Shown in pieces: positions 1-41,047 of a stretch of DNA of 41,047 bases. Within the stretch, counting starts at the first letter, position 1, and the number at the start of each line of letters is the position of its first letter. Origin of the DNA: an uncultured Ruminococcus sp. (GTDB taxonomy: Bacteria > Bacillota > Clostridia > Oscillospirales > Acutalibacteraceae); contig CADBHB010000013.1 in assembly GCA_902794395.1 (NCBI GenBank), forward strand, positions 1 to 41,047. Direction: 5' to 3'. A program made the position numbers and the translations under genes. The notes beneath the pieces were generated by a model that saw only the letters and a program-made list of their open reading frames with translations, did no database searches and was not told where the DNA came from.

Positions 1-111
1 GCTATGGTTACAGGGACGATGACTTTTTCTTCACATTGATTCGTTATCTCTCTATTCCTTCTGTTCGTTCGCTATCCCACAATAATCCGTGAAGAACCTC
101 TTTTTTTGCCG

Positions 112-151
112 CAAAAAGCAACATTTATTCTCCCGACAAAAAGCAACATTT
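112..151. repeat. Pair of 15-bp direct repeats
   Basis: CAAAAAGCAACATTT occurs at 112-126 and again at 137-151, 25 bp apart. No gene is visible in 1-205. The repeats lie just upstream of the broken start of a truncated surface-protein gene, so they may be the end of an element that removed its 5' part. Short multiple repeats occur at the ends of some insertion sequences, but no transposase or inverted partner is visible here. Confidence 0.35.
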
Positions 152-205
152 TTTCCCCGAAACTATTGAATTATCTTCCGAAATATAGTAAAACAAATCA
201 TAATT

Positions 206-595
206 ATGTATTGGCAGAAAGCGAGGCGTGGGGTACATAATACAATGCCCGTAGGCGTGACCTTTACCGGCGCGACAGTATCGCTGAAATCTCAAACATC
301 CCTCTCACTGTATTTTGAGAGCGACCAAAAGATCGAACTGACTTGTGACGGTTACACGAAAGAAACGAAGCACAGCGGTAAAGAGTTTGTCATCCGTATC
401 CGAAACATCGCCGTATACAATTTGAATAAACCTATTACTGTTAAAGTGAACGGCGAGGACGCGGTTACCTACAGTCCGCTGACATATTGCTATAAGGCGC
501 AGACGACAGACAACGCAAAGCTCGTCAATACAGTTAAGGCGTTATACAATTATTATCTTGCCGCGAAAGAGTATTTTGGCGAAAGAGTATTTTGA
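206..595 (+). pseudogene. 3' remnant of a secreted surface protein (C-terminal module only)
   Basis: This 129-codon frame matches the last ~110 residues of the two full-length proteins at 901-4263 and 6881-9310. Shared blocks include SLKSQT, YVIRIRNI-type FVIRIRNIAVYNL, KPITVKVNGEDAV, YSPLTYCYKAQT and KLVNTVKALYNYYLAAK. Homology begins only around codon 13. There is no signal peptide, no good ribosome binding site and no upstream coding frame, so the 5' nine-tenths of the gene appears lost. The last codons carry a small duplication of the GAAAGAGTATTTT stretch, which gives an extra tail. The peptide gene that normally follows this module is intact 18 bp downstream. The N-terminal dozen residues are probably not native. 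Confidence 0.75.
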
Positions 596-613
596 TTGAT
601 TGGAGGTGCTTTT

Positions 614-733
614 ATGGATAAAGAATTATACGAACGCGCCGAGCTCGAGATAATCAAATTCCAAACCGAGGACATCATCACAACAAGCGGCAATATCCCC
701 TATGAGGATGACGAAACCTCGCGTATAAAATAA
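614..733 (+). CDS. Conserved 39-aa peptide, copy 1
   Basis: ATG at 614 follows a strong GGAGGTG ribosome binding site and ends with TAA at 731-733. The peptide is very acidic. Residues 10-20 read ELEIIKFQTED and residues 27-38 read NIPYEDDETSRI. It lacks a signal peptide, a membrane segment and cysteine. Two close relatives lie at 4278-4394 and 9310-9429, each right behind the same C-terminal module. Against copy 3, codons 10-39 show by eye 11 synonymous and only 2 conservative amino-acid changes, which indicates a selected coding sequence. The function is unknown. A secreted-protein accessory, a signalling or modified peptide precursor, or a folding partner of the upstream protein are all possible. 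This copy stayed intact although its partner gene is truncated. Confidence 0.85.
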   Translation: MDKELYERAELEIIKFQTEDIITTSGNIPYEDDETSRIK

Positions 734-744
734 CACTTTAACAA

Positions 745-783
745 CGGCAGAAGAGAAGCAAAAACGTTTTTCTTCTGCCGTTT
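745..783 (+). terminator. Hairpin terminator after peptide copy 1
   Basis: The stem CGGCAGAAGA pairs with TCTTCTGCCG, with further A/T pairing towards the loop, and is followed by a short T run. Its sequence closely resembles the hairpins at 9916-9959 and 13324-13364. Confidence 0.7.
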
Positions 784-832
784 GCCATTCCTTTTAAGAT
801 AAAAAAACCGATTGTAAAATGTTTAAAAAATC

Positions 833-861
833 TTGAAGTCTTTTCTTGTTTCTGTTATACT
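833..861 (+). promoter_or_regulatory. Sigma-A type promoter for the 901 gene
   Basis: TTGAAG at 833-838 and TATACT at 856-861 are separated by 17 bp. The start codon lies 39 bp downstream of the -10 box. Transcription would start just before the GGAGG ribosome binding site region. Confidence 0.65.
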
Positions 862-900
862 TAAAATGTATATTTATATGCAGATGAAGGAGGAAACACT

Positions 901-3900
901 ATGAAAAGTAAATTTTTCAAACGGCTGACGGCGTGTGCTGTCGCGCTCATTACCACGGCTGCAATGCTGCCGCTGTGTGCTGTTGCAAGCTCAGCGCAGA
1001 ATCCCGAAGTGAACTACACGAAGTACTACCCGGATATTAAAGAGGGCTCGTATTTTACGATAACTCATACGTCAAATAATTATACCGTTGTCACAAAGGA
1101 TCTGATGACCAACAGCTCCGGCGGTACAGGCAAGGGCCTCACGAGCGGAACCTATGTCGTAAATTCAAACACCACGATAGACGAGCGCGTGAATATCGTA
1201 AAGGGCGCTGAGGTCAATCTGATCATTCAGCCGAATGTGACGCTTACCTGCAACAAGGGCATCGGCTGCGGCTACAACAAGAAGGGCGAGTACGCGACGC
1301 TGAATATCTGCGGCAGCGGAAAGCTTGTTGCAACGGGTACCAAGAACACCGCAGGCATCGGCGGCAATGACGATGAAACCAGCGGAAATATCTTGATCCA
1401 CGGCTGCAGGGTCGAAGCGACGGGCGGCAAGCATGGCGCGGGCATCGGCGGCGGCGAGGGCGGCAAGGATCCCGATGATGCAACCTCAATCGAAATCTTT
1501 GCCGGCGATATCACAGCAAAGGGCGGTGTTGACGGCGCAGGTATCGGCGGCGGCGACAATCAGCAGGGCGCGCTCACTTATATCTACGGCGGCAAGATTA
1601 CTGCGAGCAGTGAAAAGCACGGCGCGGGCATCGGCGGCGGCGATGAGGAAAATACTCGCGGCATCTATATCTACAATGGTAATATCACCGCGACAGGCGG
1701 CAGTCACGGTGCGGGCATCGGTGCTGGTGAACACGGCGGTAATATCCATAAAATAAAAATCACGGGCGGCAGTATCAATACCACCGGCGGCAGCGGCGGC
1801 GCGGGCATCGGCGGCGGCTTTGACGAGGATATGAGCGGAGAAATAAATATCAGCGGTGACGTGAAGCTCACGGCTAAGGCAGGCGAAGGTGCAGCGGGCA
1901 TCGGCGCAGGTGCGGGAGCCGATTGGTATCCTGATGGCGATATGTGCGGAACCATCAACATCGACGCAGGAGCCAACAGCGATATTAAAGTATACGCTCT
2001 TAATACGGAAATATTTGAACATGGTGATACTTGGACGTCCTATACATACGATGAGGATCAAATAGACTTCAGCGGAGCCGGTATCGGTGCCGGCTATGGC
2101 GGCAATATGGAAGGCAAGGTATATATCACAGGCGGCAACATGGAAATCTGGAGCGGCGTCGGCGGCGCGGGCATCGGCGGCGGTCGTGAGAATTTTAAGA
2201 CAGGCGGTGAAGGCGGCGATGTTTATATCGGCGGCGGAAATATAAAAATTCGCACGGTAACTTATAGTTATGGCGGTAGTAACGCAAAAGACCAAAAAAG
2301 CTATAACAGCGCGATAGGCTGCGGTCATTACGACAGCAAGGATGGCTCGGTCTATATCCATCCGAACAATAATAAGACGGGCAAGTATATGAAAGTCGTT
2401 CATACTCATCTCGGTGAATATATGGATGATGATTTTGAATCGACAGTAACGGCGAATGCGTCCGACCGCGCCAAAAAATGTCACACAACAGCATGGCTTG
2501 AGATCAGCGAATGTAATCATAGAGACCATGACGGCAACAGCGGACTTTCTTATACCATTGAGGGTGATAAGCACCGCGTAAAGTGCAAATACTGCGGCTA
2601 TGACGCTTTAGAAAACCATGACGGCAGTATTCCCTGCGGCGATTGCGGCTACAGAGACGGTGTTACTTATTACAGCGTAACTCTTAATACGCAGTTCGGC
2701 GACCCTGTACAGCTTGATACGACGTTTCAGTACGTTGCCTCGGGCAAGAAATTTACATTCCCCGAATGTGACAAGGTTCCGGTTGGCAAGCGTTTTATCG
2801 GATGGCGTTTGGTCAATGACACCAACCTGAGACAGCCGGGTGAATCCTTCACGCCGGGCTCAAATAGAACATATGACGCTGTATACGCTGATCTATACAG
2901 CATTACGATCGATCATCAAATCCCGAATGATAACTGGATCTCATTAAATAAAACAGCTGCTGACGAGGACGACGAGATCATCGTTACGGCGCACCCCTAC
3001 GGCGGCTACAGAATGAAAACCGTAACCGTCAGGGAAAACAACGAAAACGGCGAGATAATCAAAGAGATAGGCTGCGAACCCGGAAAGAACACCTGCAGCT
3101 TCAAAATGCCGGCGAAAAACATCTATATTACGGCGGAATTTGAAGAGGCAGGATATGTCGTCGGCATAAGCGACACGGAAAACGGAACGGTGACCGCCGA
3201 CCCGCCGAGCATTGCTTATACTGCATTTGATAACGGCGCCACTCCGAATGTTACGCTGACAGCGACGCCCGACGAGGGATATCATCTGTCCAAGCTTATC
3301 TGCAAAACAGAAAGCGGCACCGTGATCGAGACGACGCAGACCGCAAACGCCAACGGATATACCTTTGCAATGCCTCAGGAAAATGTTGAGGTATCGGCAG
3401 AGTTTGAAAAAGATTCAATTTTCACCGGTCATACCCTGACGCTCAACGGCGACATCGGTGTGAATTTCTATTTGAATTTGACAGCGGAGCAGGCAGCAAA
3501 TACTACCGTCAGCTTCACATGGATGAAGGACGGCAATGAAAAGACCGCTTCGGCGGATATGAGCCAAGCCCCGCTTACCGGCCACGGCTATATGGCGACC
3601 TGCCATGTGGCGGCTTCCGAAATGCGCACGGAAATCACCGCGACCGTTACCATTGACAGCGAGCTTGTTGAGGAAACAAATACATATTCCGTCGCGCAGT
3701 ACGCGGACGTTATACTGACAGACAGTAAATTCGCCGCAGATTATGTTGCCTATGAGGACGGCAGGGGCAATAACGGTCAGCAAAAACTGATACAGCTGCA
3801 AACACTTGTGGAAGAAATGCTTGTTTACGGCGATAACGCCAAGGTTTATTTCAACAAAAACGTCGAGGCTCTGGATGATGCACCGACAGCAGAGATCCCC

Positions 3901-4263
3901 GAAAAAGGCTCCGATATAACGGGCTTGCCCGAAGGCGTATTGTTTGACGGCGCCAGCCTGTCTCTCAAATCGCAGACGACCCTTTCACTCTTCTTTAAGA
4001 GCGAAAGTGGAATGACCCTTACCTGTGCGGGAAAAGAGGTCGTTACCGACAGAAGCGGCAACGAATATGTCATCCGCATCCGCAATATCCCCGCCTACGA
4101 GCTTGACCAGCCCATCACGGTAACGGTGAATGGCACGGGAACAGTTGCCTACAGCCCGCTGACCTATTGCTATAAGGCGCAGACTTCCAGCGACGCAAAG
4201 CTCGTCAACACCGTCAAGGCATTGTACAATTATTACCTTGCGGCGAAAGCATATTTTGATTGA
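901..4263 (+). CDS. Secreted GAGIGGG-repeat beta-helix protein with conserved C-terminal module
   Basis: This 1120-aa exported protein starts at ATG 901 behind AGGAGG. A signal peptide covers residues 1-33 and ends near ASSAQ. Residues ~145-430 hold about nine glycine-rich turns built on GAGIGGG, spaced about 30 residues apart and consistent with a right-handed beta-helix. A cysteine pair region at ~561-583 (CKYCG, then CGDCG) looks like a small zinc ribbon. InlB-like and bacterial-repeat beta modules follow at ~594-836, with a repeated FKMPA/FAMPQ ending. Residues ~838-1120 are the module shared with the 206-595 remnant and the 6881 protein. No enzyme motif was seen, and no LPXTG or dockerin. 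A surface or matrix role is inferred. A 38-aa peptide gene follows after 14 bp with its own ribosome binding site, so the two are probably co-transcribed. Confidence 0.85.
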   Translation: MKSKFFKRLTACAVALITTAAMLPLCAVASSAQNPEVNYTKYYPDIKEGSYFTITHTSNNYTVVTKDLMTNSSGGTGKGLTSGTYVVNSNTTIDERVNIVKGAEVNLIIQPNVTLTCNKGIGCGYNKKGEYATLNICGSGKLVATGTKNTAGIGGNDDETSGNILIHGCRVEATGGKHGAGIGGGEGGKDPDDATSIEIFAGDITAKGGVDGAGIGGGDNQQGALTYIYGGKITASSEKHGAGIGGGDEENTRGIYIYNGNITATGGSHGAGIGAGEHGGNIHKIKITGGSINTTGGSGGAGIGGGFDEDMSGEINISGDVKLTAKAGEGAAGIGAGAGADWYPDGDMCGTINIDAGANSDIKVYALNTEIFEHGDTWTSYTYDEDQIDFSGAGIGAGYGGNMEGKVYITGGNMEIWSGVGGAGIGGGRENFKTGGEGGDVYIGGGNIKIRTVTYSYGGSNAKDQKSYNSAIGCGHYDSKDGSVYIHPNNNKTGKYMKVVHTHLGEYMDDDFESTVTANASDRAKKCHTTAWLEISECNHRDHDGNSGLSYTIEGDKHRVKCKYCGYDALENHDGSIPCGDCGYRDGVTYYSVTLNTQFGDPVQLDTTFQYVASGKKFTFPECDKVPVGKRFIGWRLVNDTNLRQPGESFTPGSNRTYDAVYADLYSITIDHQIPNDNWISLNKTAADEDDEIIVTAHPYGGYRMKTVTVRENNENGEIIKEIGCEPGKNTCSFKMPAKNIYITAEFEEAGYVVGISDTENGTVTADPPSIAYTAFDNGATPNVTLTATPDEGYHLSKLICKTESGTVIETTQTANANGYTFAMPQENVEVSAEFEKDSIFTGHTLTLNGDIGVNFYLNLTAEQAANTTVSFTWMKDGNEKTASADMSQAPLTGHGYMATCHVAASEMRTEITATVTIDSELVEETNTYSVAQYADVILTDSKFAADYVAYEDGRGNNGQQKLIQLQTLVEEMLVYGDNAKVYFNKNVEALDDAPTAEIPEKGSDITGLPEGVLFDGASLSLKSQTTLSLFFKSESGMTLTCAGKEVVTDRSGNEYVIRIRNIPAYELDQPITVTVNGTGTVAYSPLTYCYKAQTSSDAKLVNTVKALYNYYLAAKAYFD

Positions 4264-4277
4264 TCGGAGGTGCTTTT

Positions 4278-4394
4278 ATGAATAAAGAATCATATGAACG
4301 TACCGACCTCGAGATAATCAAATTTCAAACCGAGGACGTAATCACGACAAGCGTCATCCCCTATGAGGATGACGAAACCTCGCGTATACCATAA
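4278..4394 (+). CDS. Conserved 38-aa peptide, copy 2
   Basis: ATG at 4278 sits behind CGGAGGTG, 14 bp after the stop of the surface-protein gene. The TAA is at 4392-4394. The core LEIIKFQTEDVITTS is the same as in the other copies and the end reads IPYEDDETSRIP. Compared with copies 1 and 3 it has V in place of GN at residue 26, a one-codon deletion, so it is 38 residues long. The reading frame and all acidic positions are kept. The function is unknown. Position and spacing suggest it is made together with the upstream secreted protein. Confidence 0.85.
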   Translation: MNKESYERTDLEIIKFQTEDVITTSVIPYEDDETSRIP

Positions 4395-4485
4395 AGAACA
4401 AAGGGGCTTCTAACATAAGGAGCTTCTGACATGGAGCGTACATTTTTTATAATAAGTTTTGCATTATTTATTCTGGAAGTGACTT

Positions 4486-5427
4486 ATGAAAATATTAATC
4501 AAAATAAGCGAAATCATCGGCAAATACATGGCGTTGATTGTGTTGGCGGTGGCGGCGCTCGCTCTGTTTGTGCCGCAATCCTCGCTGTGGATACAAACCT
4601 CTTGGGTGAATTATTTGTTAATGATCGTGATGTTCGGCATGGGATTGACCATGAAGCCCAAGGATTTTGCCCTGATTTTCAAAAGGCCGAAGGATATCCT
4701 GATCGGCTGCGCGGCTCAGTTTATTATTATGCCTGCGCTCGCGTTCGGCTTGAGCAAGCTGTTTGGTCTTGATGTGGCGCTGACCGCGGGAGTAGTGCTT
4801 GTCGGCACCTGTCCGGGCGGCACGGCGAGCAACGTGATCACCTATCTGTCAAAGGGCGACGTCGCGCTGTCCGTGGGAATGACGAGCGTCAATACCCTGC
4901 TTGCGCCGCTTCTCACGCCCGCGATTACCTATCTGCTCCTGCAAACGACCGTCAGCGTTGACGTTTGGGCGATGTTTTGGAGCATTATTCAGGTTATCAT
5001 CATTCCGATCGCGCTCGGCTTTATCATCAATCATTTCTTCGGAAAATTTACTGAGAAGGCGGTCGGCGTGCTCCCAATGGTTTCTACCGTTGCGATTTGC
5101 CTGATCGTTGCCGCCGTTGTTTCACACAATGCCGAAAAAATTTATACCTGCGGCGCGTTGGTGCTGTGTGTTGTGATCCTTCACAATCTGCTCGGTTACG
5201 CCTGCGGCTTCGGACTTGCTAAGCTGCTGAGACTGCCTCCCGCAAAAACCAAGGCGCTCTCCATTGAGATCGGTATGCAGAATTCCGGTCTTGCCACAAG
5301 TCTCGCGGGAACCGCGTTCCCGAATCTTGCCATGGCGACCGTACCGGGCGCGATCTTTTCTGTTTGGCACAACATTTCGGGCGCGATATTATCGGGCTTT
5401 TACAGAAGATGGAAAAACGAAAAATGA
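4486..5427 (+). CDS. Bile acid:sodium symporter family (BASS) transporter
   Basis: This 313-aa integral membrane protein has about nine to ten hydrophobic segments, the usual size for bacterial BASS proteins. Family signatures are visible: GTCPGGTASNVI at residues 107-118, followed by LSKGDVALSVGMTSVNTLLA with the conserved Ser/Asn/Pro pattern of the crossover helices, and SIEIGMQNSGLATSLA near residue 270. Members use a sodium gradient to import organic anions. The substrate can be bile acids, pantothenate, pyruvate or sulfonated compounds and cannot be told from sequence alone. ATG 4486 has only a weak GGAAG ribosome binding site. No terminator separates it from peptide copy 2, so read-through is possible. 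A strong bidirectional hairpin ends it downstream. Confidence 0.85.
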   Translation: MKILIKISEIIGKYMALIVLAVAALALFVPQSSLWIQTSWVNYLLMIVMFGMGLTMKPKDFALIFKRPKDILIGCAAQFIIMPALAFGLSKLFGLDVALTAGVVLVGTCPGGTASNVITYLSKGDVALSVGMTSVNTLLAPLLTPAITYLLLQTTVSVDVWAMFWSIIQVIIIPIALGFIINHFFGKFTEKAVGVLPMVSTVAICLIVAAVVSHNAEKIYTCGALVLCVVILHNLLGYACGFGLAKLLRLPPAKTKALSIEIGMQNSGLATSLAGTAFPNLAMATVPGAIFSVWHNISGAILSGFYRRWKNEK

Positions 5428-5491
5428 GTAACATGATTATAATAACGGCACCTCATATAATTTGCTGTCGCTTATAAGTAAGGCAAAAAAA

Positions 5492-5539
5492 TGCCAAAAC
5501 CCCGAAGATATACGGATGTATATCTTCGGGGTTTTGGCA
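5492..5539. terminator. Bidirectional terminator between convergent genes
   Basis: A perfect 22-bp stem with the 4-nt loop GGAT spans 5492-5539. The arms carry AAAACCCCGAAG and its complement, so each strand ends in GGGGTTTT. It lies between the BASS transporter (plus) and the PAP2 phosphatase (minus). Confidence 0.9.
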
Positions 5540-5602
5540 AAATCCTCTATCAATATTAGGCAACACAACGCCTTTCTTTGATGGTTGATTATTTGAGTGT
5601 GA

Positions 5603-6550
5603 TTATTCCTTTTCAGTGCACGCTTTTCTGATGACAAGCGGCCACGCGATGATCGCAAAGAGTACCATTATGAACATTGCAATGAAATTGCCCCAGTGAC
5701 TGCCAAGCAGCGAAACGATCGTAGCCGGAGCAAAGAGCTCTTTCCACGCAAGCATTAAAGCAAAGCCGACGCACGCTAGGATCGGGAGATTTGACGAACC
5801 TGACGGGATCTCATAGCGGATAAAATACCTGTCGACAAAGCTGCCTATCAAGAAGGCGAGCAAACCGCCGCAGCCCTTAAAGCAGTCGTTCATCATCTTC
5901 TTAGGATCGACCAGCAGCTTTCCTTCCTCATTATAGTCCATCGGATAAGGTTTCAGCGTGATGTACAGAATCGTTGCGACAATCGCCAATATACCGATGA
6001 CCGTCAGGATGTTTTGCACCTTTTCTTTGCCTTCGATCTTCTTTGATACGATACCGATGACGGTGACCAGTACCAGACCTTCCGTGATACCCACGATAAC
6101 ATCCTGCGGCGTATGCACTCCGAGGAAATTGCGCGAAAAGCCGGTCAGCAGAATCAATACGATACACACAACGGAAATCCATCTTCGCCTGTTCCACTGC
6201 CATGCGGCGGTATTGCCGTAATGGAGCGCTGACACAACCGAATGACCGCTGGGGAACGAATAGCCTGTGGCAGCGGTTTTGGAATCGCCGGCGGGTTCGA
6301 TCTCAGCCGAACGAATCCACGGACGGTACGCACAGACAGACAGCTTGATAATGCCGTTTACCACTTCGCCGATCCAAGTTGCGGCGATAAAGCGGTAGCC
6401 CCACTTTTTGTCGACGCACCAAAAAATGATGTACGGGAGAAACGGCAGGATGTCAACGGCAAACTTTGACAACGCATTAAAGAACTCGTCAAAGAAGCCT
6501 CCCGTCGCTTCTCTGATACCTTGCAGAAACAATAAGTATTGAATATCCAA
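5603..6550 (-). CDS. PAP2-family membrane phosphatase
   Basis: This 315-aa polytopic membrane protein carries the three phosphatidic acid phosphatase motifs in order: K-x6-RP (KLSVCAYRP), PSGHS, and SR-x5-H-x3-D (SRNFLGVHTPQDV). The family removes phosphate from lipid phosphates such as undecaprenyl pyrophosphate, phosphatidate or phosphatidylglycerol phosphate, with the active site outside. About eight to nine membrane segments are visible and a longer C-terminal half follows the catalytic core. I chose the TTG at 6550 as start because AAAGGAGG lies 7 nt upstream. The ATG at 6589 is essentially at the predicted transcription start and has no ribosome binding site. The exact lipid substrate cannot be inferred. 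Confidence 0.88.
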   Translation of the reverse strand: MDIQYLLFLQGIREATGGFFDEFFNALSKFAVDILPFLPYIIFWCVDKKWGYRFIAATWIGEVVNGIIKLSVCAYRPWIRSAEIEPAGDSKTAATGYSFPSGHSVVSALHYGNTAAWQWNRRRWISVVCIVLILLTGFSRNFLGVHTPQDVIVGITEGLVLVTVIGIVSKKIEGKEKVQNILTVIGILAIVATILYITLKPYPMDYNEEGKLLVDPKKMMNDCFKGCGGLLAFLIGSFVDRYFIRYEIPSGSSNLPILACVGFALMLAWKELFAPATIVSLLGSHWGNFIAMFIMVLFAIIAWPLVIRKACTEKE

Positions 6551-6596
6551 ATTCAAACCTCCTTTTTTATGATGTTGTAATGTTTCCATCGTTATT

Positions 6597-6625
6597 ATTA
6601 TAATCCCAATGAAGCATCAGTTCAA
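6597..6625 (-). promoter_or_regulatory. Promoter of the PAP2 phosphatase gene
   Basis: On the minus strand, TTGAAC (6625-6620) and TATAAT (6602-6597) are 17 bp apart. The predicted start near 6590 supports the downstream TTG start codon at 6550. Confidence 0.7.
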
Positions 6626-6725
6626 GACAAAGACTCTGAGTATTATACAAAAATTTCAAAGTATTCAAGGCGTTCTCAATCATTTTGAATTTTCCATAAC
6701 TAATTATTTCGATTTGAAAGATAGT

Positions 6726-6777
6726 GAAGGGTGAGGCTTGCACGCTGCAAGCAGGATAGTCCTGCGTTTTACCCTTC
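6726..6777. other. Compact structured element (possible three-way junction)
   Basis: An outer stem GAAGGGT (6726-6732) / ACCCTTC (6771-6777) encloses two small hairpins. The first pairs GCTTGC with GCAAGC, and the second pairs AGGA with TCCT. The element lies about 100 bp upstream of the surface-protein gene at 6881 and is followed by an AT-rich stretch. It could be a leader structure, a terminator-like element or a chance fold. No known riboswitch class was recognised. Confidence 0.3.
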
Positions 6778-6880
6778 CTTGATATATTCGGTATTCAATA
6801 AAAATTTATATAGAGTAAAATGATTGGATTGCTGCGGATTCGCGCCAATGCGATCACAATCAAAAAAGGAGGAAATTTTT

Positions 6881-9310
6881 ATGCGAAAACTCAGGAAACC
6901 ATTGAGCGTCCTGCTGTCGCTTGTGATGGTACTCGGCGTGTTTGCCATTGTGCCGTTCACGGTCAGCGCGCAGGCTGCAGTCACCTACACCGAGTACAGT
7001 TGGAACGGTTCGGCTCTGCAAACGACCGAAAAAACCGTTACGGATTATACTGTGGTTACAAAAGACATTATAAAGAACTCACCTGATAACGGCAGCGGTC
7101 TAAAGACCGGTACGTATCTGGTAAATTCAGACACAACGGTAGATGATTATTTTTACATCAGAAAAAACCAGACCGTGAATCTGATTGTAAAGCCGGGCGT
7201 AACACTGACCTGTAAAAAGGGTATCGGCGGCGGAGAGGAGAGCGATAGCGGCAAATACGGCGGCGAAGGCGGAGATGTTTACATCGGCGGCGGCAATATC
7301 ACTATCTATACGATAAATACTGAGTGGTACAATGAGGAAAAGAATCATGCTATCGGAAGCGGATTTGAAGACATCAAAGACGGTTCCGTTTATATCCACG
7401 CAAACAACAATACGACCGGAAAGTATATGCGCGTTGACTATACGCCCCTTAACAAAGACGATTTCAGGACAGCATCGGCATCCCAGCGTTCAAAGAAAAC
7501 TCACACCAGATGTACGCTGCATATACAGGAATGCAACCATAAGGACTATTACGGCAAGGACGGACTGACTAAAAAGATAACCCCCTCGCAGCACATTATA
7601 ACGTGCAAATACTGCGGGTATACAGACAAAGGAGCTCATGAATCTGAAACGTACTGTTTCTGCGGCTACAATTCCGAAAATTGCTGTACGGTAACGCTCC
7701 GTGATACTGTGGGCAGCGAACAGTTTAAGGTTATAAAAGGCGGCGAGTTTATTCTTCCCGATTACAACGGCGCTGTGTCTCAAACCACTGAAATCCCCGA
7801 GCAATATTACAGAGTGTCGGGCTGGACGCTGGACGGCGACACCTCCGGCAAGATCTATGAACAGGGCGAAGCGGTGACCGCAAACAGTGATATGACATTC
7901 ACTACACAAAGGGAGGCTTTGTATAAGCTCAACTTTGAGAATGTGCAGCACGGCAGCATTCATGCAGACATCACAAACAACGAGGCTTATGCTGCTTCCG
8001 GTGAAACGCTTGCGTTCGGTGTTGATGCCGAGCCGGGATACAGCGTGAGCAAGGTCACCTATAAGATGATGACGGGGTATGGCTTAGATGATAGTTATAA
8101 TGTAGTATATCAATATTCCGAGCCCGTCGAAATACAGCCTGTTGACGGTAGGTATCAGCTGACGATGCCCGAATTAACGTCCGGCAACAATATGATCGTT
8201 ATCTCGGCGGAAGTTAACAAGAACACAGAAAACCCGATAGGTATTTCCGAGGACATCGAGAACGGAACCGTTACATCCGATAAGGAAACGGCGGAGCCGA
8301 ACGAGACCGTCACGCTTACTGTAAAGCCTGACGAAGGCTGCTTCCTTGATGAGCTTCGCTGCAAAGCTGCTGACGGCACGGAGCTCGAACTGACTCAGAC
8401 CGACGATACGCATTACACCTTTACCATGCCCGCTTATCCCGTATCGGTGACCGCCGCATTTTCCGAGAATTTCGGAACGCATCTCGCGGGTCATTCGATC
8501 AGTCTCGACGGCGACATCGCGGTCAACTTCTATATGCATCTTGATCCCGAGATCGCTTCTCACGAGGGCGTTGTGATGCAGTTCCGCGTTCCCGATACAA
8601 GCACAGAATATCAGTATCAGAAGGTTGCGGTCAGCGATAACATCAAGGACGGCGAATACTATGTATTCAAGTGCCGCGTAGCTGCGAAAAATATGGATTC
8701 CGTAATTTCGGCGCAGCTTGTCGACAATGACAACAACAAGAGCATTATCTACACCTATTCTGTCAAGGAATACGCGGAATATCTGCTTGGTCACACGGAC
8801 GATAATGCGGAATACGCAAAAGCGGCTCCGCTTGTTCAGACAATGCTCACCTACGGCGACAACGCGAATTATTACTTCGGCGGCGAAACAGAACCTGCTC
8901 AAATCAACACGGAAATACCGGAATATACTTTCACCGTTGCACCGTTTGCCGAAAGCATCTTTGACGGCGCGACCCTTTCGCTCAAATCTCAGACCACGCT
9001 TTCACTTTGTTTCAAAAGCAATGAAACTATCACGCTTTCAATAGACGAAAAAACTGAGGGCAAGGATTACTTTACCGCTTACAGCGGAAGTGAATACGTT
9101 ATCCGTATCCGCAACATCGCCGTATACGATTTGGACAAGCCTATTACCGTAAAAGTAAACGGCGAGGACGCTGTGACCTACAGCCCGCTGACCTACTGCT
9201 ATAAGGCACAGACTTCCAGCGACGCAAAGCTCGTCAACACCGTCAAGGCACTTTATCTGTATTGGGTTGAGGCATCTCAATACTTCAATCAAAATCAGGG
9301 AGGTAACTGA
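6881..9310 (+). CDS. Secreted surface protein, short paralogue with the conserved C-terminal module
   Basis: This 809-aa exported protein uses ATG 6881, chosen because AAAGGAGG lies just upstream and a clean signal peptide (MRKLRKPLSVLLSLVMVLG to VSAQA) begins there. An upstream in-frame ATG at 6824 lacks these. It parallels the 901 protein: TDYTVVTKD opening, a GTYLVNSDTTV strand block, one GGEGGDVYIGGGNI block, a DGSVYIHANNN block, a cysteine pair region near residue 240 (CKYCG, then CFCG), two beta modules at ~330-530 and the C-terminal module at ~534-809. It lacks the run of GAGIGGG turns, so one paralogue gained or the other lost about 250 residues. The stop codon overlaps the start of the following peptide gene (TGATG), which suggests coupled translation. 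Confidence 0.85.
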   Translation: MRKLRKPLSVLLSLVMVLGVFAIVPFTVSAQAAVTYTEYSWNGSALQTTEKTVTDYTVVTKDIIKNSPDNGSGLKTGTYLVNSDTTVDDYFYIRKNQTVNLIVKPGVTLTCKKGIGGGEESDSGKYGGEGGDVYIGGGNITIYTINTEWYNEEKNHAIGSGFEDIKDGSVYIHANNNTTGKYMRVDYTPLNKDDFRTASASQRSKKTHTRCTLHIQECNHKDYYGKDGLTKKITPSQHIITCKYCGYTDKGAHESETYCFCGYNSENCCTVTLRDTVGSEQFKVIKGGEFILPDYNGAVSQTTEIPEQYYRVSGWTLDGDTSGKIYEQGEAVTANSDMTFTTQREALYKLNFENVQHGSIHADITNNEAYAASGETLAFGVDAEPGYSVSKVTYKMMTGYGLDDSYNVVYQYSEPVEIQPVDGRYQLTMPELTSGNNMIVISAEVNKNTENPIGISEDIENGTVTSDKETAEPNETVTLTVKPDEGCFLDELRCKAADGTELELTQTDDTHYTFTMPAYPVSVTAAFSENFGTHLAGHSISLDGDIAVNFYMHLDPEIASHEGVVMQFRVPDTSTEYQYQKVAVSDNIKDGEYYVFKCRVAAKNMDSVISAQLVDNDNNKSIIYTYSVKEYAEYLLGHTDDNAEYAKAAPLVQTMLTYGDNANYYFGGETEPAQINTEIPEYTFTVAPFAESIFDGATLSLKSQTTLSLCFKSNETITLSIDEKTEGKDYFTAYSGSEYVIRIRNIAVYDLDKPITVKVNGEDAVTYSPLTYCYKAQTSSDAKLVNTVKALYLYWVEASQYFNQNQGGN

Positions 9311-9429
9311 TGGAAAAAGAAAAATACGAGAGCACCGAGCTTGAAATCATCAAATTCCAAACCGAGGATGTCATCTCGACCAGCGGAAACATCCCATATG
9401 AGGATGACGAAACCTCTCGCATCAAATAA
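9310..9429 (+). CDS. Conserved 39-aa peptide, copy 3
   Basis: The ATG at 9310 overlaps the upstream stop codon by one base (TGATG), and GGGAGG lies 7-8 nt upstream. TAA is at 9427-9429. Residues 10-22 read ELEIIKFQTEDVI and the tail reads NIPYEDDETSRIK. It differs from copy 1 mostly at third codon positions. The overlap makes translational coupling to the secreted protein likely, so the pair is probably made in fixed ratio. No export signal is present. The function is unknown. Confidence 0.87.
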   Translation: MEKEKYESTELEIIKFQTEDVISTSGNIPYEDDETSRIK

Positions 9430-9489
9430 TGACAAAACAGGGTTGTATCAGATTGGCAGCCGACCAAAAACAATTCATAGGGAGATTAT

Positions 9490-9852
9490 TTGATAATTAA
9501 AATAAATTTGATTTTACCTCTTTTTGTTATTGTTCTGATGTTGATGATCATATTCGTAACATCAACCGGCTTTTTCGCTGCTGAAACAGGCTTCAAGCGC
9601 GGTGACGCTAATAATGACGGTTTTGTATCGATCAGCGACGCTACGACAATTCAAAGAAAGCTTGCGGATTTTTCTACGGATATCAACTTAAAGGCGGCAG
9701 ATGTAGACGGCAATGGACTTGATATCACTGACGCGACAAATATCCAGCGATATTTGGCTGAATTCAATGATCCGTACCATATCGGAGAATATGTCATCGA
9801 CAACACAGAGCCTACTCGCGACGAATATGAATTGCCTTTTATTCCATATTAA
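9490..9852 (+). CDS. Small membrane-anchored type I dockerin protein
   Basis: This 120-aa protein starts at TTG 9490 behind GGGAG. Residues ~3-28 form one hydrophobic segment, an uncleaved anchor or signal peptide. Residues ~37-93 are a complete type I dockerin with two calcium-loop repeats: GDANNDGFVSISDATTIQRK, then ADVDGNGLDITDATNIQRYL. The rest is a short acidic tail of about 25 residues. Type I dockerins bind cohesin modules of scaffoldins with calcium. A dockerin with almost nothing attached is unusual, since these normally sit at the end of enzymes or large surface proteins. It lies 60 bp behind peptide copy 3 and ahead of a terminator, so it may belong to the same transcript. No cohesin is encoded in the window. 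Confidence 0.8.
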   Translation: MIIKINLILPLFVIVLMLMIIFVTSTGFFAAETGFKRGDANNDGFVSISDATTIQRKLADFSTDINLKAADVDGNGLDITDATNIQRYLAEFNDPYHIGEYVIDNTEPTRDEYELPFIPY

Positions 9853-9915
9853 ACATTTTTGCAAAGGAAACCGCTGACCTCTCAAGCGCGTTTTCGGCAT
9901 ATCTAAAGCAATGCA

Positions 9916-9959
9916 GGCAGAAGAAGAACGAAAAAAATCTCGTTTTTCTTCTGCCTTTT
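9916..9959 (+). terminator. Terminator after the surface protein/dockerin unit
   Basis: A 16-bp stem with one G-T pair joins GGCAGAAGAAGAACGA to TCGTTTTTCTTCTGCC and is followed by TTTT. It belongs to the same hairpin family as those at 745 and 13324. Confidence 0.85.
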
Positions 9960-10123
9960 GGTGTTTCGGATAATTCGTACATTTTGAACTCTTTTATTTT
10001 AGGCTCTTTTTTCGACATAATTAATATGTAAAATCTGGTATCATTGCTGTTAGTGGAAATACCAGCAAATTATGATAGGAAAAAATCTGTTTTAAAGAGG
10101 GAAAGCAGATACAAAAACAGAAT

Positions 10124-10315
10124 ATGGTTGATTGTTTTGACGGTGATTGTATGTACATAGAAGTGTCCCGCGAGGAACACCAAAAATGGAACAGCCAACA
10201 CACCGTTTCAGAGCGTAATCGTAAGTTAGGACAAAAGTATTCTTTTTGTTCCTTGGAGCAAGACATTATTGATCACGAAGGCGTATCCATGTTGAGGCAC
10301 TTGAAGCAGCACTGA
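10124..10315 (+). pseudogene. Unrecognised 63-aa frame, possible remnant
   Basis: A 63-codon frame lies in the otherwise gene-free stretch 9960-10415. Residues 8-35 (CMYIEVSREEHQKWNSQ onward) loosely recall the start of sigma-like helix-turn-helix proteins carried by conjugative elements. The similarity is faint and cannot be confirmed by eye. There is no clear ribosome binding site, and the frame stops long before a full DNA-binding domain. It is either a decayed fragment or a chance frame. Confidence 0.25.
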
Positions 10316-10417
10316 AAACATGGAAATCATGGGCGTTGGACTTATATAAAGTATATGGAGCCGAAAGGTGGAAAAACAGTATTCTTCGTATTTTTCTCAT
10401 AATGAGCATAATCATGC

Positions 10418-10446
10418 TTGACATTGTTGCTGTGATGTGATACACT
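10418..10446 (+). promoter_or_regulatory. Promoter of the T-box/thrS transcript
   Basis: TTGACA (10418-10423) and TACACT (10441-10446) are 17 bp apart. The predicted start, near 10453, falls at the 5' edge of the T-box leader. Confidence 0.75.
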
Positions 10447-10454
10447 TTTTTGTA

Positions 10455-10714
10455 AAACTGAGATAGAGAAAGTATTGTCTTGTGAACTATACAGAGAGAC
10501 GCCGCCAAAGGCTGAAAGCGGTGTTTAGGGATAAGACAAGAAGACCCCTCTGGAGTTGCAACACCAGAAAGTAAGTGTTGTCGTGTTCGCACGTTATAGC
10601 GAGGAATGAGCGGTGCACAAGCTGAATTAATAGTATCAGGTGCACAAACAAGGTGGAACCGTGGAGCTTTTAACCCCACCCTTGATTTTATGTCAGGGGC
10701 GGGGTATGTTTTTT
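10455..10714 (+). promoter_or_regulatory. T-box riboswitch leader of thrS
   Basis: The leader reads uncharged threonyl-tRNA to control transcription of thrS. The conserved T-box sequence AGGTGGAACCGTG lies at 10651-10663. A long Stem I region precedes it, and a candidate ACC specifier (threonine codon) is at 10563-10565, followed by AGAAAGTAAG as is usual on the 3' side of Stem I. A terminator stem follows: CCCCACCCTTGA (10674-10685) pairs with TCAGGGGCGGGG, one mismatch and one G-T, before a T tract at 10709-10714. Binding of uncharged tRNA would favour the antiterminator. The specifier was assigned by position and could shift by a base or two. Confidence 0.88.
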
Positions 10715-10751
10715 CCGCCTCTAAAAATCTTAATTTTGGAGGAATGAACTA

Positions 10752-12500
10752 ATGGCAGAAAAAGAATTTTCTTTCGAGAATGAGGCTTATCGAAAGACTT
10801 ATTGGCACACTTGCTCTCACATTATGGCACAGGCTATCAAAAGACTGTACCCGGAGGTCAAGCTTGCCATAGGTCCGGCTATTGACAACGGGTTTTACTA
10901 TGACGTATTAGCTCCTTTTGGTTTTAATCCGGAAATCATGGAAAAAATCGAGGCGGAGATGCGTAAAATCTGCAAGGAAAAGCTCAAGTTAGAGCGGTTT
11001 GAACTTCCGCGTGAAGACGCATTGGAACTAATGAAGGATGAGCCTTTCAAGGTGGAGCTTATTAATGATCTACCCGAAGATGCTGCTATCTCTTTTTATA
11101 AGCAGGGAGAGTTTATCGACTTGTGTGCCGGTCCGCACCTTGATTCTACAGGCCGTGTAAAGGGGAATGCTATAAAGCTGCTCTCTTGCGCATCGGCATA
11201 TTGGCGCGGAGATTCTAATCGCGAGTCGCTGCAGCGTATCTATGGTATTGCTTATCCTAAGAAAGAACAGCTGGATGAGTATATTGCTCGTATCGAAGAA
11301 GCAAAAAAGAGAGATCATCGTAAGCTGGGCAAGGATTTGGGATTATATCTCTTGATGGAAGAGGGTCCCGGTTTCCCGTTCTTCTTACCTAAAGGTATGG
11401 TGCTGAAAAATACACTGATCGAATATTGGAGAGAGGTTCACAAAAGATTCGGATATGTTGAGATCTCAACTCCGATGATGCTTAATCGTGCCTTGTGGGA
11501 ACGCTCGGGTCACTGGCAGCACTATAAAGACAATATGTACACAACCGTTATCGATGAGACAGATTTCGCGATCAAACCCATGAACTGTCCCGGCGGAATG
11601 TTGGTATATCGTTCCGAGCCGCACTCGTACAAGGAGCTGCCTTTACGTGTCGGTGAGTTGGGTCTGGTTCACCGCCATGAACTCTCGGGAGCGCTTCACG
11701 GTTTATTCCGAGTAAGGTGTTTCACACAGGATGACGCCCACATTTTTATGACATGGGATCAGATGCGCGATGAGATCAAGAAGGTCATCGAGCTTTTTGA
11801 TGAGGTTTATTCCGTGTTTGGTCTGAGTTATGAGATCGAAGTTTCTACTATGCCGGAAGATCATATGGGTGAAGTTGAAGTGTGGGATTTTGCTACCGAC
11901 ACTTTAAAAGCCGCATGTGAGGATATGGGCAAAAAGTATACCATCAACGAGGGAGACGGAGCTTTCTACGGACCTAAGTTGGACTTTCATCTGGCGGATT
12001 CTTTAGGACGTACTTGGCAGTGCGGAACGATTCAGCTTGATATGCAGCTGCCGGAGAGATTTGAATTGGAATATACCGGTGCCGACGGAGAAAAACATCG
12101 TCCTGCCATGATCCATCGAGTTGTATTTGGCTCTATAGAGAGATTCATCGGAGTTATCACCGAGCATTTTGCGGGTGCGTTTCCGCTTTGGATCGCGCCG
12201 CAGCAGGTCATCGTACTTCCTGTAACTGACAGAGCCGGTGATTATGCAGATCTGATAGCTAAAAGGCTGAACGATTCGGGATTCAGGGTCGAAGTTGATC
12301 ATCGTTCCGAAAAACTGGGTTATAAAATCAGAGAAGCTCAGGGTATGAAAATTCCTTATATGGTTGTTGTCGGCGATAAAGACATTGAGAATAATACTGT
12401 TTCTATTCGTCATCGTTCAGGTGTTGACCTCGGCGCGATGTCTTATGAAGATTTTGAAGCTCTGTTAATTGAAGAGCAAAGCACAAAGTCGATCAAGTAA
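10752..12500 (+). CDS. thrS: Threonyl-tRNA synthetase lacking the TGS domain
   Basis: This class II synthetase joins threonine to tRNA-Thr in the cytoplasm. Its 582 aa are about 60 short of the usual bacterial enzyme, because the N-terminal TGS domain is absent and the protein opens directly in the editing domain. Editing residues are visible: H19-x3-H23 (HTCSH) and the CAGPH motif near residue 125. The catalytic core has motif 2 FRVRCFTQDDAHIF (~318-331) and motif 3 GSIERFIGVITEHF (~460-473). The anticodon-binding domain starts after PLWIAPQQ (~480). ATG 10752 follows TTTTGGAGGAATG, so the short N-terminus is not a mis-called start. The T-box leader supports the threonine identity. It may be a second, stress-type ThrS rather than the only copy. 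Confidence 0.95.
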   Translation: MAEKEFSFENEAYRKTYWHTCSHIMAQAIKRLYPEVKLAIGPAIDNGFYYDVLAPFGFNPEIMEKIEAEMRKICKEKLKLERFELPREDALELMKDEPFKVELINDLPEDAAISFYKQGEFIDLCAGPHLDSTGRVKGNAIKLLSCASAYWRGDSNRESLQRIYGIAYPKKEQLDEYIARIEEAKKRDHRKLGKDLGLYLLMEEGPGFPFFLPKGMVLKNTLIEYWREVHKRFGYVEISTPMMLNRALWERSGHWQHYKDNMYTTVIDETDFAIKPMNCPGGMLVYRSEPHSYKELPLRVGELGLVHRHELSGALHGLFRVRCFTQDDAHIFMTWDQMRDEIKKVIELFDEVYSVFGLSYEIEVSTMPEDHMGEVEVWDFATDTLKAACEDMGKKYTINEGDGAFYGPKLDFHLADSLGRTWQCGTIQLDMQLPERFELEYTGADGEKHRPAMIHRVVFGSIERFIGVITEHFAGAFPLWIAPQQVIVLPVTDRAGDYADLIAKRLNDSGFRVEVDHRSEKLGYKIREAQGMKIPYMVVVGDKDIENNTVSIRHRSGVDLGAMSYEDFEALLIEEQSTKSIK

Positions 12501-12563
12501 GAAAGTTACCAACTGTATTTCTCGCCAAGTTTTAAGACGGTTGGTACATAACAGCAAGTAAAT

Positions 12564-12614
12564 AGCCAATCATTATATTTCTAGTTTAGAGATGTATTGA
12601 TTGGCTCTTTTTTT
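12564..12614 (+). terminator. Terminator of thrS
   Basis: AGCCAATCA (12564-12572) pairs perfectly with TGATTGGCT (12598-12606) around a partly paired loop. A run of eight T follows. Confidence 0.85.
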
Positions 12615-13323
12615 ATAAAGACTTGTAGGATAACTACAGGCCTTTTTCATATAAAGCCAAATAATTTAAGATACGCCGGAACCACCGTTGCAGAAAGGTT
12701 AGTAAAAAATAAAACCCTTCCAAAGGCGGAGAAAGCGTCCAATGACGCCCAATAGTTTAGAAATAAGCGGTTGGCTTTTTCCTTATCTTTCTTGACGATG
12801 TTTTTGATTTTATACAAAAAACCAATATTATGCTGCAAAAAACTTTGAAAATGTACTTGATATTCACAGCGAGCAGGTGCAATATCAGGACGGCGACAGT
12901 CTGATTTATAAAAACGAAAGCAAAGAAGTAAATGCTTCCGAGTCCGCCGAAAGCGCTATAAAAAGCCGGACTACCGAAACACCCGCATCGTCATCGGCTG
13001 AGTCCGCAGAAACGTTGCCGCGTGAAAAAATGCAGCTCAGCATGGTATTCTTTATCATAAACTTGCTTTACTCATACGCAGGATAGGGCAACGTCGGAGG
13101 GCTGCCTGAGCGGCGTATGAGGTTTGCGGGAGAGTAATGCCGTCCGGTGTCACTCTTTTTCTGTTTGCATCAAACATCACTTTCCCGGAAACAAAAGCGA
13201 TAAACTCCGTGGCTCGGGGGTCGGCTCCCGTTACGCCCAAGTGTTACCAATTATCTTTCGTATGGCTGATACTAATCTCGCGTCGGGCTTGGATAAAAGG
13301 CAGTGCATTTCCGCGTTCATCGT
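12615..13323. other. Gene-poor stretch with decayed-looking sequence
   Basis: No convincing gene, RNA or promoter was found in these ~700 bases. Short open frames exist on both strands, but none has a good ribosome binding site or a recognisable domain. At 12719-12733 the sequence CTTCCAAAGGCGGAG matches part of the minus strand of the dispersed repeat near 40554, perhaps a diverged fragment of it. The stretch looks like degraded DNA between thrS and the antiporter operon. Confidence 0.4.
12808..13086 (+). pseudogene. Possible gene fragment, unrecognised
   Basis: An open stretch begins after an in-frame TGA at 12805. It reads YYAAKNFENVLDIHSEQVQY and continues into a Ser/Glu/Thr-rich linker-like part before a short hydrophobic end. 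A GTG at 12877 is the first possible start, and no ribosome binding site is obvious. The composition resembles the linker of a surface or lipoprotein that has lost its start. No family was recognised, and it may be non-coding. Confidence 0.2.
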
Positions 13324-13364
13324 AAAAGGCAGAAGAACGAAGCTCTCGTTTTTCTGCCTTTTTT
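13324..13364. terminator. Terminator of the antiporter operon (bidirectional)
   Basis: GGCAGAAGAACGA pairs with TCGTTTTTCTGCC (one G-T) around the loop AGCTC. The stem is flanked by AAAA and TTTTTT, so it works on both strands. It lies 47 bp past the end of the minus-strand antiporter gene. It is a member of the hairpin family seen at 745 and 9916. Confidence 0.8.
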
Positions 13365-13410
13365 GTTCTTGTGATTATTTGATACCTTTGGTTGGAATAA
13401 AGCGGATAAA

Positions 13411-14670
13411 TCAGCGCTTACTTGATACCGACCGACTTATCCTGCTGTAAACCGGCTTTATAGTCAAGCCTTGTATAACAGTAGTAAAGAAAACAATCGC
13501 ATAGGTGCCTCCGAGTATGATTTGGTAGACCTGCTCAGGCAGCATTTCTTTTGAGCTCATGGCAAGCGCAACGGATAAGCCGCCGCGCAGTCCGCCCCAT
13601 GTCAGCAGCTTGATGAAGCTGAGCCGGTCATATCCATCCGGTATTTTCCCCATGAACAGAGAGGAAAGCGTTAGGCTGCCGCTTCTTGCTATCAAATTTG
13701 CGGCTACGGCAATTACCGACAGCAGCAAAACGTGCTCCATTTGCAGTATACGAACAAACGACAAGCCCAGCATTACATAAAGAATTGAGTTGCAAAGCGA
13801 GTCCAGCGTTTCCCAAAAGCTGTCAAAGGTCTGCGCCGCTTCCTGCTCCTCCTTTGAAAAGCGGGAGCGCAGCGCCGAGAACAGCAGTCCGCAGACAACA
13901 GAAGCTATCGCTCCCGAAAAACCAAGGCGCTCACATATCGCGTAGGAGAGTGAAACAGTCAACAGGCTGACAAAAATACCCAGGCTTTTGTTCTTGGTAA
14001 AGCGGAACAGCAGAAAGGTAAGTGCCGTCACAGCCGCGCCGACCAGGATGGCTCCGAAAAGCTCTTTCAGCATCACGCTGATAAAGCCGCCCGAGGACGA
14101 GGCTGTCACCATGCCCGAGAAGCAGACAAACAGAGCTACTCCAACGCCGTCATTAAACAATGATTCCCCTTCTATAAGAAAAGAAATTCCTTTCGGCAAA
14201 CCGAATTTGCTGAGAATACCGGTCGCGGCGATCGGGTCTGTAGGCGCGACTATGCTGCCGAACATCAGGCAGACAGGCAACGACAGATTTAAACTCAATA
14301 ATTTGGCTGCTCCGAAGAACAGCAGTCCGTAGAAACACGCGCCTAGCAGCGTACAGACAAGCGACAGCACAGTGACCTGCCTGGCATACTTTTTGAAGTC
14401 GGACAGCTTCATGTGGCAGGAGCTTGCAAACAGCATAAAGCACAGCACGCCTTCCATCAGGAAGCCTTCAATATTTATATACTGCGCCTTCGCCAAAACC
14501 GTGCCGACGTCCGTCCCGTTAAAAACAGCGGCGGCGATAAGCAGCAAGCCGCCGATCACAACAGAAAACAGCATGAGCGAAATTTCATAGTTCAGCTTGG
14601 TGACCTTCTCGTTGAAGAAGCCCAACAAACATACGATAGCCATAATTCCCGCGAACAGAATAATATTCAT
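13411..14670 (-). CDS. CPA1-type Na+/H+ antiporter
   Basis: This 419-aa membrane protein has about twelve hydrophobic segments and exchanges Na+ (or K+) for H+ across the cytoplasmic membrane. Family signatures are present: APTDPIAATG at 142-151 (the unwound-helix TD motif), ESLFNDGVGVAL at 169-180 with the ND ion-binding pair at N173-D174, and TWGGLRGGLSVALA near residue 365. It lacks a long cytoplasmic C-terminal regulatory domain. ATG 14670 lies 3 nt after the stop of the histidine kinase gene, so it is the third gene of the response regulator/kinase/antiporter operon. That position suggests that the two-component system senses or responds to ion or pH stress, which is inference from context. 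Confidence 0.9.
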   Translation of the reverse strand: MNIILFAGIMAIVCLLGFFNEKVTKLNYEISLMLFSVVIGGLLLIAAAVFNGTDVGTVLAKAQYINIEGFLMEGVLCFMLFASSCHMKLSDFKKYARQVTVLSLVCTLLGACFYGLLFFGAAKLLSLNLSLPVCLMFGSIVAPTDPIAATGILSKFGLPKGISFLIEGESLFNDGVGVALFVCFSGMVTASSSGGFISVMLKELFGAILVGAAVTALTFLLFRFTKNKSLGIFVSLLTVSLSYAICERLGFSGAIASVVCGLLFSALRSRFSKEEQEAAQTFDSFWETLDSLCNSILYVMLGLSFVRILQMEHVLLLSVIAVAANLIARSGSLTLSSLFMGKIPDGYDRLSFIKLLTWGGLRGGLSVALAMSSKEMLPEQVYQIILGGTYAIVFFTTVIQGLTIKPVYSRISRSVSSKR

Positions 14671-14673
14671 CAG

Positions 14674-15981
14674 TCAACCCTGCCTTAACATAATTTCGGA
14701 ATAAAAGGTTTTGCCGTCATAGCGGAAGTTGCAGTAGCCCCTGTTCTTGCCGACGATCGCTTTGACGGATTCCAGACCTATGCCGTGACCTTCACTTTTG
14801 GTGGAGGTGTATTTTTTGTTTTTTTCCTGCACTATCCCGCTGTAGGGATTGGAAACGGCGAGATATAGGTCGCCGTTCGGCTTGGTGTCGGCGACAAAGA
14901 GGATCTCCCGCTTTTCCGTTCCGGCTTCCTTGGCGGCGGCAACGGCGTTGTCGAGGATATTGCCCGCGACGGAGCACAGCTCATAGTCGGAGATAATGAT
15001 GCCCTGCGGGATGTTCAGCTTTGCGGTAAAGCCGATACCCGCGTGCTTTGATTCACGAGCGTAGTAGGCGGTGATGGCGTTGAGCGCGGTGTGCTCGCAG
15101 AATTTTGTCGGCGCGGCGTTCGCGTCAATTTTGGCGCCGTAATCATCCAGCAGCCTTTGCAGCTGTTCGGTCTCGCCGTTAGCCGCGAGCGTCTGCGCGG
15201 TTTTCGCCATATAAATGAAATCGTGCCGCAGCCTTGCGGAGCTGTCCATATATTTTTTCAGATTCTCATACTGAGCCGCCTGCAAGCTGAGGATATGGGC
15301 GTTTTGTTCCGCCTCGGCTTTGTTGGCGACAGCGCGGGCGACAGTATACAGCATGACAAGAAGCACGGTGAAAAACAAGGTCAGCATGATTTCTACCATC
15401 ACATATTCCTGAAACACCCTGCCGACACGTACGTTTTCGTAGTTTTCGGGTATCATAAACAGATTGGCGGCAGTGATAATCACAGGAACAGCCCATACGA
15501 ACCGCCATACCATATCGATGTTGCCGTTATCGAAAAGCCAGGTCAGCTTTTTGAGGAATATGATCTCGACGATCATAAACGACAGTGAAACGCCCCATTT
15601 TACCGCAAGCGAGATCCATTCGTCATTCGGATCATCGGACATCGCTTCAACAAAATGCGTAGCAAGGCCGCCGAACGAAAATATCGCGGTAGCCGAGATG
15701 AAAAGATACCACAGCTTTGACTTATTTACGTCGAACATCAGCAGATAAGCGATAAAGAAAAGCACCATGACCGCAAACAGAATAATATTAGCGTCTGCCT
15801 TTGTCGTGTATCTGATGAATGCCATAAGTATAGCGGCAAGTGTCGTAGCGGCTGATACGATGACGACCGTGGGATTTTTTTTGATCTTGCTGTGTCCCAA
15901 GACCGGAAGGACGCACATGAACGCCGCCGGAAGAATGATCAGATAATCCATAAAGTATAGCAGCAGTCTTGATATATCCAT
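14674..15981 (-). CDS. AgrC-like (HPK10/GHKL) sensor histidine kinase
   Basis: This 435-aa membrane sensor has about six or seven hydrophobic segments in residues 1-215, then a cytoplasmic helix and kinase core. The phospho-acceptor lies in RLRHDF (H253), the atypical H-box of AgrC-type kinases. A GHKL ATPase domain follows, with the N-box NILDNAVAAA (~340) and the G-box GHGIGLESVKAIV (~398-410). ATG 15981 was chosen because GGAGAA precedes it and it starts one base after the response regulator stop. A longer frame to 16038 would overlap the regulator. Such sensors often detect peptides or membrane signals, but no signal-peptide gene of the AgrD type was seen next to it. Confidence 0.92.
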   Translation of the reverse strand: MDISRLLLYFMDYLIILPAAFMCVLPVLGHSKIKKNPTVVIVSAATTLAAILMAFIRYTTKADANIILFAVMVLFFIAYLLMFDVNKSKLWYLFISATAIFSFGGLATHFVEAMSDDPNDEWISLAVKWGVSLSFMIVEIIFLKKLTWLFDNGNIDMVWRFVWAVPVIITAANLFMIPENYENVRVGRVFQEYVMVEIMLTLFFTVLLVMLYTVARAVANKAEAEQNAHILSLQAAQYENLKKYMDSSARLRHDFIYMAKTAQTLAANGETEQLQRLLDDYGAKIDANAAPTKFCEHTALNAITAYYARESKHAGIGFTAKLNIPQGIIISDYELCSVAGNILDNAVAAAKEAGTEKREILFVADTKPNGDLYLAVSNPYSGIVQEKNKKYTSTKSEGHGIGLESVKAIVGKNRGYCNFRYDGKTFYSEIMLRQG

Positions 15982-15982
15982 T

Positions 15983-16690
15983 TTATTCTCCTTCCGAAAG
16001 TAATTTGCTGAACTGCCTGTCCAAAAACGCCTGCTCAACCTCTTTTATCCTGCGGCGGCTTACAGGCACGCGGTCGCCGCTCAGCATAACGCAGTCAAGC
16101 CCGCCGATGTGAGAGGTGTTGTCAAAATTGACCGCCGCGCCGCGGCTGACGACAGCGAAGGACGGGTATCGTACAAGCTGTTCGCTCAGCACGGAAAAGG
16201 GGACACGCTCTCTGCTGACGCCGTGCTTTGTATGTATCTCACAGTAGTTGGAATCGGAATAGATATATAGTATATCCGAAAGCAGGAATTTGTCGCCCGC
16301 TATCTCAAGCACCTCTCCGTGTTTGCCCAGCGCGCGGCGCGCTTCGTTAAGCACCTCAAACACACGCTGCGGCGAGTAGGGCTTCATAACGTAATCAAAG
16401 GCGTGGCAAGGGAAAGCCTGCGCCATGAATTCGGGGCTGGAAGTAATGAAGATAAGCAGCGTATCCATGCTGCTCTCCCGCAGAAGTCGGGCGGTCTCGA
16501 TGCCGTTTTTCCCGTCCATGATGATGTCCATCAATACTATCTCATACCGCTTTTTGTTCAGCGCTTCGGCAAACGCCTCGCCGCTGTCAAAGGCCTCGGT
16601 CGTAACCGTTTCATCCTGCGCCCAAGTGCGTATCAACGCCGATAAGCGTTCCTGTTCTGTTTTGCTGTCGTCAACGATCGCGATCCTCAT
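15983..16690 (-). CDS. LytTR-family response regulator
   Basis: This 235-aa regulator has an N-terminal receiver domain with the acidic pair D7-D8, the phospho-acceptor D55 in LMDIIMDG and the conserved K103 in VMKPYS. Residues ~125-228 form a LytTR DNA-binding domain, with SDSNYCEIHT and the FAVVSRGAAVNFDN region typical of AgrA/LytR proteins. It is the first gene of an operon with the kinase and the antiporter. ATG 16690 fits the receiver start MRIAIVDD, and the longer frame adds an unrelated hydrophobic piece. A LytTR-type direct repeat lies just upstream, so autoregulation is likely, and an almost identical site precedes the CLC channel gene. Confidence 0.93.
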   Translation of the reverse strand: MRIAIVDDSKTEQERLSALIRTWAQDETVTTEAFDSGEAFAEALNKKRYEIVLMDIIMDGKNGIETARLLRESSMDTLLIFITSSPEFMAQAFPCHAFDYVMKPYSPQRVFEVLNEARRALGKHGEVLEIAGDKFLLSDILYIYSDSNYCEIHTKHGVSRERVPFSVLSEQLVRYPSFAVVSRGAAVNFDNTSHIGGLDCVMLSGDRVPVSRRRIKEVEQAFLDRQFSKLLSEGE

Positions 16691-16718
16691 AAGCACACTC
16701 CGATAAATTTCTGACTCT

Positions 16719-16747
16719 ATTATAGCGCAAAAGAACCAAAAATTAAA
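16719..16747 (-). promoter_or_regulatory. Promoter of the response regulator operon
   Basis: On the minus strand, TATAAT (16724-16719) is preceded at 17 bp by a weak -35, TTTAAT (16747-16742). The LytTR repeat begins one base further upstream, as expected for an activator-dependent promoter. Confidence 0.6.
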
Positions 16748-16748
16748 T

Positions 16749-16780
16749 ACCATTCGTCCCTAAAATTGACCGTTTGTCCC
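16749..16780. promoter_or_regulatory. LytTR-type direct-repeat operator, site 1
   Basis: ACCATTCGTCCC (16749-16760) and ACCGTTTGTCCC (16769-16780) are direct repeats with a 20-bp start-to-start distance, about two helical turns. LytTR regulators such as AgrA and ComE bind repeats of this kind. The site lies between two divergent promoters: 1 bp from the weak -35 of the regulator operon and 7 bp from the -35 of the surface operon. Confidence 0.75.
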
Positions 16781-16787
16781 ACCCTAC

Positions 16788-16816
16788 TTGAAAAAATTTG
16801 TGTTTTTGGGTATAAA
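16788..16816 (+). promoter_or_regulatory. Promoter of the dockerin surface operon
   Basis: TTGAAA (16788-16793) and TATAAA (16811-16816) are 17 bp apart, 7 bp downstream of the LytTR repeat. An AAAGGAG ribosome binding site and ATG 16851 follow. Confidence 0.75.
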
Positions 16817-16850
16817 TAGAATGGATAATCATAAACAAAGGAGTGTTATT

Positions 16851-19800
16851 ATGGTCAAACGAATATCCAAAAGACTGTGCGCGGTGCTTTTGTCGCTGTG
16901 CGTTATCGTTTCCATGGTGACTGTCGGCGTGGTTTCCGGCTCTGCCGCCGAAACGGACAGCGCGGCAGTCGGCAACGCCATCGCGGAACAGGCTGTGGAA
17001 CAGATGATCGACGACGGTTTGCGCGCGATCTGCATGGGCATGGATGCCGTGGGCGAGGCTACCGGCAACGGCGACGTGCAGAAGGTCTTTTCCGTAATAG
17101 AGGAATGGGCTTTTATGAGCACCGAGGAGATCGCGATAGAGGAGCTAAAGGAGTTGTGCGAGGAGATCCTCAACGAGATCAACGAGCTTGAAACTCAGAT
17201 TGCCTCCGACGATGCCTACATCACCTCCATGCTAGCAGATAAGAATCTCTCCGACGCCAAGACAAATCTGAACAACGCGTGGCAGTCGGACGTTAAGAAC
17301 TATCTCACGGATTCAGGCGTTGTCAATACGCTTTCCGCATACAAATATTATCTCAACGACGCGGTCAACGGCGCGTCCGAGGACGTGCTGCGCGAAGACC
17401 TTAACTACCTGATAAAGCAGTACGCGCTTATGTCCTCCTCATCGATCGACACAAGCAGCTACTCGGTTGAAAACCTCAAAAAAGTGATGTTTGAAACCAA
17501 CGACATCAACAAAAGCTTCATCACGCTGATTTCAAATCTCGCGGCGGCGCTCAGCCCGCACGGCACGGCTAACACGACCTGCGCTGAGTACGCGGCGCAG
17601 GTGGCGTATATGGCTTACCCGTTCAGCCATCAGCAGTATGCGTATGTCCATGAGATCATGGAGGAGCAGCTAATGACTATCATGCTGGTCGAGATGGCGT
17701 ACAACGAATACCTCTATCAGCAGGGCAAATATCTCAGCGAGACCTATCACGACGAGGACAAACCCGACGGCTGGTACGCGGGCTACCTCGGCTATCAGCA
17801 GGATTTTTACGATGAGATGAACCGCGGTTCCGACTGCGTCAACTCAAGGATCGAAAGAATGCTCAGCGCAAAAATGAACGCCGACGGCAACGGTTTTGTC
17901 ATGCTGTCCCTTTCCGACTACATGAAGCCCGAGGACGCCGTGACCACCACGCTGCGCATCAACGGCTACACAAGTTCCGTAGACGTGCTGCGCGACTGGG
18001 CTGACAAGTGCGACGGCGATTACGATTATAAGCTGGACGCTACTAACGAAGACGGCACCCATATTTCGCATGCAAAATACATCGGTCAGAATGTCAAATT
18101 CAAAAAGGTTATGACCCATTCGGCCGAGGGCAGCAAGGTCTATTATATCCTCGACCCCGAACAGTTCGACAGCAGTGAGGCGCTGTATGTCAAGAACCTC
18201 GACCACAAAATCGTGTTTCACGGCTTGGGCAGCGACACCCACACGGAGTCCTGCGACTATCTGAACCTTTGCCGCGAGATGACCGACGGCGCGAACACCT
18301 TTATCGGCATCACCGACGAAAACTGCACGGGCTTCAGCGAGCTGCTGACCACAAACTACTTCTCTATCCGAGATTCCAAAATTGAAAACTACCTTAGCGG
18401 TTCGGGTAAATACCTTCCCGACGCGCAGACCAATCCCAACAGCAGCGGCGGTGCTCCGCACAACTATGTACTTTCCTCAAACTACAGCTTAGAGTACAAT
18501 ATGTTCGACACCAATTACGCCAAGATCAAGCTTTTGGACTGCGAACGCCAGTTCCCGGACTGCAAGCCGGTCGCGGACTATGAGATGGATATGAAGCACG
18601 GTCAAAACTCTACCGACGAGTGCTACACCGTATTCCTGTGCAACAAGAGCAACGTGTTCTCGCAAATAGCGCACGCCGAGGTCTCCGACCCCGCCGCAGG
18701 CGATATAAAGATCACCGACGACGACGTGCATTTCTACGGCAACGGCGAGAGCACCATGGTCGCTGCGGGCAAGGAGATCACGGTCAAAATGAAGTCAAGC
18801 GGCGGCAAAATGACCGCGCTGAAAATGATCCGCAACGCCGACTCGGTTTCCGGCACGGCACAGAACACAGAGGAGCTGCTGCTTGATGAGTCGCAGCTTG
18901 CAGGCTTCACTCCCGACGCGGATGGTTATATCACGGCGCATTTTACCATGCCGTATTCCGACGTGACCTACCGCCTGGAGGTCGACGGCACCTTTGCTCA
19001 TGCCACTATCTCATCCAATGAAGGCGGCACTGCGACATTTAAGGACGGCAGCACCGAGCAGTACTGCAAAATAGGCGAAAAGGCTGTCGTTTACGTTTCT
19101 CCCGACAGCGGCTATGCCCTGCACAGCATTTATTTGGAGGACAAAAACGGCAATATGCTTTCCGACCCCGTTACTATCGATCTCTCCGAAAAGAGAACAG
19201 ACGGCGAGGACGCCTACAGCTTCACCATGCCGTCTCAGAGCGTGACGGTCAAGGCGTATTTCACAACGGGCAACACGGTCAGCTTTGACACCGATGCTTT
19301 CAGGTTCGATGAAAACGGCGACAGGCTTATCTATCTTAGCTTCATCGACGACCCCGACGCGACCTCGCGCGTATTTGCGCCCGGATTCCCCGTCAGCTTC
19401 AAGGCGGTCTGTGACCCGAGCTATGCCGACAACCTCGCGGTGACCGCGCGCGGTGTTACAAGCGGTAAGCTATACGAGCTGAGAAATGAAAACGATGTAT
19501 ATTCCTTTGATTCGGAAACCGAGGATGTTATCGTCGGCATGTCCTACGAGCCGCACACCTATGTCAACGGCTTCTGCACCGAATGTGGGATGTACCAAAA
19601 GCCCGTTCTTGCCGATAACGGGTATTATCAGATAGAAAACGGCGGAAACCTGTTCTGGATCTCCGCGCTGACAAGGGACGATCACACCCACGCGGCATTT
19701 GATAGCCGTGATACCGCTCCTAAATTCGAGCTGGTCAACGACATCGACCTGGAAAGCAGACAGTGGGAGCCGATAGCGTCCTTTGTAACCGGAAATGAAT

Positions 19801-22277
19801 TCAAGGGCGTTTTTGAAGGAAACGGTCATACCATCAACAATTTCTACTTCCGCAAGGATGTAGTGCACACCCAAGACCCCACCATGTATTACGGACTGTT
19901 CCTTAGCTGTGAAGACGCGCAAATCAAAAACTTCACCATCAAGGGCAGGGCTGAACTTGTCTGCAACCTGCCGGACGGCGAGCACCTTGATGACGTCTAC
20001 GCGCTGCACTTTGCGACGGTAGCGGGCGGAATGTGCACCGGTACCCAAATAAGCGATGTTTTCAGTTATGTCGATATCACTGCCGAAAGCAACGTGCTCG
20101 CTTTAGAGATAATCGCCTCGGGCATTACCCATAACCAGTCTGTTGACGGAACAATCGAGCGCTGCGTCAACTTCGGCAATATCACCGGCGACATCCACGG
20201 CGCTGCGGGCATCGTCAATTCTTCGGCATATCCCGAAGCTAAGATCGAAAACTGCGCCAACATCGGTACAATAGTATCCACCAAGAAAAGTGTGAGCTCG
20301 GGAAGCTCGATCATTATTGGCGGCATCGTCCGTGTGGTGTGGAATTCCATTCTTTTCAACGACTGGTGCTCTCTTCATATCAACAACTGCTTCAACTACG
20401 GACAGCTCGGCAATATAAACGATGCTATCTCCGATACCTATGACGAACACACCTATATCAATAACTGCTACTATCTCGAAGGAAGCGCATACGACAGCAA
20501 AAGCAAAAGCACGTCTCACACCGCCGCGCAGTTCAAGTCAGGCGAAACGGGCTATTTGCTCAACAGCGGCGTGACCGACGGCACCCAGGCGTGGTATCAG
20601 AACATCGACAACGGCAAAACGCCCGACGATTATCCGCTGCCCGACAAAAGCCGCGGCACGATCTACTTCATCGAGAGCGAAAACCGTTACTCCAACTATC
20701 CCGACGGCAAAGCCCCCGAGCCCGAGATCAAAGAACACGGCATCCGCACCTATGACGAGCTGGTCGCCTTTGCCGACACCGTCAACAGCGGCAGAAACTC
20801 AGACAATGCCTATCTTGAAAACAACATCACGGTGCCCGACGGCGCGGTATGGACAGCGGGCATAGGCACCAAGAGCAAGCCCTTCAACGGCACCTTCGAC
20901 GGCAGGGGCTACTGCATCACCGGCCTGAGAGTGGACAACGCCGCAAACGGCGGTCTGTTTGACACGGTCGGCTCAAACGGCGTGGTCAAAGACCTGTCGG
21001 TGATCGACTGCGATTTCAAAACCGTCTCCGAAAACGCGGGCGGCATCGCGGCAGTCAACAACGGCACGATAGACCACTGCACAAGCGGAATCAACCTCAG
21101 CGGCAAAATCAAGATCAACGGCAAAGTCATCAACGACGTAGCCGCCTATAATTCCTACATTAAAGGAACCAACGCGGGCGGTATCGCTGCGGTCAACAAC
21201 GGTACTGTCACCGGCTGCCGCAACAGTGCGGTCGTTGAGGGAATATACGCCGGAGGTATCACGGCAGAAAACGAGGGCAGCATATACGGCAGCGCTAACA
21301 ACGGAATGGCAGGCTCTACCGAAAACACCGGCAAGGTCGCCGGAGGTATCGCGGGCACCAACAAGGGAAAGATAGCTTCCGGCTACGATTCCGGCAAGCC
21401 CGTCAGCAAAAACAAGTCCGCAAAGGGCATGATCGCCGGCTACAACCAATCTGACGATGTAAAGGACGTTTACTATACCAACGTGGACGGAAACACACCT
21501 GTCGGCGAAATGTCCACCAAAAAGCTTCCCGACGCTTCGGGTCTTGTTTCCACCGAAACTATGCAGAGCGCCGCCTTTATCAATACGCTCAACGGCGTGA
21601 CAGACGATTCAGTCACCTGGCTCAAGGCGCAGTACGGTTCGACCTCCTTCAATCAGGGCTATCCGATCATTCAGGGCAGATACCTCACGCAGCGCACACA
21701 GATGCTGAAAGACGGTATCACGGTCAGCAGCCTGATGCATAATGATCTGCGAATCACGCTCGAGCAGCTTGCCGCAGACAGCGAGGATTACAAGGCGCTT
21801 TCCGCAGATGGCAGCCTGATTTCCGCCTACAGCTTCGGCACTACCGACAAGAGCGGCAGCTTTGTGCCCTCCGAGCTGTGGGGCGCGGGCGGTTACAAGC
21901 TCAGTATTCCTACCAACGGTAAGTCCATTGTCCTGCTTGCGCAGAACACCGAGGGCGAAACGGTGACGATAGCACCCGAAAGCATCAGTGGCGGCAAAGC
22001 AGTATTTACAGTCGCGGAGGTCAACAGCTTCGCGGTCGCCGAGCGCCGGACAGTGCTCGTCGGCGATGTGGACCGTGACGGCAAGATCACCATTGAAGAC
22101 GCCACCCTCATCCAAAAATACGCGATAGAACTGCCTGTAAGCAACTTTGACGTAAACGCCGCCGACGTTAACGCAGACGGCAGGATCTCCATTCTGGACA
22201 CCACCTGTGTGCAGAAGTATGTTGCCGAGTACACCGAAGGCATCGGCGACGCCGGCAAAACACGGGTCCTGGCGTGA
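16851..22277 (+). CDS. Giant secreted GLUG-repeat protein with C-terminal dockerin
   Basis: This 1808-aa exported protein starts at ATG 16851, chosen for AAAGGAG and the signal peptide MVKRISKRLCAVLL to GSAAE. Residues ~35-330 are mostly helical with a Glu/Leu-rich coiled-coil-like stretch near 100-130. Bacterial-repeat beta modules lie at ~709-806, with FTMPYSDVTY and FTMPSQSVTV endings. A CTECG pair sits near 909. GLUG-type beta-solenoid turns begin at ~985 (FEGNGHTINNFYF) and recur at ~1345-1510, with NAGGIAAVNNGT occurring twice and AGGITAENEG. A complete type I dockerin ends the protein (~1736-1795: GDVDRDGKITIEDATLIQK, then ADVNADGRISILDTTCVQK). No catalytic motif was seen. It is probably a scaffold-attached adhesin or structural surface protein, the first gene of a four-gene operon. 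Confidence 0.88.
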   Translation: MVKRISKRLCAVLLSLCVIVSMVTVGVVSGSAAETDSAAVGNAIAEQAVEQMIDDGLRAICMGMDAVGEATGNGDVQKVFSVIEEWAFMSTEEIAIEELKELCEEILNEINELETQIASDDAYITSMLADKNLSDAKTNLNNAWQSDVKNYLTDSGVVNTLSAYKYYLNDAVNGASEDVLREDLNYLIKQYALMSSSSIDTSSYSVENLKKVMFETNDINKSFITLISNLAAALSPHGTANTTCAEYAAQVAYMAYPFSHQQYAYVHEIMEEQLMTIMLVEMAYNEYLYQQGKYLSETYHDEDKPDGWYAGYLGYQQDFYDEMNRGSDCVNSRIERMLSAKMNADGNGFVMLSLSDYMKPEDAVTTTLRINGYTSSVDVLRDWADKCDGDYDYKLDATNEDGTHISHAKYIGQNVKFKKVMTHSAEGSKVYYILDPEQFDSSEALYVKNLDHKIVFHGLGSDTHTESCDYLNLCREMTDGANTFIGITDENCTGFSELLTTNYFSIRDSKIENYLSGSGKYLPDAQTNPNSSGGAPHNYVLSSNYSLEYNMFDTNYAKIKLLDCERQFPDCKPVADYEMDMKHGQNSTDECYTVFLCNKSNVFSQIAHAEVSDPAAGDIKITDDDVHFYGNGESTMVAAGKEITVKMKSSGGKMTALKMIRNADSVSGTAQNTEELLLDESQLAGFTPDADGYITAHFTMPYSDVTYRLEVDGTFAHATISSNEGGTATFKDGSTEQYCKIGEKAVVYVSPDSGYALHSIYLEDKNGNMLSDPVTIDLSEKRTDGEDAYSFTMPSQSVTVKAYFTTGNTVSFDTDAFRFDENGDRLIYLSFIDDPDATSRVFAPGFPVSFKAVCDPSYADNLAVTARGVTSGKLYELRNENDVYSFDSETEDVIVGMSYEPHTYVNGFCTECGMYQKPVLADNGYYQIENGGNLFWISALTRDDHTHAAFDSRDTAPKFELVNDIDLESRQWEPIASFVTGNEFKGVFEGNGHTINNFYFRKDVVHTQDPTMYYGLFLSCEDAQIKNFTIKGRAELVCNLPDGEHLDDVYALHFATVAGGMCTGTQISDVFSYVDITAESNVLALEIIASGITHNQSVDGTIERCVNFGNITGDIHGAAGIVNSSAYPEAKIENCANIGTIVSTKKSVSSGSSIIIGGIVRVVWNSILFNDWCSLHINNCFNYGQLGNINDAISDTYDEHTYINNCYYLEGSAYDSKSKSTSHTAAQFKSGETGYLLNSGVTDGTQAWYQNIDNGKTPDDYPLPDKSRGTIYFIESENRYSNYPDGKAPEPEIKEHGIRTYDELVAFADTVNSGRNSDNAYLENNITVPDGAVWTAGIGTKSKPFNGTFDGRGYCITGLRVDNAANGGLFDTVGSNGVVKDLSVIDCDFKTVSENAGGIAAVNNGTIDHCTSGINLSGKIKINGKVINDVAAYNSYIKGTNAGGIAAVNNGTVTGCRNSAVVEGIYAGGITAENEGSIYGSANNGMAGSTENTGKVAGGIAGTNKGKIASGYDSGKPVSKNKSAKGMIAGYNQSDDVKDVYYTNVDGNTPVGEMSTKKLPDASGLVSTETMQSAAFINTLNGVTDDSVTWLKAQYGSTSFNQGYPIIQGRYLTQRTQMLKDGITVSSLMHNDLRITLEQLAADSEDYKALSADGSLISAYSFGTTDKSGSFVPSELWGAGGYKLSIPTNGKSIVLLAQNTEGETVTIAPESISGGKAVFTVAEVNSFAVAERRTVLVGDVDRDGKITIEDATLIQKYAIELPVSNFDVNAADVNADGRISILDTTCVQKYVAEYTEGIGDAGKTRVLA

Positions 22278-22295
22278 TAAAGGAGGCAGCGCTTT

Positions 22296-22802
22296 TTGAA
22301 AAAACCTAATAAACGGAAGAAAACGCTTATCATCGTTGTCGCGGCGCTCGTGCTGATCGCCGCGGCGACTGTGGGCATCCTTCTGTTCCGCGATAAACCC
22401 AAGCCGAAGAAAACGTCCGATTCCCAGGGCGTCGTCGGCGTAGTAACGGACGACTGGGATACGGGTATCGACGAAAAGGACAAGCCGAAGCAAAGCGGCA
22501 CGCAGATACCGGGATATTCCTCCGCGCAAATGAAAGCCGGGGACACTACCCTGAAAATCAATATCGGCAATCCAAAGGAAAACAAGGTGGGCATGTTTGC
22601 CACGGTAAAGCTCGACGACGGCACCGTGCTATATGAATCACCGCTGTTAAAGCCCGGACAGGGCATTACGGAGATACCCCTTAGCAAAACGCTCGAAAAG
22701 GGCACCTACAACGCTTTCGTCGAGTATAAGTGCGTTATGCTCAACGAAAAAAACACGCCGCTCAACGCGGCAGAATCAGGCTTTAAGCTCATTGTTGAAT
22801 GA
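22296..22802 (+). CDS. Membrane-anchored extracellular protein, unrecognised
   Basis: This 168-aa protein starts at TTG 22296 behind AAAGGAGG, 18 bp after the dockerin gene. A Lys-rich N-terminus (KKPNKRKK) and one hydrophobic segment (~10-29) suggest a type II anchored protein with the rest outside. Residues ~30-75 are a polar, low-complexity linker. Residues ~78-168 look beta-rich (KINIGNPKENKVGMFATVKL, then KGTYNAFVEYKCVML). The part has some resemblance to small extracellular modules that carry a ligand-binding beta-sandwich, but no family was recognised. Its operon position suggests it supports export, anchoring or assembly of the neighbouring surface proteins. Confidence 0.75.
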   Translation: MKKPNKRKKTLIIVVAALVLIAAATVGILLFRDKPKPKKTSDSQGVVGVVTDDWDTGIDEKDKPKQSGTQIPGYSSAQMKAGDTTLKINIGNPKENKVGMFATVKLDDGTVLYESPLLKPGQGITEIPLSKTLEKGTYNAFVEYKCVMLNEKNTPLNAAESGFKLIVE

Positions 22803-22835
22803 GTTAAGCATAAAAAATCGAAAGGATGAAATCTA

Positions 22836-23453
22836 ATGAAAACAAGAAAAATCTTATCCATCGCACTGGCGGCTATAATGGCTGCCGCGTCTGTAGTATC
22901 CGTTTCGGCGGCTCAGCTGACCGAAACCGATCCCAGCGGTCAAACAGAAGTCAAGGCTCGCATCGACGGCGCGGTCCCCGGAGACGTCAGCTACATCATC
23001 ACCATCCCCGACATGGTCGATTTCGGAACGCTCGCCATCCCCGAAAACGACACTGATACGCACGACAAGGACGTCACCTATGATGTCACGCTCACAAAGC
23101 TGGAAAGTCTTGATCCCACGGAAAAGGTCATCAATGTGTATGTCAAGGATCAGAACGCTAAGGTAGGCGACAACGAGCAGTTCTATATTGCTAACAAGTC
23201 AAACGCCGATATAAAATTCTCCTATGACGTTTACAGCGCAACCGGCGAAAGCATCAACCTGTCAACCAATCTCAACAACAGGAACATGACTACCAACGGT
23301 TTCTTCCTCACCGGATTCTCCGAGCAGGGACAGAGCCTGACCGGTACGCTCCGTTTTAATCTCAATCAGCTCTACGGTCAAAGCCTTGCCGAGATCGCCG
23401 GCGAGTACAGCGGCTACATGGTGTTCTTCAGCGCGATCGAAAACATACAGTAA
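22836..23453 (+). CDS. Secreted beta-rich protein, WxL- or pilin-like
   Basis: This 205-aa exported protein has ATG 22836 behind AAAGGATG. A signal peptide covers ~1-25 (ending VSVSAAQ). The mature part has a Thr/Asn-rich beta pattern. It begins GQTEVKARIDGAVPGDVSYI, followed by ITIPDMVDFGTL, a layout seen in secreted WxL-like and fimbrial beta-sandwich proteins. The two Trp-x-Leu motifs of true WxL domains are missing, so the family call is loose. There are no cysteines, no sorting motif and no dockerin. It shares a TEV-x-ARI element with the next gene product, which suggests partners in one assembly. A non-enzymatic cell-surface role is inferred. Confidence 0.7.
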   Translation: MKTRKILSIALAAIMAAASVVSVSAAQLTETDPSGQTEVKARIDGAVPGDVSYIITIPDMVDFGTLAIPENDTDTHDKDVTYDVTLTKLESLDPTEKVINVYVKDQNAKVGDNEQFYIANKSNADIKFSYDVYSATGESINLSTNLNNRNMTTNGFFLTGFSEQGQSLTGTLRFNLNQLYGQSLAEIAGEYSGYMVFFSAIENIQ

Positions 23454-23472
23454 TCGCTGATCAGGCGACAGT

Positions 23473-23781
23473 ATGAAAAATTACATATCAAAGGGCTTGT
23501 GTTTCTTTTTCATCTTGATCGGCCTGTTCTTTTTACCGCTTTCCTCCGTAGCTTTCGCGCAGAGCGGACACGGCGGCAGCACCGAGGTAATTGCCCGTAT
23601 CGAGCCGGAATCAACGGCTCCTACAGAAGAAACTCAGCCCTTACCGACCCAGCCGGAACCGTCCGATACCCGACCTATCCAAACGGGAGAGGCGGTAATG
23701 TGGCTTGCATTCATTATCCTGCTGGTTACCGGAACGTTTTTGACGGTCGTTTATCTGACCGGAACAAAAAAAGAAAAATAA
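23473..23781 (+). CDS. Small surface protein with C-terminal membrane anchor
   Basis: This 102-aa protein has a signal peptide (~1-30, ending AFAQ), a short segment STEVIARIEPE (36-46), a Pro/Thr/Glu-rich linker (47-67), and at 68-72 PIQTG followed by a hydrophobic stretch (~74-96) and a KKEK tail. This order is that of sortase-anchored proteins. The motif departs from LPXTG at its first two positions, so it may be a variant sorting signal or simply a membrane anchor. No sortase gene lies in the window. The ribosome binding site is weak, and the gene begins 19 bp after the previous one. It is the last gene of the operon. Confidence 0.72.
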   Translation: MKNYISKGLCFFFILIGLFFLPLSSVAFAQSGHGGSTEVIARIEPESTAPTEETQPLPTQPEPSDTRPIQTGEAVMWLAFIILLVTGTFLTVVYLTGTKKEK

Positions 23782-23782
23782 T

Positions 23783-23822
23783 GATCGCCCTGTCGGCTCA
23801 TGTCCGGCAGGGCGATCGGTTT
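23783..23822 (+). terminator. Terminator of the dockerin surface operon
   Basis: GATCGCCCTGTCGG pairs with CCGGCAGGGCGATC (one G-T) around a 7-nt loop. It is followed by GGTTTATT, a weak T tract, and probably also ends the convergent CLC gene. Confidence 0.75.
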
Positions 23823-25035
23823 ATTCGGATAATAATGCTTTCGGGGTCGGGATCGTTCTTGCGGCTATAGCGGCAAACAGCATGACAGGTATCAGCCTTG
23901 GCGGGAATACTATCATCAAAAGCAGAACGGTAGCAATCGGCTTTTTCAGTGTATGGCCGACCAACGCGGTAGTGACAACTGCGGCGCAGAAAACGGCGTT
24001 GACGCCTAACAGCAGGCTCATTGAGCATCCTATACAAACCCCGCAAAAAATAACGGGAAAGAAATGGCCGCCCTTTAGCCCCGAGCTTATGCAAATATTA
24101 GTCAGCAAAAGCTTTACGACCGCAACAGCAATCAGCATGACAGCGCCTATATCCTTCATGCTTTCCATCACCTCGCCGATCTGGTGCTCACCCGAAAACA
24201 TCGTCAGCGGTATAAATGTTCCCGAGATGCCGAGCAGCAGTCCGCCTGCTGCGGCGCGCAGTACGACGAATTTTTTAAGCTTGTTATTCGGAACGGACGT
24301 CAGCTTTTGAAAAACAAAGAACAAATAGCCCGCGACTATGCCGATCAGCGTGAGCGGTACAGCGTAGAGATATGACAAAAAGTCCTGCTTTTCAGCCGCC
24401 AGGCTCTCCATCCCCATTTTGACTCCAAACAATCTATTGAGCAGGATGAACACACCGAAGGAGCTGAGTATCGCGGTGAAGTACAGAACTATCTTAGAGG
24501 TTTTCGGCAGCACGGTATCCTTGTCGGATTCTATCGGCTCAATAAAGCCAAACATCGGCGATTTAAAGATAGTTCCGAGCGTCGCGCTCAACCCGATAGC
24601 GGTCAGCTCCGTGATCTCATGTTGAAATCTTTTCAGCTTATCGCCTATCCAAGAGCATAGCCCCGCTATCACGCCTGTCAAGCCTGCCTCCGGACCGACG
24701 CTCGCGCCGATCAAAAGCGGGAACAGCGCCGAGCCCAGGGTGGAGAAAACATTGTGATAGGAGTATCGCCCCGTCTTTTTGACTGTTCCCAAAACGACGT
24801 GCAGCTCCTCGGGATAATCTCCGAATTTGCGCTTCCAAAAACCTATCAGCACTCCGCCGAGAGTGCACAGGCAGAGCGTATAAAGCGGAAAGTCAAATTG
24901 CGACGGTAAATAATCCCACAAAAAGAAGATGCCGAGATTCATCAAGCGCAGAAAGCCCCAAACTATCGTTCCGACTATCCCGCCGAGCAACATGGTGTAA
25001 AGCAGAAACACCGCGTTGTTTTTCACTTTATTCAT
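23821..25035 (-). CDS. CLC-family chloride channel or Cl-/H+ antiporter
   Basis: This 404-aa membrane protein has about ten hydrophobic segments. The selectivity-filter motifs of CLC proteins are present: GASVGPEAG (a GSxGP variant near residue 115), GLKGGHFFP (the GKxGP-type motif near residue 320) and a late conserved hydrophobic helix. CLC proteins form dimers that pass chloride passively or exchange it for protons. Which applies here cannot be settled by eye, because the proton-glutamate position is uncertain. There is no C-terminal CBS pair. ATG 25035 follows AGGAG at 10 nt. A copy of the LytTR operator found at the two-component operon lies just upstream of its promoter, suggesting joint control with the Na+/H+ antiporter. 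Confidence 0.9.
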   Translation of the reverse strand: MNKVKNNAVFLLYTMLLGGIVGTIVWGFLRLMNLGIFFLWDYLPSQFDFPLYTLCLCTLGGVLIGFWKRKFGDYPEELHVVLGTVKKTGRYSYHNVFSTLGSALFPLLIGASVGPEAGLTGVIAGLCSWIGDKLKRFQHEITELTAIGLSATLGTIFKSPMFGFIEPIESDKDTVLPKTSKIVLYFTAILSSFGVFILLNRLFGVKMGMESLAAEKQDFLSYLYAVPLTLIGIVAGYLFFVFQKLTSVPNNKLKKFVVLRAAAGGLLLGISGTFIPLTMFSGEHQIGEVMESMKDIGAVMLIAVAVVKLLLTNICISSGLKGGHFFPVIFCGVCIGCSMSLLLGVNAVFCAAVVTTALVGHTLKKPIATVLLLMIVFPPRLIPVMLFAAIAARTIPTPKALLSE

Positions 25036-25055
25036 AGTTCATCACTCCTGCTGCT

Positions 25056-25084
25056 ATTATACACCAAATGTTTTCGGATTTCAC
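25056..25084 (-). promoter_or_regulatory. Promoter of the CLC gene
   Basis: On the minus strand, TATAAT (25061-25056) lies 17 bp from a weak -35, GTGAAA (25084-25079). The LytTR repeat begins one base upstream, which is exactly the geometry of the response regulator promoter. Confidence 0.65.
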
Positions 25085-25085
25085 T

Positions 25086-25117
25086 ACCATTCGTCCCAAA
25101 AAATGACCGTTTGTCCC
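25086..25117. promoter_or_regulatory. LytTR-type direct-repeat operator, site 2
   Basis: ACCATTCGTCCC (25086-25097) and ACCGTTTGTCCC (25106-25117) are identical to the two half-sites of site 1, with the same 20-bp spacing and a similar AT-rich spacer. On the far side a TTGAAT lies 7 bp away, as TTGAAA does at site 1, but no matching -10 box follows. Confidence 0.75.
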
Positions 25118-25215
25118 TGATTTCTTGAATTAAATAACATTTGACGACTGCAAAGCGCTTTTCTGTTTGACAAATCGGATAAGACGGTTGACATCCCGGA
25201 CAGACGGGAAATATG

Positions 25216-25290
25216 CTCCGGTAGTTTAAAAGTAAAATGTGCGACTTATAATCGCTTGATGATTGGTTCAACTCCCGCAGGTGTCACCAA
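25216..25290 (+). tRNA. Degenerate tRNA-like sequence (probable tRNA pseudogene, anticodon UAU)
   Basis: The 75-nt stretch matches tRNA spacing throughout. T8 A9 are at 25223-25224. The D-stem GTTT/AAAT lies at 25225-25228 and 25236-25239. The anticodon arm pairs TGCGA with TCGCT (4 of 5) around the loop CTTATAA, anticodon TAT at 25248-25250. A 5-nt variable region, GGTTCAACTCC in the T-arm and an encoded ACCA end at 25287-25290 follow. The acceptor stem (GCTCCGG with AGGTGTC) and the outer T-stem do not pair, so it is unlikely to be a working tRNA. GACATCC at 25191-25197 would pair with the 3' acceptor strand, so the 5' half may have been displaced by an insertion. A TTGACA (25189) with TATGCT (25213) could promote it. 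Confidence 0.4.
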
Positions 25291-25296
25291 TGGGTC

Positions 25297-25343
25297 AAGC
25301 ATGATACAGTCATGTTTTCAGGCTATATCATGCTTGCTTTTTT
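25297..25343 (+). terminator. Strong terminator behind the tRNA-like element
   Basis: CAAGCATGATA (25297-25307) pairs perfectly with TATCATGCTTG (25325-25335) and is followed by CTTTTTT. It has no coding sequence upstream on the plus strand, so it implies a short non-coding transcript. Confidence 0.75.
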
Positions 25344-25370
25344 ACCGTTTTCTAAGCGTCCCTTGCATAG

Positions 25371-25414
25371 AAAAACAGTCCTCTTTCTCGTTTTTCGGAG
25401 AAAGAGGACTGAAA
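25371..25414 (-). terminator. Terminator of cysK
   Basis: A 14-bp perfect stem (25376-25389 with 25398-25411) is built on CAGTCCTCTTTCTC. It is flanked on the minus strand by a T run and lies just past the cysK stop codon. Confidence 0.85.
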
Positions 25415-25425
25415 AATAGGGGAAA

Positions 25426-26358
25426 CTAATCCGCGAACAGGGGAGTGGAGAGGTAGCGGTCGCCTGTGTCGGGCAGGAGAACGACTATAGTCTTGCCCTT
25501 GTTTTCGGGGCGCTTTGCAAGCTCGATCGCCGCGTAAGTGGCAGCGCCCGAGGAAATGCCGACCAGCACGCCTTCGCTTCTGCCTATCAGCTTGCCTGTG
25601 GCAAAGGCGTCCTCGTTGGAAACGGGGATTATCTCGTCATAAATGCCGGTGTTCAGCACATCGGGAACAAAGCCCGCGCCGATGCCCTGTATTTTATGCG
25701 CGCCCGCGGTGCCCTTGGACAGCACGGGAGAGCTTTCGGGCTCAACAGCTACAACCTTTACCTCGGGCTTCTGCGATTTAAGATATTCGCCTACACCCGT
25801 TACGGTGCCGCCCGTGCCGACGCCCGCGACAAAGAAATCGACCTCGCCGTCGGTGTCATCCCAGATCTCGGGACCTGTGGTCGCCTTGTGTACCGCGGGG
25901 TTCGCGGGATTTACAAACTGTCCGGGAATGAAGCTGTTGGGTATCTCCTTAGAAAGCTCCTCAGCCTTGGCGATAGCGCCCTTCATACCCTTGGTGCCGT
26001 CGGTCAGCACAAGCTCCGCGCCGTATGCCTTCATAAGCTGGCGGCGCTCAACGCTCATCGTCTCGGGCATGGTGATGATAAGGCGGTAGCCCTTTGCCGC
26101 TGCCACGGACGCGAGTCCGATGCCCGTATTGCCCGAGGTCGGCTCGATCAATACGCTGTCGGGCTTTAAAAGCCCCTTGCTCTCGGCGTCCTCTATCATA
26201 GCCTTGGCTATTCTGTCCTTGACGCTGCCGGCGGGATTGAAATACTCAAGCTTGGCTACAACCTTAGCCTCAAGTCCGAGCTCCTTTTCAATGTGCGTCA
26301 GCTCAAGCAAGGGAGTCTTGCCGATAAGCAGGTCTGCTGTCTGATAAATCTTACTCAT
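25426..26358 (-). CDS. cysK: O-acetylserine sulfhydrylase (cysteine synthase)
   Basis: This PLP enzyme makes cysteine from O-acetylserine and sulfide in the cytoplasm. Its 310 aa match the usual length. The PLP lysine is K47 in AGSVKDRI, and the substrate-binding loop reads [12 protein letters not shown] (~72-83). The phosphate-binding loop [13 protein letters not shown] follows near residue 175. ATG 26358 was chosen because GGAGGT lies 8 nt upstream, and the longer frame runs through the promoter. It is divergent from an Rrf2-type regulator, with a matching operator in each promoter, so repression by that protein is likely. CysM or cystathionine beta-synthase-type activity cannot be excluded, but the motifs fit CysK best. 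Confidence 0.93.
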
Positions 26359-26382
26359 AATGATTACCTCCGTAAAGTTATT

Positions 26383-26405
26383 ACCCATTAAGTTAGTATG
26401 TTGGT
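26383..26405. promoter_or_regulatory. Predicted Rrf2 operator in the cysK leader
   Basis: ACCCATTA at 26383-26390 and AGTATGTTGG further on recur, inverted and with small differences, at 26477-26498 in the promoter of the rrf2 gene. Here the site falls just downstream of the cysK start of transcription, where a bound repressor would block it. Confidence 0.6.
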
Positions 26406-26416
26406 GGATTGCTATT

Positions 26417-26445
26417 ATCATACGCTCTTTTTTGGGATTTGTCAA
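26417..26445 (-). promoter_or_regulatory. cysK promoter
   Basis: On the minus strand, TTGACA (26445-26440) and TATGAT (26422-26417) are 17 bp apart. Confidence 0.75.
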
Positions 26446-26465
26446 GAGGAAAATCAAAAAAATTC

Positions 26466-26498
26466 TTGAAATCGTATCAACATACTGTTATAATGGGT
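26466..26498 (+). promoter_or_regulatory. rrf2 promoter with overlapping operator
   Basis: TTGAAA (26466-26471) and TATAAT (26489-26494) are 17 bp apart. The second operator copy, TCAACATACTGTTATAATGG at 26477-26496, covers the spacer and the -10 box, which predicts autorepression. Confidence 0.75.
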
Positions 26499-26514
26499 TA
26501 AAGAGGTGACAAAA

Positions 26515-26946
26515 ATGCTTATTTCAACAAGAGGACGTTACGCGCTGCGCATCCTTATAGATATGGCGGAGCATAACGGACAGGGGTACATAAAGCTTAA
26601 GGATATAGCCGCGCGCCAGGAGATCTCCGAGAAATATCTTGAGAGCATAGTAAAGGAGCTTGTCAAGCGGCGTATCGTATACGGACTGCGCGGAAAGGGC
26701 GGCGGCTACCGCCTGTCTGTCGAGCCCGACCAAATAAACGTGGGCGAAGTGCTGCGCTTTATGGAGGGCGGACTTGCGCCCGTAGCCTGCCTGGAAGAGG
26801 GCGGCGCGCCCTGCCCCAAGGCGCCCTATTGCAGGACGCTTGGATTCTGGAGGGGCTTGGATGAAACCATCCGCCGCTATACCGACAGCTTTACCGTGGC
26901 TGATTTGATGCAGACGGAAAGCGTAGGAAACGATTATATAATATAG
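26515..26946 (+). CDS. Rrf2-family regulator (IscR/CymR type)
   Basis: This 143-aa winged-helix regulator starts at ATG 26515, giving the family's typical opening MLISTRGRYALRIL. A GTG six nt upstream overlaps the ribosome binding site. Residues ~28-66 hold the helix-turn-helix (LKDIAARQEISEKYLESIV, then GLRGKGGGYRL). Three cysteines, C92, C100 and C106, lie where IscR and related proteins bind an iron-sulfur cluster. CymR-type sulfur regulators lack them, so it may sense Fe-S or redox state yet control cysteine synthesis. It faces cysK divergently with shared operators and is followed after 8 bp by a LysR gene, so the two are probably one operon. Confidence 0.9.
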   Translation: MLISTRGRYALRILIDMAEHNGQGYIKLKDIAARQEISEKYLESIVKELVKRRIVYGLRGKGGGYRLSVEPDQINVGEVLRFMEGGLAPVACLEEGGAPCPKAPYCRTLGFWRGLDETIRRYTDSFTVADLMQTESVGNDYII

Positions 26947-26954
26947 GTGAGGAC

Positions 26955-27890
26955 ATGACGATTCAGCAACTCAGATATGTAACGGTGATCTGCGAGGAAG
27001 GCTCGCTGAACAAGGCGTCAGAGCTGTTGTATATAGCTCAGCCGTCGCTTACCAGCGCCGTGCGTGAGCTGGAAAAGGAGCTGGGCATAACGCTGTTCAA
27101 CCGCAGCGGCAGGGGAGTAACCCCGACCAACGACGGGCTTGAGTTCATCCATTACGCGCGCGAGGTGCTCTCGCAGTACGATAATCTGCTGGAAAAATAC
27201 GGCAAAAACGGCACGCTGAAAAAGAAGTTCGGCATTTCTACCCAGCACTATTCCTTTGCGGTCAAGAGCTTTGTGGAGCTGGTAAAGCGTTTCGGCACGG
27301 ATGAATATGAGTTTGCCATCCGCGAGACGCGCACGCGCGACGTGATAGACGATGTTTTCAGCGGCAAAAGCGAGATAGGCATATTGTATCTCAGCGATTT
27401 CAACCGCAAGCCGCTCGAAAAGCTGCTCAAATCAAACGGTCTGGTTTTTACGCCGCTTACGGAGTGCAGCGCCTACGTCTATCTGCACAAGGGACATCCG
27501 CTGGCGGAAAAAAAGTCAATCCGCTTTGATGACCTGAAAAACTATCCCTGTCTGTCCTTTGAGCAGGGCGACAAAGGCTCGTTCTATTACGCCGAGGAGA
27601 TACTCAGCACCGCCGACTATCCCAAGACGATAAAGGCGACCGACCGCGCCACTATGCTAAATCTGATGATAGGGCTTGACGGCTACACCCTTTGCTCGGG
27701 CGTGATAAGCGAGGAGCTTAACGGCTCGGATTACATAGCCGTGCCGTTTGAGGCGGATGACGACACAGCCGGCAGCGATATGGTGATAGGGTATATCTCC
27801 AAAAAGAATATGAGGCTTAGCCATATAGCCGAGTTGTATGTCAGCGAGCTTGCCAACTACCTGCGCAGCTACCAAGAGGAACACCTTTAA
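26955..27890 (+). CDS. LysR-family transcriptional regulator
   Basis: This 311-aa regulator has the standard N-terminal winged helix (MTIQQLRYVTVICEEGSLNK, then AQPSLTSAVRELEKELG) and a C-terminal effector-binding domain of the periplasmic-binding-protein fold (from ~90). The length is normal for LysR proteins. The gene begins 8 bp after the Rrf2 gene and is likely translated from the same mRNA. The context near cysK suggests control of sulfur or amino-acid metabolism, as for CysB and CysL, but no typical target operon lies next to it and the effector is unknown. Confidence 0.9.
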   Translation: MTIQQLRYVTVICEEGSLNKASELLYIAQPSLTSAVRELEKELGITLFNRSGRGVTPTNDGLEFIHYAREVLSQYDNLLEKYGKNGTLKKKFGISTQHYSFAVKSFVELVKRFGTDEYEFAIRETRTRDVIDDVFSGKSEIGILYLSDFNRKPLEKLLKSNGLVFTPLTECSAYVYLHKGHPLAEKKSIRFDDLKNYPCLSFEQGDKGSFYYAEEILSTADYPKTIKATDRATMLNLMIGLDGYTLCSGVISEELNGSDYIAVPFEADDDTAGSDMVIGYISKKNMRLSHIAELYVSELANYLRSYQEEHL

Positions 27891-27896
27891 CATACA

Positions 27897-27926
27897 AAAG
27901 CCCGCTCGTCCGAGCGGGCTTTTTTA
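27897..27926. terminator. Terminator of the rrf2-lysR operon
   Basis: AAAGCCCGCTC pairs with GAGCGGGCTTT around the loop GTCC, followed by a T run. AAAA on the left side makes it usable for the converging esterase gene too. Confidence 0.9.
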
Positions 27927-27936
27927 ACGGGCTTTA

Positions 27937-29661
27937 TCATTCGCCCTGCTCATACTCCGACCAATTTCCGGCGGAGTATCTGTGTTTTGTTTTCATGGTG
28001 CCGGGATCGGCTTTGGGCGCTACCGACATATCAATTTTATATACCTTTCCTATCATCGCGGTGCTGTACGGCAGGTCTGTTGTTTGATACGCGGTTTTGC
28101 CCTCGCTGACCTCCTTGTCGGTCACGCCTGAGTCGAAAATTATCCCCACTACTCCTAAGGGCGCGGTCACACGGTAAATGTCGGTGCCCTCAACGCGCTC
28201 CATCTCAAAGCCGGGCCAGTCGGCGAAGTATTCGCCTTCCTTGGTGATGCTGTTCACAGGCATTCCGCCCCACCAATAGACGTAAACCTTGTCCCATTTC
28301 GTTTCGCTGTTGTCGTAATACACATATCCGGGCTTGTCGTTGTCCTTGTCCAGCTCCATCTCCTCAAGGTATTTTTCGTAGGGGTCGGTTTTATCCTCAT
28401 AATGGACGGGAACTCCCGGCTCAAGCGCGGTGACGTTCTGCGTGAACGCCGCCTCCAGAAATTCGGGATAAATATTCCTCCAGTACTGCATAAAGTGCTC
28501 TCCGGGTTCATATTTGCTGAAAACCACCTTGTCCTTAGGATAGCCGCTCTCGATAAGACGGTTGTACATTTCCTCGGTGGCGTCACCGTTGTCCATCGCG
28601 TAGCCGCCGGCGTAAATATACAGGTACGGCGCGTTTTCCATATCGAGCTTATCGCTGAGGAAGCTTGTCCACTCCTTTTCGGCGTACATGCCGAAGGTGG
28701 CTGACAAAACACCGCCGGCGCTGAATTTGTCGGGATGTGCCAGCACCGTGTAAAAGGTCTCAAGCCCGCCCAGAGAGCTTCCCGCGAGCGAGGTGTGCGC
28801 GGCGTCTGTGTAAACATTGTAGCTTTGGTTTATGTACGGCATGACGGTGTCGCAGATGAAATCCGCGAAGGCGGTGCCGCGCTTGCCGGAGATGTCCTCC
28901 TCCTTTACGGCTGAGCCTGTTCCCTCCATGTTTATGCTTCCCAAATCCGGTACCAGCTCGTCATCTCTGTACGGGCTTCCGTTGTCAATGCACACAAGTA
29001 TAGCCTTGTTGCCGGTGGCGGCGGTCATGCTCATCACGTTTTCGCTGACGTTCCAGCACAGCACGTCGTTGTCCATTCCTCTTTCCTTGCCCGTAGTCAG
29101 AACGCTCTGACCGTCAAACATATATATCACCGAGTATTTCTCCTCGGCGTTTTTATCGTAATCCTCGGGCGTCCAAATGTAGACGTTTTTGTCCCTGCCG
29201 TCGAACTGAAATACCTTTGTTTCAAATTTTGGGTCATATTCGGGTTGAGTGCCCGTGACATACGGAAGCATCTCGTCGTTGCTCAGGTTCCAGCCGTCGG
29301 TAAAGCTGTTGAAGGCAACATCCATGCTCGTGGTTTCTCCGTAGCTCAGATGGACCATGTTGTAGAGGTTCACATCCGCCTCGCAGCTGAATATCGTGCA
29401 GCCGCCGTCCTCTCCGCTTTTGTTCATCTTGACGTCCGCCGTGCTGCCGTTCGCGGTGTTCAGGAAGGTGGCGGTGATCTCGGTGATGCTCTTTGGCGCC
29501 CTGATATTCAGCTTATGCATTTTTACTGCCGCCGCTTCCGCCGGAGTCGCTTTGCCTGACTGTGAGTTTTTCGCGGTTTTTCCGTTGCCTGCGCAGGCTG
29601 TCATCATCGAAGCGCACAAAGCGCCGCACAGCAGACCCGCGACTATGCTTTTCTTTTTCAT
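27937..29661 (-). CDS. Lipoprotein esterase with C-terminal CBM26-like module
   Basis: This 574-aa exported protein has a lipoprotein signal peptide with MTAC at residues 20-23, so it should be lipid-anchored outside the cell. A beta-sandwich-like region precedes an alpha/beta-hydrolase domain of the enterochelin-esterase (esterase D) type. The nucleophile elbow is GSSLGG (Ser ~295), and a His in PGEHFMQYW (~389) fits the catalytic histidine. Residues ~440-530 resemble a starch-binding CBM26: VYVYWWGG, DWPGFEM, IIFDSG, TTDLPY. Related modules occur in the lipoprotein at 39060. Acyl-ester removal from a polysaccharide or a ferric-siderophore-like ester is possible, and the glycan link favours the former. 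ATG 29661 follows GAGGAG. Confidence 0.82.
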   Translation of the reverse strand: MKKKSIVAGLLCGALCASMMTACAGNGKTAKNSQSGKATPAEAAAVKMHKLNIRAPKSITEITATFLNTANGSTADVKMNKSGEDGGCTIFSCEADVNLYNMVHLSYGETTSMDVAFNSFTDGWNLSNDEMLPYVTGTQPEYDPKFETKVFQFDGRDKNVYIWTPEDYDKNAEEKYSVIYMFDGQSVLTTGKERGMDNDVLCWNVSENVMSMTAATGNKAILVCIDNGSPYRDDELVPDLGSINMEGTGSAVKEEDISGKRGTAFADFICDTVMPYINQSYNVYTDAAHTSLAGSSLGGLETFYTVLAHPDKFSAGGVLSATFGMYAEKEWTSFLSDKLDMENAPYLYIYAGGYAMDNGDATEEMYNRLIESGYPKDKVVFSKYEPGEHFMQYWRNIYPEFLEAAFTQNVTALEPGVPVHYEDKTDPYEKYLEEMELDKDNDKPGYVYYDNSETKWDKVYVYWWGGMPVNSITKEGEYFADWPGFEMERVEGTDIYRVTAPLGVVGIIFDSGVTDKEVSEGKTAYQTTDLPYSTAMIGKVYKIDMSVAPKADPGTMKTKHRYSAGNWSEYEQGE

Positions 29662-29708
29662 GTGATTTTCTCCTCTCGTTTTTACGTTTTTTCAATCAGC
29701 TTAAGACC

Positions 29709-29744
29709 ATTATAAAGCAGTAATCTGAAGATAATCTTAAGATT
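29709..29744 (-). promoter_or_regulatory. Esterase promoter with tandem palindromes
   Basis: On the minus strand, TATAAT lies at 29714-29709. The -35 region is covered by two adjacent palindromes, AATCTGAAGAT (29722-29732) and AATCTTAAGATT (29733-29744), sharing the pattern ATCTNAAGAT. This predicts a dimeric regulator bound to two sites. No regulator was identified. Confidence 0.5.
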
Positions 29745-29801
29745 CAAAAAAAGCTTTTTTAACCATTTACTCCGGATAACGCACCGCTTGTTCCTGTTCT
29801 A

Positions 29802-29830
29802 TTGACAAGCTTTTGTAAAACTATTATAAT
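29802..29830 (+). promoter_or_regulatory. Consensus promoter of the CUB-dockerin gene, with leader hairpin
   Basis: TTGACA (29802-29807) and TATAAT (29825-29830) are a perfect match at 17 bp. The ~100-nt leader contains a 7-bp hairpin AAGCCGT/ACGGCTT (29867-29891) without a T tract. Confidence 0.85.
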
Positions 29831-29937
29831 AATTATAATAATATGTTGGTTTTTTATATAAGAAAAAGCCGTAACGCAGTGTTCACGGCTTGCAGACCGA
29901 TATTAAAAAGCATTTTTTCGGACTTCGGAGGTGCGAT

Positions 29938-32900
29938 ATGAGAAAGGACACATTAAAAAAACTGACGGCGTGTCTTTTGGCGTTGATTTTGATAATTTCA
30001 TCGGCGCCGATAACCGCGTCTGCTGCACAGGTGCAGCTTTCGGGCAACGAGTTGGACGGATATTCCGTAAACATGCCCGTGACCGGAACAGATACGCTCA
30101 ATCTCGCCGACAAGCAAAACGGCTTTACGTTCAAGGTCTATGACGACGGCGGTGCTTCCGGCGATTATTCCCTTGACTGCGACGGCTATCTGCAGATCAC
30201 GGCGGGGTCGGATTACCTTATTCGCATCAGCGGCAGCGGTAATTCCGAAAGCTCAAGCTACGACTGGCTGAACATTTACGACGGCGCCGACAGCTCCGCG
30301 CCGACGCTCGGCGGCGATTCATACGGAAAGTACTCCGGTTCTCCGTTTACTGTCAGTCCGATCCACAGCAACAGCAACGTCGTAACGCTCGGGTTCCGCT
30401 CCGACGGCAGCAAGAATTATTCGGGGTTTGATCTGGATGTGACTATTGCGGCGCTGTCGTCGTTTGCGACCCTTTCGTTCGCGGCGGGTGATGGCACCGG
30501 TACCATGAACTCCATCAGCGTAGACCCCAACGATAATGTTACCGTTCCCGAATGTGGATTTAACGTTCCGAGCGGCATGCTGTTCTCCCACTATACGGAC
30601 GGCACTAACGACTATCATCCCGGCGAAGTGATCGCGCTTGGCGAGAACAAGACGCTTACTGCGGTCTATGTCAATAAGGTCACGGTGACCTATGCCTTCG
30701 GCTCTGAAACGTCGACGGCTGAAATGGAGCAGGGAGCCGCTGTCACTCTGCCTGCATTTACCTCCCTGTTTACTCTGCCTGAGCAAAAGCTGTTTAAAAA
30801 CTGGCTCTGCGGAGAGACGCAGTATAATGAGGGCGATCAGGTCACCGTAAACGATAACATGACATTTACGGCAGTGCTTGAGGATGTTCCCGTCATTCAG
30901 CATAACGATACATACAATTATGATTACGTGCTGGTGCCTAAGAGCATATCCGTAACAGCCAATCTCAACGGCAAGAGCGCGGGCTATCAGCTGCGCATAT
31001 TTGACAACGGCGGTCCGGGCGCGGATTACTCTAACGACTGCGACGGCAGCATAACCATTCTTGCTCCTCAGGGCTGTGTGCTCGGCGTCAGCGGAAGCTA
31101 CAGCACGGAAAGCAACTACGATTACCTCTGTATCTATGACGGCGCGACGACATCCTCAAAGCAGCTGGTCATGGTGTGCGGAGATAATATGACGCTCACC
31201 CCGATTTTCGCTTCCGGCACCGCACTGACTATCCGCCTCATCACCGACGGCAGCAGCACCCGCACCGGTCTTGATCTGACCGTCACGGCTTACGATCCTT
31301 CTGACTTTGCCACGCTTTCCTTCAACGCGGGCGGCGGCGAAGGCACGATGGACAGTATCATCGCTCTGCCCGGCGCGGAGGTTACCGTGCCCGCATGCGG
31401 CTTTACCATACCCGAGGACAAGCTGTTCTCCCACTTTACGGACGGGGTGAACAACTATCAGCCCGGCGATACTATCACCCTTAACGAGAACAAGACGCTG
31501 ACGGCGGTGTATATCAACAAGCTGACGGTCACTTATTCATATTCCGGAATCACTCAGTCAACTTCCGTTGCGCAGGGTACAGCCATCACTCTGCCCGCGT
31601 TTTCCTCCATGTTTGAGGCGTCGTCGGGCTCGACCTTCCTCGGCTGGCAGTGCGGCGAAACGCTGTATAACGAGAACGACTCCTTTACCGTTAACGAAAA
31701 CGTGACGTTTACGGCAAGCGTAGAGGAGCCTCAGGTGGTTTTCGGCGACGACCTTACGGGCTGGTATGCAAATATGCCTGTCACGGGTACTTCAACGGCA
31801 GATATTTCCGACAAGAGCGGCGGATTTACGCTGCATGTTTACGACGACGGCGGCTCGGGTCAGAGCTACAGCAACAACTGCAGCGGTTATCTGCGCATCG
31901 TCGCTCACTCAGGCTATTTGCTCCGGTTCAGCGGCGAAGGCAGCACCGAGAGCGGCTACGACTATCTGCGCCTGTACGACGGCGACACCGATAAAGTGCT
32001 CGGCTACAACAAAAACCAGGGCGGCTTCACTATCACCTCGGCGATGACCTCTGGAAATGTTTTGAAGCTGTATTTCTATTCCGACTACTCCTCGACGTAT
32101 TCCGGATTTAACCTCACCGTAACGGTCATTGACCCTGCCTCGCTCGCCACGCTTTCCTTAAACTCGGTCGATGGCACCGGAACGATGAACAGCATACGTG
32201 TTTTACCGGGCGAAAACGTAACCGTGCCCGCGTGCGAATTCACCGCGCCGGAGCACAAGATGTTCGACCATTACACCGACGGCGAAAACGATTATCTGCC
32301 GGGTGATGTTATCACGCTCAACGCGAACAAGACGCTTACCGCGATATTTGCGACCAAGGCTGTAATCACCTATGTTTACAATGAAAATTCCGCAACCGAC
32401 AACGTTGTGCAGGGCACTGCCATATCTCTGCCGACCTTTATCTCCATGTTCTCCCTGCCCGAGAGAAAGCACTTCTCAGGCTGGCAGAGCGGCGGTACGA
32501 CCTACAGCGAGGGCGATACTTTCACGGTGAACGGAGACGTCACCTTTACGGCGCTCGTCGAGGACGATCCCGTCGTTCTGCACGGCGAATCGGGCACCTC
32601 GTACGCGAATTACGAAAACTATTCCTTGCTGCCGAGGAGTTCTTCGGTGACCGCCGACCTGACCGGTGTGAGCGAAGGCTATACTCTTTGGGTGTTCGAT
32701 GACGGCGGAGTAAACGGCAACTACAGCAACGGCTGTAACGGCTCGATCACCGTTCTTGCACCCGAGGGATGTATCATGCAGATAGGTTCCGACGTCAGCA
32801 CCGAATTGAGCTGTGACTATCTCTATGTCTACGACGGCGATTCCGAAAACGCTAGCCAGATCGGCAGATTCAGCGGCTCGAACGGTACCGGCAAGCTCTA

Positions 32901-35900
32901 TTCCACCGGCAACGCCGTAACGGTGCGCTTTTATTCCGACGGCCGCAAGAATTACCGCGGCATCGACATGAAGATCATCGTCACCAGACCCGAGTCTCTT
33001 ATCACGGTATCCTTTGACCCGGGCGAGGGCAGCGGTACCATGCAAGACCTAAAATTCCTTTCCGGCGACTTATTCTCGGTGCCCGCCTGCACCTTTACTC
33101 TGCCGGAAAAAACCTACTTTGACCATTATACCGACGGCACCAGGAACTACAGCGAGCGCGATCATTTATACATCACCGAGGATCTTCACCTCACGGCGGT
33201 CTATATTGAAAAGATCATCATCACCTATCAGGGCGAGGGCGGTCAGACCGCGACCGCGGATTACCGCAAGGGTTCGCAGTTCTATCTTTCAGAGTATGAA
33301 GTCAGATTTTCAAGACTGCCTTACCGAAAGGAGCTCAAGCAGTGGCGCAACGAGACCGACCACGAAGCCTACGCTCCGCAGACGCTCGTTACGGCGAACG
33401 CCGACACCACCTACACCGCCGAGTTTGAAAGCCTGCCTTATCTGATCGATGATGAAAACGGCGGATACTACGCGCTTATGCCCGTGGTTGAGCAGATAGA
33501 TGATTTCGACTTGAGCGACAGGCAAAACGGCTTTACCTTCAAGCTCTATGACAACGGCGGTCAGAATATTTACGCAAATAACTGCGACGGCAGCCTCACC
33601 CTCACAGCGCCCACGGGCTGTGTGTTCCGGTTCAGCGGCGAGGGCTTGACCGAGCAGGATTGCGACATCCTCAGCATCTACGATTCCGACGGCACTACGC
33701 TGCTCGGCGGCAGCACCTACAGCGGCAGCTTCACGCTGACCGACCTGCAAACATCGTCCAATACCTTAACGGTGCAGTTCACCAGCAACAGCTATTCCAG
33801 CCGCGCGGGCTTTATGCTGGATATTATGATAGTCGATCCTTCAACGCTGATAACGATTTCCTTTGACGCGGGCGAGGGAGAAGGCAGCATGGATCCCATA
33901 ACCGTTATCTCCGGCAAGGCGGTCACGCTGCCGGACTACGGCTTTACCGCTCCGGAGAGCAAGATCTTCTCGGGCTACTCCGACGGCACAAATATCTACT
34001 GGCCCGGCAACAGCGTCACCTATAACGCGAACGCCACGCTGACAGCGCAGTGGGCGGCGGCTACCGGCTTTACCTACACCTGTAAGGAAGAGAGCACGGC
34101 GATAAGGTATCCGCTAGGATCTACCGTCACGCTCCCCGAGCTTACCGACCTGTTCACCTTGCCCGCCGGCATGCACTTCACGGGCTGGGAGGAGAAATTC
34201 AGCGGAACTGTCTACCAAGCGGGTGACAGCTACGTCGCGAACGCTCCCACCGTATTCACCGCGCAGCTCGAGATCCTGTATCCCGACGCCACTGTCGGCT
34301 GGTATGCCCTGATGCCGCTTTGGAACGTCAACGATCCGCTGCTCATCGATCTCTCCCAAAAGTCCTCCGGCTTCACTTTCACCCTCTACGACGACGGCGG
34401 CAGTGGCGCAAACTACTCGGACGACAACAACGCGATGGTCGTTGTAAAGGCGCCGGAAAACATGGTGGTGATGCTCAGCGGCAGCGGCGTTACCGAGTCC
34501 GCCAGTTACGACTATCTGAAATTCTACAACGGCAGCTCAAGCAGCGCGCAGATTCTCGGCAACACCAAATACGGCGGCAGCTTCATGATTTCGGAGCCGC
34601 TGATGACCGACAGCAATTATCTTTCTATCTACTTCCATTCCGACAGTTCTATAAATAGTACGGGCTTTGCGCTGACGATCACGGTTGCCGCGCCGGTCGC
34701 TGTCACCTATGATTTCGACGGCGAGACGCAAATCGTCGCGGCGCAGAAGAACTCCACGATACAGCTTGCCGAATTTGGCGACCTGTTCAGCTCCGAAACC
34801 AAGGAATTTGTCTGCTGGCAGAACGGCAATAACACCTACGACGAAGGCGACGACTTCGTAGTGACCGACAACATCACCTTCACGGCGGTCACGCGGCTGA
34901 TGCCCACGGTGACCTTCGACGGCAGCGGCGCAACGATGATCGGCGGAAACGGAGAGACCGTAACGCCCGCCATACCGTTTCCCACGGGTACTACCGAGCC
35001 GCTTCCTAACGCGAGCGAGATATTCAACTTCCCTGCCAACAAGTATTTCGGCGGCTGGACGTACAACGGCAGACTGTACGTGGTAGGCGAGGAGTTCACC
35101 CTCACCGAAAACGTCACCTTTACCGCCGTATGGCGCGACGCGAACGCGTGGGATCTGCTGGGCGAAACGCTCAACGCGACATCGGGCACCAACCTCGGCA
35201 CCGTCACGCTGACAGAGGACACCATAGCCGCGGTCGGCAGCCTTCCGCTTACCGTTCCCGCTGGCGTTACCGTCACCATCAACCTGAACGGTCACACCCT
35301 CGACGGCACCAACGCGGCGGTGATGGGCAACGGCTCCGTAATACTTGTGCACGGTGCCCTCACGCTCATCGACTCCGCCTCCGGCGCGACGATAACAGGC
35401 GGCAGTATTCAGGAGTTTTTCGACGGCAGCTTTAACGCGGCGGCTTTTGAATCCTGCTTCGGCGCCAAGATGCTGATGACCTATGATTACGACAATAACG
35501 ATACGGGCGAAGAATTTGTAGACCAGCTGTACGCGACAGTTTGGTTTCCCACGCTGCGCGAGGCGTTCGTGGCGGCACAATACCCGAAGATGTTCAAGAG
35601 TGAGCTCACAAACCTTCCCGAGAACAATTCGTTCTGGTATAACGACTATACCGTGATGCTGCTCTCTGACGCTACGATCCCCGCGGGAGAAACATGGGAG
35701 GTCAACTCCTTCGATTCCATCCGTGTCGATCTTAACGGACACACCTTTGAAGTTCAGGGTACGTTCACCGGCGGCATCGAAGGTACCAGCTGGAAAAACG
35801 GGCAGGAGATACCGAAATTCTATCCCACCAACATCCAGATCGAAAGCACAATACCCGGCACCTTCCGCTCCTGCGGTACCATCGGCGTCAGCTTAGCGCC

Positions 35901-36570
35901 TTGGACAGCGGACACCTATTACATCACCGGAGGCACTGTCAGCGGCTTCTTCTCCGCGGACGGAGGCATCTTCCACATCAGCGGCGGCCATTTTACCGAT
36001 ATTGTCATGTTCAACAACGGCAACGAAGACGCCGAGCTTGAGATCGAGCTTTTCGGCGACGCGGAGTTTGACCGCTTGGAGCATATGATCTACTCCAATG
36101 ACGGCGCTCCCACCATCCATATGACGATCGGCGACAATGTCCGTGTAGGCGCGATGCTGTTCGACATTATGGGCGACGGCGTTGTAAACTATCCCGTACT
36201 CACCGTCAGCGGCGGATACTTCACGGTTGATCCGCGCACATGGCTTGAGGAAGCGGACGGCGATGCGAATGTCGTTCAAATCCTGACCCAGCCCGAGCAG
36301 TACAGCGACCAGACCGACTGGGCGGCGGACAGCACTGTTTACACCTGGCGCGTAAAGACGCTCCTCATCGGCGACGTGAACCTCGACGGAAAGATCAACG
36401 TGCTCGACGTCACTGCCATCCAGCGCCATCTCGCTGAGGTAGAGCCTCTCACGGGAGACGCCCTCCTTGCCGCCGACACCAACGGCGACGGTCAGGTGAC
36501 TGTCGAAGACGTGACATATCTGGCGAGGTATATTGCCGAGTTTAATGTTACCTTGGGACAATCGGCATAA
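29938..36570 (+). CDS. Giant secreted protein with six CUB-like modules and a dockerin
   Basis: This 2210-aa exported protein starts at ATG 29938 behind CGGAGGTG with the signal peptide MRKDTLKKLTACLLALIL to ASAAQ. Six modules of about 280 residues begin near 35, 322, 602, 880, 1167 and 1447. Each has a CUB-like part (a DDGG turn near FTFKVYDDGG, a YDYL-x-IYDG motif, then a YSDGSSTYSGF-type strand) followed by two InlB-type repeats ending in TLTAVY or VTFTA. The sixth has a shortened second half. A beta-helix region (~1738-2135, with INLNGHTLDG and FHISGGHF) leads to a type I dockerin (~2142-2206: GDVNLDGKINVLDVTAIQR, then ADTNGDGQVTVEDVTYLAR). No enzyme motif was seen. It is a likely scaffold-bound adhesin. 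Confidence 0.88.
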   Translation: MRKDTLKKLTACLLALILIISSAPITASAAQVQLSGNELDGYSVNMPVTGTDTLNLADKQNGFTFKVYDDGGASGDYSLDCDGYLQITAGSDYLIRISGSGNSESSSYDWLNIYDGADSSAPTLGGDSYGKYSGSPFTVSPIHSNSNVVTLGFRSDGSKNYSGFDLDVTIAALSSFATLSFAAGDGTGTMNSISVDPNDNVTVPECGFNVPSGMLFSHYTDGTNDYHPGEVIALGENKTLTAVYVNKVTVTYAFGSETSTAEMEQGAAVTLPAFTSLFTLPEQKLFKNWLCGETQYNEGDQVTVNDNMTFTAVLEDVPVIQHNDTYNYDYVLVPKSISVTANLNGKSAGYQLRIFDNGGPGADYSNDCDGSITILAPQGCVLGVSGSYSTESNYDYLCIYDGATTSSKQLVMVCGDNMTLTPIFASGTALTIRLITDGSSTRTGLDLTVTAYDPSDFATLSFNAGGGEGTMDSIIALPGAEVTVPACGFTIPEDKLFSHFTDGVNNYQPGDTITLNENKTLTAVYINKLTVTYSYSGITQSTSVAQGTAITLPAFSSMFEASSGSTFLGWQCGETLYNENDSFTVNENVTFTASVEEPQVVFGDDLTGWYANMPVTGTSTADISDKSGGFTLHVYDDGGSGQSYSNNCSGYLRIVAHSGYLLRFSGEGSTESGYDYLRLYDGDTDKVLGYNKNQGGFTITSAMTSGNVLKLYFYSDYSSTYSGFNLTVTVIDPASLATLSLNSVDGTGTMNSIRVLPGENVTVPACEFTAPEHKMFDHYTDGENDYLPGDVITLNANKTLTAIFATKAVITYVYNENSATDNVVQGTAISLPTFISMFSLPERKHFSGWQSGGTTYSEGDTFTVNGDVTFTALVEDDPVVLHGESGTSYANYENYSLLPRSSSVTADLTGVSEGYTLWVFDDGGVNGNYSNGCNGSITVLAPEGCIMQIGSDVSTELSCDYLYVYDGDSENASQIGRFSGSNGTGKLYSTGNAVTVRFYSDGRKNYRGIDMKIIVTRPESLITVSFDPGEGSGTMQDLKFLSGDLFSVPACTFTLPEKTYFDHYTDGTRNYSERDHLYITEDLHLTAVYIEKIIITYQGEGGQTATADYRKGSQFYLSEYEVRFSRLPYRKELKQWRNETDHEAYAPQTLVTANADTTYTAEFESLPYLIDDENGGYYALMPVVEQIDDFDLSDRQNGFTFKLYDNGGQNIYANNCDGSLTLTAPTGCVFRFSGEGLTEQDCDILSIYDSDGTTLLGGSTYSGSFTLTDLQTSSNTLTVQFTSNSYSSRAGFMLDIMIVDPSTLITISFDAGEGEGSMDPITVISGKAVTLPDYGFTAPESKIFSGYSDGTNIYWPGNSVTYNANATLTAQWAAATGFTYTCKEESTAIRYPLGSTVTLPELTDLFTLPAGMHFTGWEEKFSGTVYQAGDSYVANAPTVFTAQLEILYPDATVGWYALMPLWNVNDPLLIDLSQKSSGFTFTLYDDGGSGANYSDDNNAMVVVKAPENMVVMLSGSGVTESASYDYLKFYNGSSSSAQILGNTKYGGSFMISEPLMTDSNYLSIYFHSDSSINSTGFALTITVAAPVAVTYDFDGETQIVAAQKNSTIQLAEFGDLFSSETKEFVCWQNGNNTYDEGDDFVVTDNITFTAVTRLMPTVTFDGSGATMIGGNGETVTPAIPFPTGTTEPLPNASEIFNFPANKYFGGWTYNGRLYVVGEEFTLTENVTFTAVWRDANAWDLLGETLNATSGTNLGTVTLTEDTIAAVGSLPLTVPAGVTVTINLNGHTLDGTNAAVMGNGSVILVHGALTLIDSASGATITGGSIQEFFDGSFNAAAFESCFGAKMLMTYDYDNNDTGEEFVDQLYATVWFPTLREAFVAAQYPKMFKSELTNLPENNSFWYNDYTVMLLSDATIPAGETWEVNSFDSIRVDLNGHTFEVQGTFTGGIEGTSWKNGQEIPKFYPTNIQIESTIPGTFRSCGTIGVSLAPWTADTYYITGGTVSGFFSADGGIFHISGGHFTDIVMFNNGNEDAELEIELFGDAEFDRLEHMIYSNDGAPTIHMTIGDNVRVGAMLFDIMGDGVVNYPVLTVSGGYFTVDPRTWLEEADGDANVVQILTQPEQYSDQTDWAADSTVYTWRVKTLLIGDVNLDGKINVLDVTAIQRHLAEVEPLTGDALLAADTNGDGQVTVEDVTYLARYIAEFNVTLGQSA

Positions 36571-36606
36571 TGCTCTAAAAAATATTATCTCTGTAAGGTT
36601 TTGCTC

Positions 36607-36635
36607 TTGACCTTTTATATATTGCGTTGTATGAT
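36607..36635 (+). promoter_or_regulatory. Promoter of the comEC-like gene
   Basis: TTGACC (36607-36612) and TATGAT (36630-36635) are 17 bp apart, 30 bp upstream of the start codon. Confidence 0.7.
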
Positions 36636-36665
36636 TGTAAGAGAAAAACCTGAGGAGTGAAAAAA

Positions 36666-38855
36666 ATGAAACGACCGTTTGCCGTGACAGGACTTAGCTT
36701 CCTTTCATCGCTTGCGGTCGTTTTTTATTTCTATTCAAATACTCTGTTGGTTTCCGTTTCCGTATCAGCGGCGGTGCTCACCATCGTTTCGGTGATCTGG
36801 AAGCTGAAGCAAAAAGACAGCGCTATCCCCGTCGTGATTATCGCGGTATGTGTTTCCGTCTTGACGGCTTTTCTTTCTATATTTCTGTTTAGGAATTATA
36901 AGGTGCAGCCTGTTATAGATAAATATTCTAATAAAGAAATATATGTGCAGGGTTACTGCACCGATACGGTGGTCAACCGCGCCAAAGGGCAGTCCTTTGT
37001 GCTGCAAACCGAGAGTATCAACGGGGAAAAGGCGAGTGTGCGCGTTTACTGCAACAGCTTTTCGGAGAAGACCGTTCATCCCTATGAACGGATAGAAGCG
37101 CGTTTCACGCCTGTTGCCGAGGATTCCGGCTATGAATTGAGCAAGCGGGTATACCTGTATGCTGTCCTTGACAACAGCTCCGGATTATCCTCAACGGGCG
37201 GTTATCACACCTCGCCACTAAGCTTGATAGCGAAACTGCGGCAGCGAATGAAACAATGTCTTAATGACTCGCTTGATAACGACGCGGCGGCATTGTCGAG
37301 AGCTGTGCTGCTCGGCGATAAAAGGGCGCTCCCGCCCGAGCTGCGCGCTGCCTTTGCAGGCACAGGCACCTCATATCTGATAGTTGTGTCCGGTATGCAT
37401 TTGGCTATAATCTCCTCGCTGCTGTGCCTTATACTGCGCAGCTTTCACGTGAGAAGGCGGCTGTCGTTTTTTATTATAACGGGCTTTGTCATCTTTTTCA
37501 TCCTCATTTCCGGCGCATATCCCTCCGTCATCCGCGCGGGCGTTATGCTCATTATAATCCATCTGGGACGGCTTTTCCGCCGCGATCCCGACGGCGTCAA
37601 CTCCCTCGGAACAGCCGCGCTGTTCCTTACGCTCCCAAACCCTTACGCCGTGGGCGATGTGGGCATGCTGCTGTCCTTTTCGGCAGTCTGCGGTATCCTG
37701 CTGTGGGCGGATAAGCTTGCCGATGTCGCCTGCCGCGCGCTGAGGCTGACGCCCACGCCTGTCCCGCGCAATATCTCGCCGCGCCTCTCCCAAAGGCTGA
37801 GCAAGGGCGTAAAGCGCCTCCTGCGCGGTGCAGTGTCGTTTGTCGCGGTATCACTTGCGGCGACGCTGTGGGTGATACCTATAACCGTGATCTTCTTTGG
37901 CAGTATAACTCCGCTCACGGTGCCCATTTCCCTGATAGCCTATCCTCTTACCGCGGCAGTTTTGATCCTCTCAATGCTCCTTGTGCTTTTTGGCATGTTT
38001 GGTATCACGGCTTATCCGCTTGTGCCGATTATCGAGCTGCTTTCCGGGTGGCTTATCTCATTTATACGCCGCTGCGCAACGCTTCCGTTTTGTCAGATCG
38101 AAGCGAACGAACGCTTTTATTATATCTGGATCGCCGTCTCGGTGGTTTTGGCGGCGGTGGGTCATCTTATCCACGCCCGCAGGAAATATGTTGTTTCGGC
38201 GGCAATAATTTCGCTTCTCACACTCAGTATAGGCGGCTCGCTGACCTACCTTCTTGCCGATCATCCCGCTACGCTCACCGTTACCCGAAACGGCTTTGGC
38301 TGTACCGCAGAGGTGCGCCGCGCGGAAAACGTTTCGCTTTTGAGCTGCGGCGGCACAAAAAAGGGCGGCGCGGCGCTTATGGAGGGCTTAGAGCGTTTTG
38401 AGCGGATAGACTGCATCGTACTGGCGAGCGGGCAAAAGCGCCATGCGGCGTATCTGGAACAGCTTGCGGAGGAATGGGAGGTCGCCGATCTGGTGGTATA
38501 CAATAAGAAGTTTGATGCCGAAGACTTTGACGCCGATAAGGTCCATCTGTACGGCGACAACACCATGTTCACCGTAATGCTGAACAGCGACGTCAGCGTG
38601 CAGGTCATGGCGGTCCGCGGTCGTGTGTACCAATATGTCTATTCCGACGACACGGCTGTTCTGCTGGTGCCCGACAGGGGAAGACTGAGCGATCTGCCCG
38701 AGAGGTACTTGTGCGCTGACGCGGTGATCTTTGAGGGCAAAGCGGACGACTCACATCTGCTTGACTGCGGCAGAATCATCGCGCTCAGTGAAAACAGCGG
38801 CATACCAAATGCCGAAGTGCTGGAAAACAACAAGTCGGTGCGGTTCCGATTTTGA
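36666..38855 (+). CDS. comEC: ComEC/Rec2-like DNA-uptake channel with degenerate C-terminal domain
   Basis: This 729-aa membrane protein starts at ATG 36666, eight nt after GAGGAG. An earlier GTG overlaps that site. Residues ~60-165 form an extracytoplasmic OB-fold region (KEIYVQGYCTDTVV), then the competence domain (~205-470) with LSRAVLLGDKRALP, VVSGMHLAIISS and IRAGVMLIIIHLGR. ComEC carries single-stranded DNA across the membrane in transformation. The C-terminal ~200 residues occupy the place of the metallo-beta-lactamase-like nuclease, but the HxHxDH ligands are absent. The expected motif appears as VLASGQKRHAAYLEQL. The channel may be kept with a lost nuclease, or the gene may be decaying. 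No comEA or pilus gene is nearby. Confidence 0.85.
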   Translation: MKRPFAVTGLSFLSSLAVVFYFYSNTLLVSVSVSAAVLTIVSVIWKLKQKDSAIPVVIIAVCVSVLTAFLSIFLFRNYKVQPVIDKYSNKEIYVQGYCTDTVVNRAKGQSFVLQTESINGEKASVRVYCNSFSEKTVHPYERIEARFTPVAEDSGYELSKRVYLYAVLDNSSGLSSTGGYHTSPLSLIAKLRQRMKQCLNDSLDNDAAALSRAVLLGDKRALPPELRAAFAGTGTSYLIVVSGMHLAIISSLLCLILRSFHVRRRLSFFIITGFVIFFILISGAYPSVIRAGVMLIIIHLGRLFRRDPDGVNSLGTAALFLTLPNPYAVGDVGMLLSFSAVCGILLWADKLADVACRALRLTPTPVPRNISPRLSQRLSKGVKRLLRGAVSFVAVSLAATLWVIPITVIFFGSITPLTVPISLIAYPLTAAVLILSMLLVLFGMFGITAYPLVPIIELLSGWLISFIRRCATLPFCQIEANERFYYIWIAVSVVLAAVGHLIHARRKYVVSAAIISLLTLSIGGSLTYLLADHPATLTVTRNGFGCTAEVRRAENVSLLSCGGTKKGGAALMEGLERFERIDCIVLASGQKRHAAYLEQLAEEWEVADLVVYNKKFDAEDFDADKVHLYGDNTMFTVMLNSDVSVQVMAVRGRVYQYVYSDDTAVLLVPDRGRLSDLPERYLCADAVIFEGKADDSHLLDCGRIIALSENSGIPNAEVLENNKSVRFRF

Positions 38856-38916
38856 TGGGGCAAAGGCGGCTGAAAGGCTGTTAAGGCAACACCGCGCGCT
38901 CGGATTATCAAAACAG

Positions 38917-38945
38917 TTGACAGCTATATCTGTATAGTGTATAAT
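38917..38945 (+). promoter_or_regulatory. Consensus promoter of the OmpA-type lipoprotein gene
   Basis: TTGACA (38917-38922) and TATAAT (38940-38945) are a perfect match at 17 bp. The ~110-nt leader contains an 8-bp hairpin ATCCGCAG/CTGCGGAT at 39001-39027. Confidence 0.85.
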
Positions 38946-39059
38946 AAATTTGCAAAATATCAAAAAAAATACATGCGTTATGCCTATATTTTGCTTAATT
39001 ATCCGCAGTTATCTAAGAGCTGCGGATGAGAATTGACGGTATTTCAAGGAGGAACAAAC

Positions 39060-40481
39060 ATGAAAAAGACAGTATCGATAATTTTGGCGCTTATGCTATT
39101 GATCTCTCTGGCTGCCTGCAGCTCAAAGCAGAAGGACGAGAGCAAGGCGTCTGAGGAGTCATCCGCCGCCACCGCTTCACAAAAGGAAACCTCGGCGGAA
39201 TCATCCGACGACGATCCTTATCCGGTCACCGGCAATATAGTTTATTTTAAGGACACGCTGGGCTGGGGCGAGAACGGCAAGCCTGTCTATGTATACTATT
39301 GGTCAAATTCGGGTGAAATGATCACATGGCCGGGAGCCCATATGAATTCTGTGGGCGACAGCATCTACTCATATGAACTGCCCGCGGGCGTAGAATTTCT
39401 TATTTTCGACAACCATTCCGACAACATGTCAAAAAAAGGACAGACTCGCGACATTCCCTATGACGGCAGCGTCAGAAAATTCCAGTGCTCCGGCAAAATT
39501 GACGAAATGCAGGCGCAATACGTTACCGACTGGGACGGCAATGAGATCGGCACCAATCAAATCGACGACGGCTCGGGCGCCAATCAGCTTATAGTCAATG
39601 TTGCCGGTCTGACCTCCATTGAGCAGAACGATAAATTTGGTGTACACGTCACCGGCTCTCGAATCGACGAGGGATATTACAGCACGGGTGAAGGCGCAGA
39701 TTCATTTGTGTTCACCGTTAAGAACGACACCGATAAGACTCTGTCATCCGTTTCGCTGTTTGTGCTTGCGTACAACCCCGATGAACATGCCAGGATCATC
39801 GACCTCGGCTCCAAGGTTGACCTCGGCTTGGGTGACGATGCGTACATCCAGGAATACGAGTCTGAAGGCGACTTGAAGCTCAAGCCCGGCGAAAGCGCCG
39901 ACATTCGCATACAGTCCATCAAAAAGACCATTTCCGCGTTCAGAAGCATAGTTTCTTCCTACACAGCCAACGGCGAGACGGTCAAAAACTCCACTACCTA
40001 TGAGTGGTATAAAAACGCCTATCTCAACAAGGTGGTCGACAACTCCGTCATCTTTAATAAGCTTAATACGCAGTTCGGCAGTGACTCGGGCACAAAGCTG
40101 CAAACCGATGACCGCGGCGCTGTCGCGCTGGACGCGACCGTTCTGTTCGATTATGACAGCGCTGAGCTTTCGGCGGCAGGCAAGGCGAGCCTGAAGGATG
40201 TAATCGACGCTTATGTCAAGGTCGTATTCGCCGAGGATGGCACTATCCTCGTCAATAAGATCACCGTTGAAGGTCACACCGACACCGATGGCACACACGA
40301 GTACAACCAGACCTTGTCTGAAAACAGAGCCAACGCGGTAATGAATTACTGCGTGCAGCTGCATCCGGAGCTTAAGGGCTACATGGTAGCCAAGGGCTGC
40401 GCTGACGACAATCCCGTCAAAAAGGCAGATGGCACCGTCGACAAGGAAGCATCCCGCAGAGTTTGCTTCGTAGCGGAATAA
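39060..40481 (+). CDS. Lipoprotein with CBM26-like module and OmpA-type peptidoglycan-binding domain
   Basis: This 473-aa protein has a lipoprotein signal peptide (LAAC near residue 20) and AAGGAGG before ATG 39060. A Ser/Glu-rich linker leads to a CBM26-like module (~58-160: VYVYYWSN, TWPGAHM, FLIFDN, QTRDIPY). A beta-sandwich follows (~175-330: FVFTVKNDTDKTLSSVSLFV), of the type found in Firmicute lipoproteins. Residues ~358-473 are an OmpA-type domain, with ATVLFDYDSAEL and VEGHTDTDGTHEYNQ, then LSENRANAVMNYC. In diderms this domain binds peptidoglycan. In a monoderm it may tether the lipoprotein to the wall, perhaps holding a glycan-binding head outside. Such domains also occur in Firmicute MotB-like proteins, but no motor membrane segment is present. 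Confidence 0.85.
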   Translation: MKKTVSIILALMLLISLAACSSKQKDESKASEESSAATASQKETSAESSDDDPYPVTGNIVYFKDTLGWGENGKPVYVYYWSNSGEMITWPGAHMNSVGDSIYSYELPAGVEFLIFDNHSDNMSKKGQTRDIPYDGSVRKFQCSGKIDEMQAQYVTDWDGNEIGTNQIDDGSGANQLIVNVAGLTSIEQNDKFGVHVTGSRIDEGYYSTGEGADSFVFTVKNDTDKTLSSVSLFVLAYNPDEHARIIDLGSKVDLGLGDDAYIQEYESEGDLKLKPGESADIRIQSIKKTISAFRSIVSSYTANGETVKNSTTYEWYKNAYLNKVVDNSVIFNKLNTQFGSDSGTKLQTDDRGAVALDATVLFDYDSAELSAAGKASLKDVIDAYVKVVFAEDGTILVNKITVEGHTDTDGTHEYNQTLSENRANAVMNYCVQLHPELKGYMVAKGCADDNPVKKADGTVDKEASRRVCFVAE

Positions 40482-40510
40482 TAGCTAAAACAGAATAAGA
40501 AAAACATAAA

Positions 40511-40545
40511 CGGAGATGTCGCGAAAAAACGCGGCGTCTCCGTCT
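40511..40545 (+). terminator. Terminator of the OmpA-type lipoprotein gene
   Basis: CGGAGATGTCGCG pairs with CGCGGCGTCTCCG (two G-T pairs) around AAAAAA. The following T tract is short (GTCTTGCTG), so termination may be weak. Confidence 0.65.
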
Positions 40546-40553
40546 TGCTGTCT

Positions 40554-40691
40554 GAGCGGATGAAGTGTTTGGGATAAATGAACAACGCACTGCGGCGCCG
40601 GTGGGCGCATACTCCGCCTTTGGAAGGCTTAGTGTTAGCATAAAACTTCATCGACGGCGGGGGCAAAGAATTGCTGTCGCCTTCGATTACC
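40554..40691. repeat. Dispersed repeat, copy A (138 bp)
   Basis: It begins GAGCGGATGAAGTGTTTGGG and ends TTCGATTACC. It is repeated almost exactly at 40909-41047. Internally it holds a short hairpin GCCTTTGGAAGGC, and its first 12 bases (GGATGAAGTGTT) are nearly the inverse of AAAACTTCATCG further in. On the minus strand it gives an open frame containing FYANTKPSKGGVCAHRRRSA, which is a property of the repeat rather than a gene. Confidence 0.9.
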
Positions 40692-40741
40692 AAAACTTCA
40701 TCGACGGCGGGGGCAAAGAATTGCTGTCGCCTTCGATTACC
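40642..40741. repeat. Perfect tandem duplication of 50 bp
   Basis: The 50-bp unit that starts AAAACTTCATCGACGGCGGG occurs at 40642-40691 and again, without a difference, at 40692-40741. It is the 3' part of the larger repeat, and a third copy ends the window at 40998-41047. Confidence 0.95.
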
Positions 40742-40757
40742 TTCATCTTTTTGCGTG

Positions 40758-40802
40758 GAGCGGATGAAGTGTTTGGGATGAATGAACGACGCACTGCGCC
40801 GC
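40758..40802. repeat. Diverged partial copy of the dispersed repeat
   Basis: GAGCGGATGAAGTGTTTGGG at 40758-40777 matches the start of copy A, and then the sequence drifts (ATGAATGAACGACGCACTG) and ends. It shares only the first ~42 bp. Confidence 0.8.
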
Positions 40803-40850
40803 TTGATTTGGCGTGTGCGGAGTCAAAAGGTCATCTGCGCAGTTCGCTAA

Positions 40851-40877
40851 AAACGTGCCGACGGCACGTTTTTTTAA
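40851..40877. terminator. Hairpin terminator inside the repeat region
   Basis: AAACGTGCC pairs with CGGCACGTTT around GA, followed by TTTTT. It lies between the partial copy and copy B and has no coding gene directly upstream on either strand. Confidence 0.65.
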
Positions 40878-40908
40878 CGCTCACCTTCGATTCCCATCCG
40901 CTTTTTTG

Positions 40909-41047
40909 GAGCGGATGAAGTGTTTTGGGATAAATGAACAACGCACTCCGGCGCCGGTGGGCGCATACTCCGCCTTTGGAAGGCTTAGTGTTAGCATAAA
41001 ACTTCATCGACGGCGGGGGCAAAGAATTGCTGTCGCCTTCGATTACC
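40909..41047. repeat. Dispersed repeat, copy B (139 bp)
   Basis: It is the same as copy A except for one added T and one C for G change. It runs to the last base of the window, so its true end is not seen. Confidence 0.9.

Follow-up and report, generated by a model that had tools for sequence, protein, structure and literature searches.

Candidate LPP-like RiPP precursor peptides encoded behind surface-protein genes in an uncultured Ruminococcus

Linear polyphosphorylated peptides (LPPs) have been reported from Bacillota, and the gene set and mechanism of the lpp cluster have been published (Popov et al. 2026, PMC13381572). The core genes encode a precursor, an HprK-like kinase, a discrete RRE, a SipW-like peptidase, an ABC (MsbA-like) exporter, and an NTP transferase. 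The LPP leader has the consensus YxxPxVLxHQxIxFETxxS, and the P-13A change weakened binding. The paper describes capsule loci in Bacilli and 126 peptidases 'predominantly from Bacillota', among which Clostridia may be included. In this study, we analyzed a stretch of 41,047 nucleotides from an uncultured Ruminococcus sp. (contig CADBHB010000013.1, positions 1 to 41,047), referred to as the window, which carries three short peptide genes. Sequence comparison suggests that the three peptides are probably precursors of an LPP-like RiPP system, a better reading than that of a partner or signal of the neighboring protein module. Judged by sequence, they are neither strict LPPs, as the leader consensus is matched in part only, nor lasso peptides, as the genome has no B2.

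Three short genes behind surface-protein genes

The putative precursor genes lie on the forward strand at 614..733 (copy 1, 39 aa), 4278..4394 (copy 2, 38 aa), and 9310..9429 (copy 3, 39 aa). All three reading frames were intact from ATG to TAA, with a ribosome site 6-7 bases 5' of the ATG (GGAGG at 602-606 and at 4266-4270 for copies 1 and 2, GGGAGG at 9298-9303 for copy 3). The spacing from the upstream stop to the peptide ATG was 18, 14, and -1 base, respectively, with the ATG of copy 3 overlapping the upstream TGA by one base. These results agree with the first-pass annotation, which had described three genes of 38-39 aa with strong ribosome sites close behind secreted-protein genes. Pfam gave no match over the cut-off for the peptides (best for copy 1, DUF3673 at 0.083), NCBIfam and PHROGs gave no match, and copy 3, the sole copy queried, matched no phage record.

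All neighboring genes described here are on the forward strand. Copy 1 follows a 5'-truncated surface-protein gene (206..595) that has only the second half of a C-terminal module (tblastn match from 245; profile positions 162-290), and the peptide gene is intact there, as had been described. Copies 2 and 3 follow genes for large surface proteins of 1120 aa (901..4263; InlB-type repeats, module at 3400-4260) and 809 aa (6881..9310; module at 8450-9289 by profile), both with a signal-peptide-like start as judged by eye. Behind copy 3 is the gene of a small type I dockerin protein (9490..9852; dockerin 3.6e-9) of the ELPxxP-tailed kind, with the C-terminus ELPFIPY. The truncated gene sits at the contig start and contig C46 holds a solitary first half of a module adjoining a hydrolase-like gene; therefore, rearrangement and mis-assembly are both possible. 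The two halves of the module are homologous repeats (hhalign probability 97). The AlphaFold model of the module (pLDDT 89) had no PDB match at E<=0.001, and those listed were mostly antibody chains with TM ~0.2, to which no weight was given.

In codons 10-39, copies 1 and 3 differed by 12 synonymous and 2 non-synonymous changes (omega 0.018, Nei-Gojobori); the two replacements were as annotated before, with 12 silent changes instead of 11. Over the whole gene, the same pair showed 13 synonymous and 7 non-synonymous differences (omega 0.067), and omega was 0.053-0.316 over the six pairs of the three window copies and the C6 copy. These results support the earlier claim that selection acts on the peptide, and indicate that it is purifying.

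The peptide family and its placement

The gene had been regarded as triplicated, but 12 members were found in this genome. Ten of the 12 stand behind the module and, by profile search, 10 of the 11 module matches have a peptide gene next behind. The C36 peptide stands behind a small dockerin protein and C21:12134 behind a PqqD and radical-SAM pair; thus, the claim that the gene always follows the same module is nearly, not strictly, true.

Similar short peptides had been supposed to occur in other gut Clostridia, and relatives were found at 78 loci (best 80 of 160 confirmed stretches kept), with the leader-like Y-x-x-P/T-x-L...DVITTS conserved and the acidic tail variable. R. flavefaciens isolates were among the peptide-bearing genomes. 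The search that gave these loci used the pattern [FI][DQ]xEDVITT, so that E, D, V, I, T, and T were selected for. The loci are not independent: several share a genome or contig (for instance L067/L092, L090/L137, L098/L102) or are strains of one species, and the contigs of L034 (earlier peptide search) and L065 (78 loci) are equally long. Alignment A2 comprised 29 of 38 peptide matches; nine were left out by hand, namely two with an internal stop, five further G087 copies, the G066 copy, and the C3 copy of this genome. The layout was examined in 104 peptide ORFs (93 from relatives and 11 of the 12 own-genome copies), of which 102 were distinct. The N-terminal region reads Y-x-x-P/T/A-x-L ... 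E-D-V-I-T-T-S; the tail behind it is variable and in most peptides acidic. All but one of the 102 (101) fit D-[VIAY]-[ILVN]-x-x-S; among these 101, Tyr lay 14 before the D in 100, Pro occupied Y+3 in 65, and 96 had a net negative tail; in some peptides the tail was only 4-7 residues long. Because this pattern requires Ser, a test for Ser in the layout set is circular. An independent count comes from the search pattern, which lacks Ser: S directly followed EDVITT in 90 of 90 cases at the 78 loci (best 80 of 160). The constant Ser is S25 in all three window copies, which are without the leader Pro (YERA, YERT, YEST).

For 89 of the 102 non-edge peptides, an ORF of 100 aa or longer on the same strand ended -20 to 250 bp upstream, compared with 9.2% of random points; for a same-strand ORF ending at most 60 bp upstream, the figures were 69 of 102 and 2.7%. 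The ORFs were chosen by length without gene prediction software; signal peptides were recognized by visual inspection or with a crude rule. It is very improbable that the peptide genes are just short ORFs downstream of surface-protein genes, without function or with a regulatory role alone. Their shortness and nearness to upstream stops would fit this, but the omega values of 0.053-0.316, a leader kept across genera and families, and the linkage to enzymes described below argue against it.

The first-pass annotation took the peptide for a functional partner of the module or a signal linked to it. In one form, an unmodified small partner (chaperone, anchor, or subunit) would be co-translated with the module and bind it. 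The tie itself stood, as 10 of 11 own-genome module matches show, and 47 of the 55 module ORFs at the 78 loci (best 80 of 160) have a peptide behind, a figure biased by the choice of these loci for the peptide. However, for 35 of the 81 peptides with a close upstream ORF at these loci (best 80 of 160), that ORF had no detectable module, a count in which distant modules may be missed because the profile was made from seven sequences of this genome. Some peptides stand behind lipoproteins, one behind a small dockerin protein, and one behind a radical SAM gene; moreover, a conserved leader-like part is joined to a variable tail, and peptides are linked to RRE cassettes. An unmodified partner is therefore improbable, and the earlier proposal was too narrow for the linkage to RRE, kinase, peptidase, and NTP transferase genes. 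A signalling role for a peptide-derived product is possible.

Candidate maturation cassettes

A PqqD/RRE gene was found at 19 of the 78 loci (best 80 of 160). Of these 19 loci, 16 also carried NTP_transf_5, 14 a SipW-like/S24 peptidase, 13 an HprK-like kinase, and 9 an ABC exporter; at 10 loci, the RRE occurred together with the kinase, the peptidase, and the NTP transferase. Totals over the 78 loci (best 80 of 160) were 14 for S24, 13 for HprK-like, 16 for NTP_transf_5, and 10 for the ABC exporter, and 59 loci had none of PqqD, HprK-like, S24, or NTP_transf_5 in the DNA examined. Cassette representatives were checked against Pfam and NCBIfam. ABC_membrane and ABC_tran were found in L066 and L071. 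The kinase (Hpr_kinase_C, 0.0036) and the L065 peptidase (Peptidase_S24, 0.013) were below the cut-off and thus remote from the curated models. Among solved structures, the kinase had two matches, both weak and unrelated, and the L065 peptidase had no relative at E<=1; the best NCBIfam match of the peptidase, sigpep_I_arch, was also below the cut-off. Ser, His, and the GDN Asp were present in 14 of 14 peptidases in an alignment read by eye, and two conserved Asp are both candidates for the catalytic triad as the counterpart of LppS D93. The Ser-His spacing was 39 in L065, as for LppS S29/H68, and 38-51 in the four others measured.

In a 120-genome family sample, PqqD was present in 16 of 16 peptide-bearing genomes and 50 of 104 others (Fisher 3e-5), and NTP_transf_5 in 16 of 16 and 39 of 104 (Fisher 1e-6), values that do not come from independent trials since the genomes are related. 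An RRE search of 8 genomes gave no match at E<=1e-4 in R. flavefaciens MA2007, which holds a peptide (L081). The genome of the window has 5 PqqD over the cut-off, 5 NTP_transf_5, and 3 HprK-like kinases; RREs adjoin the C7 and C21 peptides, and on C8 an HprK-like kinase adjoins an RRE, S24, and NTP transferase. An exporter was not located in this genome.

The best solved relatives of the RRE profile were the lasso RREs TfuB1 and TbiB1, and the nearest NCBIfam relative was also a lasso RRE, below the cut-off. This would suit lasso precursors cut after T-S, with a ring from Gly1 to D/E at 7-9 (copies 1 and 3, GNIPYEDDE), as would the YxxP-type leader, the Thr at -2 in that register, and the co-occurrence of G1 and D/E at 7-9 in 13 of 92 peptides. 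However, Transglut_core3 (B2) was absent from the genome, with no match at E<=10; G follows the Ser in only 33 of 92 peptides (V in copy 2); and a blastp search of the 78 loci (best 80 of 160) with the three own Asn synthases yielded a single 140-aa fragment (L099). The three strong Asn_synthase matches of the genome are all on contigs without a peptide, and a short, weak match over the cut-off (C21:7732, 25.4 bits) lies 4.2 kb from the C21:12134 peptide. Lacking B2, an intact cyclase beside the precursor, and a conserved Gly1, the lasso reading was rejected as scarcely credible.

We also considered that these are general RRE-leader peptides, the tails of which are modified by locus-specific enzymes such as radical SAM proteins, phosphorylation being one option. 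In line with this, the tail of the C21 peptide contains two Cys and its gene stands behind PqqD and a radical SAM gene with a frameshift (Pfam 8.7e-14), and the L070 cassette includes TupA-like ATP-grasp domains. However, a CxxxCxxC motif scan, as distinct from a profile search, gave one clear radical-SAM pairing only, a kinase is present at 13 of the 19 PqqD loci (78 loci, best 80 of 160), and the Ser is constant. We regard this explanation as unlikely, with perhaps a minor chance of being correct.

For an LPP-like system, the RRE would bind the Y-x-x-P/T-x-L leader, the kinase would phosphorylate the constant Ser (S25 being the likely site in the window copies), cleavage by the SipW-like peptidase would fall close to TTS or immediately before it, and the exporter would secrete a linear phosphorylated tail. 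Since the window itself has no PqqD and no cassette, we propose that its three peptides are probably matured in trans by the C7, C21, and C8 cassettes elsewhere in the genome. Placement directly behind a surface-protein gene may, by translational coupling, coordinate the synthesis of the peptide with that of the surface protein; the acidic product could then act at the site where this protein is displayed together with the ELPxxP-tailed dockerin or lipoprotein.

ELPxxP tails and comparison with known systems

The tails of peptide and adjoining protein are alike at some Ruminococcus loci, although their codons differ. In the last 26 residues, 11 (L078), 12 (L081), and 12 (L082) were identical, with differing codons for 9, 9, and 8 of these; as three strains of one species, these count as one case. 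The corresponding numbers were 16 and 8 for L093, 14 and 5 for L105, and 12 and 5 for L072. In L115, lipoprotein and peptide are fused as one ORF. Selection may thus maintain similar ends in two different genes. The ELPxxP pattern was drawn up after examples were seen in the same loci on which it was tested. It is a tentative idea, which we hold to be rather unlikely, that a genome-wide programme provides almost all surface proteins of one class each with a separate RiPP precursor, matured by shared enzymes, the ELPxxP or WSPLxP C-terminus of the adjoining lipoprotein or dockerin protein being a docking or acceptor site for the product.

LPP-like precursors appear to be multiplied across Ruminococcus-type genomes and linked to specific surface and dockerin proteins. 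This offers a first approach to the role of such peptides and opens that role to experimental tests; surface proteins may be paired with tailored small peptides. Because short precursors without an adjoining enzyme are easily missed in cluster-based mining, precursor counts for gut Clostridia may be too low. Open-licence PMC text yielded no earlier report of this gene arrangement.

Among known systems, SynChlorMet can be compared for the kinase alone: its kinase ScmC (TIGR04249) was the best NCBIfam match (3.4e-6), although its 26.6 bits were far below the cut-off of 125. Paeninodin-like lasso systems, as described in PMC13381572, share the RRE, HprK-like kinase, NTP transferase, and exporter, whereas here B2 is absent from the genome, blastp found no intact cyclase at the 78 loci (best 80 of 160), and Gly1 is not conserved. 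Like the lpp cluster, the cassette loci carry a precursor, HprK-like kinase, discrete PqqD-type RRE, SpI/SipW-like peptidase, NTP transferase, and ABC (MsbA-like) exporter, and the peptides have a YxxP-type leader, a constant Ser shortly after it, a variable C-terminus, and no macrolactam cyclase. The peptides do not match the full YxxPxVLxHQxIxFETxxS consensus of LPP leaders. The leader is ExEIxxFxxEDVITTS instead of VLxHQxIxFETxxS, without the HQ and FET positions, and T, L, or A frequently replaces its Pro, which 65 of 101 peptides have; Tyr and Ser are both kept, at a spacing of 19 instead of 18. S24 and NTP_transf_5 are fused at some loci. Unlike in the capsule loci described in Bacilli, the precursors are dispersed behind surface-protein genes; this arrangement, and the ELPxxP-like tail common to some peptides and adjoining lipoproteins, are apparently new.

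Short genes behind a shared C-terminal module

Three genes in the window (copy 1, 614-733; copy 2, 4278-4394; copy 3, 9310-9429) run from ATG to TAA over 38-39 codons, and a GGAGG-type site lies 6-7 bases 5' of each ATG. They begin 18, 14 and -1 bases downstream of the stop of the preceding gene. Two of the upstream genes are complete; their products, 1120 and 809 aa long, have starts that look like signal peptides, as judged by eye, and a module common to both C-termini. The first upstream gene is a remnant with the second half of the module only. The three short genes with strong ribosome binding sites close behind module-type genes, reported in the first-pass annotation, are real. It had also counted 11 silent changes and two replacements between copies 1 and 3 in codons 10-39; codon comparison confirmed the two non-synonymous changes and gave 12 synonymous ones (omega 0.018, or 0.067 over the whole gene). 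Across the six pairs formed by the window copies and the copy on contig C6 of the same genome, omega was 0.053-0.316.

A profile search of the window's own genome found 12 peptide copies, so that "triplicated" describes the window but understates the family. The peptide had been said always to follow the module. This holds for 10 of the 12 copies (the window's three and those on contigs C6, C34, C12, C7, C21 at 23527, C3 and C20), but the C36 copy lies behind a small dockerin protein and the C21 copy at 12134 behind a PqqD and radical-SAM pair. A module profile matched 11 places in this genome, and a peptide follows in 10 of them; this count alone tests the link without starting from the peptide. 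The sole match without a peptide, on contig C46, consists of the first half only and adjoins a hydrolase-like gene. These results indicate that the arrangement is more extensive than first noted.

The module consists of two tandem copies of a single ~110-aa domain (hhalign probability 97), and its predicted structure is confident (pLDDT 89). No named family was found for it in Pfam, and no convincing relative among solved structures. The half modules on C46 (locus L185) and at window 1-595 cover profile positions 11-156 and 162-290. The break between them falls close to the junction of the repeats, and C46 runs on into the hydrolase-like gene; either rearrangement or mis-assembly may account for them.

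At 16788-22277 and 29890-36570 the window encodes two very large proteins in which a custom profile detected dockerin-like repeats, and no peptide gene was found behind either. A T-box leader (Rfam RF00230, 106 bits) at 10451-10686 precedes gene 10752-12500, which we take to encode threonyl-tRNA synthetase.

Relatives, peptide layout and shared tails

With the own genome counted, the peptide was present in 16 of 120 sampled genomes of the same family and in 3 of 398 across the phylum, the latter meaning that either the family or the profile is narrow. A scan of named genomes with the pattern [FI][DQ]xEDVITT (best 80 of 160 confirmed stretches) gave 78 loci with 93 peptide ORFs, mainly from Ruminococcus and other Clostridia, including R. 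flavefaciens isolates; many were of ruminant origin. Adding 11 peptides of the own genome and removing 2 at edges left 102. For 89 of these 102, an ORF of 100 aa or more ended -20 to 250 bp upstream, versus 9.2% of random points, and an upstream ORF end lay within 60 bp in 69, versus 2.7%. Taking the 93 peptides alone, the end of an ORF lay -60 to 150 bp upstream of 81, and in 46 of these the ORF was module-bearing. In locus L112, a degenerate-looking relative without the DVITTS end (9891, plus strand) has a module gene on one side and a complete peptide on the other.

The peptides share a conserved N-terminal part (consensus MKExYExPExEIxxFxxEDVITTSG), with Ser directly after EDVITT in 90/90. 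Beyond this Ser, the tail ranges from 4 to 42 residues in length and carries a net negative charge in 96/101. A conserved N-terminal part followed by a mostly acidic tail of variable length is the arrangement of leader and core seen in RiPP precursors.

Small secreted proteins with an ELPFIP-like or WSPLVP-like end are encoded no more than 1.5 kb from a peptide in 17 of the 78 loci. Nearly all of these are lipoproteins, based on a lipobox-like start seen by eye. The window's own example of the ELPFIP-type tail is a dockerin protein at 9490-9852. The motif, picked after seeing the data, occurred in 17/170 ORFs of 90-420 aa near peptides versus 4/1678 elsewhere; three of these four were in PqqD loci (L104, L120, L130) and the fourth in L103. 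Such a tail also occurs on the peptide itself in 9/93, in L086 by a loosened pattern only. The tails of peptide and neighbour are nearly the same in L078, L081 and L082 (one species) and L093, with differing codons at 9/11, 9/12, 8/12 and 8/16 identical residues, respectively; the values for L105 and L072 were 5/14 and 5/12. Weaker matches were seen in L172 (8 residues) and L086 (5 residues), and the two tail-bearing peptides of L112 had no tail-bearing neighbour within the locus sequence. Near-identical tails with differing codons suggest that the tail is under selection, in L078, L081, L082 and L093 at least. Our guess is that the tail serves a common binding partner or processing enzyme. 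In L115 (9590-10132), a lipoprotein and a leader-bearing peptide form one ORF ending in ELPIIPIR.

Enzyme genes near the peptides

A PqqD-type RRE was found in 19/78 loci, at distances of 28-5551 bp to a peptide; in 17 of the 19 the two share a strand. The loci (1.14 Mb) contained 20 PqqD ORFs versus ~2.6 expected from the own-genome density (5 in 2.2 Mb). Among the 19 PqqD loci, NTP_transf_5 was present in 16, a SipW/S24-like peptidase (S24) in 14, an HprK-like kinase in 13 and an ABC exporter in 9; PqqD, NTP_transf_5, S24 and HprK-like genes were not found in the remaining 59 loci. The operons of L065, L071, L077, L116 and L139 run from peptide (and small lipoprotein or other small gene) to kinase, RRE and peptidase, with or without exporter, and NTP transferase. 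In two further families, L150 has a large ORF, peptide, kinase, RRE and peptidase, and L151 has module, peptide, ELPFVP-tailed lipoprotein and kinase. In L070 (2940-5937), NTP_transf_5 is followed by a TupA-like ATP-grasp domain in one ORF inside the peptide cassette, and a second TupA-like gene adjoins it.

In the own genome, peptides on C7 and C21 adjoin an RRE and a protein in which S24 and NTP_transf_5 are fused. Kinase, RRE, S24 and NTP_transf_5 lie together on C8, where no peptide was detected. PqqD and NTP_transf_5 (E<=1e-5) both occur in every one of the 16 family-sample genomes that have a peptide; among the 104 others, PqqD occurs in 50 and NTP_transf_5 in 39 at the same threshold. 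By coordinates read by hand, a peptide lies within ~4 kb of either gene in 7/16 genomes and not in the other 9. An RRE of the same type was present in 7/8 genomes reached through the loci. For R. flavefaciens it was found in 4/5 genomes, with the kinase adjoining it in 4/4 and the peptidase also in 3/4. We infer that the peptides are modified, and those of the window would be matured in trans by enzymes encoded elsewhere in the genome; their function is likewise inferred.

On C21 (L030, 6105-7979, minus strand), PqqD is followed by a radical SAM gene and then by a peptide that has this type of leader and two Cys in the tail. The radical SAM gene reads in two frames, through a frameshift or sequencing error.

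Comparison with lasso peptides and linear polyphosphorylated peptides

A lasso peptide reading was rejected, as it fails on B2 (no hit in the own genome at E<=10), the cyclase (a single 140-aa fragment recovered by blastp from the 78 loci) and Gly1 (33/92 peptides).

The core lpp cluster of linear polyphosphorylated peptides (LPPs) comprises LppA, LppK, LppB, LppS, LppD and LppN (Popov et al. 2026, PMC13381572). Ser3 receives several phosphates, and LppS cleaves the peptide, aided by LppB (PMC13381572). The core cluster has the same gene set as the peptide cassettes, and Ser, His and Asp are kept in 14/14 cassette peptidases. If aligned to LPP on Ser, cleavage would be predicted before TTS; alignment on Tyr would shift it by one residue. 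The peptides depart from the published leader consensus (PMC13381572), and we therefore term them LPP-like rather than LPPs. Most likely they form a branch of LPP-like RiPP precursors that is dispersed and coupled to surface proteins.
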